A stretch of DNA of 60,371 nt from Lachnospiraceae bacterium (GTDB lineage: Bacteria > Bacillota > Clostridia > Lachnospirales > Lachnospiraceae), in assembly GCA_024684085.1 (NCBI GenBank), contig JAIKXM010000035.1, forward strand, positions 1 to 60,371, read 5' to 3'. The position numbers and the translations under genes were made by a program. Each line of letters begins with the position of its first letter. Position 1 is the stretch's first letter. Positions 1-60,371 of this stretch are shown here, piece after piece. The notes under the pieces were generated by a model. That model did no database searches and was not told where the DNA came from. It worked only from the letters and a program-made list of their open reading frames with translations.

Positions 1-1030
1 TAAGTACATAAGTGAGAGTGAAGAGGCAAGTACCTCTAAGTACCTGAGCGAGAGTGAGGAAGCAAGCACTTCTAAGTATCTCAGTGAGAGCGAAGAAGCA
101 AGTACCTCTAAGTACCTGAGCGAGAGTGAAGAGGCAAGTACTTCTAAGTATCTGAGTGAAAGTGAAGAAGCAAGTACATCTAAGTACCTGAGCGAGAGCG
201 AAGAAGCCAGCACTTCTAAGTATCTGAGCGAGAGCGAGGAAGCAAGCACTTCAAAGTATCTCAGTGAGAGCGAAGAGGCCAGCACTTCTAAGTATCTGAG
301 CGAGAGCGAGGAAGCTAGTACCTCTAAGTACATTAGTGAGAGCGAAGAAGCTAGCACATCTAAGTATCTCAGTGAGAGCGAGGAAGCAAGTACATCTAAG
401 TACATAAGTGAAAGCGAACAGGCTAGCACTTCTAAGTACTTGAGCGAGAGTGAGGAAGCAAGTACCTCTAAGTACCTGAGCGAGAGTGAAGAGGCAAGCA
501 CATCTAAGTACATAAGTGAAAGTGAAGAAGCTAGCACCTCTAAGTACATAAGTGAGAGTGAAGAAGCTAGCACCTCTAAGTATCTCAGCGAGAGCGAAGA
601 AGCCAGCACTTCTAAGTATCTGAGCGAGAGCGAGGAAGCCAGCACTTCTAAGTATCTGAGCGAGAGCGAGGAAGCAAGTACCTCTAAGTACCTGAGTGAG
701 AGTGAAGAGGCAAGTACCTCTAAGTACTTGAGTGAGAGTGAAGAGGCTAGCACCTCTAAGTATCTCAGTGAAAGTGAAGAAGCAAGTACCTCTAAGTATC
801 TCAGTGAGAGCGAAGAGGCAAGTACCTCTAAGTATCTCAGTGAGAGCGAGGAGGCAAGTACCTCTAAGTACATAAGTGAGAGTGAAGAAGCAAGTACTTC
901 TAAGTATCTGAGTGAAAGTGAAGAAGCAAGTACTTCTAAGTACCTGAGCGAGAGCGAGGAAGCCAGCACTTCTAAGTACATTAGTGAGAGTGAAGAAGCA
1001 AGTACTTCTAAGTCATTGAGTGAGAGCGAA
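1..1030 (+). repeat. 36-bp in-frame tandem repeat, about 28 copies
   Basis: Contiguous 36-bp units encode SESEEASTSKY followed by L or I. Most differences between copies are synonymous (agt/agc, gaa/gag, tac/tat, ctg/ctc/ata). At about 418-420 one Glu codon has become Gln (caa/cag change). The last two copies degenerate (SKSL, then SEEANGSN). The array starts before base 1, so its total copy number is unknown. Confidence 0.95.
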
Positions 1031-2254
1031 GAAGCTAATGGATCAAATAGCACAAGCAATGATGATTCGACAGGCGGAAGCGATGGTGGCTCAACAGACG
1101 GAAGTGGATCAAGCAGCTCAAGTGATGGTGATTCAGCCGGAACAAGCAGCAGTGACAGCGGCTCAGCAAGCGGCAGCGATAGTGGCTCAGCAAGCGGCAG
1201 CGATAGCGGCTCAGCAAGCGGCAGCGACAGTGGCTCAGCAAGCAGCAGCGACAGCGGCTCAGCAAGCGGTAGCGACAGCGGCTCAGCAAGCAGCAGTGAC
1301 AGTGGCTCAGCAAGCAGCAGTGACAGTGGCTCAGCAAGCGGTAGCGATAGTGGCTCAGCAAGCGGTAGCGATAGGGGATCAGCAAGCAGCAGCGACAGCG
1401 GCTCAGCAAGCGGTAGCGATAGTGGCTCAGCAAGCGGTAGCGACAGTGGCTCAGCAAGCAGCAGTGACAGCGGCTCAGCAAGCGGCAGTGACAGCGGCTC
1501 AGCAAGCAGCAGTGACAGCGGCTCAGAAAGCAGCAGTGACAGCGGCTCAGCAAGCAGCAGTGACAGCGGCTCAGCAAGCGGTAGCGATAGTGGATCAGCA
1601 AGCAACAGTGACAGCGGATCAGCTGGTGGAAGTGATTCTGCAAGCACAAGTGATTCTGCAAGCACAAGTGAGGGCGGTTCTAACAGCGGAAGCAATAGTA
1701 CATCTACTTCCAACAGTACATCGTCTTCAGATGCTAACAATGATCAGGGCAATGGCAATAATGATAACGCAGGTGGCACAGGCAATGCAGGTGACACAGG
1801 CAATGCCGACAATGCAGGCACAGCTAATACAGGCAATGTATCTGCGGCGATCGCCGGAGAAGTTGCTGATGTAGGCTTGAATGCCGGTAATGCAGCTAAT
1901 ATTAACAACCTGAATGATGCTAATGTGGATGATCAGTTATATGCTGACGGAATGGATAATGATGGTCTTGTAATGATCGAAGATGAGGAAGTTCCTCTTG
2001 CAGTTATTTCTGATGAGGACGGCGCTGAAGGCGCATCTACAGAGAGTAGCGAACTTGGCACCATGACTACGATCGAAGATGAAGAAGTTCCTCAGGGTCA
2101 GAAGGATCTCGATAAGAGAACCGGATGGTTATGGTGGCTTCCTTTGATTCCTTTTGGAGCTAAGGTTGCATACGATAAGAAGAATCAGAAGAATCTGTTT
2201 GCAGCTAAGAATAAGAAAAAGGCAGATGAGGATAACGACAGATTTGATGTCTAA
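1..2254 (+). CDS. Serine-rich repeat surface glycoprotein (3' part, start outside window)
   Basis: This is the C-terminal part of a very large Ser-rich repeat adhesin, the likely sole cargo of the aSec genes that follow. The frame is open from base 2, so the N-terminus with its signal peptide lies upstream; the first in-frame TTG at 440 is an internal Leu codon. Seen: about 28 copies of a 12-residue unit SESEEASTSKYL (to about 1030), then 8-residue SGSASGSD units (about 1140-1640), then an Asn/Gly/Asp-rich linker. The linker contains the motif IEDEEVP twice (1976-1996 and 2072-2092). A short hydrophobic stretch WLWWLPLIPFG (2123-2155) and a Lys-rich tail end the protein. There is no LPXTG motif; RTG just before the hydrophobic stretch could be a degenerate sorting signal. 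Ser/Thr residues are plausible O-glycosylation sites for GtfA/GtfB. Family identity rests on composition and context. Confidence 0.85.
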   Translation, partial: KYISESEEASTSKYLSESEEASTSKYLSESEEASTSKYLSESEEASTSKYLSESEEASTSKYLSESEEASTSKYLSESEEASTSKYLSESEEASTSKYLSESEEASTSKYISESEEASTSKYLSESEEASTSKYISESEQASTSKYLSESEEASTSKYLSESEEASTSKYISESEEASTSKYISESEEASTSKYLSESEEASTSKYLSESEEASTSKYLSESEEASTSKYLSESEEASTSKYLSESEEASTSKYLSESEEASTSKYLSESEEASTSKYLSESEEASTSKYISESEEASTSKYLSESEEASTSKYLSESEEASTSKYISESEEASTSKSLSESEEANGSNSTSNDDSTGGSDGGSTDGSGSSSSSDGDSAGTSSSDSGSASGSDSGSASGSDSGSASGSDSGSASSSDSGSASGSDSGSASSSDSGSASSSDSGSASGSDSGSASGSDRGSASSSDSGSASGSDSGSASGSDSGSASSSDSGSASGSDSGSASSSDSGSESSSDSGSASSSDSGSASGSDSGSASNSDSGSAGGSDSASTSDSASTSEGGSNSGSNSTSTSNSTSSSDANNDQGNGNNDNAGGTGNAGDTGNADNAGTANTGNVSAAIAGEVADVGLNAGNAANINNLNDANVDDQLYADGMDNDGLVMIEDEEVPLAVISDEDGAEGASTESSELGTMTTIEDEEVPQGQKDLDKRTGWLWWLPLIPFGAKVAYDKKNQKNLFAAKNKKKADEDNDRFDV
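1140..1640 (+). repeat. 24-bp in-frame tandem repeat encoding SGSASGSD-type units
   Basis: About 20 contiguous 24-bp units encode Ser/Gly/Ala/Asp octapeptides, with the fifth or sixth residue alternating Gly and Ser. This is the composition typical of the SRR2 stalk in streptococcal and staphylococcal SRR glycoproteins. The periodicity also opens long spurious frames on both strands. Confidence 0.9.
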
Positions 2255-2283
2255 ACTCTGAAGTCTGTAATAACCAAAGAAAA

Positions 2284-2316
2284 GGCGCGGATGGTCAATG
2301 ACCACCGTGCCTTTTT
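2284..2316 (+). terminator. Rho-independent terminator after the SRR gene
   Basis: An imperfect hairpin (arms ggcgcggatggtca and tgaccaccgtgcc) is followed by a run of five T. It lies 30 bp after the stop codon and separates the adhesin transcript from the export genes. Confidence 0.75.
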
Positions 2317-2372
2317 ACGGATAAAGAGCTTATCGCAGACGAATTAAATAGACTGAATAATCTGCTATTTAC

Positions 2373-2401
2373 TTGTCTTTTTGGCTATTGGGTATCATAA
2401 T
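2373..2401 (+). promoter_or_regulatory. Putative sigma-A promoter of secY2 operon
   Basis: TTGTCT (2373-2378), a 17-bp spacer and CATAAT (2396-2401) lie 46 bp before the preferred secY2 start. The promoter overlaps the longest possible reading frame of secY2, which argues against the upstream TTG start. Confidence 0.45.
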
Positions 2402-2447
2402 AGAATATGTATATATTGTGCTGAATAATGTGTTAAGAGAGCATTTT

Positions 2448-3641
2448 ATGAGGAAAAAGAAGAATAACTTACTTATCAGCAAATTACTGTTTACTTCTCT
2501 TATCATAATCCTGTATCTCGTCGGAAGATCTATTCCTCTCATCAATGTTGACAATGCCGGACTGGCTGTTGAGAATATTGATCCGCAGACGCTTCTTATG
2601 CAGACTATCGGCGGTGATTATAAGAAGTACTCAGTTTTTGCCTTAGGTATATCTCCATATATGATGTCATCCGTAATAGTGCAGATGATACTTGCCTGCA
2701 GGAGTTCTGACGCTAAGGCGAGGATATCTCCCAAGCGGGTCAATCTGGCTGTAATATTACTGACCCTGGTGGTTGGGACGATCCAGTCTGTATTGCTGGT
2801 CAGGGATCTAAAGTTCAACGGAAGTTATTACCTTTTAGACAGAGCGGTAGCAGTGTCGGAGCTTATGACCGGCGCGCTGATCATACTGTGGTTATCGGCT
2901 CGCAATAAGAAATACGGTATCGGTGGACAGACAGCTCTGATATATGTGAATGTATGTGATTCATTTGTGAGATTAATAGCAAGTGAGCCTGTTGATCAGC
3001 TTGTGATCCCTATTATCATATCTCTGGCCATAGTTATCATTGTGGGACTTATGGAGATGTCGGAACTTAGGATTCCGGTTCAGAGAATATCCATTCACAA
3101 TATATATGCAGATAAGAATTATATGGCGATCAAGCTTAATCCCATAGGAGTTATGCCGGTCATGTTCTCTACGGCTGTATTCATGCTTCCTCAGCTTGCT
3201 TTCAATATGCTGGGGATGATGTTGCCGGAGAATGATTTGGTACATAGGATCAATGAGAATCTCAATATGAACACCCTTCCGGGAATAATAGTATTCCTCG
3301 TTATCGTATATCTGTTGACAATCATTTTTTCATTCATATTCATTAATCCCGGAGATATCACTGAACAGATGTTGAAAAGCGGTGACAGCTTCCTCGATAT
3401 CCATGCGGGTAAGGAGACACAGAGATTCCTGCGCAGGAGATTATTGCATGTATCTCTGATAAGTGCCAGTGTCATGTGTCTTATACTCGGAACTTCCATG
3501 TCATTGAAGATAAGCGGAGTTATAAGCAGTAGTCTGTCGATGTTACCCTCGACAGTGATGATAATAACCGGTATATGGTGCAATATCTATCAGGAGTTTT
3601 TGGCAGTGCGGGATAGTGATTCCTACAGAGAATTCCTGTAA
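2448..3641 (+). CDS. secY2: Accessory Sec translocase channel subunit SecY2
   Basis: This is the membrane channel of the accessory Sec pathway, which exports glycosylated serine-rich adhesins. The 397-aa product is strongly hydrophobic, with about ten membrane segments, and keeps SecY-like landmarks near the N-terminus (VGRSIPL, a GGDYKKYSVFALGISPYM stretch). It is shorter than housekeeping SecY, as usual for SecY2. I chose ATG 2448, preceded by AAGAGAG and followed by a basic MRKKKNN start, over TTG 2373, which lies in the promoter. Its place right after an SRR gene and before asp1 matches the conserved aSec order. The asp4/asp5 genes (SecE/SecG-like) found in some streptococci are not present here. 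Confidence 0.88.
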   Translation: MRKKKNNLLISKLLFTSLIIILYLVGRSIPLINVDNAGLAVENIDPQTLLMQTIGGDYKKYSVFALGISPYMMSSVIVQMILACRSSDAKARISPKRVNLAVILLTLVVGTIQSVLLVRDLKFNGSYYLLDRAVAVSELMTGALIILWLSARNKKYGIGGQTALIYVNVCDSFVRLIASEPVDQLVIPIIISLAIVIIVGLMEMSELRIPVQRISIHNIYADKNYMAIKLNPIGVMPVMFSTAVFMLPQLAFNMLGMMLPENDLVHRINENLNMNTLPGIIVFLVIVYLLTIIFSFIFINPGDITEQMLKSGDSFLDIHAGKETQRFLRRRLLHVSLISASVMCLILGTSMSLKISGVISSSLSMLPSTVMIITGIWCNIYQEFLAVRDSDSYREFL

Positions 3642-3655
3642 AAAAGGACAGTCAT

Positions 3656-5263
3656 ATGTTGCATTTTATTTCATCATGGTATAAGGAGGATAACTGGTCT
3701 GAGAGTGAGCAGGTATGGTATATCCGAAGAATGCATACGGAATTCGACGATACCGTTAAGCAGATACAGTTATTTCATCGCAATAAAATATATGAATATA
3801 GGATCCTGTTGTTGCACTTTGCGCCTAACTTTCGTCACTTTCTTCACAGGCAGGGTGTATTCCATGCGCCTTATTGGAGCGTTTTTGATGCGATAGCGCA
3901 GGTGCGGAGGCGTAAGGCCGTAGTGTTGTCATTTCACAATCTGAACTGGCCGCCAAGCATCGAATTCGTATATAATCCTTACAATGTTCAGGCATATCTG
4001 AGTGGCGAGAAATATGCCAAGGTTGGCTTTGGCGAGGACGGCAATCCCATCCAGGTCGATCTGTACAGGCATAATAGCGTTATCCGACGTAATATCTATG
4101 ATGACAGGGGATTCGTTGCGGCCTCTGTTGTGTTTAATAACGGACTTAAGCATTATCAGGATTATCTTCTGGAGAATGGGACCTGGGCGCTGAGGCATTT
4201 CTATGATGACGGGCATGTTGAGGTCAATCCGAAATGCGGCAGTTATCTTATATCTTCAAACGGCAGGGACGAACTTATTCCATACAAGAAGGAAGTATAT
4301 GCAAGTATGGATGAGATAATAGCCGAAGTCTTATTAAGCTATGTAGTAAGACTTAGCGATGAAGATATCTTCTGTGTCGCCATGCATCGAAGGCATGAAG
4401 AGATCCTCAGTAAGTGCCTTAAGGGAAAAAAGACAGTACTGTCATTTTTTGGAGATCGTTATGATATAGCATCCTGCGACGGGAGCAGCGGGCTTATTAG
4501 GGAATCCGGCTGTATAATAGTGGATTCCAAGGCCAATCTTAAGCGTATCAGATCCAAGCAGGGCTTCAGGAATAAAGAGATCATTAATATAACACCTTAT
4601 GATTCGCGTGTTGACTTTGGTATAAGTCAGCAGATGAGCGTTCATAAGATAATGGTCCCTGTTGATAACATGGATCTGAAAAGTCTGGAGAGTCTGATCA
4701 TCGCCCTGGCTACGTATCTTGATAGGAATGATAATTCAGAGATCCATCTTTTTACACGTAATGAAGGGGCAGAACTGGCCAAGGAATATCTTAAGACAAC
4801 TGAAAGTGTCCTAAGGGATGCGTTTTTTGAGCCCGGTTGGGCGGTAAAAGAAGAGGCAACTGAGCTTGCCGTTAACGAGAATATCGATATAGCCGAAGAG
4901 AGCAAAAATGTACCGATCAGATTCTTCGTCGATCAGTGTGTGGATGAGCTGTCGGTCAGTCGTTTTATGAGGGAGCAGAGAGTAATGGTGGATATGAGAG
5001 AGCATTCGGATCTGTATCTCCAGATATCCTGCATCAGTATGGGGATTCCTCAGATAGTAAGGGAGTCTTCCGAGTATGTAACGCATGAAGGAAACGGGCT
5101 TATCATACCCGATATGAGAACTCTGCCTGACGCACTGGATTATTTCCTTAACGGTCTTGCACATTGGAATGATGCTTTGATCTATTCATATGAACTTGGA
5201 AGGCAGTATACCACTGATGTTCTTATGAAGAAGTGGAAAGGGGTCATTGAACGTCTTGAGTGA
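3656..5263 (+). CDS. asp1: Accessory Sec protein Asp1
   Basis: Asp1 is part of the Asp1-Asp2-Asp3 complex that works with SecA2 in export of the glycosylated adhesin. In characterised members it has a glycosyltransferase-like (GT-B) fold without proven activity. The 535-aa product matches the usual length and shows the family-type N-terminus (MLHFISSWYKEDNWS) and a C-terminal Rossmann-like region with SMGIPQIVR and GNGLIIPD, recalling a GT-B donor site. It starts 14 bp after secY2, at an ATG with an AAAAAGGAC ribosome site. Identification leans on gene order as well as sequence. Confidence 0.85.
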   Translation: MLHFISSWYKEDNWSESEQVWYIRRMHTEFDDTVKQIQLFHRNKIYEYRILLLHFAPNFRHFLHRQGVFHAPYWSVFDAIAQVRRRKAVVLSFHNLNWPPSIEFVYNPYNVQAYLSGEKYAKVGFGEDGNPIQVDLYRHNSVIRRNIYDDRGFVAASVVFNNGLKHYQDYLLENGTWALRHFYDDGHVEVNPKCGSYLISSNGRDELIPYKKEVYASMDEIIAEVLLSYVVRLSDEDIFCVAMHRRHEEILSKCLKGKKTVLSFFGDRYDIASCDGSSGLIRESGCIIVDSKANLKRIRSKQGFRNKEIINITPYDSRVDFGISQQMSVHKIMVPVDNMDLKSLESLIIALATYLDRNDNSEIHLFTRNEGAELAKEYLKTTESVLRDAFFEPGWAVKEEATELAVNENIDIAEESKNVPIRFFVDQCVDELSVSRFMREQRVMVDMREHSDLYLQISCISMGIPQIVRESSEYVTHEGNGLIIPDMRTLPDALDYFLNGLAHWNDALIYSYELGRQYTTDVLMKKWKGVIERLE

Positions 5264-6764
5264 TATTAACGTACTTCAGATTGGTGATATCAACAGAATA
5301 GATATGGCTGACAGGAATGTCGATGTGATCTGGAACTTTTTGGACGGAGTTAATGACACTAATGTCAGCAATGAAGATTTTGATCTTGTCCTTATCGAAA
5401 GAGAACCGGACAGGGAGGAGTTCGATCTTATCTTCAGACAGGGAAGACCTTACACTGTGTTCGCTTTTAAGGATCTTCAAACATCTCCCTTTGTGGCGGA
5501 ACTGATGAAGGTCAAGTGCGGTCGCTATATCGAGGAGGATAAGCTGCCTGAGCTGTTAGGTAAGAAGCTTAAGTTTTTCTTCAAAAAGGGCTATGGCGAC
5601 AGCCTTTCCAACGATCATATGTCTGTGGCCCAGGGCTTCAAGGGTGAAGTCTATTGGAACGGAAATGTTGATATAACCCTTATCGGACATTACGGCGTGG
5701 ATGATTATGAGCAGATCTTATTCTCAAGGGTCAATTATCCCATTGAACCCTTCAGGAGACTTGAATTCTGGCTTGAGTATGACAAAGATCCTGAGGTGGA
5801 GATCATACTGAAACTGGTTGAGTTCAGAGCCGGTTATGAAGATGATGTATTGCTGACCAGGATATATGATGAGGAAGACCTTAAGGAAATGATAGCCTTT
5901 AATAACGGAGGTGACAAAGGTGTCATTTTTTTGGGGATAATGGCTAAGGGCACCGGACGACTGACCTTCAGGGCTTTTCATAACAGATATTCAAGAGATG
6001 ATCTGGGTATATTTATTCCCGGAGGGGAGAGGATCGTAAGTGAGGACAGGGAGGAGATATTCGGATATTTCGAACCCGGCGATCTTAAGCCTCCCTTATG
6101 TGTATATTTTGCGGGTTACAGGACCATGGAAGGCTTCGAAGGTATCAATATGATGAGAGAGATGAAGTGCCCGTTTCTACTCTTATCTGATGCCCGGCTC
6201 GAAGGCGGCAGCTTCTATATCGGTTCCGATGAATATGAGAATAATGTAGTTTCGTTGATCAGGAAGTATATGAGTCGCCTCGGTTTTGACCCGAGTCAGG
6301 TGATCATTTCAGGAGTCTCTATGGGCAGCTTTGGCGCTCTGTATTACGGTTGTGATATCATGCCCTATGCTATCTTGGTGGGCAAGCCTCTTACAAGTCT
6401 TGGTAATGTGGCTTCTAATGAAAGAATCCTTCGTCCGGGAGGATTCCCTACATCACTTGATGTGCTGCTCAAATCGAGCGGCGGTCTGGACGAAGACAGC
6501 ATTAAGCGCCTGAACGATAGATTCTGGGATAAATTCGATAATGTAAGATGGAATGATACGCAGTTCATTGTTTCATATATGATCGAGGATGATTATGACA
6601 GCCGGTCTTATTCCGATCTTCTGGGTCATCTCCACTCCGTCGGAGTGACAGTATACGGTAAGGGTATCCATGGTCGTCATAATGATAATACGCCTATGAT
6701 CATCGGATGGTTCATCAGCAGATTGAAGAAACTGCTGAGTGAGGACTTTGGACGGAATGTCTGA
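5247..6764 (+). CDS. asp2: Accessory Sec protein Asp2 (glycan O-acetyltransferase)
   Basis: In Streptococcus gordonii Asp2 both supports export and O-acetylates GlcNAc on the adhesin. Here the 505-aa product begins with a family-like VLQIGD segment and carries a hydrolase-type nucleophile motif GVSMG with Ser358, followed by a conserved SFGALYYG. His in GIHGRHND near residue 475 is a plausible catalytic His. The gene overlaps asp1 by 17 bp. The start is TTG 5247 or TTG 5256; GGAAAGGGG at 5235-5243 better spaces the second, which would give a protein 3 residues shorter. Translational coupling to asp1 is likely. Confidence 0.85.
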   Translation: MNVLSDINVLQIGDINRIDMADRNVDVIWNFLDGVNDTNVSNEDFDLVLIEREPDREEFDLIFRQGRPYTVFAFKDLQTSPFVAELMKVKCGRYIEEDKLPELLGKKLKFFFKKGYGDSLSNDHMSVAQGFKGEVYWNGNVDITLIGHYGVDDYEQILFSRVNYPIEPFRRLEFWLEYDKDPEVEIILKLVEFRAGYEDDVLLTRIYDEEDLKEMIAFNNGGDKGVIFLGIMAKGTGRLTFRAFHNRYSRDDLGIFIPGGERIVSEDREEIFGYFEPGDLKPPLCVYFAGYRTMEGFEGINMMREMKCPFLLLSDARLEGGSFYIGSDEYENNVVSLIRKYMSRLGFDPSQVIISGVSMGSFGALYYGCDIMPYAILVGKPLTSLGNVASNERILRPGGFPTSLDVLLKSSGGLDEDSIKRLNDRFWDKFDNVRWNDTQFIVSYMIEDDYDSRSYSDLLGHLHSVGVTVYGKGIHGRHNDNTPMIIGWFISRLKKLLSEDFGRNV

Positions 6765-6783
6765 ATAAAGGCAGGGTGTGTTT

Positions 6784-7269
6784 GTGGAAAAAAAGCTGAT
6801 ATCTGGAGAAAAATGGAATATATACTGGATGGAATATTCGGCCAATACCTATCTCTACGGCTCTACTATCAGGTATATAGCCAAAGATCATGTGGAATAC
6901 TGTAATGAGCTTATGCCACCGGGAACCGTCATCAAGGAATGGTTCTCCAAGGTCAATTATCAGGAGAAGCGAATCGAACCCGAACTGCCCATGATCGACG
7001 GTGAGACGGACTACAGGATAAGCATCAATATAAGCGGTCCCGATATCGAGTCCTGCATCATCCGTCTTGTGTTCTACGACAGATACGAGCAGGAGGCGGG
7101 CAGTCTTATTCTTACAGAAAAAGAGCAGGACTTCAAGTGTCCGCTCAAGACATACAGTTACAGCATTCAGCTGATCAACGGAGGCATGGATCGGTTTGTT
7201 TTTCATTCAATAACGATCAGTGAATTGATCAGCGAGGCAGAGGGAGATTCTATTAACGTCAATGGATAA
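6784..7269 (+). CDS. asp3: Accessory Sec protein Asp3
   Basis: Asp3 is the smallest subunit of the Asp1-3 complex. The 161-aa product has features I associate with Asp3: an early WNIYWMEYSANTYLYGS segment, and a predicted beta-rich, carbohydrate-binding-like core with FYDRYEQEAGSLIL. GTG 6784 is preferred over GTG 6778 because AGGCAGGG lies 7 bp upstream of the former. It ends 8 bp inside secA2, so the two are probably translationally coupled. The sequence alone is weakly diagnostic; the position between asp2 and secA2 makes the call. Confidence 0.8.
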   Translation: MEKKLISGEKWNIYWMEYSANTYLYGSTIRYIAKDHVEYCNELMPPGTVIKEWFSKVNYQEKRIEPELPMIDGETDYRISINISGPDIESCIIRLVFYDRYEQEAGSLILTEKEQDFKCPLKTYSYSIQLINGGMDRFVFHSITISELISEAEGDSINVNG

Positions 7270-9598
7270 GGGCTTATCATTCAGGCAAATGAATAAACTG
7301 CTGGATAAGGTCAAGGATCAGATGGAGCTCATGAGTCGTCTGAATGATGATGAGTTGGCGGCCTATACCGACATCTTCAAGAGACGTCTTAAGAACGGTG
7401 AGGATCTGGACAGTCTCTTGCCGGAAGCATTTGCGGTAGTGGCAGAAGCCGATTATCGTATACTCGGGAAAAGGCCTTATGATGTTCAGATACTCGGCGG
7501 GATAGCACTTCATGCAGGCATGCTGGCGGAGATGGCTACCGGTGAGGGCAAGACGCTGGTGGCTACCATGCCCTTATATCTTAATGCTCTTGAAGAAAAA
7601 GGAGCTATCCTGGTAACGGCCAATGAGTATCTTGCCTTAAGAGACGCTGCTGAGATGGGCGAAGTATATTCCTTCCTGGGACTTGCGGTCGCTGCGGGAG
7701 TCACAGCCAAAGCAGAGGAATCTTTTACCAATGATGAGAAGAGGAAGATATACGGAGCGGATATTGTATATACTACCCACGGAACGCTTGGCTTTGATTA
7801 TCTGTTCAATAATCTTGTCAGTTCGGCAGCTGACAGATTCATGAGGGAGCTGCATTATTGTATCATCGATGAGGCGGATTCGGTTCTGCTGGATGCGGCA
7901 CAGATGCCTCTTGTGATCTCTGGTTCTCCGAGAGTCCAGTCCAATCTCTACCGGTTGGCTGATTTTTTCGTCAGCACTCTGAAGGAGGGACGAGATTATA
8001 TAGCAGAAGAGAAGAAGACCTGGCTGACGGCCGAAGGTTCAAGGCGGGCAGAGGAATTCTTTGGAATAGATAATTTTTACGGACATGAACATTTTGAAGT
8101 TAACAGACACGTGATCCTTGCGCTTAGGGCGCATAAGCTCTTTAGAAAAGAGAAGGACTACATGGTCTCTGAGAAAGGTGAGCTGATACTGCTTGACAGC
8201 GGAAGCGGAAGAATGATCCCCGGCGTTAAGTTAAGAGGAGGTCAGCATCAGGCTTTGGAGACAAAAGAGAAGATAGAGATATCGCAGGAGAACAGATCGG
8301 TGGCATCTATCACCTATCAGAATCTGTTCCTTCTGTTCGACAAGATGTCCGGGATGAGCGGTACCATATCTGATGCCAGGGAGGAACTCTTCGATGTATA
8401 CGGTAAGCGTGTGGTAGTGATCCCAACACATCGCAAGAAAAAGAGGATCGACTATCCTGATCTGTTCTATCCCAATGCCGACAGACAGTTCGCAGCGGCC
8501 ATAGAAGTGGCGCTTACAGCACATGAGAACGGACAACCGGTGCTTATAGTTGTCTCCACAATAGGTGAGACCGAGCTGGTATCCAAGATACTGGTCCGCA
8601 ATCAGATACCTCATAATGTGCTTAATGCCAATAATGCTTTCTGGGAGGCAAGTATCATTAAGGAAGCAGGTCAGCCGTATTCCGTGACCGTGGCGACATC
8701 CATGGCAGGTCGAGGAACGGACATCAAGCTCGGTGAAGGCGTGGAAGAACTCGGAGGTCTGTGTGTCATCGGAATAGGCCGAATGAGCAATATACGTCAG
8801 GAGCGTCAGGCCAGAGGCCGTGCCGGCAGACAGGGGGATCCCGGCAGCAGCCGTTTCTTCGTATCCCTTGAGGATGAGGTGGTGGCCAATTACGGCGAGA
8901 AGACTCTGCGGAAATATACCGATGAGAGACGCAGGATCAGCCGTGGCAAGCTTAAGCGCATCATCAATATGTCGCAGAGGATCGGTGAAGATGTGGCGGT
9001 GACTTCAAGATCCAAGGCCATGAGTTATGATCAGGTTCTCAGAAAACAGCGAGAACTTATGTATGGCATCCGCAACAAGCTTCTGGATGGCGGTACAATC
9101 GCCGGAGAGCGCATAAGCGAGATCGCTCTGGGCAATATCGACGACTTTTTTAAGGCCAATAAGTATTTTAACAGGGAAGTGCTGAACAGATTTGTTCTTG
9201 ATAATATATCGTATGAACTTGTTCCGGAGCTTGAGATGGTGGATCTGCAGAACAGGGAAGAGGTCAAGATGATCCTCAATGAGCTTGTTGTGACCCGTCT
9301 CAAATATCAGGAGAAAAAAGCGGGCACTAAGAAAAGTATGAAAGATTTTGTACGTATTGCGGCGCTTAATGCTCTCGATGACGCATGGGTAGAGCAGGTC
9401 GATTATCTGCAGCAACTCCAGTCGGCGGTCACCAGTCGTTCGGTGGCGCAGCGCAATCCTCTGTTTGAGTATCAGAAAGAGGCGCTGGAATCTTTTGGAA
9501 GAATGGAGAAGACCATTCAGACCAATATGATACGTAATATCCTGTTGAGTGATATCTATATAGATAAAAAGAAGAAGCTGCATATCCTTCTGCCGTAA
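7262..9598 (+). CDS. secA2: Accessory Sec ATPase SecA2
   Basis: SecA2 is the motor ATPase of the accessory Sec pathway. The 778-aa product shows SecA hallmarks: RPYDVQILGG, a Walker A motif ATGEGKT at residues 92-98, the DEAD-type IIDEAD near residue 202, FDKMSGMSGT, and a C-terminal helicase half with TSMAGRGTDIKLG and RQARGRAGRQGDPGSS. It lacks the C-terminal zinc-binding tail of housekeeping SecA, as expected for SecA2. ATG 7262 overlaps the end of asp3. The gene is followed by a 91-bp gap before gtfA with no obvious terminator. Confidence 0.93.
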   Translation: MDKGLSFRQMNKLLDKVKDQMELMSRLNDDELAAYTDIFKRRLKNGEDLDSLLPEAFAVVAEADYRILGKRPYDVQILGGIALHAGMLAEMATGEGKTLVATMPLYLNALEEKGAILVTANEYLALRDAAEMGEVYSFLGLAVAAGVTAKAEESFTNDEKRKIYGADIVYTTHGTLGFDYLFNNLVSSAADRFMRELHYCIIDEADSVLLDAAQMPLVISGSPRVQSNLYRLADFFVSTLKEGRDYIAEEKKTWLTAEGSRRAEEFFGIDNFYGHEHFEVNRHVILALRAHKLFRKEKDYMVSEKGELILLDSGSGRMIPGVKLRGGQHQALETKEKIEISQENRSVASITYQNLFLLFDKMSGMSGTISDAREELFDVYGKRVVVIPTHRKKKRIDYPDLFYPNADRQFAAAIEVALTAHENGQPVLIVVSTIGETELVSKILVRNQIPHNVLNANNAFWEASIIKEAGQPYSVTVATSMAGRGTDIKLGEGVEELGGLCVIGIGRMSNIRQERQARGRAGRQGDPGSSRFFVSLEDEVVANYGEKTLRKYTDERRRISRGKLKRIINMSQRIGEDVAVTSRSKAMSYDQVLRKQRELMYGIRNKLLDGGTIAGERISEIALGNIDDFFKANKYFNREVLNRFVLDNISYELVPELEMVDLQNREEVKMILNELVVTRLKYQEKKAGTKKSMKDFVRIAALNALDDAWVEQVDYLQQLQSAVTSRSVAQRNPLFEYQKEALESFGRMEKTIQTNMIRNILLSDIYIDKKKKLHILLP

Positions 9599-9689
9599 GC
9601 TGTTACAGTAAGTTATGACGACAGAGTGATAGCGGCAGTAAGAATGGCTGTATGCCAGCAGTAGTAAGATATAAAAAGAGGTTATCTGT

Positions 9690-11192
9690 ATGATCTATAG
9701 TATTAATCTTGGAATAGGATGGGCAAGTAGCGGAGTGGAGTATGCCCAGATCTACAGGGCTAAGATGCTTCGTAACATCAAGCAGTCTGCAAAATTCATC
9801 TTCACGGATATGTTTCCGGTGGAGAATATCGAGCATATGACCAGGAATATTGGATTCGAGGATGATGAGGTTATTTGGCTGTATACTTATTTTACTGACA
9901 GAGAGATCGCCCCGGTCACATATACTCTTGATATGTTGGAGAAGACTTTCCATACGACTCAGTTTAATAAGTCAAGGAACGGAAAGGTCGTTAAATATCA
10001 GTTTGAAGGCAGGAATAACTTTTATACCGCTTATATGACTGATGAGACGGGAGACAGGGTGCACCGTGTAGAACTGGTGAGCAGGGGGTTTCTTATCCGA
10101 AAAGATTATTATACTGACAGCAGGCTTTATTCAGAGTATTATGCTCCCCTGGATGATGCCGCTCACCTGTATCAGAGGAGATTCTTTAATAAGAACGGCA
10201 CTGTTGCATATGAGGAGATCATCGATGACAATAATGCCATGTATAAGTTCCCTGATGTTATGGTCTGCTCAAAAGCTGAGCTTGTGGAACTTATGCTCAG
10301 GAAAATGGATCTTACCGAGAAAGATATACTTCTTATAGACCGAACAACGGGAATAGGTCAGGCGATATTGAGTTCCGGGACCAAAGCTAAGAAGGGTATA
10401 ATCATTCATGCCGACCATTATTCCGAGAGAAATGCCAATGAAGAGAATATTCTATGGAATAATTATTATGAATATTCCTTTGATATGCATAAACATATAG
10501 ACTTCTATGTGACGGCTACGGAAGTCCAGAAGAAGATACTGGCCGAGCAGTTCATGGAGGTGTATGGAGCGAAGCCTAAGATATTCGCCATTCCGGTTGG
10601 CAGTCTTAAGGAACTTAAAGTTCCCGGAGAGAATGGCAGACGTAAGCATTCGCTTATCACTGCATCAAGACTGGCCACAGAGAAGCACGTTGACTGGCTT
10701 GTCAGGGCTGTTAAGATCGCAAGAGAGACTGTGCCCGATATAACTCTTGATATCTATGGCAAGGGCGGAGAAGAAGATAAGATCAGCGATCTCATCAAGG
10801 AGCTTGAACTGGAGGATAGTGTAAGGCTTATGGGTCAGCATGATATGACGGATATATATCAGGATTATGAAGCTTACTATTCAGGCTCTCAGAGTGAAGG
10901 ATTCGGACTTACTCTTATGGAGGCCATAGGTGCCGGACTTCCCATAATCGGCTTTGATGTCAGATACGGAAATCGTAATTTTATAGAGAATGGAAGGAAC
11001 GGTTATCTTATCGGAGTGGATGATGATACCGATCAGAAGGATAAGATCCGGATGCTGGCGGAAGCGGCCGTTAAGCTCTTTACCGAGGCTGATATGGATG
11101 AATTCCATCATAATTCATATGAGAAAGCAAGAGAATATCTTACAGAGGAGGTTGGGCTGAAATGGAAAAGATTAATAGCGCAGATGATGTGA
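9690..11192 (+). CDS. gtfA: SRR-protein glycosyltransferase GtfA (Gtf1)
   Basis: GtfA is the catalytic half of the GtfA-GtfB enzyme that transfers GlcNAc to Ser/Thr of the adhesin before export. The 500-aa product starts with MIYSINLGIGWASSGVEYAQ, close to known GtfA proteins. It ends in a GT4-type donor domain with LITASRLATEKHVDWL and the E-X7-E motif EGFGLTLME (Glu403 and Glu411). An AAAAAGAGG site precedes ATG 9690. It overlaps gtfB by 31 bp, so the two are surely co-translated. Confidence 0.92.
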   Translation: MIYSINLGIGWASSGVEYAQIYRAKMLRNIKQSAKFIFTDMFPVENIEHMTRNIGFEDDEVIWLYTYFTDREIAPVTYTLDMLEKTFHTTQFNKSRNGKVVKYQFEGRNNFYTAYMTDETGDRVHRVELVSRGFLIRKDYYTDSRLYSEYYAPLDDAAHLYQRRFFNKNGTVAYEEIIDDNNAMYKFPDVMVCSKAELVELMLRKMDLTEKDILLIDRTTGIGQAILSSGTKAKKGIIIHADHYSERNANEENILWNNYYEYSFDMHKHIDFYVTATEVQKKILAEQFMEVYGAKPKIFAIPVGSLKELKVPGENGRRKHSLITASRLATEKHVDWLVRAVKIARETVPDITLDIYGKGGEEDKISDLIKELELEDSVRLMGQHDMTDIYQDYEAYYSGSQSEGFGLTLMEAIGAGLPIIGFDVRYGNRNFIENGRNGYLIGVDDDTDQKDKIRMLAEAAVKLFTEADMDEFHHNSYEKAREYLTEEVGLKWKRLIAQMM

Positions 11193-12511
11193 TCTTCCTC
11201 TTTGATACATTTAACGAAGACAGTGAGAAGTTGTATTCTTCATTCCTGTTGTCGGGGAAAAGATATCCGGCACTGGTCTTCGAGGAAAACGGCTTTCTTC
11301 CGGACGGAGTTACATCTTTTTTCGGATATTATATGGGGGACTATAGAGAGGCTAAGGATTATCTTGGACGTCCCAGATACTTTAATCAGGTAGAAGTGCC
11401 TGATCTGTGGGAGATACGCAGTACCAACAGCGGTGGCAATATATATGATCTGTATCAGGAGAGAGGCAGGATATTCTACAGGGAGCCGAGAAACAGGAGG
11501 CAGGTATCTATTATTGACTGGCTTGATGATAAAGGAGTCGTAAGAGCGAGCGATCATTATAATAAATACGGCAGTATCTATGCGAGGACGGTGTTCAATA
11601 AAAAAGGCCGTAAAGTCAATCGATCATATTTTGACGGAAAAGGCAGGGAAGTGGTTCAGGAGAATTATGTGACTAAGGACATAATCCTGAATGACGGTGA
11701 TGTCGTGAGGATATTCAATAACAGAACGGAGTTCGCTCTGTTTACCATTAGGAGGATGGGATATGAGAATTCGGCACTCTATTATAATTCGTTGTCCTTC
11801 CCGTTCTTCACTTCGGAACGGCTTCCGGATAACGGCGGCAGGGATATACTGTTCTGGCAGGAGAAGATAAATAAGAACATGCCCGGCAATATGCGTATCA
11901 TCGTTGATGAGCAGTCTGTAAGAACGGGGCGGATCATGGTACAGCGTCGTGACAGTTACGATAAGCTTATGGCGGAGACCGGTCATAATAATATATTCAC
12001 ACAGCTGGGGTATGTATATGAATTCAAAAGGCAACCTTACTGGGGGAATGACGCACTGATATGCACCAACAGTGATAATATTGAGAAATTGACCGAATTG
12101 GTTCAGGGAATGCCCGAGATGACTTTCCATATTGCTGCGCTGACAGAGATGTCATCCAAGCTGTTGGATATGGGCAGATATGACAATGTCAGACTGTATC
12201 CCGGGGCAGGTGTCAATAAAGTCGATGAACTGTTTGATATGTGCAATTACTATCTTGATATCAATCATGAGAGTGAGATCCTTGCAGCTGTTAAGAAGGC
12301 ATTTTTGTCCAACCTGGTCATTATGGGATTCGAGGAGACAGTTCACAATAGAGAGGTGATCGCTGAGGATTATCTGTATCCTGCCGCGAAGGTTGAAGAT
12401 ATGATCAATGATCTGAGGAAGATAGTTAATGACAGACATCTGTATTTGTCTTATATAGATGTCCAGCATGAGAAGGCAATGAGCCTTAAGAGTTATGAAG
12501 GTACGGTCTGA
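11162..12511 (+). CDS. gtfB: SRR-protein glycosyltransferase-stabilising protein GtfB (Gtf2)
   Basis: GtfB is the non-catalytic, substrate-binding partner of GtfA and holds it in an active complex. The 449-aa product has a family-like N-terminus (VIFLFDTFNEDSEKLYSS) and GT-like architecture without an E-X7-E motif. A C-terminal segment LYPGAGVNKVDELFDMCN resembles the GtfB end. GAGGAGG at 11145-11151 inside gtfA gives a ribosome site for ATG 11162. This is the last gene of the aSec locus; no further glycosyltransferases follow, so the glycan may be simple, or finished by enzymes encoded elsewhere. Confidence 0.87.
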   Translation: MEKINSADDVIFLFDTFNEDSEKLYSSFLLSGKRYPALVFEENGFLPDGVTSFFGYYMGDYREAKDYLGRPRYFNQVEVPDLWEIRSTNSGGNIYDLYQERGRIFYREPRNRRQVSIIDWLDDKGVVRASDHYNKYGSIYARTVFNKKGRKVNRSYFDGKGREVVQENYVTKDIILNDGDVVRIFNNRTEFALFTIRRMGYENSALYYNSLSFPFFTSERLPDNGGRDILFWQEKINKNMPGNMRIIVDEQSVRTGRIMVQRRDSYDKLMAETGHNNIFTQLGYVYEFKRQPYWGNDALICTNSDNIEKLTELVQGMPEMTFHIAALTEMSSKLLDMGRYDNVRLYPGAGVNKVDELFDMCNYYLDINHESEILAAVKKAFLSNLVIMGFEETVHNREVIAEDYLYPAAKVEDMINDLRKIVNDRHLYLSYIDVQHEKAMSLKSYEGTV

Positions 12512-12540
12512 GCAGGGATGACGGACCGGGAGAAGCATTC

Positions 12541-12690
12541 CGGATGACCAAAGTGAATAAGGAATGGTGATATTTGGATAGCCAAAGCAAATAAGGGATA
12601 GTGATATTCGGATAACCAAGCAAGTAAGGGATAGTAATGTTCCGGATGATTAAAGTGAACAAGGAATAGTGATATTCCGGATGAATAAAA
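12541..12690 (+). repeat. 34-35-bp tandem repeat, four copies plus a partial fifth
   Basis: Units begin with ggatgacc, ggatagcc, ggataacc, ggatgatt and ggatgaat at 12542, 12576, 12610, 12644 and 12679. Each contains an aaagtgaataagg-like block and a gatatt block. The last partial copy runs into the AAAAGGAG ribosome site of the next gene. No open frame of note and no hairpin-plus-T terminator is seen here. Confidence 0.85.
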
Positions 12691-12703
12691 GGAGAATGTA
12701 AAA

Positions 12704-13402
12704 ATGGGAGAAACAATGAAGGATTATGAAACAATGCTTGAGAAGTCTTACGACATCATGGGGGACGGTGTCCATGATACGGATGCACTGCTGGCGTGGA
12801 GAAGGGCAGCAGAGTTAAAGGAATCTCAGGAGAATATCACCGTTAAGGTCACAGGGATCGTTAAGGGTGGTGTTGTGGCCGATCTTGAGGGACTTAGAGC
12901 TTTTATCCCCGCGTCAAGGCTTACGCTGCAGAGAGTGGAAGACCTTAATCCGTTCCTTGAGCAGGAGATAACAGTCAGAGTATTTGAGGCTGATATGGAG
13001 GCTGATAAGCTCATCCTGTCTGCACGAGAGATACTTAAGGAGCAGAGAGAAGCCGATAAGAAGGCGGAGATAGCTCAGATCAAGGTGGGAACAGTACTTC
13101 ACGGAAAAGTAGCTACAATCAAGGATTATGGTGTCTTCATCGATCTTGACGGAGGCTTATCGGGACTCTGCCATATCTCGCAGATCTCTCATACAAGGAT
13201 CAAGCATCCAAAGGTTGTACTTGAGGAAGGACAGGAAGTCGATGTTAAGGTCATCGAGATCAAAGACGGCAAGCTGTCTCTGTCTATTAAGGCTCTTCTT
13301 GACGCACCCGAAGAAGAGACAGAGCCTGAATATGAGCTGCCAAAGTCAGAATCGATCGGAACATCAATGGCAGATCTTCTTAAGAACTTTAGCCTGGAAT
13401 AG
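12704..13402 (+). CDS. S1 domain RNA-binding protein (two S1 repeats)
   Basis: This is a 232-aa cytoplasmic RNA-binding protein with two S1 domains. The first spans roughly residues 45-110 (VTGIVKGGVVADLEGLRAFI, then ASRL). The second spans about 128-200 (VLHGKVATIKDYGVFIDL, GLSGLCHISQIS, LSLSIKAL). It resembles the short YabR/ribosomal-S1-like proteins common in Clostridia, which bind ribosomes or mRNA; the exact role is unknown. The start ATG 12704 follows AAAAGGAG by 10 bp. A weak acidic C-terminal tail follows the second domain. Confidence 0.85.
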   Translation: MGETMKDYETMLEKSYDIMGDGVHDTDALLAWRRAAELKESQENITVKVTGIVKGGVVADLEGLRAFIPASRLTLQRVEDLNPFLEQEITVRVFEADMEADKLILSAREILKEQREADKKAEIAQIKVGTVLHGKVATIKDYGVFIDLDGGLSGLCHISQISHTRIKHPKVVLEEGQEVDVKVIEIKDGKLSLSIKALLDAPEEETEPEYELPKSESIGTSMADLLKNFSLE

Positions 13403-13664
13403 GACTCCGCTTTATCATACCGATCGGTCATTGCAACCTGATCTATGTTAGGTTTAGTGCATGATCCGGGGGCGTGGTGATCATTCAGTGCAGATATATG
13501 TATGACAGTACGTTAAACTTTTTCTTTACGAGCGCTGCGTGCAATGTTATATTGTGATAGGAGTTTTTTTACTGATGCTTTTACCGGCTTGAGGATGGTC
13601 ATACAGATCAGTAATAAAAAGTCAGGTATCAAGTATCTGTTTGTTCAGCATCAGGTATCAGGTG

Positions 13665-13671
13665 TTATACT
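13665..13671 (+). promoter_or_regulatory. Extended -10 promoter of thrH
   Basis: TG-T-TATACT (TATACT 13666-13671) lies 27 bp before the thrH start. Just upstream, the block tcaggtatca occurs twice (from 13622 and from 13650), a possible operator. The rest of the 295-bp gap 13403-13697 has another weak candidate (TTTACG at 13525, TATATT at 13548) and nothing else clear. Confidence 0.5.
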
Positions 13672-13697
13672 ATCATTTAGTTATTAGGAGGGATCTA

Positions 13698-14297
13698 ATG
13701 AATATTGTGTGTTTGGACCTTGAAGGCGTACTCGTACCGGAGATTTGGATCGCATTTGCAGAGGCAAGCGGTATTCCGGAGCTTAAGAGAACGACCAGAG
13801 ATGAGCCCGATTATGATAAATTAATGAATTGGAGACTGGGCATCCTTAAGGAGCATGGACTTGGTCTTAAGGAGATTCAGGAGACTATAGCAGGTATAGA
13901 TCCCATGCCGGGCGCAAGGGAGTTCCTTGATTCGTTAAGAGAGATCACACAGGTCATAATAATCAGTGATACATTCACACAGTTTGCAGCGCCTCTTATG
14001 AAGAAGCTCGGATGGCCTACAATATTCTGCAATGAACTTGAAGTTGCCGATAACGGAGAGATAACGGGATTCAAAATGAGAATTGAGAACTCCAAGCTCT
14101 CAACAGTTAAAGCATTGCAGTCAGTTGGATTTGAGACGATAGCATCAGGTGACAGCTTTAATGATCTCGGAATGATCAAGGCAAGCAAGGCAGGATTCTT
14201 ATTCAAGAGCCCTGATAAGATCAAGGCTGACAATCCTTCACTTCCTGCATTCGAAGAGTATGATGAGTTGCTTGACGCGATCAAGAAGGCATTATAG
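13698..14297 (+). CDS. thrH: ThrH phosphoserine phosphatase / homoserine phosphotransferase
   Basis: ThrH is a HAD-superfamily enzyme that dephosphorylates phosphoserine and can move phosphate to homoserine, linking serine and threonine synthesis. The 199-aa product closely follows the Pseudomonas ThrH pattern: CLDLEGVLVPEIWIAFAE with nucleophile Asp7 and the characteristic Glu9 in place of Asp, then PDYDKLMNWR, VIIISDTFTQF, and GDSFNDLGM. The start is ATG 13698 with TAGGAGGGA 8 bp upstream; the longer frame from 13641 contains the promoter. It is followed by a terminator. Confidence 0.9.
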   Translation: MNIVCLDLEGVLVPEIWIAFAEASGIPELKRTTRDEPDYDKLMNWRLGILKEHGLGLKEIQETIAGIDPMPGAREFLDSLREITQVIIISDTFTQFAAPLMKKLGWPTIFCNELEVADNGEITGFKMRIENSKLSTVKALQSVGFETIASGDSFNDLGMIKASKAGFLFKSPDKIKADNPSLPAFEEYDELLDAIKKAL

Positions 14298-14317
14298 ACT
14301 ATAAGATCAATTACATT

Positions 14318-14362
14318 CAGCGGGTAAAACTCAGTTCACAGATGTTTTATCCGCTGTGTTTA
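14318..14362 (+). terminator. Terminator after thrH
   Basis: The arms cagcgggtaaaac (14318-14330) and gttttatccgctg (14344-14356) form a perfect 13-bp stem, followed by a T-rich tgtttattt stretch. Confidence 0.8.
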
Positions 14363-14393
14363 TTTAATAGAAATGGCTTCTTATCACATAAAC

Positions 14394-14450
14394 ACGCTTC
14401 GCCAAGGATGCGCACTCGCGCGAAAGGAGCTGTAAAGCCTCCGCATTTTT
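14394..14450 (+). repeat. Truncated copy of dispersed structured repeat
   Basis: This holds the head of the element seen at 31.0 and 58.1-58.6 kb (aaggatgcgcactcgcgcg, then aaagg). The middle hairpin is replaced by ggagct-gtaa-agcctcc, and the terminal gaatgtcgc hairpin is missing. It lies just before the DNA glycosylase gene. Confidence 0.75.
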
Positions 14451-14497
14451 GTGTAATACGGCGATACATTTGACTGTTTAAGAAAGGGGGAGATACC

Positions 14498-15364
14498 TTG
14501 ATCGAACTTAATATAGATGATCTTGACCTTGATCGGATAGCCGACAGTGGTCAGTGCTTCAGGTGGCATAAGGCGGACGATAAGGAGTACATTATTCCCC
14601 ATCGCGATAGGCTGCTGCATATATCCCAGAAGGGTGACCGCTTTAAGGCGGATTGTACTCAGAGCGAGTGGGACGAAGTGTGGAGCCGGTATTTTGACAT
14701 GGATACGGATTACGCTGCCATCGGCAGGAAGATCATGGCTTCGGATAATGAATACCTGAGAGCGTCTTACGAGGCCGGTAAAGGCATCCGCATCTTGCGT
14801 CAGGATCTGTGGGAGATCATGGTCTCCTTCATGATATCGCAGAATAACAATATCAAGCGCATTAAGACGTCCATAAGTAATATCTGCCTGAAAAACAACA
14901 GGCTACTGGGGGATATTCGTATGTCCGGAACGGACAGTGCCCGCACGGACGCCGGTGGGCAGATTGATGGATCGGAAGCGGTGTTCTGTGCTTTTCCTGA
15001 GCCGGATGAGTTAGGTGCGGGATTTTTTGACGATACGACATTGGGACTGGGTTATCGTAATGAGTATCTGAAGGCTTTGTATGAGTGGGGAAGGAATCAC
15101 GCTGATGAATTACGTGGACTCTCTGAGTTGTCCTATGAGGAGAGTTACAAGAGGCTGACAGCGATGTACGGAATTGGGGCTAAGGTGGCTAATTGTATAT
15201 GTCTTTTTGGGCTTCATCATATTGACGCTTTTCCGATCGATACGCATGTTAAGCAGATACTTGACGCGCATTTTCCGGAGGGATTTCCGTTTGAGGATTT
15301 TCAGGGCGTTTCGGGGATAGTACAGCAGTATATGTTTTATTACAAGCAGTTTCTTGGGCGATAG
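14498..15364 (+). CDS. ogg: 8-oxoguanine DNA glycosylase (OGG family)
   Basis: This enzyme removes 8-oxoguanine from DNA and cleaves the abasic site. The 288-aa product has an OGG-type N-terminal domain (GQCFRWHK at residues 18-25) and a helix-hairpin-helix GPD domain. That domain carries MYGIGAKVANC with catalytic Lys229, and FPIDTHV with Asp248; their 19-residue spacing equals that in human OGG1. QNNNIKRI near residue 116 matches the family. The start TTG 14498 follows AAAGGGGG by about 9 bp. A short Asp/Gly-rich insert near residues 140-160 is unusual but not disruptive. Confidence 0.88.
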   Translation: MIELNIDDLDLDRIADSGQCFRWHKADDKEYIIPHRDRLLHISQKGDRFKADCTQSEWDEVWSRYFDMDTDYAAIGRKIMASDNEYLRASYEAGKGIRILRQDLWEIMVSFMISQNNNIKRIKTSISNICLKNNRLLGDIRMSGTDSARTDAGGQIDGSEAVFCAFPEPDELGAGFFDDTTLGLGYRNEYLKALYEWGRNHADELRGLSELSYEESYKRLTAMYGIGAKVANCICLFGLHHIDAFPIDTHVKQILDAHFPEGFPFEDFQGVSGIVQQYMFYYKQFLGR

Positions 15365-15402
15365 TATTTCATCATGGCGAGATTCATGCAGAAGAGAATC
15401 TT

Positions 15403-15430
15403 TTGTGATTGCCTAACTGTATGGTATACT
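15403..15430 (+). promoter_or_regulatory. Sigma-A promoter of the pgl cassette
   Basis: TTGTGA (15403-15408), a 16-bp spacer and TATACT (15425-15430) lie upstream of pglE. Confidence 0.6.
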
Positions 15431-15537
15431 GCGGTCATACCTGTAGGTTAAATATTCACTAATAGTAGTTTCAGTGATAAAATCATAATAGTGTGAATAA
15501 CAGATTAGTGACATTACCGTCACGGAAAGAAGATAAG

Positions 15538-16806
15538 ATGGAAATAAAACCTTTTGAGAAGAAGGTATATCTTGCCAGTCCGTATATGCACGGAGAAGAG
15601 CAGATGTATGTTAAGGAAGCCTTCGATAAGAACTGGATAACCACAGCGGGTGAAAATATCAATGAGTGGGAGCGCATGGTAGCGGAGAAGACAGGGGTGT
15701 CCTATGCGATAGGTCTGTCATCGGGAACTGCTTCGCTTCATATGGCTTGCAAGCTTGCAGGACTTAAGCTGTACGGTCAGCCTGAAGTGGGCAAGGGAGC
15801 GTTGTGCGGTAAGCGTGTCTTCTGTACGGATATGACTTTCGATGCTACGGTCAATCCCATAGTGTATGAAGGCGGAATCCCCATATTCATTGATACGGAA
15901 TACGATACATGGAATATGGATCCTGTGGCTCTTGAAAAGGCATTTGAGATCTATCCTGATGTGAAGCTTATAATGCTTGCACATCTCTACGGAACACCCT
16001 GCAAGATGGATGAGATCAGAGCTATTGCCGAGAGACACGGAGCGATCATAATCGAAGATGCGGCCGAGTCTTTCGGAGCGACATATAAGGGTAAACAGAC
16101 CGGTAGCTTTGGCGAGTACGGCTGCCTCTCAGCTAACGGTAATAAGATAATAACGGCGAGCACGGGAGGATTCCTGCTTACCGACAGCTTTGAAGATTGT
16201 GAGAAGGTCAAAAAATGGTCGACTCAGGCAAGGGAAGCCGCCCCCTGGTATCAGCATGAAGAGCTTGGTTATAATTATCGTATGAGCAATATCGTGGCCG
16301 GCATCGGAAGAGGCCAGATGCTTCATCTTGATGAGCATATCGCCATGAAGAAGGCTATATATGAGAGATATAAGGAAGGCTTCAAGGATCTTCCTGTTAA
16401 GCTTAATCCCTATGAAGAAGGCGTTGCCGAACCCAATTACTGGCTTTCATGTATGCTGATCGATAAGGAGGCAATGGGACGTCAGGTGAGATCCGAGAAG
16501 GAAGCACTTTTTATCAGGGAATCCGGAAAAACAACTCCGACTGAGATCCTTGAGACCCTTTCAGAATACAATGCAGACGGCCGACCTATCTGGAAGCCCA
16601 TGCACATGCAGCCGATCTACAGGCTGAATGCCTTTATAACCAAGGAAGGTAACGGAAGGGCAAGAACCAACGCCTATATTGAAGGCGGATGTGTAGATGT
16701 GGGAATGGATATCTTCGAGCGAGGTTTATGTCTCCCAAGTGATATCAATATGACGGCCGACCAGCAGGATATCATAATTGAGATCATAAAAGGCTGTTTC
16801 CGTTAG
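15538..16806 (+). CDS. pglE: UDP-4-keto sugar aminotransferase (PglE-like, DegT/DnrJ family)
   Basis: This is a PLP enzyme that would aminate a UDP-4-keto-6-deoxy sugar, the second step toward UDP-N,N'-diacetylbacillosamine. The 422-aa product has the DegT landmarks: SGTASLHMA, DAAESFGATYKGK, and the Schiff-base Lys203 in GNKIITASTGG, followed by a YNYRMSN segment. ATG 15538 is preferred (GGAAAGAAG just upstream); an upstream GTG is possible. The following pglC and pglD genes support the pathway. The first enzyme, dehydratase PglF, is not in the window. Confidence 0.85.
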   Translation: MEIKPFEKKVYLASPYMHGEEQMYVKEAFDKNWITTAGENINEWERMVAEKTGVSYAIGLSSGTASLHMACKLAGLKLYGQPEVGKGALCGKRVFCTDMTFDATVNPIVYEGGIPIFIDTEYDTWNMDPVALEKAFEIYPDVKLIMLAHLYGTPCKMDEIRAIAERHGAIIIEDAAESFGATYKGKQTGSFGEYGCLSANGNKIITASTGGFLLTDSFEDCEKVKKWSTQAREAAPWYQHEELGYNYRMSNIVAGIGRGQMLHLDEHIAMKKAIYERYKEGFKDLPVKLNPYEEGVAEPNYWLSCMLIDKEAMGRQVRSEKEALFIRESGKTTPTEILETLSEYNADGRPIWKPMHMQPIYRLNAFITKEGNGRARTNAYIEGGCVDVGMDIFERGLCLPSDINMTADQQDIIIEIIKGCFR

Positions 16807-16858
16807 TATTTTTTCAGATATATTTTGATACAGGCTAAATAATGGAGACTTTTGATTA

Positions 16859-17509
16859 ATGATGAAAGACAGACATGTTCCTTACGGCCCATATGAAGCG
16901 GTTATAAAACCGGTGTTGGGGTGGCTATTGGCTCTTTTGTTTGTGCTCCTGTTCTGGTGGCTATATATTATTATTGCCCTGCTCATAAGGAGTAAGCTCG
17001 GAAGTCCCGTTCTCTTCACACAGGAGAGACCGGGTAGGATCAATCCCAAGACGGGTAAGGAGAAGATATTCAGATTATATAAGTTCAGAAGCATGGCAGA
17101 TGCCAGAAACAGTAAAGGTGAGCTGCTATCCGATGAAGAGAGATTGACTCCCTTCGGACAGAAGTTAAGAAGAACCAGTCTGGATGAATTGCCTGAGATC
17201 CTGTTCAATATACTGATCTTCAGGAATATGAACTGGATAGGACCCAGACCTCTTCTGGTCAAGTATCTTGACAGATATTCGGAAAGACAGCATCACAGAC
17301 ATGACGTTAAACCGGGATTGACCGGTCTGGCTCAGGTCAACGGACGTAATGCCATCACATGGGAAGAGAAATTCGAATATGATCTTAAGTATGTTGAGAA
17401 GGTTACTTTTCTTGGAGACGTAAGCATTTTGCTTAAGACTGTCAAGGCGGTAGTGGCCAGAGACGGTATAAGTTCCGAGACATCCGTTACCATGGAGGAA
17501 TTTAAATGA
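16859..17509 (+). CDS. pglC: Undecaprenyl-phosphate sugar phosphotransferase (PglC-like)
   Basis: This is a membrane phosphoglycosyltransferase that puts the first sugar-phosphate of a glycan on undecaprenyl phosphate. The 216-aa product has one N-terminal hydrophobic helix (about residues 16-42) and the family core: GSPVLFTQERPGR, KFRSM, RRTSLDELPE with the conserved Asp-Glu dyad, GPRPLL, and RHDVKPGLTGLAQVNGRN. The length is that of minimal PglC rather than the larger WbaP type. It overlaps pglD by the 4-bp ATGA. Confidence 0.88.
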   Translation: MMKDRHVPYGPYEAVIKPVLGWLLALLFVLLFWWLYIIIALLIRSKLGSPVLFTQERPGRINPKTGKEKIFRLYKFRSMADARNSKGELLSDEERLTPFGQKLRRTSLDELPEILFNILIFRNMNWIGPRPLLVKYLDRYSERQHHRHDVKPGLTGLAQVNGRNAITWEEKFEYDLKYVEKVTFLGDVSILLKTVKAVVARDGISSETSVTMEEFK

Positions 17510-18117
17510 AAAAACTGGTCATTATCGGTGCAGGCGGACACGGAAGGGTGATCGCCGACATCGCACGACTCAACGGATATGAAGATATCATCTTTTTGGA
17601 TGATGACACGAGTGTCACTGACTGTGGTCGCTACAAGGTGAAAGGTACTGCAAAAGATGCTGTAGACTTTGCAAAATCGGGATATGACATTAGTGTCGCC
17701 GTGGGTAATTCCAAGATAAGAGAGAGGCTTATAGAGGATCTGATGAGTACCGGTAAGATAGTCAGTCTGATCCATCCTTCGGCAGTGATCGGAGAAGAAG
17801 TCAGCGTGTTGACCGGCACAGTCATAATGGCCGGAGCGGTGATCAATCCGGGGGCGAGCATAGGAAAAGGCTGTATAATCAATACCGGAGCTTCAGTAGA
17901 CCATGACAATACAGTGGGAGACTATTCTCATATATCAGTAGGTGCACATCTTGCGGGAACGGTCACCGTAGGCAGACATGTCTGGGTGGGCATTGGTGCT
18001 TCGGTAAGTAATAATCTCGAGATCTGCGACGAGGTTACACTTGGCGCGGGCGCAGTTGTCATTAAAGACATTATCGAATCCGGAACATATGTCGGAGTCC
18101 CGGCAGGTCGGATATAA
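17506..18117 (+). CDS. pglD: Sugar N-acetyltransferase (PglD-like)
   Basis: This is a left-handed beta-helix acetyltransferase that would N-acetylate the 4-amino sugar made by PglE. The 203-aa product has an N-terminal Rossmann-like domain (IIGAGGHGRVIADIA) and C-terminal hexapeptide repeats from about residue 85 (GTVIMAGAVINPGASIGKG). It includes the catalytic-type His of SVDHDNTVGDYSHIS and ends in the classic GVPAGRI. It is translationally coupled to pglC by ATGA. With pglE and pglC it forms a bacillosamine-type cassette for a surface glycan or glycoprotein. Confidence 0.88.
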   Translation: MKKLVIIGAGGHGRVIADIARLNGYEDIIFLDDDTSVTDCGRYKVKGTAKDAVDFAKSGYDISVAVGNSKIRERLIEDLMSTGKIVSLIHPSAVIGEEVSVLTGTVIMAGAVINPGASIGKGCIINTGASVDHDNTVGDYSHISVGAHLAGTVTVGRHVWVGIGASVSNNLEICDEVTLGAGAVVIKDIIESGTYVGVPAGRI

Positions 18118-18166
18118 TGTGGTCCATCCAATGAAAAAGGAAAATATGATTTGAACTCTATTATCA

Positions 18167-18201
18167 TTATAGCCGGGATTGAGTTTCAATCCCGGCTATA
18201 A
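18167..18201. terminator. Bidirectional terminator between pglD and the receiver gene
   Basis: A perfect 16-bp stem (ttatagccgggattga paired with tcaatcccggctataa) with a 3-nt loop sits between convergent genes. It has no long T run on either side. Confidence 0.7.
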
Positions 18202-18246
18202 TAACAATATACAGAATAATCGCTAATTAGTAATGCCTGTTAGTAT

Positions 18247-18624
18247 TCAGATGCGTCCAAGTGCTGTATCAAGCAGCATGTAAAGAGTCTCGTAATTGAT
18301 GGGCTTGGCAAGATAACCGACAGCCCCGTCAACGGCTTCATCATGAGCAAAAGCGGAAGTTGCCGTCATGAAGATTATCTTTGCATCGGGAACCATCTTC
18401 CTTAATGCGGAAGCGATCTCTGTGCCTCTCTTACCGGGAAGGATGATGTCCATGAGAAAGACATCGTAGTTGTTGCCGTTTTTAACGGACTCCAATAATT
18501 CATCACCGGAAGAAAAAGAGAAACTCTCCAATGATACCCCTTTTTTGATCATATAGAAATTCAACCATTGCTTCAGCATCTCCTGCTGAATCATACTGTC
18601 GTCACAGTGAGCTATTCTTACCAT
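18247..18624 (-). CDS. Stand-alone response regulator receiver protein
   Basis: This is a single CheY-like receiver domain of 125 aa without an output domain. Seen: acidic pocket Asp8-Asp9 in AHCDDS, phosphoacceptor Asp59 in VFLMDIILPGKRG, Thr87 in FMTATS, and Lys107 in LAKPI. The domain style resembles AgrA/LytTR receivers. I chose the ATG at 18624, preceded by GGGGG, over an upstream ATG at 18636. No histidine kinase is adjacent, so its partner is unknown; it may work as a phosphate shuttle or through protein contacts. Confidence 0.8.
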   Translation of the reverse strand: MVRIAHCDDSMIQQEMLKQWLNFYMIKKGVSLESFSFSSGDELLESVKNGNNYDVFLMDIILPGKRGTEIASALRKMVPDAKIIFMTATSAFAHDEAVDGAVGYLAKPINYETLYMLLDTALGRI

Positions 18625-18808
18625 GCGTACCCCCATAATACAAAAGGATCTGGTCCAATTGAATCACATTTATTCCCCGTGTTAATTAGTAGTATAAAGG
18701 TCGTTTGTTACAGATTTGTTAAAAAGTTCTGAATTATATATTAATACGACGCAATTAACTGAAATCGTGTTAATTATAAAACAAAAACGGTAGAATTGCA
18801 AGACTTCT

Positions 18809-18819
18809 TATGCTACAAT
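18809..18819 (+). promoter_or_regulatory. Extended -10 promoter upstream of the MBL gene
   Basis: TATGCTACAAT matches an extended -10 element (TG-N-TACAAT, with TACAAT at 18814-18819). No good -35 is seen. The downstream leader holds a short inverted repeat (ataggaa and ttcctat). Confidence 0.5.
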
Positions 18820-18896
18820 ACGTATAAGAATAGGAACTTATTCCTATATCCAATGTTAATGGCCTAAAGTCAATAAAAAAGACGGAGGACTTGCCT

Positions 18897-20495
18897 ATGA
18901 AATTGATGTTTATCGGCGCAGCCAGGGAAGTAACGGGGAGTTGTCATTATCTTAATGCCTGCGGTAAACACATTCTGGTGGATTATGGTATGGAACAGGG
19001 TCAGAACGTCTTCGAGAACGTGGATCTGCCGGTTGAGGCTCCATTGATCGATTATGTGCTTCTGACACATGCTCATGTTGACCATTCCGGAATGTTACCT
19101 CTTCTCTATGCAAAAGGCTTCAGGGGACAGATATTTACTACAGAGGCAAGTGCAGATCTTTGTAGCATAATGTTGCGAGACTGTGCGCATATTCAGATGC
19201 AGGAAGCTGAGTGGGCCAATCGTAAGGCTAAGCGTAGTTCCGAAGTGAAAGCCGTAGAGCCTGTGTACACCATGGAAGATGCTGACGGTGCGATCAGACA
19301 TCTGGTTCCCTGTTCTTATGAACAGGACGTGGAAGTATGCGACGGCATCAGGATAAGGTTCTCCGATGTCGGACATCTCCTTGGATCAGCCAGCATTGAG
19401 GTATGGATATCTGAGGACGGTGTTGACAGGAAGATCGTATTCTCAGGTGATATCGGTAATAAGGATCAGCCTTTGATCAAAAATCCCAAATACACCGAGA
19501 CTGCCGATTATGTAGTAATGGAGTCTACCTACGGTGACAGATTACATTCTTCGGAGAAGCCTGACTATGTGAAGGAACTTGCGGAGATAATCCAGACCAC
19601 TTTTAACAGAGGCGGTAATGTAGTCATTCCTTCATTCGCAGTCGGTCGTACACAGGAGATGCTCTATTTCCTGCGTAAGATCAAGGAAGACAGAATGATC
19701 GAAGGTTTTCCCGATTTTCAGGTATTCGTAGATAGTCCTCTGGCAGTTGAGGCTACGGGAATATTCCATAAGAATCAGTTGGAATGCTTCGATGAGGAAG
19801 CAATGGAACTTGTTAACAAAGGGATCAATCCGATCACTTTTCCGGGATTGAACCTTAGTATCACAAGCGATGAATCTAAGGCGATCAACTTCGATATGAC
19901 GCCGAAGGTCATCCTCTCAGCATCGGGTATGTGCGAGGCCGGTCGTATAAGGCATCATCTTAAGCACAACCTGTGGAGACCCGAGTGTACCATTCTTTTC
20001 GTAGGATATCAGGCTGTAGGTACATTGGGAAGAACGATTGTTGACGGAGCCAAGGAAGTAAGACTCTTTGGTGAACCAATCGAGATAAGAGCAGAGATCA
20101 AGACACTTGTCGGACTCAGCGGACATGCGGATAAGAACGGACTGTTAGAGTGGATAGGAGCTTTTAAGACTCGTCCGAAGATGGTATTCGTTGTGCACGG
20201 CGAAGACGGTGTCGCGGAGAGTTTTGTACAAACACTTATTGACGAATGCGATCTGGATGCGTATGCTCCTTATAGTGGCACACGTTATGACCTTGCATCG
20301 GGAACCTTCGATTACGAAGCACCTCCCGTACGTATCGTACCCAAGAAGAAGTCCGTATCCGATGTATTCTCAAGGCTTATTGCTGCCGGACAGCGTCTTA
20401 TGGGCGTTATTAAGAGGAATGAAGGCGGTGCCAATAAAGATCTGGCCAAGTTCGCAGATCAGATCAACAGTCTGTGCGATAAATGGGACAGATGA
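18897..20495 (+). CDS. Metallo-beta-lactamase / beta-CASP RNase-like protein
   Basis: This is a CPSF73-type metallohydrolase, probably an RNA nuclease. The 532-aa product begins with the MBL fold (GAAREVTGSCHYL), has the zinc motif THAHVDHSG (His58, His60, Asp62, His63), and contains a later metal-ligand His in SDVGHLLGSA. VVIPSFAVGRTQE and ILSASGMCEAGRI mark the beta-CASP part, and GLSGHAD and FVVHGE the C-terminal MBL part. An extra C-terminal stretch of about 80 residues, rich in Lys and Arg, follows. ATG 18897 follows GGAGG by 8 bp. The substrate is unknown. Confidence 0.85.
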   Translation: MKLMFIGAAREVTGSCHYLNACGKHILVDYGMEQGQNVFENVDLPVEAPLIDYVLLTHAHVDHSGMLPLLYAKGFRGQIFTTEASADLCSIMLRDCAHIQMQEAEWANRKAKRSSEVKAVEPVYTMEDADGAIRHLVPCSYEQDVEVCDGIRIRFSDVGHLLGSASIEVWISEDGVDRKIVFSGDIGNKDQPLIKNPKYTETADYVVMESTYGDRLHSSEKPDYVKELAEIIQTTFNRGGNVVIPSFAVGRTQEMLYFLRKIKEDRMIEGFPDFQVFVDSPLAVEATGIFHKNQLECFDEEAMELVNKGINPITFPGLNLSITSDESKAINFDMTPKVILSASGMCEAGRIRHHLKHNLWRPECTILFVGYQAVGTLGRTIVDGAKEVRLFGEPIEIRAEIKTLVGLSGHADKNGLLEWIGAFKTRPKMVFVVHGEDGVAESFVQTLIDECDLDAYAPYSGTRYDLASGTFDYEAPPVRIVPKKKSVSDVFSRLIAAGQRLMGVIKRNEGGANKDLAKFADQINSLCDKWDR

Positions 20496-20559
20496 ACATG
20501 ACCAGGAAGGGAACAGGAAGTCAAAGCCAATAAGGTCTTGGCAGGATAGGTAGTTAGTA

Positions 20560-21408
20560 ATGAGTTACGCAGACAGAGTTTTTGTAAGTATGTGCCGTGA
20601 TATTCTTGATAACGGTACGAGCACCGAAGGAGAGAAGGTTCGCCCGGTATGGCCGGACGGAACTCCCGCTTATACCATCAAGAAGTTCGGGGTGGTGAAC
20701 AGGTATGATCTGAGGGAAGAGTTCCCTCTGCTTACTCTTCGCCGAACGGCACTTAAGAGCGCAACGGATGAGATCCTCTGGATATGGCAGCAGAAGTCCA
20801 ATAATATTCATGACCTGCATTCACATATCTGGGATGAATGGGCTGATGAGGACGGCTCCATAGGAAAGGCTTACGGCTATCAGCTCGGAGTTAAGCATCA
20901 GTACAAAGAAGGCATGATGGATCAGGTAGACAGGGTCATATATGATCTTAAGAACAATCCTTTCAGCCGAAGGATAATGACCAATATCTACGTTCATCAG
21001 GATCTTCACGAGATGAATCTTTATCCCTGCGCATACAGCATGACTTTTAATGTGACTCAGCGAAAGGGTGAAGACAAGCTTACTCTTAACGGCATTCTGA
21101 ATCAGAGGTCACAGGATGTTCTGGCAGCCAACAACTGGAATGTTGTGCAGTATTCCGTGCTTCTGCATATGCTGGCAAGAGAATGCGATATGTATGTCGG
21201 CGAGCTCGTTCATGTGATAGCGGATGCCCATATCTACGACAGGCATATCCCTATCATAGAGGAGTTGATCGCAAGACCTCAGTTCGATGCACCGAAGTTC
21301 ACACTCAACCCCGATGTCCATGATTTTTACAAGTTCACGCGCAATGACGTATCGGTTGAGAACTATGTGACAGGTGAGCAGATCACGAATATTGAGATCG
21401 CGATCTGA
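20560..21408 (+). CDS. thyA: Thymidylate synthase
   Basis: ThyA makes dTMP from dUMP with methylene-tetrahydrofolate. The 282-aa product has catalytic Cys157 in LYPCAYSMTF instead of the common PPCH context, plus NQRSQDVLAANNWN, ELVHVIADAHIY and DFYKFT. The YPCAY context and overall length recall the Bacillus ThyA / phage phi3T branch rather than the Escherichia coli type. The product dihydrofolate would be recycled by the folA product encoded next. The start ATG 20560 has a weak GATAGG site. Confidence 0.92.
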   Translation: MSYADRVFVSMCRDILDNGTSTEGEKVRPVWPDGTPAYTIKKFGVVNRYDLREEFPLLTLRRTALKSATDEILWIWQQKSNNIHDLHSHIWDEWADEDGSIGKAYGYQLGVKHQYKEGMMDQVDRVIYDLKNNPFSRRIMTNIYVHQDLHEMNLYPCAYSMTFNVTQRKGEDKLTLNGILNQRSQDVLAANNWNVVQYSVLLHMLARECDMYVGELVHVIADAHIYDRHIPIIEELIARPQFDAPKFTLNPDVHDFYKFTRNDVSVENYVTGEQITNIEIAI

Positions 21409-21446
21409 TATCCGGCAAAAAGTCTTCATTAAAGTCAGACTCATGG

Positions 21447-21476
21447 TTGCAATGGCAGACCCCTTGTGGTTATAAT
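21447..21476 (+). promoter_or_regulatory. Sigma-A promoter of folA
   Basis: TTGCAA (21447-21452), an 18-bp spacer and TATAAT (21471-21476) lie 66 bp before folA, so folA can be transcribed apart from thyA. Confidence 0.6.
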
Positions 21477-21541
21477 AAAAACGTATTGATGTTTCGGCAT
21501 GGGCTTAGGAGCGTCTTGAAGAAAAACAGGGGGCAATTAAG

Positions 21542-22033
21542 ATGAATGCTATTGTAGCAGTTGATGCCAATTGGGCGATAGGCAATAAGGGTCAGTTACT
21601 TGTCAGTATTCCTGCAGATCATAAGATGTTCAGACAGGAGACTATAGGCAAGGTCGTTGTACTGGGACGTAAGACTATTGAGACCTTTCCGGGTGGCAAG
21701 CCGCTTGCGGGCAGAACCAATATAATCCTGACGGGGAATCCGGATTATAAAGCAGGTGATGCCATTATCGTACACAGCATTGATGAGCTTCTTGATAAGT
21801 TGAAGGAGTATCCTACCGAAGATGTATATATCATCGGCGGGGATTCAGTTTATCGTCAGATGCTTCCCTATGTGGATACGGTTCATGTGACCAAGATCGA
21901 TCGCAAGTACGAGGCGGACGCATTTTTCTCCGATCTGGATGAAGATCCGGAATGGGAGATCGTTGCAGAGAGTGACGAGCAGACTTATTTTGATACGACG
22001 TATTCATTCGTGAAATACAAGAGGATCGGATAA
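21542..22033 (+). CDS. folA: Dihydrofolate reductase
   Basis: This enzyme reduces dihydrofolate to tetrahydrofolate with NADPH. The 163-aa product is of standard length and shows VDANWAIGNKGQLL at the N-terminus, VVLGRKTIETFPGGKPL (NADPH-binding), and VYIIGGDSVYRQMLPY. The active-site acidic residue is Asp27 or so in the SIPADHKMF helix. AGGGGG lies 8 bp before ATG 21542. Pairing with thyA gives a complete thymidylate cycle. Confidence 0.92.
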   Translation: MNAIVAVDANWAIGNKGQLLVSIPADHKMFRQETIGKVVVLGRKTIETFPGGKPLAGRTNIILTGNPDYKAGDAIIVHSIDELLDKLKEYPTEDVYIIGGDSVYRQMLPYVDTVHVTKIDRKYEADAFFSDLDEDPEWEIVAESDEQTYFDTTYSFVKYKRIG

Positions 22034-22087
22034 CCTGTGAGTCGGTTGTTTGATTAGTTTTATCAGTTGTGTGAAAGAGAAGAAAAA

Positions 22088-22366
22088 GTGAGTACTATTG
22101 TTAATGATTCGATATTACCTGAAGAACTCGCAGAAGTAGTAGAGTATCAGCAGGAAAAAGTAAGAAATGATCTTATAAGGGATCTTATAAGGTTACGTAA
22201 GGAACGTAGAATAACACAGGAGGAACTGGCGCTCAGAACAGGTATCGCCAGATCCAATATCTCGAGGATCGAGAAGGGTACTTATAACATTACTCTTGAC
22301 ACTCTTGTCAAGATCGCTGTAGGTATCGGAATGACTCTGGATATTAATCTTGTTGATTTCGAATAA
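22088..22366 (+). CDS. Xre-family helix-turn-helix regulator
   Basis: This is a 92-aa DNA-binding protein with a C-terminal Cro/CI-type helix-turn-helix (RKERRITQEELALRTGIARS, then NISRIEKGTYNITLDTLVKI). The form resembles HigA-type antitoxins, but no toxin gene is adjacent. GTG 22088 is preferred, with AGAGAAG upstream; a TTG at 22067 would add seven residues. A terminator follows. Confidence 0.8.
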   Translation: MSTIVNDSILPEELAEVVEYQQEKVRNDLIRDLIRLRKERRITQEELALRTGIARSNISRIEKGTYNITLDTLVKIAVGIGMTLDINLVDFE

Positions 22367-22432
22367 GTTCCAAAGCGTGATCTTTATGTCCCGCAAGAAC
22401 TGTGGCTCGTATAACTGAATATTGTTGTTAAT

Positions 22433-22458
22433 TGGGTTCGGCAATGTCGAACCCTTTT
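22433..22458 (+). terminator. Terminator after the Xre gene
   Basis: The arms gggttcg and cgaaccc with a 7-nt loop are followed directly by TTTT. Confidence 0.75.
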
Positions 22459-22564
22459 GTTAGTGTCAGAAAGTCTTTGGCCTTTAGGGACAATTGATAC
22501 CCGGTCGTTGCGAAGGAGTGAAGAGTTTTGACATATAAATTGGTTGATTTAGATGGGGATCGGT

Positions 22565-23701
22565 ATGAGACTGATACACTGTGCGGATATACATCTCGAC
22601 TCGGCGTTCACGGGCAATTTCGACAGAAATGACGCTCGTGTCAGAAAAAGTGAGTTGCTGGATGTTTTTACAAAAATGGTTGAAAAGGCGGCTGAGGAAG
22701 ATGTAAGGGGTATCATCATAGCAGGCGATCTGTTTGATACTACATCCATAAGTCAGGATACGGTAAAAAAGGTTCAGGATGTGATTGTACGATATTCCGG
22801 ACTGGACTTTTATTATATTAGTGGTAATCATGACAGTGACGGGTTCCTTACGCTTATGGATCACATACCGGATAATCTTAAGCTGTTCGAAGACGGATAT
22901 GGCAGTTATGTGCTGTATGACCGTATGCAGATGGGTAAGAAGGTTGTGATCACGGGAGTCAATGAAGATCAAAATAAGGTCTTTCTTGATCGTCTGAATG
23001 AGGGATGTGATCCGGTTTTGTCAAAGGATGATATCAATATTGTTATCATGCACGGTATGCTGCGTTCGGCAGGCGGAGATGACTGTATTGATGTGAGGGA
23101 ACTCAGAGGCAGGAATATAGATTATCTGGCACTTGGGCACATACACAGTTATATGTCGGGTTCCATTGATGACAGGGGATCTTACTGTTACAGCGGATGT
23201 CTTGAGGGAAGAGGTTTCGATGAGGCCGGAGAACACGGATATGTGGAGCTTGATATCGATGTGGAGAGCGGTCTTGTCTCGCATACTTTTGTGCCTTTGG
23301 AAGGAAGTAATATCTTAAGTGTCGATGTGGATGTCTCCGAATGTGATTCCATGGGAGATGTGATCAATGCGATAGAAGCAAGACTTGATCTGGAGGATGT
23401 GGATGAGAACAGTATGATAGAGATCATCCTTATCGGAGAAGTGGATGAGAGGGATGATATCATCACCGATCAGATCGAGAGATATTATGACCGCCGTTAC
23501 AGGAAGACAAGAGTTAAGGATAATAGTGTTCTAAGGATCGATTATAAGAGGTTCAGCAGAGATTATTCGCTTAAGGGAGAATTTGTCAGGAATGTTATGG
23601 AAGCCACGGATCTGAGTGAAGAAGAGAAGGCTCTGACTATTAAGGTCGGGATTGCTGCTTTGGAATCCGATGGTGAGAGATTTGCTGACTGGCTAAGATG
23701 A
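22565..23701 (+). CDS. SbcD/YhaO-like DNA repair exonuclease
   Basis: This is a calcineurin-type metallophosphoesterase, the nuclease half of an Mre11-Rad50-like complex. The 378-aa product has the metal motifs in order: HCADIHLDS, AGDLFDTT, SGNHDSDG, and ALGHIHSYM. The C-terminal half is a cap and partner-binding region rich in Asp and Glu. ATG 22565 is chosen (GGGG six bases upstream) over ATG 22553. It overlaps the ATPase gene by the 4-bp ATGA, supporting a two-protein complex. Confidence 0.85.
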   Translation: MRLIHCADIHLDSAFTGNFDRNDARVRKSELLDVFTKMVEKAAEEDVRGIIIAGDLFDTTSISQDTVKKVQDVIVRYSGLDFYYISGNHDSDGFLTLMDHIPDNLKLFEDGYGSYVLYDRMQMGKKVVITGVNEDQNKVFLDRLNEGCDPVLSKDDINIVIMHGMLRSAGGDDCIDVRELRGRNIDYLALGHIHSYMSGSIDDRGSYCYSGCLEGRGFDEAGEHGYVELDIDVESGLVSHTFVPLEGSNILSVDVDVSECDSMGDVINAIEARLDLEDVDENSMIEIILIGEVDERDDIITDQIERYYDRRYRKTRVKDNSVLRIDYKRFSRDYSLKGEFVRNVMEATDLSEEEKALTIKVGIAALESDGERFADWLR

Positions 23702-25479
23702 GAATCAATAAGATAGAGATCGATAATTTCGGTAAGTTAAGCAATTACATATATGTTTTTCAATCGGGACTGAATCTGATCGAGACTCCCAACGGAAGCG
23801 GTAAGAGTACAACTGTTGCCTTTATACTGGCTATGTTCTACGGACTTGAATCAACAGGCAGGAAGGACAGCATACGTAATGAACGAAGCCGCTATAAGCC
23901 ATGGCAGGGCGGTCGAATGGGTGGCAGTCTGACCTTCGAATGTGAGGGCAGAGAATATGTCATTACCCGTTACTGGGGAGAAAAGCCTTCCATGGATCAC
24001 ATGGAAGTTCGGAATGCCGTTACTAATGTGGTGACCGATATTCTTGGGGATCGTCCGGGTGAAGTCGTATTCGGACTGGACAGAGAGTCTTTTATGAGGA
24101 CCTGTCTCAGGCGTCAGAGTGAGATGAACCTGACAATGACTGACGGCATCAGTAGCAGGCTTGGCGGTACTGACGGTATTGGCTTTGATATGGAAGGCTA
24201 TGATAATGCCATAGAAGTGATCAAGGACAATCTTAATCACTTAAGTCCGTCAAGGAAGACAGGAGCTATCAGAAGGACTCGTGATGAGATCGCGGGGCTT
24301 AAGAGTGAACTTGGCGCCGAGAAGCGGGTGAGAGCATCTCTTGAAGAGTGCCGTACGATGTTACGCCGTCTTGCAGAAGAGAAGTCGGATAAGGAAGAAG
24401 AGATCGCCGAGCTTGGACGTTTCGATAGGGAAGCGGATGGTGAGTCCGACGAGAACCGCAAGCGTTACGATGGCGGTGAGTCCGGTGATGAAGATTTGCG
24501 TGGAGAATACCCTAAGCGTGATGAGGAAGATGAATATGATAGTATTCTGTGGGAAGCGGGAAGACCGAGAGTATGGGAGAGAGGATTAAGATTCGTACTG
24601 TTTCTTATGGTCGTTGCCGTTATCATATTCGTTATGGCAGCAACAGGTATTGTCATCATTCCTTCGCTTGAGAAAGAGATGGCAGTAGGGTTGGCCGGAT
24701 TGCTTAGTGCCTTTATAGTGCTGGATTCTGTTGTCCTGTATAAAGGTTATAGGAGACGCAGAAGAAAGATAGAGAGGCTAAGGGCTGAAGAAGCTGACAG
24801 CAGGAAGATTAAGAGCCTTAGAACCGAAGAGGCTGACAGCAGGAGGATAGAGAGGCTAAGAACCGAAGAAGCTGACAGCAGGAAGAGGCGCACCGATTTG
24901 AGGGGCGAAATAACCTTCGCAATAGGTGAGTTGAATGATATAATGTCTAAGATCAAAAGATTGGAGAAACAGCAGGATTCGCTTGTCGCAGAGCTTAAGA
25001 AGTTCGAGGGTTATAAGGCGGATATTGAGGAATGCAGCGCGCGCCTTAATGAACAGGAGAAGTTGTATAAGGCATATGTCAATGCCGACAGATATCTGCG
25101 TAAGGCAAGGTCTGATATAAGTGAAGGATTCATGGAGCCGTTGCTTAATAGCTTCCGGCAGTATTATTCGGAAGCGACGGGAGAAGACGGCAACGATTAC
25201 AGGATAGATGAGAACGGTAAGATAACACGTATAGAATACGGTATTCAGAGAGACGGAGAACTCTTAAGTCAGGGTAATAGGGATCTTAATGATCTGATGC
25301 TCAGACTTGCGTATGTTGATATCATATTCAGTGATAATAAGCCTGTGCTCATATTCGATGATCCGTTTGTCAATCTTGATGATGACAGGCTTCATGCCAA
25401 TCTTGATCTTATGAGAAGAGTATCCGAGAAATATCAGGTTATCTATTTTACCTGCAGAAGGAATGATTATGGCAGATAA
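23698..25479 (+). CDS. YhaN/SbcC-like ATPase with membrane segments
   Basis: This is the ATPase partner of the preceding exonuclease. The 593-aa product has a Rad50-type N-terminus (MRINKIEIDNFGKL; Walker A PNGSGKST at residues 31-38) and a C-terminal ABC half with a signature-like LLSQGNRDLNDLMLRLA and the Walker B motif VLIFDDPFVNLDD. Two hydrophobic segments near residues 298-345 would insert in the membrane, as in YhaN. It is much shorter than Bacillus YhaN (about 960 aa), so the coiled-coil arms are reduced. A 13-residue unit is repeated three times in the coiled coil. Confidence 0.82.
   Translation: MRINKIEIDNFGKLSNYIYVFQSGLNLIETPNGSGKSTTVAFILAMFYGLESTGRKDSIRNERSRYKPWQGGRMGGSLTFECEGREYVITRYWGEKPSMDHMEVRNAVTNVVTDILGDRPGEVVFGLDRESFMRTCLRRQSEMNLTMTDGISSRLGGTDGIGFDMEGYDNAIEVIKDNLNHLSPSRKTGAIRRTRDEIAGLKSELGAEKRVRASLEECRTMLRRLAEEKSDKEEEIAELGRFDREADGESDENRKRYDGGESGDEDLRGEYPKRDEEDEYDSILWEAGRPRVWERGLRFVLFLMVVAVIIFVMAATGIVIIPSLEKEMAVGLAGLLSAFIVLDSVVLYKGYRRRRRKIERLRAEEADSRKIKSLRTEEADSRRIERLRTEEADSRKRRTDLRGEITFAIGELNDIMSKIKRLEKQQDSLVAELKKFEGYKADIEECSARLNEQEKLYKAYVNADRYLRKARSDISEGFMEPLLNSFRQYYSEATGEDGNDYRIDENGKITRIEYGIQRDGELLSQGNRDLNDLMLRLAYVDIIFSDNKPVLIFDDPFVNLDDDRLHANLDLMRRVSEKYQVIYFTCRRNDYGR
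24768..24888 (+). repeat. 39-bp in-frame tandem repeat in the YhaN-like gene
   Basis: Three copies encode units of the form IERLRAEEADSRK. They follow directly after the membrane segments, at about residues 357-397. Copies differ by several synonymous and a few Arg/Lys changes. Confidence 0.85.
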
Positions 25480-26218
25480 AAACGGGGCCGAGATCGTATC
25501 CGGCCTTAATAATGAATATATAAATGTTAAATTGTCCGATGTCATTAAGACCGGAAGCTACGGAGGCAATCAGAAGTTCTTCAAGCCTTTGGAAGGCACG
25601 GCCAATGAATATAAATACAGATATGGATGCGGTTTGGTGGCACTGGCAGATACTATACTCTATATGTCGACGGCCGTTAAGGGCAGTATGAAGGTAAAGG
25701 GAACGAAGTATACTTCGGATCTTGCTTCGATGGAAGAATATCGCGACTATTTTGACGGGATCGTGTCGATGACAGGATGGGTTCCTACGCCGATAGGTGC
25801 TACCAATGCTTGGCTTGTCTTCGCATTCAATCTCATGGCTGTCAGGAAATTAAGAGGATATGTCGGGTTCTGGGGACTGTCCAGACGTAAGATATTCGGA
25901 AGGGTGAACAGAATGTTATCCGAGAATATTCCGGTTATACTCTGTATTCCCAATGTGATCAATATCTTCAGACGAAAGAAATACAAGTTGAAGCTGTATG
26001 TACCTGATACCGATTGCAGACATTATGAGCAGGTCAATACTCATTTTGTCACAGTTACGGGTATCGTACAGCGAGGTGAGAGAATCTTTTATCGTGTTTC
26101 ATCATGGGGGATGGAATACGAGATAGACATACGCGAATATGATCAGATGCTTAAGGGTCTGTTATTCGGTAATATACTGGGCAATGTTCTGGTGATCCGG
26201 AAGGTGTTGCCCTTATAG
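25469..26218 (+). CDS. Papain-like (C39-type) protein of unknown role
   Basis: I do not recognise a named family, but the 249-aa product carries a papain-like arrangement: Cys54 in YGCGLVALAD, His192 in THFVTVTGI, and SSWG at residues 211-214 in place of the usual NSWG. This is the pattern of C39-type peptidases and related transferases such as BtrH-like enzymes. No signal peptide is seen, so it acts inside the cell. ATG 25469 is preferred; AGAAGGA sits six bases upstream, and the gene starts inside the end of the ATPase gene. The MATE exporter that follows may be in the same transcript. Confidence 0.55.
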   Translation: MADKNGAEIVSGLNNEYINVKLSDVIKTGSYGGNQKFFKPLEGTANEYKYRYGCGLVALADTILYMSTAVKGSMKVKGTKYTSDLASMEEYRDYFDGIVSMTGWVPTPIGATNAWLVFAFNLMAVRKLRGYVGFWGLSRRKIFGRVNRMLSENIPVILCIPNVINIFRRKKYKLKLYVPDTDCRHYEQVNTHFVTVTGIVQRGERIFYRVSSWGMEYEIDIREYDQMLKGLLFGNILGNVLVIRKVLPL

Positions 26219-26252
26219 GGTTCGGCTGGTCTGACCCGGGAAGGTGTTTATT

Positions 26253-27626
26253 ATGAATAGGGATATGACTAAGGGAAGCCCATGGGGACTTATCATAAGA
26301 TTTATGATCCCTCTTATGATAGGTAATGTGTTCCAGCAGTTCTACAATATGGTAGATACCATTATAGTAGGTCGTTATGTCGGTGTAAAAGCGCTTGCGG
26401 CAGTCGGGGCAACCGGAACGATAATGTTCCTTATACTCGGATTCATGAGCGGACTGACAGGTGGCTTCACCGTTATCACTGCTCAGAAGTTCGGAGCAGG
26501 AGATGAATGCGGAGTTAAGAAGAGTGTGACTAACGGAGCACTTTTGGCAGTGATAATAACCGTGATCATGATGGTATTGTCGATGTCTTCGATGAGACAT
26601 CTGTTGAAGCTTATGCATACGCCTGATGATATATTTGATATGTCTTATACATATATCATGATCCTGTTCGGAGGAATGTTCGCGACTGTCCTCTACAACA
26701 TGGCATCAGGTCTTCTGAGAGCTGTAGGTAACAGTATAGTACCTTTGGTGACCCTTGTGTGCTCGGCTATACTTAATATAGTGCTCGATATCATATTGAT
26801 CGCGTATGCGGGTATGGGCGTTGCCGGAGCGGCGCTTGCTACAGTTGTCTCGCAGTTTGTCTCGGGAGCGGCATGTCTTGTCTATGTGTCAAGAAAAGTC
26901 AAGATACTGATGCCTTCGAGGGAGCACTGGGTATTCGATGAGAGCTTCTATAAGCCGCAATTGCTTGTCGGTATTCCTATGGCTCTTCAGTTCTCCATAA
27001 CGGCAATAGGAAGTATCATATTACAGGGCAGTCTTAATCTGCTTGGTTCGGTCGTTATAGCGGCCAATACCGCGGCCAATAAGGTCGATATGCTCTTTAT
27101 GCAGTGCTTCCTTGCCATCGGACAGACAATGGCTACTTATACGGCTCAGAATACGGGCGTTAATGATGTTGATAGGATCAGAAAGGGTACGAGAGCCGCT
27201 ACCGTAATTACGTGCTTTTTTGCGATAGCGATGGCTGTCATTGTCATTAATCTTGTAAGGCCTGTTGTCAGTTTCTTCTCGGCGGATATAACCGAGGAGA
27301 TGCTCGGATATGCAGAGATATATATGAAGACCGTTGCAAGCTTCTATATACCGCTTGGACTGATCTTCGTGTTCCGTAATGTACAGCAGGGTGCCGGATA
27401 CAGTTTCATGGCTATGGCAGCAGGAATAATGGAGCTGATAGGAAGAAGCATTATCGCGATGATCGGTGCGCATTATCTCAGCTACAATATCATCGTATAT
27501 GCGAGTCCTGCGGCGTGGATACTGGCGGATATATTCCTGATATCGACGTATTTCGTGGTCATCAAGCGTCTGAATGCTATCGGGAATAAGAATGCGGTGG
27601 CTAATACGGAAGCTGCGGAGAGCTGA
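26253..27626 (+). CDS. MATE-family efflux protein
   Basis: This is a cation-coupled multidrug or metabolite exporter. The 457-aa product has about 12 membrane helices and the family N-terminus (PLMIGNVFQQFYNMVDTIIV, then GRYVG). The second-half match is GIPMALQFSITAIGS. ATG 26253 follows GGGAAGG. Only 34 bp separate it from the papain-like gene, so they are likely co-transcribed; a shared substrate is possible but unproven. Confidence 0.9.
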   Translation: MNRDMTKGSPWGLIIRFMIPLMIGNVFQQFYNMVDTIIVGRYVGVKALAAVGATGTIMFLILGFMSGLTGGFTVITAQKFGAGDECGVKKSVTNGALLAVIITVIMMVLSMSSMRHLLKLMHTPDDIFDMSYTYIMILFGGMFATVLYNMASGLLRAVGNSIVPLVTLVCSAILNIVLDIILIAYAGMGVAGAALATVVSQFVSGAACLVYVSRKVKILMPSREHWVFDESFYKPQLLVGIPMALQFSITAIGSIILQGSLNLLGSVVIAANTAANKVDMLFMQCFLAIGQTMATYTAQNTGVNDVDRIRKGTRAATVITCFFAIAMAVIVINLVRPVVSFFSADITEEMLGYAEIYMKTVASFYIPLGLIFVFRNVQQGAGYSFMAMAAGIMELIGRSIIAMIGAHYLSYNIIVYASPAAWILADIFLISTYFVVIKRLNAIGNKNAVANTEAAES

Positions 27627-27676
27627 TATCGGTAATTTGGAATATACAATAATATTTGATCGGGAAGGAAATTAAG

Positions 27677-28267
27677 ATGAATAAGGATAATGAACTGATA
27701 TGGGAGAAGGTAAGTGAAGAGCACATTGTGCGAGATGAATTTATTGATTTCAGAAAGAGCGCTTACAGATTCCCTAACGGAGAGGTGTTTGAGCCTTTCT
27801 ACAGTTACAGCAGAAGGGATTATGTAGTGATCGTAGCAAGGGATGAAGACGGCAGATATATATGCGTGCGCCAGTTCAGGCAGGGACTTGAGAGGGTGAC
27901 TACGGAGTTCCCCGCAGGCGGTATCGAGAGAGACGGAGAAGCTCAGTATGCGCGTAACAGTGACAAGGCGGCAGAAGACGCTCTGGACGCGGCCAAGAGA
28001 GAGCTGAGCGAAGAGACCGGATATACTGCGGATAAGTGGACACATCTTGGGACTTTTCCGGCCAATCCTACCATCGCCGATAACTATGCACACTTATTCT
28101 ATGCATCAGGTTGTACTAAAGAGAGCGAGCTGTCTCTGGATGAAACCGAGTTCCTGGATGTGGATCTCTTTACAAGGGAAGAGATAGACGAGATGGTGAA
28201 AAACGGGGAATTTCCCCAGCCGATCCATGTATTGGGTATGCTCTTGGCTGATAGTTATTGTTCATAG
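27677..28267 (+). CDS. Nudix hydrolase (ADP-ribose pyrophosphatase-like)
   Basis: This is a 196-aa Nudix hydrolase that likely cleaves ADP-ribose or a related nucleotide sugar. The Nudix box reads AGGIERDGE, then AAKRELSEETGYT, with an insertion of about 17 residues between the Gly and the RE-helix that is longer than usual. VRQFRQG upstream is typical of ADP-ribose hydrolases. ATG 27677 follows GGAAGGAAA. Confidence 0.8.
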   Translation: MNKDNELIWEKVSEEHIVRDEFIDFRKSAYRFPNGEVFEPFYSYSRRDYVVIVARDEDGRYICVRQFRQGLERVTTEFPAGGIERDGEAQYARNSDKAAEDALDAAKRELSEETGYTADKWTHLGTFPANPTIADNYAHLFYASGCTKESELSLDETEFLDVDLFTREEIDEMVKNGEFPQPIHVLGMLLADSYCS

Positions 28268-28277
28268 GTATCTTTAT

Positions 28278-28407
28278 GCTGCAGGTCAATAATTCTGGAA
28301 ACGGCGCTCTCGCTCCGATGTGAGCGCAGCGGACACTAAGCTCGGCTTTGCCTCGCTAAGTGCCGACGCCCACATAGGCGTTTCTTGTGAAAATATTGAC
28401 CTGCAGC
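28278..28407. repeat. MITE-like palindromic element with 14-bp terminal inverted repeats
   Basis: The ends are a perfect 14-bp inverted repeat: gctgcaggtcaata at 28278-28291 and its complement at 28394-28407. A second nested pair (gaaacg at 28298 and cgtttc at 28379) lies inside. Two internal hairpins follow: gcgctc with gagcgc (28305-28327), and cactaagc with gctaagtg, one mismatch (around 28334-28361). No coding frame fits. The rest of the gap 28268-28607 is the iorA leader and promoter. Confidence 0.75.
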
Positions 28408-28471
28408 TATCCCAAAAACACGGGGTGAACAGTAACTGCCGATAAGTCACAAAAGTGAGAAAAAGCCCTTG

Positions 28472-28499
28472 TTGAAAAAAACTAATATTGTGCTACAAT
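28472..28499 (+). promoter_or_regulatory. Sigma-A promoter of iorAB
   Basis: TTGAAA (28472-28477), a 16-bp spacer and TACAAT (28494-28499) with TG-N before the -10. A leader of about 100 nt follows, with no riboswitch that I recognise. Confidence 0.7.
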
Positions 28500-28607
28500 T
28501 GTAATGTTGTACGTTCTGTTCAAACAGGCCGAAGCACTTGCAGCTTGGGCCGTATGAGAATGCATTTATAAAGTAACAGTATTAATATATCGGATTGGAG
28601 ATTATGT

Positions 28608-30344
28608 ATGGAACAGAAAATTATGTTGGGTAATGAAGCCATTGCCCGAGGCGCTTATGAGGCCGGAGTTAAGGTATCAAGCGCTTATCCCGGAACTCCC
28701 AGTACTGAGATAAGTGAGAATCTTGTACAGTATGACGAGATCTATGCAGAGTGGGCACCGAATGAGAAGGTTGCTGTTGAAGTTGCAAGCGGAGCTTCGA
28801 TCAGCGGTGTTCGTTCGATGGCATGTATGAAGCATGTCGGACTTAATGTTGCAGCCGACCCTCTTTTTACCATGTCATATATAGGTGTTAAGGGCGGAAT
28901 GGTGCTTGTAGTTGCTGATGATCCGGGTATGTACAGCTCACAGAATGAGCAGGATACCAGAATGGTAGGCCGTTCGGGAATGATCCCCGTTGTTGAGCCT
29001 TCTGATAGTCAGGAAGCTAAGGATTTCTTCAAGTATGCTTTTGATCTCTCAGAGAAGTACGATACACCCATGATACTTCGTACAACTACAAGACTTGCTC
29101 ATTCACAGGGACTTGTTACTCTTGAAGAGAGATGTGAGCCCAACGATATTCCTTACGAAAGAGATATTCAGAAGCATGTAATGATGCCTGCAATGGCTAT
29201 CAAGAGACATCTTCATGTTGAGAAGAGACTGAATGACATGGCACTTGATGCCTGCGACATGCCTATCAATAAAGTGGAGATGGGGGATACAAGCATAGGT
29301 TTCATTACCTGTGGTATCGCTTATCAGTATGTTAAGGAAGTATGCCCTGAGGCCAGTGTTCTTAAGCTTGGTCTTGTTAATCCTCTTCCTCGTAAGCTTA
29401 TCGAGGATTTTGCATCAAAAGTTGACAGACTTGTCATTTTTGAAGAGCTTGAGCCTGTTATTGAAGAGCAGGTTAAGAGCTGGGGTATTGCCTGTGAAGG
29501 TAAGGAACTCTTTACTCGTCAGGGTGAGTACAGTGCCAATATGTTAAGGAAAGCTATCCTTAATAAGCCCGCAGAAGTTGATGAGGCTGAGCAGGTTCCT
29601 GCAAGACCTCCTATCCTCTGTCCGGGATGTCCTCACAGAAGTGTATATTCGGTACTTAATAAGCTTAAGATCCATGCAGCCGGCGATATAGGCTGTTATA
29701 CTCTTGGTGCAGTTGCACCTCTGAGCGTTGTTGATACTACTATCTGTATGGGTTCTTCCATCTCATCTCTTCACGGAATGGAGAAGGCAAAGGGTAAGGA
29801 GTTCATCAAGAACTGGGTTGCGGTTATCGGAGATTCGACCTTCCTTCATACAGGTGTTAACTCACTTATGAATATGGTATATAACAAGGCAACAGGTACA
29901 GTGATCATACTTGATAATTCTACAACAGGTATGACAGGCCATCAGGATCATGCCGCAACAGGCAAGACTCTTAAGGGCGAGCCTACATATGCTATCAATA
30001 TCTACAATCTCATCAAGGCGATGGGAATCGAGCATGTATATGAGATCAATGCTTTTGATACAGCAGAGCTTGAGACAGTGATCAAGCGCGAGCAGGAGAG
30101 AGATGAGGTATCCGTTATCATCACCAAGAGTCCCTGCGTACTCCTGAAGGGTCAGAAGTTCCCTGACAAGTGCGTTCCTCTCAGTGATAAGTGTAAAAAA
30201 TGTGGCGCCTGCTTAAGACCCGGATGTCCTGCACTTACTAAGAATGCAGACGGAACAATATCAATAGATGAGACAATGTGTAATGCCTGCGGACTGTGCA
30301 TGCAGTTATGCAAATTCGGAGCTATCGTTAAGGAGGCAAAATAA
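28608..30344 (+). CDS. iorA: Indolepyruvate:ferredoxin oxidoreductase, alpha subunit
   Basis: IorA with IorB oxidises aryl pyruvates from aromatic amino acids to acyl-CoA, or works in reverse, with ferredoxin. The 578-aa product holds the N-terminal pyrimidine-type domain (GNEAIARGAYEAG, SAYPGTPSTE), the TPP domain (CPGCPHRSVY, GDIGCYTLG, then a GDSTFLHTG motif), and two C-terminal 4Fe-4S clusters (CKKCGACLRPGCP and CNACGLCMQLCK). The first cluster has the atypical CxxCxxCxxxxCP spacing seen in IorA. It shares TAATG with iorB. Confidence 0.93.
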   Translation: MEQKIMLGNEAIARGAYEAGVKVSSAYPGTPSTEISENLVQYDEIYAEWAPNEKVAVEVASGASISGVRSMACMKHVGLNVAADPLFTMSYIGVKGGMVLVVADDPGMYSSQNEQDTRMVGRSGMIPVVEPSDSQEAKDFFKYAFDLSEKYDTPMILRTTTRLAHSQGLVTLEERCEPNDIPYERDIQKHVMMPAMAIKRHLHVEKRLNDMALDACDMPINKVEMGDTSIGFITCGIAYQYVKEVCPEASVLKLGLVNPLPRKLIEDFASKVDRLVIFEELEPVIEEQVKSWGIACEGKELFTRQGEYSANMLRKAILNKPAEVDEAEQVPARPPILCPGCPHRSVYSVLNKLKIHAAGDIGCYTLGAVAPLSVVDTTICMGSSISSLHGMEKAKGKEFIKNWVAVIGDSTFLHTGVNSLMNMVYNKATGTVIILDNSTTGMTGHQDHAATGKTLKGEPTYAINIYNLIKAMGIEHVYEINAFDTAELETVIKREQERDEVSVIITKSPCVLLKGQKFPDKCVPLSDKCKKCGACLRPGCPALTKNADGTISIDETMCNACGLCMQLCKFGAIVKEAK

Positions 30345-30913
30345 TGACAACTACTAATATTATGATCGTTGGTGTAGGTGGTCAGGGAACTCTCCTTACC
30401 AGTAGAATCCTTGGTCGTCTTGCAAGCACGGCCGGATATGATGTTAAGATCTCTGAAGTTCATGGAATGAGCCAGAGAGGCGGAAGCGTAGTAACTTATG
30501 TAAGATATGGCGAGAGTGTAGCTGAGCCTATCGTAGAAGAGGGTCAGGCCGATGTACTTATCGCTTTTGAACGTTTGGAAGCACTCAGATACCTTCACTT
30601 TGTGAAGAAGGACGGAACCGTTATCGTTAATGATCAGAGAATGGATCCCATAACGGTAGTTACAGGTCAGGCTGAATATCCCGAAGGTATCATTGAGAAG
30701 ATTCAGAGCCGTCGTAAGACTCTTGTAGTTGATGCAATGGATGTTGCACTTAAGATCGGTTCTCCGAAGTCTTTCAATGTTGTGGTACTTGGTGCAGCAG
30801 CTAAGAGTATGTCTTATACCAGGGAACAGTGGATCGAAGTTATCAAGAATACTGTTCCGCCTAAGACTATCGATAAGAATCTTGAGGCATTTGAAGCCGG
30901 CTATTCTATGTAA
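30344..30913 (+). CDS. iorB: Indolepyruvate oxidoreductase, beta subunit
   Basis: IorB is the gamma-type subunit of the oxidoreductase. The 189-aa product has GVGGQGTLLTSRILGRLA at the N-terminus, followed by EVHGMSQRGGSVVTYVR, the fingerprint of the 2-oxoacid oxidoreductase gamma domain. It starts on the last base of the iorA stop codon (TAATG), giving tight translational coupling and equal amounts of the two subunits. Confidence 0.92.
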   Translation: MTTTNIMIVGVGGQGTLLTSRILGRLASTAGYDVKISEVHGMSQRGGSVVTYVRYGESVAEPIVEEGQADVLIAFERLEALRYLHFVKKDGTVIVNDQRMDPITVVTGQAEYPEGIIEKIQSRRKTLVVDAMDVALKIGSPKSFNVVVLGAAAKSMSYTREQWIEVIKNTVPPKTIDKNLEAFEAGYSM

Positions 30914-30929
30914 GTCGAATGATATGTAT

Positions 30930-30965
30930 ACAGACTCCCACGGGTGATGACCTGCGGGAGTCTGT
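30930..30965 (+). terminator. Hairpin terminator after iorB
   Basis: The arms acagactccc and gggagtctgt make a strong stem with an inner cggg/cctg extension. The T tract is weak (attggtat). Confidence 0.65.
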
Positions 30966-30976
30966 ATTGGTATAGG

Positions 30977-31060
30977 CCGGCTAAGGATGCGCACTCGCGC
31001 GAAAGGTATATGATGCTAAAGCATCCGCGCTCGGCACGAGAATGTCGCAAGCGACATTCT
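30977..31060 (+). repeat. Dispersed structured repeat, copy 1 upstream of nhaC
   Basis: The element has a common head (ggctaaggatgcgcactcgc, then gcgaaagg), a small hairpin gatgct-aa-agcatc, a ctcg-gca-cgag turn, and a perfect terminal hairpin agaatgtcgc-aa-gcgacattct (31039-31060). With copy 2 it fills most of the 296-bp gap 30914-31209. Confidence 0.85.
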
Positions 31061-31063
31061 TTC

Positions 31064-31096
31064 TTGCGCAATAGGAAATTGCTTCCTATTACGCAA
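31064..31096. repeat. Inverted repeat between two structured elements
   Basis: ttgcgcaataggaa (31064-31077) pairs with ttccta-ttacgcaa (31083-31096) with one G-T type mismatch. A related palindrome (gtgtaatag) precedes the copies near 58.4 and 58.5 kb, so it seems to be a linker of the same repeat family. Confidence 0.75.
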
Positions 31097-31100
31097 AAAG

Positions 31101-31192
31101 CGCTCCGCTAAGGATGCGCACTCGCGCGAAAGGTATATGATGCTAAGGCATCCGCGCTCGGCGCGAGAATGTCGCAAGCGACATTCTTTTTT
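31101..31192 (+). repeat. Dispersed structured repeat, copy 2 upstream of nhaC
   Basis: This is a full copy: cgctccgctaaggatgcg head, hairpin gatgct-aa-ggcatc (a T-G wobble where copy 1 has T-A), ctcg-gcg-cgag, and the terminal hairpin agaatgtcgc-aa-gcgacattct (31166-31187) followed by six T. It ends just before the AAAGGGG site of nhaC and could act as a terminator or leader structure. Confidence 0.85.
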
Positions 31193-31209
31193 GAAAGGGG
31201 ATTGAAAAT

Positions 31210-32697
31210 ATGGATTTTGTAATGATTGAAACAGGTTGGCTTTCGATACTTCCGCCGATCATAGCTATAGTATTGGCGCTTATAACCAAGGAAGTCTACG
31301 CTTCTCTTTTTGCAGGTATCATATCAGGAATGCTGATCTATGCCTATGTGGGTGATGGAACGCTTATATCGGCTGTGGCAATGACCTTTGACATGATGAG
31401 CAGTAAGATCGCGGACAATGCGTATATGATCATCTTCCTGGCATTGCTATGGGCAGTAGTAAGTCTGGTGTCGAAATCCGGAGGAAGTGAAGCGTACGGA
31501 AAGTGGGCGGGAGCGAAATTAAAGAGTAAAAGATCAGCTGCGCTTGCCACATCACTTTTGGGAGTGCTGATCTTTATTGATGACGGCTTTAACTGTCTGA
31601 CTGTCGGAACGGTAATGAGACCGATAACCGACAGACTGAGAATCTCAAGGGAAAAGCTTGCCTATATCATAGATGCCACGGCGGCGCCGGTATGTATCAT
31701 TGCTCCTGTATCCAGCTGGGCTGTTGCCGTTGCCAGCGAAGTGAGCGAAAAGAACGGATTTAATATATTCCTTTCTACCATACCCTATAATTTCTATGCG
31801 CTAATGACCATTCTTATGGTGCTTGTAATAAGCATAACCGGAAGGGATTTCGGACCTATGAAAAAAGCGGAGACTGATGTGGCCGTTAAAGCCATGGATG
31901 AAGTATCCGAATCGGATGAAACAGGGTCAAAGGGTAAGGTGATCGATCTTGTTCTTCCGATCGTGGTATTGGTCATCTGTGCGATCCTCGGAATGGCTTA
32001 TGTCGGAGGATTCTTTGAAGGGGTATCTTTTTCAGAGGCGATCGGATATAATCCGACAGCAGGTCTGTCCCTTGGTGCGTTCGCAGGACTGCTTACAGCC
32101 ATGGCCTTATATCTGCCCCGCAAACTTATGAAACCGAAGGAATTTATCGAGTGTATTGTAGGTGGAATAGGAAGCATCGTACCGCCTATGTTGATACTGA
32201 TCTTATCATGGAGTCTTGGCGGTGTATGCAGACAGCTTATCGGAACAGGCGTGTTTATATCAGGCTTCGTCAACGGATCAAGTCTGCCGTTGGGATTCCT
32301 GCCTTTTCTGATATTTGTTATCGCCGCTCTGATGAGTTTTTCAATGGGAACATCATGGGGAACTTTTGGTATGCTGATCCCGATCGTTACCATGATATGT
32401 GAAGCGGACGGCGCAGCTGCATTACTGATCCCGGCGCTTGGAGCTACTCTTGCAGGCTCTGTATATGGGGATCATTGTTCACCAATATCTGATACTACGA
32501 TTCTTGCTTCAACCGGAGCGGATTGTAAGCATATTCGACACGTTGAGACTCAGCTTCCCTATGCAACACTTGTCGCGGTTGTATGTGCGATAGGCTATCT
32601 GATCGCAGGCTTTATGGGTACTCCTATAGTTGCGTTACTCTCGGAAGCAGTTATACTGATCGGGGCGATCATGTTACTTAGTAAGCGAAGGGCATGA
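31210..32697 (+). CDS. NhaC-family Na+/H+ antiporter
   Basis: This is an integral membrane antiporter that would exchange cytoplasmic Na+ for H+, or an amino-acid/cation pair as in some NhaC relatives. The 495-aa product has about 11-12 helices, with family-like segments GWLSILPPIIAIVLALITKE, FIDDGFNCLTVGTVMRPI, SMGTSWGTFGML and GDHCSPISDTTILASTGA. ATG 31210 has AAAGGGG upstream. The transported ion is inferred from family only. Confidence 0.88.
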   Translation: MDFVMIETGWLSILPPIIAIVLALITKEVYASLFAGIISGMLIYAYVGDGTLISAVAMTFDMMSSKIADNAYMIIFLALLWAVVSLVSKSGGSEAYGKWAGAKLKSKRSAALATSLLGVLIFIDDGFNCLTVGTVMRPITDRLRISREKLAYIIDATAAPVCIIAPVSSWAVAVASEVSEKNGFNIFLSTIPYNFYALMTILMVLVISITGRDFGPMKKAETDVAVKAMDEVSESDETGSKGKVIDLVLPIVVLVICAILGMAYVGGFFEGVSFSEAIGYNPTAGLSLGAFAGLLTAMALYLPRKLMKPKEFIECIVGGIGSIVPPMLILILSWSLGGVCRQLIGTGVFISGFVNGSSLPLGFLPFLIFVIAALMSFSMGTSWGTFGMLIPIVTMICEADGAAALLIPALGATLAGSVYGDHCSPISDTTILASTGADCKHIRHVETQLPYATLVAVVCAIGYLIAGFMGTPIVALLSEAVILIGAIMLLSKRRA

Positions 32698-32743
32698 TCT
32701 CGGGATATAAACGGATCGGAAGACGTAATATCAGTGAGGAAAG

Positions 32744-33913
32744 ATGAAAGAAATAACATATGACGAGCTCAGGAAACTGTCTCCGGACACATATGAGCTG
32801 ATAGATATCAGAGACGACGGACTTACGGCATACGGAATGATGCCGGGGGCTGTACACATTTACGTTGAGGAGCTTGAGAACAGTGCGGTTCTGGCAGAGA
32901 TCTCTCGTGATAAAAAACTGGTTTTTTACTGTGAGATAGGCCGAATGTCAAGAGAGATCGATGATACTCTCGAATATCTTAAAGGTAGGGATTGTTACAG
33001 CCTTTCAGAAGGATATATCGGATACATCAGATCCGGAATAAAAAGTCAGGCGGATAAAGAAGAAAAAAGAAAACGCGCCGAAGAGAGTATTCAGAAAAAA
33101 TTCCACAAGAAGCTGTTCTCACCATTCGCAAAGGCCTGTAAGACATATGATCTTATTGAAGACGGTGATCACATCGCCGTATGCATATCCGGCGGTAAGG
33201 ATTCCATGCTTATGGCAAAACTGTTTCAGGAGATCAAGCGTCACAGACAGAAAGAGTTCGAACTGACTTTTCTTGTGATGGATCCCGGATACAACAGTGA
33301 AAACAGAGCATTGATCGAGAGTAATTCGGAAGCACTCGGTATTCCTATCACTGTCTTTGAGAGTACTATATTTGATGCTGTTGACACGATAGAGAAGAGT
33401 CCGTGTTACCTGTGTGCCAGAATGAGGCGAGGGCATCTGTACAGTAAGGCCAAAGAACTGGGGTGTAACAAGATCGCACTCGGACATCATTATGACGATG
33501 TGATCGAGACGATCCTGATGGGTATGCTCCATGGCGCCCAGATCCAGACGATGATGCCTAAACTGCATAGTACCAACTTCCCCGGAATGGAGCTTATCAG
33601 ACCGCTCTATCTGGTAAGAGAGGCAGATATCTGTGCGTGGAGAGATTACAATGATCTGCACTTCCTTCAGTGTGCCTGTCACTTCACGGATACATGTACC
33701 ACCTGCCATGAGGATGGTACGACTTCAAGCAAACGACTTGAAACAAAGAAACTGATCGCGGAACTGAAAAAGACGAATCCGTTCATAGAGTCCAATATTT
33801 TCAGAAGTGTGGAGAACGTCAATCTGGATACCGTGATCGAGTATAAAAAGAATGGCGTAAGACATAATTTTATGGACGAATACCACATTGCCGGGGATCC
33901 GGATAAGCGGTGA
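32744..33913 (+). CDS. Rhodanese-TtcA fusion protein (tRNA thiolation-like)
   Basis: This 389-aa fusion joins an N-terminal rhodanese domain (about residues 1-100; Cys63 in VFYCEIGRMS) to a TtcA-like PP-loop ATPase. The ATPase part has SGGKDS at residues 149-154, CYLC and HHYDDVIETILM. A Cys-rich C-terminal region (CACHFTDTCTTC) follows. TtcA makes 2-thiocytidine in tRNA using a 4Fe-4S cluster; a fused rhodanese could hand it the sulfur. The usual rhodanese loop CxxGxR is altered (Met at the Arg site). The gene starts 46 bp after nhaC and may share its transcript. Confidence 0.82.
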   Translation: MKEITYDELRKLSPDTYELIDIRDDGLTAYGMMPGAVHIYVEELENSAVLAEISRDKKLVFYCEIGRMSREIDDTLEYLKGRDCYSLSEGYIGYIRSGIKSQADKEEKRKRAEESIQKKFHKKLFSPFAKACKTYDLIEDGDHIAVCISGGKDSMLMAKLFQEIKRHRQKEFELTFLVMDPGYNSENRALIESNSEALGIPITVFESTIFDAVDTIEKSPCYLCARMRRGHLYSKAKELGCNKIALGHHYDDVIETILMGMLHGAQIQTMMPKLHSTNFPGMELIRPLYLVREADICAWRDYNDLHFLQCACHFTDTCTTCHEDGTTSSKRLETKKLIAELKKTNPFIESNIFRSVENVNLDTVIEYKKNGVRHNFMDEYHIAGDPDKR

Positions 33914-33944
33914 AGAACATATAAATAGTTTAACAGGTGATCTT

Positions 33945-34436
33945 ATGGAATACGTAGTTAATACAGAATTTAGCTATGATTTTGAAAATGTAAAAAGAAT
34001 ATCATTAGGCAGCGGAAAACTATATTATGTTTATTGCGATGATATGCCATATGTATCCGTAGAAGTGAATATGCCCGACTGCGGTGAGAGTTTTACGGAT
34101 TCACTAATAATCGGTGATTATTTGCTTATTGGTAATTATTTAGATGGTGTTTATATTATTAACCTCGTCGATTTCCAAGTGAAGATAATAAAAGTTGATG
34201 GCTATTTTGGTTATTTCGTTGCAAGTAAAGAATGCATATACATACTTGGAAGCGAAAATGTCATTGCAATAAATAAAGATGGAAATACTGTTTGGGTGAG
34301 TGATTATTTGGCAGTAGATGGCATAGTCTGCAATGGGATAGAAGGGCATTATATGAATGTATCTTGCGAAATGGATCCTCCAGGTGGATGGGTGAATAAA
34401 AAAATCGATTTGCTTAACGGAAAAGTTATTGGTTGA
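33945..34436 (+). CDS. Hypothetical protein, possible immunity-like
   Basis: I do not recognise this 163-aa protein with certainty. It is acidic, without a signal peptide or membrane helix, and looks all-beta with short repeats of aromatic residues (GSGKLYYVYCDD, IGNYLDGVYIINL). A C-terminal DPPGGWVNKKIDLLNGK segment resembles proteins I associate with toxin-immunity loci. The reading frame is clearly richer in A and T than its neighbours, suggesting recent transfer. ATG 33945 with AGGTGA upstream is preferred over an ATG overlapping the preceding gene. Confidence 0.65.
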   Translation: MEYVVNTEFSYDFENVKRISLGSGKLYYVYCDDMPYVSVEVNMPDCGESFTDSLIIGDYLLIGNYLDGVYIINLVDFQVKIIKVDGYFGYFVASKECIYILGSENVIAINKDGNTVWVSDYLAVDGIVCNGIEGHYMNVSCEMDPPGGWVNKKIDLLNGKVIG

Positions 34437-34478
34437 TTATATCAACATCTCAAGAAATAATATCGATAAGGTGAAAAA

Positions 34479-35060
34479 ATGTTTTCAGAAGGATTTCCTA
34501 TTGAACTTAATGAGGAATATTATCACGTGATTTCCGTAGTCAGTAAAAAGACTGTTAATAATGTTTCATGTGGTGTATCAGATGGCTATAACTCTGAAAA
34601 TGAAATCTATTATTTGTCAGATGGAAGTAAAGTGCGATTTCCGTACAGGTTATATTTTGAAGATGATGAGTATGCTTACGATGGTTTAAATGATATAGAA
34701 AAGTCAATATACGATTGTATATTTACAAGACATTGTGACGGACATATAAGAGAAAAGCACCTCAGAAGATTATTATCTACTGAAATGCAAGAATGGTTCA
34801 TACCATATTTGTTGAGGTTGTCATCTGAATATGTTGTTGAGATTGTAGAACTTATATATGAAACACTAAAGGATAGTGACAATCAGATGATACAGGATTT
34901 CTGCCATAATAATCCGTTGCTTCTAAAACGTGCTTACACAAGAATGGTGAGCTACTGGGAATGCTTTTATAAATCGGAGTATCCGATTTTTAAATCCTAT
35001 GTTGGATGTAAATTATTTAAAGAATGTATTTCGCCACATACAAATTTTGAAAAAATATGA
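34479..35060 (+). CDS. Hypothetical protein in A+T-rich island
   Basis: This is an unrecognised 193-aa protein. It has an acidic N-terminal part (about residues 1-75, likely beta) and a helical C-terminal part with YDCIFTRHCDGHIREKHLRR and WFIPYLLRLSSEYVVEIVEL. This kind of helical region is seen in HEAT-like immunity or regulatory proteins, but no function can be assigned. Codon use is A+T-rich like the preceding gene. AAGGTGA lies 8 bp before ATG 34479. The stop overlaps the start of a methyltransferase remnant (ATGA). Confidence 0.7.
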   Translation: MFSEGFPIELNEEYYHVISVVSKKTVNNVSCGVSDGYNSENEIYYLSDGSKVRFPYRLYFEDDEYAYDGLNDIEKSIYDCIFTRHCDGHIREKHLRRLLSTEMQEWFIPYLLRLSSEYVVEIVELIYETLKDSDNQMIQDFCHNNPLLLKRAYTRMVSYWECFYKSEYPIFKSYVGCKLFKECISPHTNFEKI

Positions 35061-35150
35061 ATTATCAAGATATAACTGTTGCGACGATCGATAGATGGAT
35101 AGAAGAAGGCTGCGAATGGGGCAGACCGATCAGTCACGGGGCGTTTTTGC
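35057..35150 (+). pseudogene. N-terminal remnant of a class I SAM-dependent methyltransferase
   Basis: From ATG 35057 the frame reads NYQDITVATIDRWIEEGCEW, then GRPISHGAFLQ. This matches the N-terminal block of a family of SAM methyltransferases, which would continue with a segment ending TPTKPVP. After about residue 34 the resemblance ends and the frame runs into the ribosome site of the next gene, stopping at 35207-35209. The glycine-rich SAM motif and the rest of the enzyme are missing. It starts within the end of the preceding gene (ATGA overlap), as an intact operon member would. Confidence 0.6.
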
Positions 35151-35178
35151 AGGTAAAGGAGAGGAAGAGATATCAGAT

Positions 35179-35583
35179 ATGGAAAAATTTAAGTCAATTG
35201 ACGAAGTGAGAGAATATTTCTCGGGTGATAAGTTCGCGACCGAGGCAGCTGGAATAGAGATTGTCGAAGCAGGAGTGCAGTATGCCAAGTGCAGATTCAG
35301 AGTAGAGGATGTGCATCTGAATGCGGCCAATGTAGTCATGGGAGGAGCCATATATACTCTGGCCGATCTTACATTCGCAGTAGCGGCCAATTCAGAAGGA
35401 GTACATACGGTCACAGCTTCAAGCAATATTTCCTTCTTGGCACCGGCGACGGGAAAGGAATTGTATGCCGAAGCCAAGCCGATCAAGGAAGGTCGTACGA
35501 TCTGCCTGTACGAAGTGAGGGTATATGATGAAAATGACAGGAATGTCGCATATGCCACCATGACCGGAGCGCATGTAGGATAA
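35179..35583 (+). CDS. Hotdog-fold thioesterase (PaaI-like)
   Basis: This small 134-aa acyl-CoA thioesterase of the hotdog superfamily probably cleaves aromatic or short acyl-CoAs. The core NAANVVMGGAIYTLADLTFA carries the family pattern with Asp in the active-site helix, and TASSNISFLAPATGK follows. ATG 35179 lies 10 bp after AGGAAGA; the longer frame from 35095 is upstream read-through over the remnant. Substrates cannot be told from sequence. Confidence 0.83.
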   Translation: MEKFKSIDEVREYFSGDKFATEAAGIEIVEAGVQYAKCRFRVEDVHLNAANVVMGGAIYTLADLTFAVAANSEGVHTVTASSNISFLAPATGKELYAEAKPIKEGRTICLYEVRVYDENDRNVAYATMTGAHVG

Positions 35584-35627
35584 TGTGAACGGGATCTTAA
35601 GTCAGTATCCGTAAAGATTTTGCATTA

Positions 35628-35655
35628 TTGAAAAAATAGAACGTTGTGTTATACT
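35628..35655 (+). promoter_or_regulatory. Sigma-A promoter of purC
   Basis: TTGAAA (35628-35633), a 16-bp spacer and TATACT (35650-35655). The roughly 85-nt leader before purC shows no purine riboswitch motif that I recognise. Confidence 0.7.
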
Positions 35656-35748
35656 TGATGAGTATTGAACGGAATATGGATGGATATCACCCTGTTTCCG
35701 TGCTCACGTCATATATTATGTGATTTACAGCTGAGAGAGGAGACTATT

Positions 35749-36618
35749 ATGACAGAAATGAAGCCCATTGCTGAGGGTAAGGTAAGAGAGATCTATGATA
35801 ACGGTGACAGCCTGATTCTTGTAGCTACAGACAGGATCAGTTGTTTCGATGTTATTCTGAACAATGAAGTGACCAAGAAGGGTACAGTTCTGACACAGAT
35901 GTCAAAATTCTGGTTTGATTATACAAAAGATATTCTGCCTAACCATATGATCTCAGTAGATGTTAATGATATGCCTGAGTTCTTCAGACAGCCGAGATTC
36001 GATGGCAACAGCATGATGTGTAAGAAGTTAACGATGCTTCCCGTAGAGTGTATCGTAAGAGGTTATATTACCGGTTCGGGCTGGGCAAGCTATAAGGAGA
36101 ACGGTACTGTATGCGGTATCAAGCTTCCCGAAGGACTTAAGGAATCTGACAAGCTTCCTGAGCCTATCTTTACTCCTTCAACCAAGGCTGAGATAGGTGA
36201 TCACGATGAGAATATCTCTTATGAGCAGAGTATTGAGTATCTCGAGAAGCGCTTCCCCGGTAAGGGCGAGGAGTATGCTTCCAAGCTTAAGGAATATACG
36301 ATAGCTCTCTACAAGAAGTGTGCTGAGTATGCTCTTTCCAAGGGTATAATCATTGCAGATACCAAGTTCGAGTTTGGTCTGGATGAGGACGGTAATATCG
36401 TTATCGGTGATGAGATGCTCACACCCGACAGCTCAAGATTCTGGCCTGCAGATGTATATGAGCCCGGTCACGGACAGCCTTCATTCGACAAGCAGTTCGC
36501 AAGGGACTGGCTCAAGGCTAACGAGGGACATAACTGGACACTTCCTCAGGATGTTGTGGACAAGACCATTAACATTTATCTTGAAGGATATAAGAGACTT
36601 ACAGGAAAAGATCTGTAA
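35749..36618 (+). CDS. purC: SAICAR synthetase
   Basis: PurC joins CAIR and aspartate in purine synthesis. The 289-aa product shows EGKVREIYD near the N-terminus, RISCFDVIL, VECIVRGYITGSGWASY, KAEIGDHDENIS, IADTKFEFG and LTPDSSRFWP; all are standard PurC features. It is the longer type (about 290 aa) related to plant and yeast enzymes rather than the 240-aa Bacillus type. ATG 35749 follows GAGAGGAG. purB is found 13 kb downstream rather than in the same operon. Confidence 0.92.
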   Translation: MTEMKPIAEGKVREIYDNGDSLILVATDRISCFDVILNNEVTKKGTVLTQMSKFWFDYTKDILPNHMISVDVNDMPEFFRQPRFDGNSMMCKKLTMLPVECIVRGYITGSGWASYKENGTVCGIKLPEGLKESDKLPEPIFTPSTKAEIGDHDENISYEQSIEYLEKRFPGKGEEYASKLKEYTIALYKKCAEYALSKGIIIADTKFEFGLDEDGNIVIGDEMLTPDSSRFWPADVYEPGHGQPSFDKQFARDWLKANEGHNWTLPQDVVDKTINIYLEGYKRLTGKDL

Positions 36619-36700
36619 GATCACACGTTGCCGATGGCAAAAGACATCGTACAATGGTATAATGCATCGTACAATGGCGATGAATAAAGATCTGTAAGAA
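36608..36700 (+). repeat. Short nested direct repeats after purC
   Basis: aaagatctgtaaga occurs at about 36607 and again near 36686. Between them catcgtacaatgg occurs twice (about 36645 and 36665). The first copy overlaps the purC stop codon, so the block looks like a local duplication that carried a -10-like site with it. Confidence 0.6.
36655..36663 (+). promoter_or_regulatory. Extended -10 promoter of the foldase gene
   Basis: TG-G-TATAAT (TATAAT 36658-36663), inside the duplicated block. No good -35 is visible. Confidence 0.45.
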
Positions 36701-36757
36701 CGTTCAATCCGTTCCAAGACGACGTTTGTTATGAATAGTTAAGAAAGAGATTATTGC

Positions 36758-37846
36758 GTGAAGAATATCAGTCACAAAGTGATCAAGTTAATAATGACAT
36801 TAGTGCTCGTAGGTTCTATATCTACGAGCCTAATTGGTTGTGGGATCGATCTTCCGGATAAGGTCATAATCACCACCGGTTTTACACAGAACGAAGTCTT
36901 CAAGGTTGAGGATTCCATCTGCACACGTTCGGAGCTAATGGTCTATCTTGTCAATCTGAAGAGCCGTTATGAGCAGGTGTACGGTAAGGCCATATGGGAT
37001 GCAAGATCGGATAAAGGCCTGACTATGAGCGAGAGTGTCAAGGAAGAGGCGGTGTCAAGGCTTTTCAGGCTTAAGGTGATCAATCTTATGGCAGAGGGCA
37101 GAGGTGTAACTCTTGATGAGGATGAGAAGGCTCTGGTCAGGGCGGCGGCCGATATCTATTACGATTCCATCAATGAAAAAGAGAAGGAACTCTGTGATAT
37201 CTCGCGCTCGGATATCGAGAAGATGTATACGGAATATGCACTTGCCGATAAGCTGTATAATCTTGTCATTGCCGACATCAATCCCGAGATAAGTGATGAT
37301 GAGGCGAGGATAATCACTGTCGAGCACATCCTTCTTAAGACTTATGATCTCGATCCTAATGGCAAAAAAAACGAGTTTGACGAAGAGAAGAAGAATACCG
37401 TTCGTGCAAAAGCGAACGAACTTCATGAGCTGGCTATTGAAGAAGGCGCTGACTTCGAGAGTCTGGCAAGAAATAACAGCGATGATGATAATATCACTTA
37501 TTCCTTCGGCAAGGGCGAGATGGATCCTGTCTTCGAGACTGCGGCCTTTGATCTCGCACAGGGTGAGATCAGCGATGTCTTAGAGACCGAGTACGGGTAT
37601 CATATAATCAAATGTATCAGTACCTTTGACAGGGATGAGACTGATGCCAATAAGCTTAAGATCATCGAAGAACGTAAGAACTCTACTTTCCTGGGGGAAT
37701 ATGATGCCTACGCGGACAGTATCACACGAAGTCTTAACAATAAACTGTTTGATAAGATCGATATAGCAGATATTGACAGTGATGTCACGGGAAGCAGAGA
37801 GAGTAACGACTTTTTCGAGATATACGAAGAGGTGTTCACGAAGTGA
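36758..37846 (+). CDS. PrsA-like peptidylprolyl isomerase lipoprotein
   Basis: This is an extracellular, membrane-anchored foldase. The 362-aa product has a lipoprotein signal with lipobox LIGC (Cys28), an N-terminal SurA/PrsA-type helical region, and a parvulin (PpiC) domain at about residues 185-290. The domain shows VEHILLKTY, FGKGEMDPVFETAAF and EYGYHIIKC. GTG 36758 with AAGAAAGAG upstream is the start. It lies before the heat-shock genes, but no CIRCE site precedes it. Confidence 0.83.
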   Translation: MKNISHKVIKLIMTLVLVGSISTSLIGCGIDLPDKVIITTGFTQNEVFKVEDSICTRSELMVYLVNLKSRYEQVYGKAIWDARSDKGLTMSESVKEEAVSRLFRLKVINLMAEGRGVTLDEDEKALVRAAADIYYDSINEKEKELCDISRSDIEKMYTEYALADKLYNLVIADINPEISDDEARIITVEHILLKTYDLDPNGKKNEFDEEKKNTVRAKANELHELAIEEGADFESLARNNSDDDNITYSFGKGEMDPVFETAAFDLAQGEISDVLETEYGYHIIKCISTFDRDETDANKLKIIEERKNSTFLGEYDAYADSITRSLNNKLFDKIDIADIDSDVTGSRESNDFFEIYEEVFTK

Positions 37847-37900
37847 TCCGAATACTCTCAGAGTCGGAAATTGCTCCTAAATATTAAATATTTATTAATT

Positions 37901-37927
37901 ATTAGCACTCAAGCCAAATGAGTGCTA
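37901..37927 (+). promoter_or_regulatory. CIRCE operator (HrcA binding site)
   Basis: This is a perfect match to the consensus: TTAGCACTC (37901-37909), 9 bp, GAGTGCTAA (37919-37927). It lies just upstream of the htpG -35 box, implying heat-shock control by HrcA. A partial half-site (tttagtgctt) recurs just after the -10, near 37967-37977. Confidence 0.93.
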
Positions 37928-37934
37928 ATTTTTT

Positions 37935-37963
37935 ATTGACTAACGGGACGGAAGAGATTACAA
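37935..37963 (+). promoter_or_regulatory. Sigma-A promoter of htpG
   Basis: TTGACT (37935-37940), a 17-bp spacer and TACAAT (37958-37963): a near-consensus promoter beginning 7 bp after the CIRCE site. Confidence 0.8.
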
Positions 37964-38020
37964 TCACTTTAGTGCTTAAAAAAGACACAGAAACATGTTA
38001 ATGAAAGGAAGCGATTAGTA

Positions 38021-40096
38021 ATGACAGAAAAGCACGGTAATCTTTCGATCAACAGTGATAATATTTTTCCGGTTATTAAGAAGTGGTTATATTCGGATCA
38101 TGATATCTTCTACAGAGAGTTGATCTCCAACGGATGTGACGCAATTACCAAGCTTAAGAAGCTGGATATGATGGGAGAGTATACACTTCCCGATGATTAT
38201 AAGGCTAAGATACAGGTTATCTGTGATCCCAAGGCCAAGACACTTAAGTTCATCGATAACGGTCTCGGAATGACCGCTGACGAGGTGGAGGAGTATATCA
38301 ATCAGATAGCATTCTCAGGTGCGTCCGATTTTATAAGTAAATATAAGGACAAGGCTAATGATGACCAGATCATCGGTCACTTCGGATTGGGCTTCTATTC
38401 GGCATTCATGGTGGCAGACGAAGTTCATATCGATACTCTTTCATATATGAGCGATGCCGTTCCTGTTCACTGGGAATGTGACGGCGGAACAGAGTTTTCA
38501 ATGTCGGATGGTGACAGAACCGAGATAGGAACCGAGATAACCCTTTTCCTTAACGATGATGTCCTTGAGTTCTGCAATGAGTACAAGGCAAGAGAAGTTA
38601 TCAGGAAGTATTGTTCATTCATGCCTACCGAGATCTATCTCAGTACCAAGGGCACAGAGCAGACGGAGACGATAGATAAGGGCGAGGAGTTGCCTACAGA
38701 TGAGATCGTTGAGACCATCGCACCCAAGGAGGATGATAAGGACGGCAAGATCAGACTTAAGATCAGGAAGCGTCCCGAGCTTCTCAATGATACCAATCCT
38801 CTGTGGACAAGACATCCCAATGATTGCAGTCGTGAGGATTACATTGATTTCTACCGTAAGGTATTCAACGATTACAAGGAGCCTTTGTTCTGGATACATC
38901 TGAATATGGATTATCCCTTCAATCTCAAGGGTATCCTCTACTTCCCCAAGATCAACACCGAGTATGAGTCGATCGAGGGAACCATTAAGTTATACAACAA
39001 TCAGGTCTTTGTTGCCGACAATATCAAGGAGGTCATCCCTGAGTTCCTGATGCTCCTCAAGGGCGTGCTCGATTGTCCGGATCTTCCGCTTAACGTATCA
39101 AGATCCGCACTTCAGAATGACGGCTTTGTCACCAAGATATCCGAGTATATCACCAAGAAGGTTGCGGACAAGCTCTCAGGTATGTGCAAGACCGATAAGG
39201 AAGAGTACGAGAAGTACTGGGATGACATCAGTCCTTTCATCAAGTACGGCTGTCTGAAGGATGACAAGTTCTGCGAGAAGATGACAGATTATATCCTCTT
39301 CAAGAATCTTGACGGCAAGTATATGACTCTCCCTGAGTGTCTTGAGGTTAAGCCTATCGATACCGACGAGGAGGGCGAAGCGAACAGCGATATTTCAGAT
39401 TCTGTTGAAGCTGCCGAAAAACAGCCCGAAACTGACTCTTCCGCTGCCGAAGAAAACGAAAAGAAAGAGAAGATCATCTATTACGTTACCGATGAACAGC
39501 AGCAGAGCCAGTATATCAATATGTTCCGCAAGGCCAAGATGGATGCTGTCATCCTGAAGACAAATATCGATCAGCCTTTTATATCCCAGCTTGAATCCAA
39601 GAATGAAGGTATCAGATTCATGAGAATAGATGCCGAGCTTGGTGACAGTCTTACCGGCAAGACCAGCAAGAAGGAGCAGGAAGAGCTTGACAGACAGGCT
39701 GAGGAACTCAGTAAGGTTATGGCCAAGGCTCTTAAGAAGGAAGGCCTTAAAGTTAAGCTTCAGAAGCTTAAGAACAAGAAGATCGCTTCGATGATCACCT
39801 TATCCGAAGAGTCACGTCGTATGCAGGATATGATGAAAATGTATGCCATGGGCGGCATGGGTATGGGTAACTTCGGATCTGAAGGTGAGACACTCATACT
39901 CAATGCAGGCCATCCTCTTGTAAAGGCTGTAATGGAAGACAGTGAGAGTGACCGTTCTAAGCTCGTATGCGAGCAGCTGTATGATCTTGCCAGACTTGCT
40001 CATGCTCCGCTTGAAGCAGACGAGATGACAAGATTCATCACAAGGAGCAACGATTTGCTTAGCATGCTTTTGGACGATGGCAAGGATAAGGAATAG
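38021..40096 (+). CDS. htpG: Molecular chaperone HtpG (Hsp90)
   Basis: This is an Hsp90-family chaperone of 691 aa. The N-terminal GHKL ATPase shows ELISNGCDA (Glu33 and Asn37), IDNGLGM and GHFGLGFYSAFMV. The middle domain has LYFPKINTE and LPLNVSRSALQND, and the C-terminal domain is present. An acidic, low-complexity stretch (residues about 446-485, Glu/Ser/Ala-rich) interrupts the middle-to-C-terminal part; charged linkers in bacterial Hsp90 are uncommon. Consensus deviations (Cys for Ser in the SNxSDA motif, Leu for Val in GQFGVG) are mild. Control is by CIRCE. The unknown four-gene unit follows. Confidence 0.92.
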   Translation: MTEKHGNLSINSDNIFPVIKKWLYSDHDIFYRELISNGCDAITKLKKLDMMGEYTLPDDYKAKIQVICDPKAKTLKFIDNGLGMTADEVEEYINQIAFSGASDFISKYKDKANDDQIIGHFGLGFYSAFMVADEVHIDTLSYMSDAVPVHWECDGGTEFSMSDGDRTEIGTEITLFLNDDVLEFCNEYKAREVIRKYCSFMPTEIYLSTKGTEQTETIDKGEELPTDEIVETIAPKEDDKDGKIRLKIRKRPELLNDTNPLWTRHPNDCSREDYIDFYRKVFNDYKEPLFWIHLNMDYPFNLKGILYFPKINTEYESIEGTIKLYNNQVFVADNIKEVIPEFLMLLKGVLDCPDLPLNVSRSALQNDGFVTKISEYITKKVADKLSGMCKTDKEEYEKYWDDISPFIKYGCLKDDKFCEKMTDYILFKNLDGKYMTLPECLEVKPIDTDEEGEANSDISDSVEAAEKQPETDSSAAEENEKKEKIIYYVTDEQQQSQYINMFRKAKMDAVILKTNIDQPFISQLESKNEGIRFMRIDAELGDSLTGKTSKKEQEELDRQAEELSKVMAKALKKEGLKVKLQKLKNKKIASMITLSEESRRMQDMMKMYAMGGMGMGNFGSEGETLILNAGHPLVKAVMEDSESDRSKLVCEQLYDLARLAHAPLEADEMTRFITRSNDLLSMLLDDGKDKE

Positions 40097-40132
40097 AGAT
40101 GCCGGTAATACTGATCCGTATATGATTACCGC

Positions 40133-40178
40133 AGATAGTAAGAAAGAATGTCGCTTGCGACATTCTTTCTTACTATCT
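40133..40178. terminator. 22-bp perfect hairpin after htpG, sharing the repeat-family core
   Basis: The arms agatagtaagaaagaatg-tcgc and their exact complement form a 22-bp stem with a TT loop. The core gaatgtcgc/gcgacattc is the terminal hairpin of the dispersed structured repeats, here extended by 12 bp. An outer pair cggtaat (40103-40109) and attaccg lies just before. It could terminate htpG transcription in either direction; no T run follows. Confidence 0.75.
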
Positions 40179-40194
40179 GTGAGGCTAAAGTTGA

Positions 40195-40223
40195 TTGAAT
40201 AAGTCGGCCTAATAAGGTATACT
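40195..40223 (+). promoter_or_regulatory. Sigma-A promoter of the DUF5717 operon
   Basis: TTGAAT (40195-40200), a 17-bp spacer and TATACT (40218-40223). It gives the unknown operon its own start, outside CIRCE control. Confidence 0.65.
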
Positions 40224-40310
40224 AAATATTGGCGTCTTATGTGTTTTTTTAGGGCGCTGCTGCCTGAATATATCGCAGGCAAAGTGAGAGTTGAGTGGAA
40301 GGTTGTTGGA

Positions 40311-43300
40311 ATGTCAGACGGTCAGAAAGCAGTGTCTCAGGCCATCATGTTCTCGGATATCAAGATCGAGCATGAGATGAATGCCAATGAGACATTATAT
40401 GGGTTCTTTGAACTTGAAGCAGAAGACGAGATTGTGATGGAAGGGTTTGTTATCTCTTCCTCTCTTCGTGTGCGTACCGAAGGCATCAACTTCAGGGGCA
40501 ATAAGGTCAGGATCCATTACATGGTCAATACCGACGGCATGCGTCCGGGCGACACTCTCAAAGGTAACTTCTCGATCGTATCCAATTGCGGCGAGCATAT
40601 AATGCCATTTCTTATCATGATCCGTCATGAGGTCATCAAGTCTGTGATAGGTGATATCAAGAATCTCTTTCACTTCACCAATCTTGCGAAAACAGACTGG
40701 AATGATGCGGTGACCGTATTCTATGATCCCAATTTCATCAATATCCTGAACGGTCATGATTCCATATATCGCAACCTCTATAAGGGCCTTACGAAGAAGG
40801 GCGATAAGAATTACAATCTCGAAGAATTTCTGATAGGCATCAATAAGAAGGTGCCGATCGAATATATTGTCACAAGAGATGATTATAAGTATTCCAATCC
40901 TGCTGCCGATATTGACACGACCATCGATATCGAGCGCAACGGCTGGGGATATACGAGTCTTAAGGTCAGTACCGATTGTGACTTCATAGAGCTATCCTCA
41001 GACAGCCTTACGAGTGAGGATTTTACGGCCAATACCTGTCACCTTCCTTTGAGGATAAAGGCTGACAGACTTCATGCCGGCAAGAACATGGGTCGGGTGA
41101 TCTTCCGACACCTCTACGGTGAAGTTGCGGTCACTTTTACGGTAACGAACAGTCTTCTTACACTCAGCAATCCGGTTGAGCGTAAGAAGAAGAGTAATAA
41201 TTACGGGCTTACCAGGCATTATCTGGACTATCGTCTCGGGCTTATCAGCCGTGGCAAATGGGGACAGCTCTCCATCGATATAATAGAACACAATCTTACG
41301 ATAGATGACGGAGAGAGTCTTAAGAACTATCTCTATAAGGTATATGTTCTCCTTGTGCAGGAGAACTACAATGAGGCCAAGTGGCTTCTTGATCATAATA
41401 CCTATGGAGATCCGGAAGAAGCGGATAATGAGATATATGCTTTTTATCTGTACACACTGTGCCTCTATAATGTGGATGATTATTACAGTCGTCAGGTATG
41501 TTCGCAGGTTAAGAGTATATATGACAGAGATCCTGAGAACTGGAGACTGGCGTGGGTACTTATGAATCTTACACCCGGCATGAAGGAAGGAACTTCCGCA
41601 AGGTATTCTTTCATGATGGATATACTCAATCGCGGATGTATCAGTCCTCTTATGTACGTTGAGATACTGGATACGCTTAATGCCAATCCGTCACTTCTTA
41701 CAGGTCTTGATGAGAAGATAATAAGAGTGTTGTATTTCGGAGTATGCAACGGTGCGGTCAGTGAACAGCTTGCTCTTCAGATGGCTTATCAGGCAGAGCG
41801 CATGAAGACTTACAATAAGCTCATCGTAACCGCTCTTGGACTGATCTACGGAATATATGAATCGGATGAGATACTTAAGAGTATCTGCGTTCAGCTTATG
41901 AGAGGCGACAGACATGATCATGACAGCAAGGAGTGGTATGAGCTTGCTCTTAAGCTTAATCTCTCAATAACGAATCTGTATGAATGCTATATGAACAGTA
42001 TCGATCTCAATGTTGAACAGGAGATACCGCGTTCGGCAGTGATGTATTTCTCTTATGATTCGCATCTTACTCCGGAGCAGACGGCATATCTCTATGCATA
42101 TGTCCGTAAGAACAGAGAGAAGCTGAGTGATATATATGATACCTATGTTCCGGCGATGGAGAGGTTCACGGTTAAGCAGTTGTATTCCGGTCGACTGAAC
42201 AAGCCACTGGCTTACCTGTATAACGAACTGATCCTCGGAGAGATGGCGACAGATGATAATCTTCGAGAGATCGCGGAACTGCTCGTGCGCCACAGGATAG
42301 AAGTTGATTCGCCGAATATCACAGCGGCAGTCGTTATAGATGAACGTCTTAAAGAGGAGATGTATTATCCTCTTAAAAACGGTGTAGCATACGTAGATAT
42401 AACAAGCAATGATTATACGGTTCTTCTCGAAGATGCCGCAGGCAATCGTTATTATCATACAAGCGATTATGTGACTGAGAGATTCTTCCTTCCCCGTAAG
42501 GTCATTCCCAGAGTGGAGAGGGTCGCAGCGAATACGATACCGCTCAATCTCTTTATCTGTGAAGGTGCAGGCGCCTATATTGAGATCAATGCTTCCAATG
42601 TGGAACGCTATACATATCTTGAACAGAATGAAGAGATAACCGAAGAGTATCGTGCATCCATAAGGATGCCGCTTATAAGGTATTATCAGGAATCGGATAA
42701 CCACGATAAGATAGATGAGCTCCTTGCTTCCATAGGAATGGAAGATGTTTCGGTCAAGGACAGAGACGAACTGCTAAGAGTGTTAGTCTCAAGAAGAATG
42801 GTGGATAAGGCGCTTGAATATGTTGTCTACTACGGACCGGAGACTATCGAACCTCAGATCCTGATCAGACTGACGACATTCATTATTGAACGGGACGGCT
42901 ATATTGAGTCGGATGAACTGACATCCGTGATCTACAGCGCTTTTGAACGCGGAAGATATAACGAGACTGTCCTAAGATACCTTGTTCTTTTCTATAAGGG
43001 TCTGTCCAAGAATCTGAGGAATATATGGAAGGCTGCTGCCGGTTTCTATGTGGATACCTACGATATCTGCGAGACCATGATAACCCAGACTCTTAAGACG
43101 GGAGCTTATGTCGGTGAGGAGATCCAGATCCTCAAGGAATATGTGGATGGCGGAGCCAAAACAGATGTTGAGGTGGAATATCTTGAGTATCTTGCAAGCG
43201 GATTCTTCGTCAACGACCGTATGGTGGATCAGTATGCCTTCAGTGAGATAGCGAGAATATACAATAATGAGGGCAGTATCCCCGATATATGTATCCTTGC

Positions 43301-43859
43301 CTATCTTAAGTTCTATGCTGAGAATATCAGCGTTCAGGAGCTGACACCCGCAGAGATCAGGAATATCCGCAGGTTCATTAAGATATTATATGTTGATAAA
43401 AAAGTGATAATGCCCTTTATGAAGGAATTCAGAGGCATATCGCTTGAAGCTCTCGAGATATCCAACCAGACGATGATAGAGTACAGAAGTACGGGAGCTT
43501 CCAGGGTCATCATCAATTACTGCATCAATAAAGATGACGATGACGAGGAGCATAAAGGATTCATCAGGGAAGAGATGCATCACGTATACGGAGGAGTATT
43601 TATCAAATCGGTATTGCTCTTCTTCGGTGAGACTCTTCAGTACTATATTGTCGAAGAGAAAAACGGTCAGGAACGTCTGACTGAGAGCGATATGATAAGC
43701 TGCAATGAGATCGATAATGACAGGGGCTGTGACAGATATTGTCTCGTTAACGATATAGTGATAGCCAATGTCTTAGGCGATTATGATGCTGCACTGGAAT
43801 TGCTTGAGGAATATAAATACAAGGAATACATAGTTGATAATTTCTTTAGATTGCAATAG
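40311..43859 (+). CDS. DUF5717-family giant protein, first gene of unknown operon
   Basis: This 1182-aa protein has no known function; I recognise it as DUF5717, mostly from Lachnospiraceae. The N-terminal 300 residues look like beta-sandwich domains (GFFELEAEDEIVMEGFVISS, then a PLRIKADRLHAGKN segment as in bacterial Ig-like folds). The remainder is mainly helical with TPR-like spacing (for example YVLLVQENYNEAKWLLDHN), then another beta-rich block near 700-800, and a helical tail. No signal peptide or membrane helix is seen, so it is cytoplasmic. ATG 40311 with GGAAGG upstream is preferred over ATG 40239, which would leave almost no leader after the promoter. Confidence 0.8.
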   Translation: MSDGQKAVSQAIMFSDIKIEHEMNANETLYGFFELEAEDEIVMEGFVISSSLRVRTEGINFRGNKVRIHYMVNTDGMRPGDTLKGNFSIVSNCGEHIMPFLIMIRHEVIKSVIGDIKNLFHFTNLAKTDWNDAVTVFYDPNFINILNGHDSIYRNLYKGLTKKGDKNYNLEEFLIGINKKVPIEYIVTRDDYKYSNPAADIDTTIDIERNGWGYTSLKVSTDCDFIELSSDSLTSEDFTANTCHLPLRIKADRLHAGKNMGRVIFRHLYGEVAVTFTVTNSLLTLSNPVERKKKSNNYGLTRHYLDYRLGLISRGKWGQLSIDIIEHNLTIDDGESLKNYLYKVYVLLVQENYNEAKWLLDHNTYGDPEEADNEIYAFYLYTLCLYNVDDYYSRQVCSQVKSIYDRDPENWRLAWVLMNLTPGMKEGTSARYSFMMDILNRGCISPLMYVEILDTLNANPSLLTGLDEKIIRVLYFGVCNGAVSEQLALQMAYQAERMKTYNKLIVTALGLIYGIYESDEILKSICVQLMRGDRHDHDSKEWYELALKLNLSITNLYECYMNSIDLNVEQEIPRSAVMYFSYDSHLTPEQTAYLYAYVRKNREKLSDIYDTYVPAMERFTVKQLYSGRLNKPLAYLYNELILGEMATDDNLREIAELLVRHRIEVDSPNITAAVVIDERLKEEMYYPLKNGVAYVDITSNDYTVLLEDAAGNRYYHTSDYVTERFFLPRKVIPRVERVAANTIPLNLFICEGAGAYIEINASNVERYTYLEQNEEITEEYRASIRMPLIRYYQESDNHDKIDELLASIGMEDVSVKDRDELLRVLVSRRMVDKALEYVVYYGPETIEPQILIRLTTFIIERDGYIESDELTSVIYSAFERGRYNETVLRYLVLFYKGLSKNLRNIWKAAAGFYVDTYDICETMITQTLKTGAYVGEEIQILKEYVDGGAKTDVEVEYLEYLASGFFVNDRMVDQYAFSEIARIYNNEGSIPDICILAYLKFYAENISVQELTPAEIRNIRRFIKILYVDKKVIMPFMKEFRGISLEALEISNQTMIEYRSTGASRVIINYCINKDDDDEEHKGFIREEMHHVYGGVFIKSVLLFFGETLQYYIVEEKNGQERLTESDMISCNEIDNDRGCDRYCLVNDIVIANVLGDYDAALELLEEYKYKEYIVDNFFRLQ

Positions 43860-43880
43860 CGGACTATATGGAGATATTGA

Positions 43881-45143
43881 ATGTTCGGAATGGGAGAGGC
43901 TGTAGTATTAGGCTACGATTTGTCAAATGAATATGCGCAGATAAGCTTCATGGCAAGAGACGGTCAGAATGCCGAGACCTTTAGTCTGAAACCGGGTGAA
44001 GAACAGTACAATATTCCGGCCTGCCTCTTCAAACGTAAGGAAGTCAATCAGTGGTTCTACGGTGTGGAAGCCATCAATTACAATGAGGCAGAAGAAGGCG
44101 AACTTGTGACGAACCTCTATGAGAGGGCACTTGTCGGAGAGCCCGTAAATGTTGCGGGAGAAGACTTCGATCCCATCAGACTTCTTCAGCTCTACATTAA
44201 GAGAAGTTTATCTCTCGTGTACGGGACGGTCAGACAGGATACGATCAAGGGCATTATGTTCACGGTTGAAGATCTGACTTCAAGAGCCGTTGAAGTTATG
44301 GAAGCGGTGGTCGCAGGACTCGGGCTTCCGGGAATACGCCTTGCTATCCAGGGAAGAGAAGAGAGTATTTTTTACTATATAATGAGACAGCCTGCCGAAC
44401 TGTGGCAGTACGATGTATGTGTGTATGACTTCTCGGGTGACGAGCTTAAGAGTTACAGGTGGTATGAGAACAAGCACACCAAGCCCGTTGTCGTATTCGT
44501 TGACAAGAATGATCATCCTGAAGTCAGGAAGAACGGTATCATGGGACTGGATCAGGCATTTCTGCAGGTCATTAACAATACCATGGAAGGCAGGATCGTC
44601 ACCTGTGCATATCTTATCGGTGACGGATTTGACGGAGACTGGTGCGTGGAATCGGTCAGGGAGCTCTGTCGTAACAGGAGAGCGTTCCGTGGCAACAATC
44701 TCTACAGCAGGGGCGCCTGCTACGCCATGTGGGACAAGCTCTACGGCGAGAAAGAAGCAAAGAGATATATCTACCTCGGCCGGAACAAGCTTAAGGCCAA
44801 CGTGGGCATGAAGGTCAGAAGAGGCAGAGAGGATTCCTATATCGCGCTGCTTAACGGCGGTGACAACTGGTACGATGCTTCCAAAGATTGTTATTGCATC
44901 CTTGAGAGCGGTAACAGCTTCTCTATCAGCATAGTACCTCTTGACGGGAAAAACATACGGGACATTCAGGTGGTCCTGGACGGACTTACCGAGAGACCCC
45001 GTTTAACAACAAGACTTAAGATAAGTGCTTTTATGGAGACAGACAGTAAACTGAGGATCAATGTAACCGATATGGGCTTCGGAACCCTGTTCCCGGCGTC
45101 TAATCAGGTCTTCACAAAAGCGATAGAACTGTATGAGGGATAG
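43881..45143 (+). CDS. DUF5716-family protein with ASKHA (Hsp70/actin-like) layout
   Basis: Function is unknown; I recognise DUF5716. The 420-aa product shows the three nucleotide-site landmarks of the actin/Hsp70 superfamily in order. A phosphate-1-like VVLGYDLSNEYAQISF lies at residues 8-23, a phosphate-2-like YDVCVYDFSGDELKSY at about 177-192, and an adenosine-like AYLIGDGFDGDW at about 243-254 followed by NNLYSRGACYAMW. This reading is my inference; the motifs are degenerate. After about residue 300 a beta-rich C-terminal domain follows. The gene is 21 bp from DUF5717 and nearly touches the next. Confidence 0.72.
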   Translation: MFGMGEAVVLGYDLSNEYAQISFMARDGQNAETFSLKPGEEQYNIPACLFKRKEVNQWFYGVEAINYNEAEEGELVTNLYERALVGEPVNVAGEDFDPIRLLQLYIKRSLSLVYGTVRQDTIKGIMFTVEDLTSRAVEVMEAVVAGLGLPGIRLAIQGREESIFYYIMRQPAELWQYDVCVYDFSGDELKSYRWYENKHTKPVVVFVDKNDHPEVRKNGIMGLDQAFLQVINNTMEGRIVTCAYLIGDGFDGDWCVESVRELCRNRRAFRGNNLYSRGACYAMWDKLYGEKEAKRYIYLGRNKLKANVGMKVRRGREDSYIALLNGGDNWYDASKDCYCILESGNSFSISIVPLDGKNIRDIQVVLDGLTERPRLTTRLKISAFMETDSKLRINVTDMGFGTLFPASNQVFTKAIELYEG

Positions 45144-45145
45144 TG

Positions 45146-45979
45146 ATGAGTGATCTGATCCTGTGTATAGGAGAATACGCTAAAAATCCATATTTTGTGC
45201 CGGATGATTGTATCGATCTGTTCAGTATCGAGGAACTCTGTTACTATCTCTTCACCAATGCATATCTGTTAGATGACAGATTTGTCAGTAAAGAGCTGGC
45301 CGAATGGATCACGGACGAACTCGAACTTGAGGAGATCGGTAAACAGGTACACAGAATGGCCGGAAGACCTGATGCCTTAAGCAAGCTTGTCATCCTTATG
45401 AGAGACGATATCGGTCTCTATGATGCATCTGAGTGGGATGAGCTTCTGTCCGAGATAGGTCGTAATAATAAGCTGTCACTTGAGGAGAGAAGGAAAGTCA
45501 GAGCGGACTCTTTTCTAAATGATGGCAAATACATGCTGGCGATAGATGAGTATCTGATGTTGCTCAATGAGACGGGACCTGCACAGGTTAAGCTCAGAGC
45601 CAAGGTATATCATAATCTCGGCATATGCTCGGTGCGTCTGTTTATGTTCGAGAGGGCTGCGGGGTATTTCGAGAAGGCTTACAATACCTATGCCAATACG
45701 GAGAGTTATGTCAGTATGCTGGGTGCCAAGAAGATGAGCCTGTCTTCGGAGGAGTATCTGGCATATCTGTCAGAGCATAAGGACAGTTACGAAGATTCAC
45801 TTGAAGTTGAGAGGAAGCTTGAGACTCTGAAACTGGGATGGAGCAGTCGTCCGACCAGATATTATATTAATGAACTGAAGGATATGAAGCAGCAGGGTAA
45901 GGCCTATTACGACGGCATCGGTGCGATGACCGGTCGTATTAAGGATGATTACAGGAATTGCGTCTATAGGAATAAATAA
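45146..45979 (+). CDS. TPR-like protein of the DUF5717/DUF5716 operon
   Basis: This is an unnamed 277-aa cytoplasmic protein. The N-terminal half is acidic and helical (CIDLFSIEELCYYLFTNAYL, then LDDRFVSKELAEWI). The second half carries two TPR-like repeats, around residues 120-200 (LNDGKYMLAIDEYLMLLNE and KVYHNLGICSVRLFMFERAA, then GYFEKAYNTY). The pattern suggests an adaptor for protein contacts. ATG 45146 with GAGGGA upstream fits better than the GTG three bases earlier. It overlaps no neighbour but lies 2 bp after the DUF5716 stop codon. Confidence 0.7.
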   Translation: MSDLILCIGEYAKNPYFVPDDCIDLFSIEELCYYLFTNAYLLDDRFVSKELAEWITDELELEEIGKQVHRMAGRPDALSKLVILMRDDIGLYDASEWDELLSEIGRNNKLSLEERRKVRADSFLNDGKYMLAIDEYLMLLNETGPAQVKLRAKVYHNLGICSVRLFMFERAAGYFEKAYNTYANTESYVSMLGAKKMSLSSEEYLAYLSEHKDSYEDSLEVERKLETLKLGWSSRPTRYYINELKDMKQQGKAYYDGIGAMTGRIKDDYRNCVYRNK

Positions 45980-45980
45980 T

Positions 45981-47174
45981 ATGAATTTCTTTTCTAAGCT
46001 ATTCAGGGGTCAGGATGAAGACTTCTTCAATATGGAGCTGGATGAAGCAGGCGAAGAAGATTTCGAATGGGACTGGGAGCACATAATGGAGGATCGCCAG
46101 CTGTTCAAGATGAGCGATCCGCTTCAAAGAGAGAGGTATATCAGATCTCTGGTCGAGCAGGTGCATGATGCTTCTGCGGAACTTGATAAGCTGTCATATG
46201 AATATAATGTTGTTACGGCAACCCTTAAGGATATGGATGAGATCGAGTCGCTCCCGCCTTCCGAGAAGCTGGAACTGCAGAGCTCGGCTCAGAAGATCCT
46301 GTTCTATGAAGGCGAGACGAGTGATTATAATGTACGCAGTCACGCGATGACTGAAGAACAGTTCGCGAAGATGGAACGTTATGAGAATGATATGGAGAAG
46401 GCCTGCAAGGATATGCAGGAGGCGGAAGACTTCCGGACTCTTATCAAGAACGATCTCAAGAAGCTCGACGGCGAGAAGCATGCTTATCTGTATCGCAAGT
46501 CGGAAGTTACGGGTGAGATCAATAATTGCAGGGGAATGGCCATCATCCTTGTATTTTCTGCCATATTGTGCGTGATAATGTTACTGGTACTGCAGTTCGG
46601 GTTCAAGATGGATACCCAGATAGGATATGTTATCGTGGTCGTGGCAGCCGCAATATCGATAGGCGTGACCTATTCCAAGTACGTGGATGCTTCGCGGGAG
46701 CTTAAGTCGGTATACTCGGGACTTAACAGGATAATACTCTTACAGAATTCGGTTAAGATAAGATATGTCAATAATACCAAGCTTCTTGATTACCTTTATG
46801 CCAAGTATGATACGGTAAGCGCCAAGGAACTTAAGAATGCATGGGATAATTATCTTAAGGAGAAGTCTGAGAGAGAGCGTTATAAGATAAACGAGAAGGA
46901 ACTCTCACTTCATCAGGCGGAATTCCTCAATAAGCTTCGCAAGTATCAGCTGAGCGATGTATATGCATGGCTTCACAATCCCAGATCCGTTATGGAGCAT
47001 AAGGAGATGGTGGAACTGAGGCATGCACATATCATTCAGAGACAGAAGTTAAGACAGAGGATGGACTACAATAAGAGGCTTGCGACAGACGGTGAGAAGG
47101 AGCTCAAGGAGTTCATCAGACAGTACCCTCAGTACAGTAATGAAGCCATGGATATGCTCAACAGATATTCTTGA
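45981..47174 (+). CDS. Coiled-coil membrane protein of the DUF5717/DUF5716 operon
   Basis: This is an unrecognised 397-aa protein. An acidic N-terminus (DEDFFNMELDEAGEEDFEW) leads into a long coiled coil (about residues 50-180). Two adjacent membrane helices follow (GMAIILVFSAILCVIMLLVL and IGYVIVVVAAAISIGV), then a further, highly charged coiled coil and helical tail. Both ends would lie in the cytoplasm. It begins one base after the preceding stop codon, so it is translationally linked. It would anchor the operon products at the membrane. A shorter start was chosen at ATG 45981 over ATG 45945. Confidence 0.72.
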   Translation: MNFFSKLFRGQDEDFFNMELDEAGEEDFEWDWEHIMEDRQLFKMSDPLQRERYIRSLVEQVHDASAELDKLSYEYNVVTATLKDMDEIESLPPSEKLELQSSAQKILFYEGETSDYNVRSHAMTEEQFAKMERYENDMEKACKDMQEAEDFRTLIKNDLKKLDGEKHAYLYRKSEVTGEINNCRGMAIILVFSAILCVIMLLVLQFGFKMDTQIGYVIVVVAAAISIGVTYSKYVDASRELKSVYSGLNRIILLQNSVKIRYVNNTKLLDYLYAKYDTVSAKELKNAWDNYLKEKSERERYKINEKELSLHQAEFLNKLRKYQLSDVYAWLHNPRSVMEHKEMVELRHAHIIQRQKLRQRMDYNKRLATDGEKELKEFIRQYPQYSNEAMDMLNRYS

Positions 47175-47251
47175 CATAAGAGGGCTTGTAGTGTACGATA
47201 ATTCAGTCAGTTTGACGTTTTTTTAAATAAATGATTAGGATGGAGAAGATT

Positions 47252-48052
47252 ATGAAAAAGTTGATCAGTGTAATGATGATCCTGGTTCTTGCTCTCGGTC
47301 TTGCAGCTTGCGGCAGCAAGGGAGACGGCAGAACATTCACTGTTGGTTTTGATGCGGAGTTCCCTCCTTACGGTTCACTTGATGAAGCAACAGGTGAATA
47401 TGTAGGATTCGATCTGGATCTTGCGGCTGAGGTATGTGCCCGTAACGGATGGACTCTTGTGAAGCAGCCTATCGACTGGGATTCCAAGGATATGGAGCTT
47501 TCAAGCGGAACAATAGATTGCATCTGGAACGGTTTCACCATTAACGGCCGTGAGGATCAGTATACATGGACCATTCCTTATGTAGATAACAGTCAGGTAT
47601 TTGTGGTAAGCGCCGATTCGGGTATCACTTCCAAGGCTGATCTTGCAGGTAAGAATGTAGGCGTACAGAAGGATTCATCAGCACTTGCAGCACTTCAGGA
47701 TGAGGAGAATCAGGAGAACCTCGATCTTGCCGCTTCATTTGCGGACCTTATCCAGTATGCCGATTACAATACAGGCTTTATGGATCTTGAAGCAGGTGCT
47801 ATCGACTGTATCGCCATTGATATAGGTGTAGCTAATTATCAGATCAATTCACGAGATGACGGCAAGTATGTCATCCTTGATGATGAGCTCTCTACAGAGC
47901 AGTATGCAGTAGGCTTCCTTAAGGGTAACACAGAGCTTAAGGATCAGGTAGAGAAGACTCTTCTTGAGATGGTAGATGATGGCACATTTATGAAGATAGC
48001 CGAGAAGTACAGAGATGACGGTATTGTAGATCAGGTATGTCTCGGTAAATAA
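47252..48052 (+). CDS. Amino-acid ABC transporter, substrate-binding lipoprotein
   Basis: This is a solute-binding lipoprotein of the polar amino-acid family (family 3). The 266-aa product has a lipoprotein signal with lipobox LAAC (Cys20), then TVGFDAEFPPYGSLDEATGE with YVGFDLDLAAEV, the family N-terminal signature. GTIDCIWNGFTI and the VGVQKDSSA hinge region follow. Ligand is unknown; the acidic pocket residues are not enough to tell. ATG 47252 follows GGAGAAG. The gene is followed by a hairpin, then the permease and ATPase genes. Confidence 0.9.
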   Translation: MKKLISVMMILVLALGLAACGSKGDGRTFTVGFDAEFPPYGSLDEATGEYVGFDLDLAAEVCARNGWTLVKQPIDWDSKDMELSSGTIDCIWNGFTINGREDQYTWTIPYVDNSQVFVVSADSGITSKADLAGKNVGVQKDSSALAALQDEENQENLDLAASFADLIQYADYNTGFMDLEAGAIDCIAIDIGVANYQINSRDDGKYVILDDELSTEQYAVGFLKGNTELKDQVEKTLLEMVDDGTFMKIAEKYRDDGIVDQVCLGK

Positions 48053-48129
48053 GAGAGTCCAAGGTTTCCGTGAAGGCCACTCGGAGGGCTTATAAGGAAA
48101 CGGGAACGGTTTATTACTGAACTTGAATA

Positions 48130-48158
48130 AGGTGTCACTTTCGGGTGGCACCTGTTTT
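48130..48158 (+). terminator. Intra-operon hairpin between binding protein and permease
   Basis: The arms aggtgtcac and gtggcacct (one G-U pair) with a short loop are followed by gTTTT. It likely lets the binding protein be made in excess over the membrane parts. Confidence 0.75.
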
Positions 48159-48196
48159 GTATATGATCCATCTCTGTGATCAAAGGGAGATTTTAC

Positions 48197-48871
48197 GTGG
48201 AAGCAGTTAAGAGCCTTTTTGAATCAATGATATATCTGGCAACTCACTTGTCGGAGGCTATGTTAGTGTCGGTAGAGATATTTCTGCTGACGCTTTTGTT
48301 CGCTCTGCCGTTAGGATTATTGGTTGCCTTCGGAAGGATGTCGAAGAATCCGATCATCTGCACTGTTGTGAAGATATATATAGCTATCATGAGAGGAACT
48401 CCTCTTATGCTTCAGCTTATAGTCGTATACTTCGCACCTTTCTTTGTATTCGGCATGAAGATCACTCAGAGCTACAGATTCATAGCTGTTATCATTGCTT
48501 TCAGTATCAATTACGCGGCTTACTTCGCAGAGATATACAGGGCAGGTATACAGTCCATTCCGGTAGGGCAGTATGAGGCGGCTCATATCCTCGGTTACAG
48601 TAAGGCGCAGACATTTTTCAAGATAATAATGCCTCAGGTGGTCAAGAGGATATTACCTCCGGTTACCAATGAGACCATCACCCTTGTCAAGGATACATCA
48701 CTCGCTTTCGCGATAGCGGTTGCCGAGATGTTCACTAAGGCCAAGGAGTTGTCGGCTTCACAGGCATCCATAACACCTCTTATGGCAGCAGGTGTTTTCT
48801 ATTTTATCTTTAATTACCTTGTGGCTTTTATCATGGAGAGATTCGAAAAAGCCCTTGATTATTACAGGTAG
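48197..48871 (+). CDS. Amino-acid ABC transporter, permease
   Basis: This is the membrane subunit of the polar amino-acid importer. The 224-aa product has about five helices and the family segments RGTPLMLQLIVVYF and AAYFAEIYRAGIQSIPVGQY, followed by EAAHILGYSKAQTF, the EAA-loop that contacts the ATPase. GTG 48197 with AAAGGGAG upstream is preferred over GTG 48176. It is 13 bp from the ATPase gene. Confidence 0.9.
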   Translation: MEAVKSLFESMIYLATHLSEAMLVSVEIFLLTLLFALPLGLLVAFGRMSKNPIICTVVKIYIAIMRGTPLMLQLIVVYFAPFFVFGMKITQSYRFIAVIIAFSINYAAYFAEIYRAGIQSIPVGQYEAAHILGYSKAQTFFKIIMPQVVKRILPPVTNETITLVKDTSLAFAIAVAEMFTKAKELSASQASITPLMAAGVFYFIFNYLVAFIMERFEKALDYYR

Positions 48872-48884
48872 GGGGGGTGTGCCG

Positions 48885-49646
48885 ATGGGTGAGATATTAT
48901 TTGAAGTCACGAATATGAGTAAGAGTTTCGGCGAACTTGAGGTCATCAGGGATGTATCGCTTGCCGTTGAAAAGGGCGAAGTTGTATCCATTATCGGGCC
49001 TTCGGGTTCCGGTAAGTCGACTCTGCTCAGATGCGCGACAATGCTTGAGAAGATGGATAGCGGAGAGCTGGCTTTCTTAGGTGAGAAGGCGGCATACATG
49101 GGTGCTTCGGGCATCGAATATGCCGACAAGAAGGCTCTTAAGAAGATCAGATCCTATTACGGACTGGTATTCCAGAACTTCAACCTCTTTCCACATTATT
49201 CGGTTCTTAAGAATGTCATAGATGCACCGATGACGGTTGACGGTCTTAGTAAGGAAGAGGCAGTCGCACGTGCGATGGAGATACTTGACAGACTGGGACT
49301 TGCGGATAAGGTAGACAGCTATCCCTGCGAACTGTCCGGTGGACAGCAGCAGAGAGTATCCATAGCAAGGGCTCTTGCGCTTAAGCCGCAGGTGCTGTTC
49401 TTCGATGAGCCGACTTCGGCTCTTGATCCCGAACTTACGGGAGAGGTATTAAAGGTTATCAAGCAGCTTGCTGCGGAACATATGACCATGATCATTGTCA
49501 CACATGAGATGCAGTTTGCGAAGGAACTCTCAGACAGGATAGTCTTCATCGAAGGCGGTGTGATCGTGGCCGAAGGCAGTCCCGATGAGATCTTTGCCTC
49601 GGACAATTCCAGAGTCAGAGAATTTATCGGCAAGTTCACAAGCTGA
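48885..49646 (+). CDS. Amino-acid ABC transporter, ATP-binding protein
   Basis: This is the ATPase of the polar amino-acid importer. The 253-aa product has Walker A GPSGSGKST (residues 38-46), a Q-loop VFQNFNLFPHYSV, the signature LSGGQQQR, Walker B VLFFDEPTSALD, and switch His in IIVTHEM. The length matches GlnQ/HisP relatives. ATG 48885 has GGGGGGGTG upstream; the longer frame overlaps the permease. Confidence 0.93.
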   Translation: MGEILFEVTNMSKSFGELEVIRDVSLAVEKGEVVSIIGPSGSGKSTLLRCATMLEKMDSGELAFLGEKAAYMGASGIEYADKKALKKIRSYYGLVFQNFNLFPHYSVLKNVIDAPMTVDGLSKEEAVARAMEILDRLGLADKVDSYPCELSGGQQQRVSIARALALKPQVLFFDEPTSALDPELTGEVLKVIKQLAAEHMTMIIVTHEMQFAKELSDRIVFIEGGVIVAEGSPDEIFASDNSRVREFIGKFTS

Positions 49647-49659
49647 TATTATTCTTGGC

Positions 49660-49920
49660 GGCAATTTAACAAAATCATTGCCGCTCACAGCTTGAGGCAT
49701 TTTCACAAAATCATTGCCGCTCACGGCTTCGGACTTGGGATTTTCTGAGCATTTTTAAGGGAAATAATGGCAGCTCGGACAACCGTGCGTTAAGCGCCTT
49801 CCGTGGCGCAAACGCACTATTTTCGCCATCCGGGCGAAAATTTGTCAGATTATCGAAAAAATGCTAAGAAAATCCATAGTCCTGCAGAAGTTCGCGTGCA
49901 ATTGATTTTGTGAAATTGCC
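49660..49920. repeat. Nested palindromic element upstream of purB
   Basis: This 261-bp gene-free block is built of nested inverted repeats. Outer arms: ggcaattt-a-acaaaatca at 49660-49678 and its near-complement ending at 49920. Inner arms: ggattttctgagcattttt (49738-49756) and its complement at 49857-49875, one mismatch. Between them are two hairpins: gtgcgtt with aacgcac enclosing gcgcc/ggcgc (49786-49817), and attttcgcc with ggcgaaaat (49819-49841). aacaaaatcattgccgctca recurs at about 49668 and 49704. No coding frame is credible. Confidence 0.8.
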
Positions 49921-49967
49921 ACGAGAAAAGGCAAGAAGAGCGGAGCCTTGCAGAAGTTCGCGTGCAA
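49883..49967 (+). repeat. Direct repeat upstream of purB
   Basis: tgcagaagttcgcgtgcaa occurs exactly at 49883-49901 and again at 49949-49967, 66 bp apart. The second copy is 31 bp before purB. Together with the nested palindromes it accounts for nearly all of the 352-bp gap 49647-49998; no clear promoter was found. Confidence 0.8.
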
Positions 49968-49998
49968 AAATAAATATTAACAATTCAGGAGGTTAACT

Positions 49999-51432
49999 AT
50001 GTCAACAGATCGTTACAGCAGTCCATTATCAGAGAGATATGCCAGTAAGGAAATGCAGTATATTTTTTCACAGGATAAGAAGTTCCGTACCTGGAGAAAG
50101 CTTTGGATCGCACTCGCCGAGACAGAGCAGGCTCTGGGACTTGATATAACAGATGAGCAGATAGCTGAGCTTAAGGCTCATGCAGAGGATATCAATTATG
50201 AAGATGCAAGGGAGAGAGAAAAGGTCGTAAGACATGATGTTATGAGTCATGTATATGCATACGGTCTTCAGTGTCCAAAGGCGAAGGGTATCATCCACCT
50301 CGGAGCTACAAGCTGTTATGTTGGTGACAATACCGATATCATTGTTATGACAGAGGCTCTGAAGTTAGTTAAGAAGAAGCTTGTCAATGTTATCGCAGGT
50401 CTGGCTAAATTCGCTGATGAGTATAAGGATCAGCCGACACTTGCATTTACACATTTCCAGCCTGCACAGCCTACGACCGTAGGTAAGAGAGCGTCTCTGT
50501 GGCTTCAGGAATTTATGATGGATTATGAGGATCTTGAGTATGTACTGTCTACTATGAAGTTGCTCGGCAGTAAGGGTACAACAGGAACTCAGGCATCTTT
50601 CCTCGAACTCTTCGAGGGAGATCATGAGAAGATCGATAAGATCGATCCCATGATCGCAGAGAAGATGGGATTCTCGGCATGTGTACCCGTATCGGGTCAG
50701 ACATATTCACGTAAGGTTGATACAAGAGTGCTCAATGTACTTGCAGGGATCGCAGCAAGTGCTACCAAGATGAGCAACGATATCAGACTGCTTCAGCATC
50801 TTAAGGAAGTTGAGGAGCCTTTTGAGAAGACTCAGATCGGTTCTTCGGCTATGGCTTATAAGCGTAATCCCATGAGAAGTGAGAGGATCGCTTCACTCAG
50901 CAGATATGTGATCATCGATGCACTTAATCCTGCGATCACATCGGCTACGCAGTGGTTCGAGAGAACTCTTGATGATTCGGCTAATAAGAGATTATCAATA
51001 CCCGAAGGTTTCCTTGCCATTGACGGTATACTCGACCTGTGCATCAATGTTACAGACGGTCTTAAGGTATATCCCGAAGTTATCCGCAAGCACATGATGG
51101 CAGAGCTTCCTTTCATGGCAACAGAGAATATCATGATGGATGCGGTTAAGGCCGGCGGAGACCGTCAGGAGCTTCATGAGCGTATCCGTGAGCTCTCAAT
51201 GGAGGCAGGTAAGACAGTTAAGGAAGAAGGTAAGGATAATAACCTTCTTGAGCTTATCGCTGCAGACGAGGCATTTGGCCTCAGTATCGATGAGCTGAAG
51301 GAATCAATGGATCCGGCCAAGTATGTCGGAAGATCTTCCAGACAGGTTGAAGTATTCTTAAGAGATCATATTAAGCCTATACTTGAGTCCAATAAGGATC
51401 TTCTTGGCGTATCGGCTGAGATCAATGTATAG
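49999..51432 (+). CDS. purB: Adenylosuccinate lyase
   Basis: PurB cleaves SAICAR and adenylosuccinate in purine synthesis. The 477-aa product shows HLGATSCYVGDNTD, FQPAQPTTVGKRASLW, GTTGTQASFLELF and the fumarase-superfamily signature SSAMAYKRNPMRSER (about residues 281-295) with the catalytic Ser loop. It resembles the 470-480-aa animal/clostridial branch. ATG 49999 has a strong AGGAGG site. It is monocistronic or paired with the HAD gene downstream. Confidence 0.93.
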   Translation: MSTDRYSSPLSERYASKEMQYIFSQDKKFRTWRKLWIALAETEQALGLDITDEQIAELKAHAEDINYEDAREREKVVRHDVMSHVYAYGLQCPKAKGIIHLGATSCYVGDNTDIIVMTEALKLVKKKLVNVIAGLAKFADEYKDQPTLAFTHFQPAQPTTVGKRASLWLQEFMMDYEDLEYVLSTMKLLGSKGTTGTQASFLELFEGDHEKIDKIDPMIAEKMGFSACVPVSGQTYSRKVDTRVLNVLAGIAASATKMSNDIRLLQHLKEVEEPFEKTQIGSSAMAYKRNPMRSERIASLSRYVIIDALNPAITSATQWFERTLDDSANKRLSIPEGFLAIDGILDLCINVTDGLKVYPEVIRKHMMAELPFMATENIMMDAVKAGGDRQELHERIRELSMEAGKTVKEEGKDNNLLELIAADEAFGLSIDELKESMDPAKYVGRSSRQVEVFLRDHIKPILESNKDLLGVSAEINV

Positions 51433-51474
51433 AAGTATCGGCAATGCAGTTTCATTGGCAGTGGCAGGGTAAGG

Positions 51475-52086
51475 ATGATTAATACAGTTATATTTGATGT
51501 CGGTAACGTACTTACCGAATTCGGATGGCAGCAGTTCATACTGGACAAGGGTTATTCGTCAAAGATCGCAGAGCGTGTGGGTAAGGCCACCATTATGGAT
51601 CCCGACTGGAGCGAATATGACAGAGGGATACTTACCGATGAGGAGATAGTAGCACGCTTCATCGATAACGATCCCGACGTTGAGAAAGAGATAAGAGAAG
51701 TCAATGCTTCTCTGACAGGTATTCTCAAGAAGTGTGATTATGCCATTCCGTGGATAAAAGAGTTAAAGGGAAGAGGGCTTAAGGTCCTCTTCCTGTCTAA
51801 TTTCTCCCGTAAGGCTTATGCGGAGTGTCATGATGTTCTTGACTTCGAGCCTCTGACCGACGGTGGTATCTGGTCATACCGGGTGGGAATGATCAAGCCG
51901 GGCAGAGGGATATATCATGAACTTTTGGACACTTATGATCTTGTTCCGGAAGAGTGTGTCTTCATAGATGATACCGCGGAGAATCTGGCAACCGCTAAAG
52001 ATATGGGAATCAATGTGATTCTGTTTAAGGATTATGTACAGGCTTATGCTGAGTTGAACAGCCTTATCGGCGTACAGGTGAGCTGA
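51475..52086 (+). CDS. HAD-superfamily hydrolase (HAD-IA)
   Basis: This is a 203-aa phosphatase-like protein of the YihX/HAD-IA group. Motif I reads VIFDVGNVLTEFG (Asp8; the second Asp is replaced by Asn, as in several HAD-IA members). Motif II is FLSNFSRK, motif III is the conserved Lys in GMIKPGRGIY, and motif IV is FIDDTAENLA. The cap is small and helical. Substrate unknown. ATG 51475 follows a weak AGGGTAAGG site 43 bp after purB. Confidence 0.85.
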   Translation: MINTVIFDVGNVLTEFGWQQFILDKGYSSKIAERVGKATIMDPDWSEYDRGILTDEEIVARFIDNDPDVEKEIREVNASLTGILKKCDYAIPWIKELKGRGLKVLFLSNFSRKAYAECHDVLDFEPLTDGGIWSYRVGMIKPGRGIYHELLDTYDLVPEECVFIDDTAENLATAKDMGINVILFKDYVQAYAELNSLIGVQVS

Positions 52087-52258
52087 TTCATCTGTCAGAT
52101 CATAGGGTTACCTGACCGGGATCTTACGGAAAGGGTCCATCCGGATCCATCCGGATAGTATATAAATATTCTTTAAATATAGGTAAAAATGTACAAAAAA
52201 AGTATCTCTATGTGGTAAGTCTTATGCTTTTGTGATAAAATTACACTAAATTCAAGAG

Positions 52259-52306
52259 TGATCCGAAGAGGCTCTGTTTCGCAGAAAAGACTCACAGTTC
52301 GGATCA
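52259..52306 (+). promoter_or_regulatory. Long-arm hairpin in the leader of the c-di-GMP gene
   Basis: tgatccgaa (52259-52267) pairs with ttcggatca (52298-52306) around a 30-nt loop. No c-di-GMP riboswitch consensus is recognisable. Further upstream ccatccggat occurs twice (about 52138-52157). Confidence 0.55.
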
Positions 52307-52340
52307 TTCCGTATCTTTGAATTTGTGGGGTTTACTGAGA

Positions 52341-55300
52341 ATGCTGAATAAATTGCTTGGCAAAGAGAACAGTTTGGGGCACGATGAGAATCTGCGTACT
52401 AACAGACTTGCCTTTTTGAGCTATGTGATCTGTTATGCACTGCTGATCATTCTTGCACCGAGAACATTTAATGCTTTTACAAGTTCCGAGAATGCAAGGG
52501 GTCTGATCATATGTACCGAAGTGATACTTATATCGACCCTTTTTATTTGTGCGATATTCTACAGAAGATGGGTTAAGCTCGGTATTCTGAAGAATGTCCT
52601 CTTTTTGTGTTTCTTAGTCTATTATTATTATATTCTGTTCGTGCTTCCCGTGCCGATGTTATGTCTTATCGGAGCACCTTTTCTTGTGATCGCTTCTTTG
52701 TACAGGAGAAAAGATTTCTCTATGATGATCGCATTGGGCATCATTGTGGCTGCGGCAGCGGATTTTTTCTATGATGTCTTCTATCTGAATGCAAGTCCTA
52801 TTGATTTTGAGATATATCTATATTCGATCATGGATCTCATAACTATCATCATACTTATCAGTATCTATACTGACTTCCTTGAGAATCTTGATAAGCGCAG
52901 ACGTGTCCTTCTTGAAAAAGAGCGGGACAGACTGCGTAAGCTGGCCTCCGTCAGTGTACGCCGTATTTTTGAGTACAACCTTAAGAATGACAGTATAATG
53001 CTCGCCAGAGGTGAGGACGGCTTCTACGGTCGTGAAAGGTTCATTGACCACTTTTCACAGGTGGCCAAGACATACAGATATGTTCTTCTGGCAGATTGGG
53101 AGATCCTTGATGAATTTATAGAAGCCTGCAAGCGCGGGGATGATCTTATCGATATGCAGATGCGTCTGAGAGACAAGAATGCCGATTATAAGTGGTATAG
53201 GATCAAGGGAAGGACCGTTAAGGATGCTGAAGGCAATCCGGATTATGTCATCGGTACACTCACCAATATCGATGAGATCAAGAGGATAGAGCTAAGGCAG
53301 GCCGATGAGAATAAGAGAGATCCACTTACCAAGTTATATAAGGCCGAATTCGGCAGAGAGTTGATGAGTGAATTCTTATCATCTTCCGATAACAGGATGC
53401 ACGGTGAGTATGCCGCTCTTTTATACCTGGATATAGATGGATTTGAAGAGCTTAATGACCGGATGGGTAATACCTTCGGTGATGAGATACTCAAGAATAT
53501 CGCTTCAGAGCTTGACAGCGTATTCTATTCTTCGGATGTATTGAGCCGTGTGGGCGGTGATGAGTTCACCATCCTCATGAAGAATATCAAGTCCAAGGAT
53601 GATATTGAGAAGAAGATCCAGGAGATCCGCGAACTTATCAGCTATACCTATGTCGGTGAGAATGTGAGCATGGGAAGTACCGTCGGAATCGGTGCATCAA
53701 TATATCCTACCGACGGAACCGATTATGAGACTCTGTTGCTTAAGGCTGAGAAGGCTCTCTTTGATGCCAAGAGAAGCGGCAGGAATAAATATACCTTCTA
53801 TGATGAGAATCGTGAAGATATATACAGCACATATCCCATACAGGAGAAGCATGAGAAGCTCTCTGCTCTGTATGAGAGCGGTGATCTGAGTTATGATAAG
53901 GCATCGGATTCCCTTATAGAGCTTGCATTCAGGCTTATAGATGAATCCAAGGATACCGACAGTGCCATTAACCTTCTTAACAGACAGATGGCAAGGAGGC
54001 TGAACCTGGGCGGTATAAGGATCAAGGCCAGAGTAGGTAAAGAGTATCGCATGATCAATCCTTACAAGTATTATGTCGGCGAGGATATGGATCTCTTTGA
54101 TAATGATATGGAATTCTCCTATGAGCAATGGAATGATATGCTTCAGGAGTACAGGGATGGCAACGGTGTGTTATCTTACAGCAGTGTTGCCGATATCAAC
54201 GGTGGTACCTTAAGGACTACTCTTATCGCAAGCGGAGTTAAAGCTTATCTTGGCTGCGCATTCTATGATAAGGGTGAGTTCGCCGGCAATATTGAGTTCA
54301 TTGATTTTGAAACAGAGAGAGAATGGTCACCGGAGGAAGTGACCACTATAAGAGCTATCGCCAATGTCGTATCTTCATATCTCCTTAAGATGAAGGCATA
54401 TGAAGATGCTTCCGATACGGTCGAGAGGCTGACCGGATATGATTCGATAACAGGCTTATGTAAGTACGAGAAGTTCCTTAATCTCATCAGTGAATATATA
54501 GAGAATGCCCCTCACGGAAGCTATGTTGTGGCATATATGGACTTCAGTAATTTCAAATATATCAATGAGACTCACGGTTATGAGGTAGGTGACAGGATAC
54601 TTAAGTATCTTGCCGATGCATGTATGGATTCGCCTGATTTTATCTACGGAAGCCGTGTATTCTCGGATAATATCGTTATAGTATGCTCTATCAAGGAAGC
54701 TACTTCGGATATTATGACTGCAAGATATGAGAAGTTCAGTGAAGAATTCACTGCAATGGTCAAGAAAGATTTTGGTATCAGCAATGTTATCCTTGATATC
54801 GGATTCTGTACCTTTAAGGTATGCGGACTCCCCATACCTATTAAGAGCATAATCTCCAATGCCAATATGGCAAGGAAGTATGCCAAGATGCCCGACAGTC
54901 CACGTGTAATGATGTACGATGATGAGATGGGCAAGGAACTCAAGGCAGAGATCGCTTATGCAGCAGATATGGAGAGTGCCTTCCGTAATCACGAATTCGT
55001 TGTATATATGCAGCCTAAGGTTGATCTTCGTACCGGATTGATAGCCGGTGCGGAAGCTCTGATCAGATGGAAGAAAGGTGATGGAACACTTATATTCCCG
55101 AATGACTTTATTCCTGTATTTGAGAAGAACAAATCGATCACGCTGTTAGACTTCTATGTATATGAAGAGGTATGTAAGTATCTTAAGGAGAGGCTTGACG
55201 CCGGTAAGGAAGTTGTAAGGATATCTATCAATGTATCCAGAGTTCATCTGTATAGTATAGATGAGTTCGTTAACAACCTCAAGAATCTTCTGGAGAGATA

Positions 55301-55715
55301 TGAACTTGATCCCAAGTATCTGGAATTTGAATTGACTGAGACGGTCTTCACCGACAGAGTCGAAGATACGATCGAGCTTATGAGCAAGTTAAGGGAATTG
55401 GGTGTACTTGTATCAATGGACGACTTTGGTTCGGGTTATTCATCACTGAACGTCTTAACCAAGCTTCCTCTTGATGTACTTAAGCTCGATAAGGAATTCC
55501 TCAGAGACTTCGATTCGGATCCCGACGAGAAGCTTATCATACCGGGCATCATAGATATTGCCAAGAAGCTTAATCTTAAGGTTGTCTGCGAAGGTGTTGA
55601 GACGAGAGAACAGGTTAAGTTCCTTCGTGAAGTGGGTTGTGATTATGCGCAGGGATATTATTACTCTAAGCCTATACCGATCCCCACATTTGACGGTTTG
55701 CTGGAAATAAAGTAA
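52341..55715 (+). CDS. Membrane GGDEF/EAL protein (c-di-GMP turnover)
   Basis: This is a 1124-aa sensor-enzyme for cyclic di-GMP. About six N-terminal helices (residues 20-180) are followed by a PAS-like region (DYKWYRIKGRTVKDAEGNPD). A GGDEF domain has an intact RVGGDEF (near residue 404). A GAF-like region (about 550-690) and a second, degenerate GGDEF domain (VFSDN at about 772) follow. The EAL domain (AEALIRW near 903) keeps NVSRVHL, ELTETV, MDDFGSGYSS, LKLDKEF and EGVETREQ. Both synthesis and hydrolysis could be active. ATG 52341 is preferred over TTG 52317. Confidence 0.88.
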   Translation: MLNKLLGKENSLGHDENLRTNRLAFLSYVICYALLIILAPRTFNAFTSSENARGLIICTEVILISTLFICAIFYRRWVKLGILKNVLFLCFLVYYYYILFVLPVPMLCLIGAPFLVIASLYRRKDFSMMIALGIIVAAAADFFYDVFYLNASPIDFEIYLYSIMDLITIIILISIYTDFLENLDKRRRVLLEKERDRLRKLASVSVRRIFEYNLKNDSIMLARGEDGFYGRERFIDHFSQVAKTYRYVLLADWEILDEFIEACKRGDDLIDMQMRLRDKNADYKWYRIKGRTVKDAEGNPDYVIGTLTNIDEIKRIELRQADENKRDPLTKLYKAEFGRELMSEFLSSSDNRMHGEYAALLYLDIDGFEELNDRMGNTFGDEILKNIASELDSVFYSSDVLSRVGGDEFTILMKNIKSKDDIEKKIQEIRELISYTYVGENVSMGSTVGIGASIYPTDGTDYETLLLKAEKALFDAKRSGRNKYTFYDENREDIYSTYPIQEKHEKLSALYESGDLSYDKASDSLIELAFRLIDESKDTDSAINLLNRQMARRLNLGGIRIKARVGKEYRMINPYKYYVGEDMDLFDNDMEFSYEQWNDMLQEYRDGNGVLSYSSVADINGGTLRTTLIASGVKAYLGCAFYDKGEFAGNIEFIDFETEREWSPEEVTTIRAIANVVSSYLLKMKAYEDASDTVERLTGYDSITGLCKYEKFLNLISEYIENAPHGSYVVAYMDFSNFKYINETHGYEVGDRILKYLADACMDSPDFIYGSRVFSDNIVIVCSIKEATSDIMTARYEKFSEEFTAMVKKDFGISNVILDIGFCTFKVCGLPIPIKSIISNANMARKYAKMPDSPRVMMYDDEMGKELKAEIAYAADMESAFRNHEFVVYMQPKVDLRTGLIAGAEALIRWKKGDGTLIFPNDFIPVFEKNKSITLLDFYVYEEVCKYLKERLDAGKEVVRISINVSRVHLYSIDEFVNNLKNLLERYELDPKYLEFELTETVFTDRVEDTIELMSKLRELGVLVSMDDFGSGYSSLNVLTKLPLDVLKLDKEFLRDFDSDPDEKLIIPGIIDIAKKLNLKVVCEGVETREQVKFLREVGCDYAQGYYYSKPIPIPTFDGLLEIK

Positions 55716-55803
55716 AATCTATTGGAACTTGGAGTATGTTCAGTGTCGGGCTATTTTTCAGGACACCGGACAGTTGTGGATGGTTGGATCATATATGGGT
55801 GAT

Positions 55804-56028
55804 ATGAAGAAGAAAGTTAAGAGAATAATGGCTTGGATCGGCATATGTCTTCTGCTGGCGATATATCTGCTGATGCTGATATTCGCATTGATGAAGACGG
55901 AGAATTGGTTCAGTTATTTCCTGGTAGCCATGGTCGCTACCATAGTAGTACCGATAATAATGTGGATAAATATGTTTTTGTATGATAGAATTATCGGAGA
56001 CAAAAAACAAAGTGAGGTTGAAGAGTAA
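55804..56028 (+). CDS. Small two-helix membrane protein
   Basis: This is a 74-aa hydrophobic protein with two membrane helices ([19 protein letters not shown] and [20 protein letters not shown]) and a charged C-terminus. The start is uncertain: in-frame ATGs at 55780, 55795 and 55804 all lack a good ribosome site; 55804 gives a basic MKKKVKR start. The stop overlaps the next start (TAATG). I see no known family; the coupling to the SEC-C gene is its only context. Confidence 0.6.
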
Positions 56029-56534
56029 TGAGTTTATTGGATAAGTGGAGAGATGTGGCATATTCGCAGACTACAGATAAGGCGAAGCTTCAGAAGTTAT
56101 GGACAGATTATTTCCAGAGAGAGAAGAATATCTATGCCGAGCTTCTCAAGAATCCCGATGAGGTAGTTAAGGGTACTGTTAAGGAGCTTGCTGATAAGTT
56201 CAATGTGGATATAGATACCATGGTTGGATTCCTTGACGGTATCAACGATAGCCTTGTGGAAGCCAATCCCATAGAGACAATGGAAGAGGATACAGTAGTT
56301 AACCTTGGATTCGATAAGGAACTTCTGTACAAGAACATGGTAGCTGCAGATGCAGAGTGGCTGTACGGTCTTGAAGAGTGGAATGACATCTTCACAGAGG
56401 AGAAGAGACAGGAACTATACAAGGAACAGAAGAAGTCTACCACTATTGTTAACGAGGCACCGAAGGTATATCCCAACGATCCCTGTCCCTGTGGCAGCGG
56501 TAAGAAGTATAAGAAGTGCTGTGGTCGTAATTAA
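56028..56534 (+). CDS. SEC-C domain protein
   Basis: This 168-aa cytoplasmic protein ends in a SEC-C zinc finger ([20 protein letters not shown]). The N-terminal 140 residues are helical with an acidic middle. SEC-C motifs occur at the end of SecA and in many small proteins, where they bind zinc and sometimes nucleic acid or SecB-like partners. The role here is unknown. It is coupled to the preceding gene (TAATG). Confidence 0.82.
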
Positions 56535-56547
56535 GACAAAGGCGTAT

Positions 56548-57069
56548 ATGAAGTATTTTATTCAATATATAAAAAAGACATTGCGGTTTCTTCTGAAGCC
56601 GCTTTCTTTTATTCCGGCAATCCTGATAATCATAATGATATTCAATTTCTCGGGGCAGGAAGGTGTGAGATCCGCAAGCTTGAGCCGATGGGTGAGTACT
56701 CTGATAGTTCGTGTGATCAATGTACTCAGAGGAAGGGTCTATTCACCATATCAGTTGGAAAACATGGTGACACTGATACATCCCTATGTCCGCAAGCTGG
56801 CACACGTTACCGAATTTTTTCTGCTTGCGGTAAGTGTGGCGCTTCCGATGTATGTAATGAAGATAAGAGGTTTTTTTCATACATTCTTAAGCTTCTTCAT
56901 ATGTGTAATGGTCGCTGTGCTTGATGAATATCATCAGACCTTTGTGTACGGCAGATCCGGTTCGCCGAGAGACGTGCTGATCGACAGTATAGGTATACTT
57001 ATCGGAGTGATCGTAACCCGTATACTGGGATTCGTCGGGAGAAAGACAATATTCAGATGGCTGGCCTGA
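56548..57069 (+). CDS. VanZ-family membrane protein
   Basis: This is a 173-aa protein with four membrane helices. The VanZ fingerprints are FSGQEG after the first helix, a VRKLAHVTEFFLLA segment, and DEYHQTFVYGRSGSPRDVLIDS. VanZ relatives raise glycopeptide tolerance in some bacteria, but most genomic copies have no known role. ATG 56548 is close to the SEC-C stop. The gene faces lysR and ends 56 bp before it. Confidence 0.87.
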   Translation: MKYFIQYIKKTLRFLLKPLSFIPAILIIIMIFNFSGQEGVRSASLSRWVSTLIVRVINVLRGRVYSPYQLENMVTLIHPYVRKLAHVTEFFLLAVSVALPMYVMKIRGFFHTFLSFFICVMVAVLDEYHQTFVYGRSGSPRDVLIDSIGILIGVIVTRILGFVGRKTIFRWLA

Positions 57070-57125
57070 ATGTGAGGCGCACTTTGATCTTACAAAAGAT
57101 GACAGTGAAGCCGTTTATTTGTTTA

Positions 57126-58046
57126 TCACTCCTCATTGGTATGGTACTGCTCAAGGTTGGAGAAGAATCGTTCGGTGGCGGGATTAAGTCCCGATTTTGA
57201 CCAGCATACCTCTATATCGAGCATCTCGGGCGAGCCGTCGGGCTTCGTTATATGGACGATATTGATGTTCCTGCCGAGTGTCAGATTGCTGACGATGTAT
57301 TCGGGAAGAACGCTGATACCTATACCTGAGGCTACCATAAGAAGAAGAGTTTCGGGATCTCCTTCGGTAGCGACTACATTGGGGATAAAGCCGCCTCGCT
57401 CGTAAGTTACGAGAACCTCCTCTGCTTCATCCTTGGGACGATCGGAGGGCTGCATTATGATGAAGTTCTCATGCTCCAATTCGGAATAGCTTATGGTAGA
57501 TCGTTCGCACAGACGGTGTCCTCCGGGAAGGGCCGCAACGAGGGGGAAACTCTGGAAATACCTGTGTCCGTCAGAAGGACGGGAATTACCTATCGTGGAT
57601 GTCAGATTGAAGATGATATCACATTCACCCTTATCAAGTGCCTGATACAGGCCACTCATATTATCTCTGTAGAATCGGATCTTAACGTTGGGATAGGTTA
57701 TATGGTAGGTGCGGATTATATCCGACAGATTCTTATTGACCAGTCCGCTAATGAATCCGATGCATATCGAACCGCTGACACCTTCCGAGGTACTGCGGGC
57801 AAGTCGCGCGGCATCATTGCTGCGTCTTACAATATCTCTTGCTTCTCTTAAGTATACTTCTCCTGCTGCAGTTAATCTGATATGATGCTTGCTGCTTCTG
57901 TCAAAGAGCTGTACTCCAATATTCTCTTCGAGAGCCTTGATCTGCTGGCTTATGGCTGTCTGTGTGATGAAGCACATCTCTGCGGCCTTGGTGAAGTTAA
58001 GTGTCTCTGCTGCTGTTATGAAGTATTCCAATTGATTGAGGTTCAT
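57126..58046 (-). CDS. LysR-family transcriptional regulator
   Basis: This is a 306-aa regulator with the N-terminal winged helix (MNLNQLEYFITAAETLNFTK, then AAEMCFITQTAISQQIKALE) and a C-terminal periplasmic-binding-like effector domain. The ligand is unknown. It is divergent from trpE over a 600-bp gap, but the gap is filled with repeat elements, so autoregulation and control of trpE are only possible. A good ribosome site precedes the ATG on the minus strand (AAGGAG). Confidence 0.88.
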   Translation of the reverse strand: MNLNQLEYFITAAETLNFTKAAEMCFITQTAISQQIKALEENIGVQLFDRSSKHHIRLTAAGEVYLREARDIVRRSNDAARLARSTSEGVSGSICIGFISGLVNKNLSDIIRTYHITYPNVKIRFYRDNMSGLYQALDKGECDIIFNLTSTIGNSRPSDGHRYFQSFPLVAALPGGHRLCERSTISYSELEHENFIIMQPSDRPKDEAEEVLVTYERGGFIPNVVATEGDPETLLLMVASGIGISVLPEYIVSNLTLGRNINIVHITKPDGSPEMLDIEVCWSKSGLNPATERFFSNLEQYHTNEE

Positions 58047-58086
58047 ATCTTACTCCTTGTTGACATGATGTCGTATTACACAAAAA

Positions 58087-58199
58087 CGCTCCGCTAAGGA
58101 TGCGAACTCGCGCGAAAGGTAGATGCCGTGCACTCGCGCGAAAGGTAAATGATGCCGGAGCATCCGCGCTCGGCGCAAGAATGTCGCAAGCGACATTCT
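58087..58199 (+). repeat. Dispersed structured repeat, copy 3 (internally duplicated)
   Basis: This is a copy of the family with an internal duplication of the cactcgcgcgaaaggta block (once with gaactcg). It has the hairpin gatgcc-gg-agcatc and the terminal hairpin agaatgtcgc-aa-gcgacattct (58178-58199). It lies 40 bp from the lysR start, in the lysR-trpE gap. Confidence 0.85.
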
Positions 58200-58328
58200 A
58201 TGTGTATATTGATATAATATCATAATATAAACCTATCGAAAAAGTCAGTTTACCGCATTTTTTACGGAAAAATAAGATATATGGATGGGGTTCATAAGAA
58301 AAACTTATTAATTAACAATAATTATCTG

Positions 58329-58358
58329 TTGGACGTTTTAAGTCGTTTCTAATAATAT
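58329..58358 (+). promoter_or_regulatory. Candidate trpE promoter
   Basis: TTGGAC (58329-58334), an 18-bp spacer and TAATAT (58353-58358). A transcript from here would carry two structured repeats before trpE. The stretch 58200-58328 is A+T-rich with no other clear signal. Confidence 0.45.
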
Positions 58359-58360
58359 TT

Positions 58361-58390
58361 TCTTGTGTAATAGTTACCTATTACACAAGA
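58361..58390. repeat. 13-bp perfect inverted repeat before copy 4
   Basis: tcttgtgtaatag (58361-58373) and ctattacacaaga (58378-58390), 4-nt loop. A degenerate version (gtaatag-tttc-ctattacac) precedes copy 5 near 58490-58513. Confidence 0.8.
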
Positions 58391-58392
58391 AA

Positions 58393-58479
58393 CGCTCCGC
58401 TAAGGATGCGCACTCGCGCGAAAGGTAGATGATGCCGGAGCATCCGCGCTCGGCGCGAGAATGTCGCAAGCGACATTCT
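58393..58479 (+). repeat. Dispersed structured repeat, copy 4
   Basis: Full copy with head cgctccgctaaggatgcg, hairpin gatgcc-gg-agcatc, ctcg-gcg-cgag, and terminal hairpin agaatgtcgc-aa-gcgacattct (58458-58479) followed by a short T-rich tract. Confidence 0.88.
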
Positions 58480-58520
58480 ATTTTATGTAACAGGTAATAG
58501 TTTCCTATTACACAAGAAAA

Positions 58521-58609
58521 GCTCCGCTAAGGATGCGCACTCGCGCGAAAGGTAAATGATGCCAAGGCATCCGCGCTCGGCGCGAGAATGTCGCAAGCGA
58601 CATTTTTTT
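58521..58609 (+). repeat. Dispersed structured repeat, copy 5, in the trpE leader
   Basis: Full copy with hairpin gatgcc-aa-ggcatc (a C-G pair where the other copies have T-A, T-G or C-A). The terminal hairpin agaatgtcgc-aa-gcgacatt (58585-58604) runs into seven T, so it resembles an intrinsic terminator placed 38 bp before the trpE start codon. Confidence 0.88.
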
Positions 58610-58646
58610 GCAGGAGACAATGATGTGCATATTAAGGAGGAATGAT

Positions 58647-60173
58647 ATGTATCCGTCTATAGAAGAAGTGATCAGGCTGTCAGCGGACAGGAAGATAAAG
58701 AGAATACCGCTTTGCAGGGAAGTGTTCTCGGACAGATATACACCCGTGGAGATGATAAGGGTTCTGCGCGGTGTGAGTAACAGAGTCTTCGTGCTTGAGA
58801 GCGCGGATCAGAATGAGAACAGAGGGCGTTATACTTTCCTGGGTTTTGATCCCTGTCTGGAGGTTGTGTGCAGGAACGGTGAAGTGACTGTCAGCAAAGT
58901 AGCGGGCAAGGATAAGGAGACTGTTGAGTCAGTTCATGAAGGACATCCGGGGAATGTCATGAGGAACCTCCTTGAAGAATACAGGAGTCCCGATATTGAA
59001 GGGATGCCTCCTTTTACCGGCGGATTCGTGGGATATTTCTCATATGATTATATAAGATATGCCGAGCCGAAGCTTAACTTAAGTGATTGTACGGATGATG
59101 ATCCTTCGGACATGGATATGATGCTCTTTGACAAAGTTATCGTCTTCGATAATTACAGACAGAAGCTGTACCTCATTGCAGGGATCGATGTGGGTAGTAT
59201 CGAAGAAGTGGATGGCATCAGAACGGAAGCTGATATCAAGAGAGTATATCATGATGCTACGCTTGAGATAGAGGCGATGTGTGAGATCGTTAAGAGTGAT
59301 AAGAAGTTTGAATTCGAGCCGCTTTCGCTTGTTACGGATCTTAAGCCTGAGATGACTGCCGAAGAGTACGGCAGATGTGTTGAGAAGGCAAAACATTATA
59401 TAAGAGAGGGAGATATATTTCAGGTGGTCTTATCCAATGCCATAAGAGCAACGGCTAAAGGAAGCCTCTTTGATACCTACAGAGTGCTTCGTTCTACCAA
59501 TCCTTCGCCTTATATGTTCTATATAGGAGGAGAAGATATTGAGATAGCAGGTGCTTCTCCCGAGACACTTGTAAGTCTTAAGCATGGTCTGGTGAACACC
59601 TTCCCGCTTGCGGGAACAAGACCTCGTGGAACAACGCCTCAGGAAGATAAGTCGCTTGAAGAAGAACTGCTTGCCGATGAGAAGGAGAGAGCCGAGCATA
59701 ATATGCTGGTCGATCTCGGACGTAATGATATAGGTAAGATAAGCGAGATCGGAAGCGTTGAGGTTGCCAGATACATGGATATCGTGCGTTTTTCCCATGT
59801 AATGCATATAGGCTCGACCGTTAACGGTAAGATAAGAGCCGACAGGGATTGCATGGATGCGGTGGATGCGATCCTTCCTGCGGGAACACTTTCGGGCGCA
59901 CCTAAGATCAGAGCCTGCGAGATCATCGATGAGCTTGAGGCGAGCAGAAGAGGCCTGTACGGCGGAGCAGTCGGCTATGTGGATCTTACGGGTAATCTGG
60001 ATATATGCATTGCCATCAGACTTGCCTTCATGAAGAAGGGCAACCTGTGCATCCGTTCCGGAGCCGGTATTGTAAGTGATTCCGTTCCCGAAAGAGAGGC
60101 CGAAGAGTGCCTCAATAAGGCAGGGGCAGTCATCAATGCGGTTAAGATGGCAGAAGGAGACATTGATAAGTAA
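58647..60173 (+). CDS. trpE: Anthranilate synthase component I
   Basis: TrpE makes anthranilate from chorismate, the first step to tryptophan. The 508-aa product has the feedback-site motif VLESADQNENRGRYTFLG, then GGFVGYFSYD, LSNAIRATAKG, GTRPRGTTPQEDK, HNMLVDLGRNDIGKI and PAGTLSGAPKIRACEIIDELE with conserved catalytic residues. ATG 58647 has AAGGAGG seven bases upstream. Component II (trpG) is not in the window; a TnpB element follows instead, at least partly splitting the expected operon. Confidence 0.93.
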   Translation: MYPSIEEVIRLSADRKIKRIPLCREVFSDRYTPVEMIRVLRGVSNRVFVLESADQNENRGRYTFLGFDPCLEVVCRNGEVTVSKVAGKDKETVESVHEGHPGNVMRNLLEEYRSPDIEGMPPFTGGFVGYFSYDYIRYAEPKLNLSDCTDDDPSDMDMMLFDKVIVFDNYRQKLYLIAGIDVGSIEEVDGIRTEADIKRVYHDATLEIEAMCEIVKSDKKFEFEPLSLVTDLKPEMTAEEYGRCVEKAKHYIREGDIFQVVLSNAIRATAKGSLFDTYRVLRSTNPSPYMFYIGGEDIEIAGASPETLVSLKHGLVNTFPLAGTRPRGTTPQEDKSLEEELLADEKERAEHNMLVDLGRNDIGKISEIGSVEVARYMDIVRFSHVMHIGSTVNGKIRADRDCMDAVDAILPAGTLSGAPKIRACEIIDELEASRRGLYGGAVGYVDLTGNLDICIAIRLAFMKKGNLCIRSGAGIVSDSVPEREAEECLNKAGAVINAVKMAEGDIDK

Positions 60174-60371
60174 TTAAAAATATAGATAAAAGTGAACAAA
60201 TATAGACAAGTGTGTTTAAGGTGGTGATGGAAATTGATTGTAAGTTATAAAACTGAAATTAATCCTACTAAAGAGCAGATACAGAAAATAAACCAAACAA
60301 TAGGTACTTGTAGATATGTATATAATTTTTATTTAGTAACACAAAAAGAAAGATATGAACATGGAGAAAAG
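60174..60371 (+). mobile_element. Left end of an IS200/IS605-type element (TnpB element)
   Basis: Right after the trpE stop the sequence turns A+T-rich and opens a TnpB gene. The exact left boundary and target site cannot be fixed from one end; no TnpA is seen, so this may be a tnpB-only element. The right end, with any guide RNA, is outside the window. Confidence 0.7.
60234..60371 (+). CDS. tnpB: RNA-guided nuclease TnpB (N-terminal fragment, runs off window)
   Basis: Only the first 46 codons are in the window. They read IVSYKTEINPTKEQIQKINQ, then TIGTCRYVYNFYL, the N-terminal helix-turn-helix/OrfB domain of IS605-family TnpB. TnpB is the guide-RNA-dependent nuclease that keeps these elements at their sites. 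A near-perfect Shine-Dalgarno (AAGGTGGTGAT at 60219-60229) precedes TTG 60234. Codon use is markedly A+T-rich compared with trpE. Confidence 0.8.
   Translation, partial: MIVSYKTEINPTKEQIQKINQTIGTCRYVYNFYLVTQKERYEHGEK

Follow-up and report, generated by a model that had tools for sequence, protein, structure and literature searches.

Gene content of the locus

The window analysed here is a stretch of 60,371 nucleotides from a Lachnospiraceae bacterium (assembly GCA_024684085.1, contig JAIKXM010000035.1, positions 1-60,371); in the following, the family refers to the Lachnospiraceae and the order to the Lachnospirales. Four co-directional genes are located behind htpG, and their ORFs, all on the forward strand and separated by 21, 2 and 1 bp, were found as originally predicted. 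The first gene (40311..43859) encodes a protein of 1182 aa assigned to PF18984 (DUF5717_N, 2.6e-256) and PF18983 (DUF5717, 1.4e-82). An ATG further upstream, at position 40239, would make a longer ORF possible. The product of the second gene (43881..45143, 420 aa) belongs to PF18980 (DUF5716_C, 3.7e-95). The third gene (45146..45979) encodes a TPR protein of 277 aa and the fourth (45981..47174) a membrane protein; for these two no Pfam family scored above the cut-off (TPR_2: E 0.0036, 17.8 bits against a cut-off of 27). None of the four proteins matched an NCBIfam family above cut-off, and an Rfam scan of positions 37500-48300 gave no match.

RNA folding predicts a hairpin of 24 pairs (one of them G-U) between htpG and the four-gene unit (40130..40181, forward strand; -38.3 kcal/mol, z -8.9), which probably marks a transcriptional boundary between them. 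A CIRCE-type element is present at htpG itself, whereas the unit is without one. With up to three substitutions allowed, CIRCE-type repeats occurred among 67 loci only in the window and in L112, both times at htpG, and for that reason a regulatory connection of the unit with htpG was rejected; none were seen in 16 loci of the order. The gene htpG, whose proximity had been part of the original argument, is not a conserved neighbour, as it lies directly upstream of the unit in 4 of 51 loci (two of the 51 contigs start inside DUF5717, with the upstream region unseen). Promoter-like sites were found in chance numbers (18, against a mean of 18.5 in shuffles), and the promoter of its own that had been ascribed to the unit is therefore unsupported by the scan. 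The terminator scan gave 6 hits against 5.2 expected by chance.

Distribution of the DUF5717-DUF5716 pair

PF18980 was detected in 145 of 150 genomes of the family, each representing one genus, and 144 of these 150 contain both DUF5717 and DUF5716. A DUF5717 match lies just upstream of DUF5716 on the same strand in 141 of the 144 (140/143 computed, with the genome of the window added), with 229-808 bases between the matches; in the remaining three genomes the two are on separate contigs. This gene order is not due to chance. The genes are thus not seldom adjacent, at least as far as this pair is concerned.

Relationship of DUF5716 to Hsp70

A profile built from 67 DUF5716 copies of the window type was compared to the PDB and retrieved 12 matches at E<=1, every one of them a DnaK protein (best E 1.6e-6). 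The single sequence from the window had no PF00012 match at E<=1 in Pfam. A bridging protein encoded in the operon locus L066 (see below) matches both PF18980 (2.2e-33) and PF00012 (1.8e-14). The AlphaFold (AF2) model of DUF5716 has a pLDDT of 94.6, and Foldseek returned 427 PDB matches at E<=0.001, some of them Ssz1-containing structures. The best match, DnaK 7kru_A (1.3e-19), spans the NBD as well as the substrate-binding beta domain (SBD-beta), with an rmsd of 9.7 over 535 columns and a TM score of 0.59, the domains being placed differently. The Hsp70/actin-type (ASKHA) fold that had been proposed is therefore present in the model.

Inside this fold, the three motifs noted earlier at residues 8-23, 177-192 and 243-254 align with the DnaK phosphate-1 (residues 9-19, 43905..43937), phosphate-2 (181-192, 44421..44456) and adenosine (243-253, 44607..44639) motifs, all on the forward strand and all degenerate. 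The SBD-beta (residues 306-416; 44796..45128, forward strand) consists of eight strands according to the DSSP assignment of the model, in agreement with a second DnaK alignment block. It is followed by a median of 8 residues in the window type versus 143 in DnaK, and the alpha-helical lid is missing. A DnaK-type interdomain linker is absent, its columns being unconserved in the alignment. Judged from profiles and the model, DUF5716 is an Hsp70 by descent and fold. It shares with Hsp70/DnaK (PF00012) the three motif positions, the eight-strand SBD-beta and the two-domain structural match; unlike DnaK it lacks the ATP-site residues, linker and lid, its NBD is shorter by about 70 residues, and the unit contains no gene for GrpE or a J-protein.

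Loss of the ATP site

Seven ATP-site residues were scored, and all seven are kept in DnaK (10/10) and HscC-like proteins (3/3) but in none of the 67 window-type DUF5716 copies. In phosphate-1 the equivalent of D8 is found in 60/67 copies and that of T11 in 1/67; in phosphate-2, D194 is found in 45/67, and T199 and D201 in 1/67 each. K70 (0/65) and E171 (0/67) are missing throughout. The first Gly of the adenosine motif is kept in 66/67 copies, the second in 0/67. The window-type NBD is also about 70 residues shorter, and the loss lies between the phosphate-2 and adenosine motifs, a segment with a median length of 57 residues versus 129 in DnaK. The segment between these two motifs holds subdomain IIB.

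By its residues DUF5716 is not an ATPase but a catalytically dead, lidless pseudo-Hsp70, and the catalytic Asp residues of the Hsp70-like ATPase originally envisaged are not kept as a set. An ATP-driven chaperone cycle is therefore predicted to be absent. Since the phosphate-1 Asp persists in 60/67 copies, weak nucleotide binding may still occur.

It is conceivable, though rather unlikely, that DUF5716 binds ATP without hydrolysing it and, stabilised by ATP, regulates the housekeeping DnaK, which would make it a bacterial Ssz1 and the unit a DnaK co-chaperone instead of a scaffold standing on its own. In the passages of PMC7083937 considered here, Ssz1 is described as a partner-bound Hsp70 without lid that binds but does not hydrolyse ATP; DUF5716 would resemble it as a lidless Hsp70 predicted to be non-hydrolysing. 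The retained phosphate-1 Asp and first adenosine Gly, the Ssz1-containing structures among the Foldseek matches, and the canonical DnaK and GrpE encoded in the genome of the window fit such a role. However, Ssz1 as described there keeps ATP binding and a J-protein partner, whereas the nucleotide site of DUF5716 is strongly degenerate, with K70, T199, D201 and the NBD segment lost, and no J-domain family was found by Pfam in six proteins of the window region or ten proteins of L066. DUF5716 is linked instead to the unit's TPR protein and giant scaffold.

DUF5717, TPR and membrane proteins

The DUF5717 protein was modelled with two N-terminal beta-sandwich domains, long alpha-solenoids and a C-terminal beta domain (AF2 pLDDT 86.7, pTM only 0.57), so that its earlier description as a giant beta/helical protein agrees with the model, and it is predicted to be a giant scaffold. 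In Foldseek it gave partial matches (query TM at most 0.15), to ciliary central-pair and SPD-2 chains (about 285 columns) and to solenoids of the IFT-A, SKI and PAF complexes.

The TPR assignment of the third protein, also made earlier, is borne out by a profile search of the PDB, which matched both designed and natural TPR proteins, although similarity among TPRs and solenoids is in part generic. ORFs in which the TPR protein is fused to DUF5716 were found in 5 of 145 genomes (L085, L106-L109).

The fourth protein is predicted to have a hairpin of two TM segments (residues 186-232), flanked by long charged arms that by eye form a putative coiled coil. Hydropathy revealed two hydrophobic segments in 23 of 25 copies and one in the other two. 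The gene has a strong match in 65 and no match in 82 of the 150 genomes of the family. The membrane protein of the original prediction thus exists, but as a tether it is optional.

The second option of that prediction, a membrane-located structure of actin-like or cytoskeletal kind, is disfavoured and appears highly improbable, because the kinship of DUF5716 is to Hsp70 and includes the SBD-beta. Its NBD does have an actin-like fold, the beta-sandwich domains of DUF5717 resemble ciliary central-pair and SPD-2 chains, and the membrane protein occurs in some genera. Unlike actin-like ATPases of the MreB/FtsA/ParM type, DUF5716 has an SBD-beta and has lost ATP-site residues, and the frequent lack of the membrane gene also speaks against such a structure.

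A multi-Hsp70 operon in the order

Other families of the same order carry a large operon, to whose components all four products of the window are homologous. Its gene order is DUF5717, Hsp70a, a GrpE-ended protein, a pseudo-Hsp70, Hsp70b, an Hsp70 fused to VWA and a TPR protein, followed at 3 of 16 loci by a two-TM protein; the contents were assigned by Pfam on ten proteins of L066. Of the 16 order loci read, 11 have all seven main components; the other five are incomplete as read because the contig or region ends, genes are scattered, or parts are located elsewhere (Hsp70-VWA in G333). The unit of the window agrees with the operon in having its DUF5717, pseudo-Hsp70 and TPR genes co-directional and in the same order. 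The TPR proteins of the window and of the large operon are homologous (E as low as 7.6e-35), and homologues of its membrane protein close three large operons (E 2.2e-66, 2.7e-44 and 5.7e-43). By hhalign the membrane protein showed no relation to the GrpE-ended one.

Three lidless Hsp70s of the operon keep the ATP-site residues, whereas the fourth is dead. All seven residues are present in Hsp70a (13/13), Hsp70b (16/16) and 12 of 13 Hsp70-VWA proteins, the 13th being an ORF fragment, but in none of the 16 operon pseudo-Hsp70s. The latter have lost these residues with the NBD still at full length (median phosphate-2-to-adenosine segment of 126 residues; Hsp70b, 132). A second GrpE above cut-off was found in 6/6 genomes of the order versus 0/4 of the family, and no operon-type Hsp70s were seen in the same four. 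The unit of the window itself lacks the residue-intact operon Hsp70s and the second GrpE.

DUF5716 could be aligned to the four operon Hsp70 profiles by hhalign over 404-420 columns; as the r5716 and Hsp70 profiles have rows in common, these scores are not independent, and the PDB-profile search and the DUF5716 tree are cleaner. In that tree the window type (SH-aLRT 99) joins L078 (99) and then L076/L077 (95) within the operon pseudo-Hsp70s (100), whose sister group is the residue-intact Hsp70b (100). It is a quick search with SH-aLRT support only, 14 of the 67 window-type rows, long branches and three flagged long-branch joins. The DUF5717 tree, with a root chosen by hand, indicates the same nesting (support 100/99). 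An ancestral four-gene form, to which active Hsp70s and GrpE were later recruited to give the large operon, would suit the presence of this form in nearly the whole family, but is extremely improbable given that the pseudo-Hsp70s join Hsp70b and that the window type branches from among operon pseudo-Hsp70s whose NBD is full-length.

Among the genomes searched, the multi-Hsp70 system was found in one order only. PF18984 occurs in 11 of 291 genomes of the class, ten from the family and one below cut-off (a 206-aa ORF). PF18980 occurs in 9/245 class and 4/249 phylum genomes, all from the family, and an order-level DUF5717 profile in 12/245 class genomes, nine from the family and three weak in short ORFs. 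The listed rows of these draws hold only one to three genomes from other families of the order, and they therefore test the outside of the order, not the order itself.

The combination of genes recalls a theme of Hsp70 plus GrpE seen in GAP1-N2 GTPase conflict systems. In the parts of the article used here (eLife 2020, PMC7159879), Hsp70 and GrpE are accompanied by FNIII-DnaJ or FNIII-TPR proteins and in some cases by a further Hsp70 that has no peptide-binding domain; the operons of the order likewise combine Hsp70, GrpE, a second reduced Hsp70 and beta-sandwich/TPR proteins. A related role in defence or biological conflict is nevertheless very unlikely. GAP1-N2 (PF20013) was found in 0/10 genomes (control positive in 1/14), no PADLOC family was found on the four window proteins, and the unit is near-universal in the family, unlike patchy defence genes. 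The operon further differs from that theme by its three residue-intact Hsp70s next to one dead Hsp70 and, among the genomes searched, by its occurrence in a single order. On six L066 proteins PADLOC gave weak matches for two Hsp70s (PDC-M61B) and the TPR protein (PrimPol), which were judged to be generic domain similarity.

Proposed origin and function

The larger operon in other families and the trees that nest the window type inside that system lead us to regard the four-gene unit as a stripped remnant. It is probably a reduced form of the multi-Hsp70 machine of the order, working as a nucleotide-independent holding or scaffold complex. The chaperone-type or cytoskeletal machine at the membrane that was originally suggested is thus upheld with respect to the Hsp70 fold, the TPR, beta/helical and membrane proteins and the conserved unit; the ATPase, a constant tether and the htpG link are not.

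DUF5716 would no longer run an ATP cycle, its NBD would serve as a fixed platform, and its lidless SBD-beta may be a weak or permanently engaged site for a peptide or partner. Because of the gene fusions, direct binding to the TPR protein is assumed. DUF5717 would carry both as a scaffold, tied to the membrane by the two-TM protein in under half of the genera. The complex would probably hold or assemble client proteins constitutively, perhaps passing them on to the housekeeping DnaK, and in its form it would be comparable to Ssz1 of the ribosome-associated complex of eukaryotes. Tentatively, and with somewhat less confidence than in the reduction itself, a stepwise decay may be suggested, in which the ATP-site residues were lost first and the subdomain-IIB stretch later; the pseudo-Hsp70 would have outlived the active Hsp70s and GrpE and become the core of an ATP-free complex that is near-core in the family.

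Duplication and specialisation of Hsp70 are described for paralogous bacterial DnaKs in the excerpt considered (mSystems 2024, PMC11019930); here a dead paralogue appears to be retained together with a scaffold. In the open-access literature searched, no paper was found on DUF5717, none related to DUF5716 as judged by title, and no description of the order-wide multi-Hsp70/GrpE/VWA/scaffold operon.

If the stepwise-decay reading is true, a chaperone-derived, ATP-independent cell structure would be near-core in a whole bacterial family. Two hitherto uncharacterised Pfam families, found in 145 of the 150 sampled genera, gain a proposed origin and a testable role. The relatives in the operon form a graded series from intact over dead to truncated Hsp70, in which the evolution of a pseudo-chaperone becomes directly testable.

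Gene content and conservation of the unit

The four co-directional open reading frames originally predicted at 40311-47174 (forward strand), as well as the gaps between them, were confirmed. Due to their Pfam matches the first protein is assigned to DUF5717 (PF18984, PF18983) and the second to DUF5716 (PF18980), all of them families of unknown function. The TPR protein and the membrane protein matched no Pfam family above cut-off, and none of the four proteins gave an NCBIfam match above cut-off.

The unit was searched in 150 genomes of the window's family, one per genus, 125 of which are good assemblies. PF18980 was found in 145 genomes (122 of the 125 good assemblies), PF18983 also in 145, and both proteins in 144. 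Four genomes (G029, G091, G098, G128) contain neither, and the two with just one of them are 67-68% complete. A single PF18980 match is present in 143 of the 145 positive genomes; G129 has two, and in G137 the match is split in two pieces. In 141 of 144 genomes (140 of 143 computed, plus the window) the match to DUF5717 sits directly upstream of that to DUF5716; the remaining three carry the two on different contigs. In genome draws from the class and the phylum, which include few members of the order, matches over the family cut-offs were restricted to the family of the window; an order-level profile gave three weak short-ORF matches in these draws.

We read 51 loci in full (the window, L002-L007 and L082-L125), which were chosen non-randomly for high scores, oddities and long ORFs and include one, L084, from a genome assigned to another family (f8). 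All 51 encode DUF5717, DUF5716 and the TPR protein. The latter is a separate gene in 46 loci; in five (L085, L106-L109) it makes up the C-terminal half of a protein fused to DUF5716. As these five were selected for their long ORFs, the frequency of fusion is better taken as 5 of 145 genomes; the fused frames span 690-727 aa. The membrane gene is present in 27 of these loci and matched in 68 of the 150 genomes, 65 times strongly (E 2.6e-61 or better) and three times only weakly. Outside the window, 63 of 64 strong matches are located just downstream of DUF5716 and one on another contig.

The gene htpG lies directly upstream of the unit in only four of the 51 loci (the window, L003 with a fragmentary htpG, L104 and L112); in L002 and L084 the contig starts inside DUF5717. 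The other neighbours differ between loci and appear by eye mostly housekeeping-like. A divergent aminotransferase-like gene (HisC/CobD type by eye) is found upstream of DUF5717 in 15 of the 51 loci, e.g. at 4851-5948 of L093. In the window ABC transporter genes follow the unit (47231-49646), among them a binding-protein gene (Pfam SBP_bac_3); in 10 of the 51 loci the binding-protein gene is the third or fourth gene after DUF5717.

Upstream of htpG the window contains a perfect inverted repeat of CIRCE, the HrcA operator (37902-37928). The repeat is also present at 16504-16530 of L112, where htpG adjoins the unit, and a scan of 67 loci allowing up to 3 substitutions matched only these two. Between htpG and DUF5717 a hairpin of 24 pairs, one of them G-U, is located at 40130-40181 (-38.3 kcal/mol, without a clear T-run).

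DUF5716 is an Hsp70, dead as judged by its residues

The predicted Hsp70-like fold of DUF5716 is supported by profile search, structure model and Foldseek, and on these grounds we assign the protein to Hsp70. The window protein alone does not match PF00012 in Pfam. A profile of 67 window-type copies gave 12 matches to PDB sequences at E<=1, all of them DnaK (best 1.6e-6), with match blocks in the nucleotide-binding domain (NBD) and the substrate-binding beta domain (SBD-beta). The AlphaFold2 model (pLDDT 94.6, pTM 0.91) consists of an NBD followed by eight strands, with no lid. Foldseek returned 427 PDB matches at E<=0.001; among the best 50, 48 are titled Hsp70-family proteins or complexes with them (RAC included), and the remaining two belong to the ciliary central pair. 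DnaK 7kru_A ranks first (1.3e-19, TM 0.59 on query, rmsd 9.7 across 535 columns).

The Hsp70-like ATPase originally proposed is not what the alignment to 10 DnaKs and three further Hsp70s (labelled HscC-like by us) indicates. None of the 67 copies contains all seven scored residues together, and judged by its residues DUF5716 is a dead Hsp70. The phosphate-1 Asp is kept in 60/67, K70 in 0/65, E171 in 0/67, and T199 and D201 in 1/67 apiece, while 0/67 have the adenosine motif's second Gly; numbering and catalytic roles are assumed from E. coli DnaK and were mapped via the DnaK of the window's genome. The median distance between the phosphate-2 and adenosine motifs is 57 residues versus 129 in DnaK, a stretch that presumably contains subdomain IIB with its adenine and GrpE contacts.

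A larger multi-Hsp70 operon in the order

PF18980 was detected in 89 of 196 genomes of the order (82 over cut-off), 22 of them from the window's family and 67 from 14 other families. In these 67 its matches mostly fall on a pair of ORFs, often adjacent and some 500-570 aa long, because, as Pfam annotation of ten proteins of locus L066 revealed, several Hsp70-type proteins are encoded there. L066 contains DUF5717_N and DUF5717 as separate genes, three Hsp70s (6.2e-78, 1.6e-63 and 8.1e-92, the last with a VWA domain), one protein hitting both DUF5716_C (2.2e-33) and HSP70 (1.8e-14), and a TPR protein. A 630-aa protein (11126-13018) ends in GrpE (Pfam 7.1e-11; 2.5e-4 against PDB GrpE), its first ~480 residues having no Pfam match above cut-off.

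Among the 16 operon loci read (L066-L081, from the 67 genomes), 11 contain all seven main components, namely DUF5717, Hsp70a, the GrpE protein, the pseudo-Hsp70, Hsp70b, Hsp70-VWA and the TPR protein; L078, counted as complete, has its VWA and TPR genes each split over two ORFs. The other five (L069, L070, L071, L075, L081) lack some of these, as the contig or region ends or genes are scattered or located elsewhere. Small unrelated ORFs, some lipoprotein- or acetyltransferase-like by eye, lie between the operon genes of L069-L071 (family f19).

The seven residues are intact in the three operon Hsp70s (13/13, 16/16 and 12/13, the exception being a fragment) and in none of 16 operon pseudo-Hsp70s, though their NBD is of full length. 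Hsp70a, Hsp70b and the pseudo-Hsp70 lack the lid (median 10, 16 and 8 residues past SBD-beta, DnaK 143); in Hsp70-VWA (L066 5786-7861), whose ATP-site residues are intact, the VWA domain occupies its place. A second GrpE over cut-off, beside the canonical one, was found in 6/6 operon genomes versus 0/4 of the window's family, where G046 has one weak second match below cut-off. No operon-type Hsp70 was seen in these four genomes; that of the window encodes canonical DnaK and GrpE, plus a 570-aa Hsp70 elsewhere.

The window-type TPR profile matches the operon TPR protein from the first residues on (E down to 7.6e-35; hhalign 99.9%, 1.9e-32). For the membrane protein, the profile hits the final operon gene in 3 of 16 loci (L076 2.7e-44, L077 5.7e-43, L078 2.2e-66). 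The DUF5717 model (pLDDT 86.7, pTM 0.57) shows N-terminal beta-sandwiches and long solenoids. Its Foldseek matches are partial (TM on query <=0.15). One set, from the ciliary central pair and SPD-2, extends over some 285 columns, as long as the beta-rich N-terminus; the other comprises solenoids of IFT-A, SKI and PAF complexes. As the output gives no match ranges, it is our reading that the former would fall on the N-terminus and the latter on the solenoids.

Direction of change

In a quick-method tree of 85 Hsp70 sequences (SH-aLRT; 14 of the 67 window-type rows; the tool warned of three long-branch joins) every residue-intact operon Hsp70 forms its own clade. The pseudo-Hsp70s group together (100) beside Hsp70b (100), and inside them the window type (99) joins L078 (99) and then L076/L077 (95); these three are also the order loci with the membrane gene. 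A DUF5717 tree of 25 sequences (15 of 48 window-type and 10 order rows), with the root set by us on seven order loci, shows the same nesting (100/99).

The simplest history would be that an Hsp70b duplicate lost catalysis within the multi-Hsp70 operon and that the membrane gene was added afterwards. The operon of the window's family would have been stripped of GrpE and the active Hsp70s, and about 70 NBD residues would have disappeared from the dead Hsp70.

Possible function

No description in the open-access literature searched was recognised as this DUF5716/DUF5717 system. It is alike in parts to the GAP1-N2 conflict-system theme, which includes Hsp70, GrpE and FNIII-TPR proteins (PMC7159879); the GAP1-N2 component was absent in 10/10 genomes searched. 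Ssz1, which binds ATP without hydrolysing it and has no lid (PMC7083937), is the closest precedent for an Hsp70 of this kind. The unit's composition and gene order, the predicted fold, the residue losses, the fusions and the conservation are shown by the data above. From these we suppose that DUF5717, DUF5716 and the TPR protein form a standing complex, which in some genera would be tied to the membrane, and that the lidless SBD-beta may offer a binding site, fixed or weak, that works independently of ATP.
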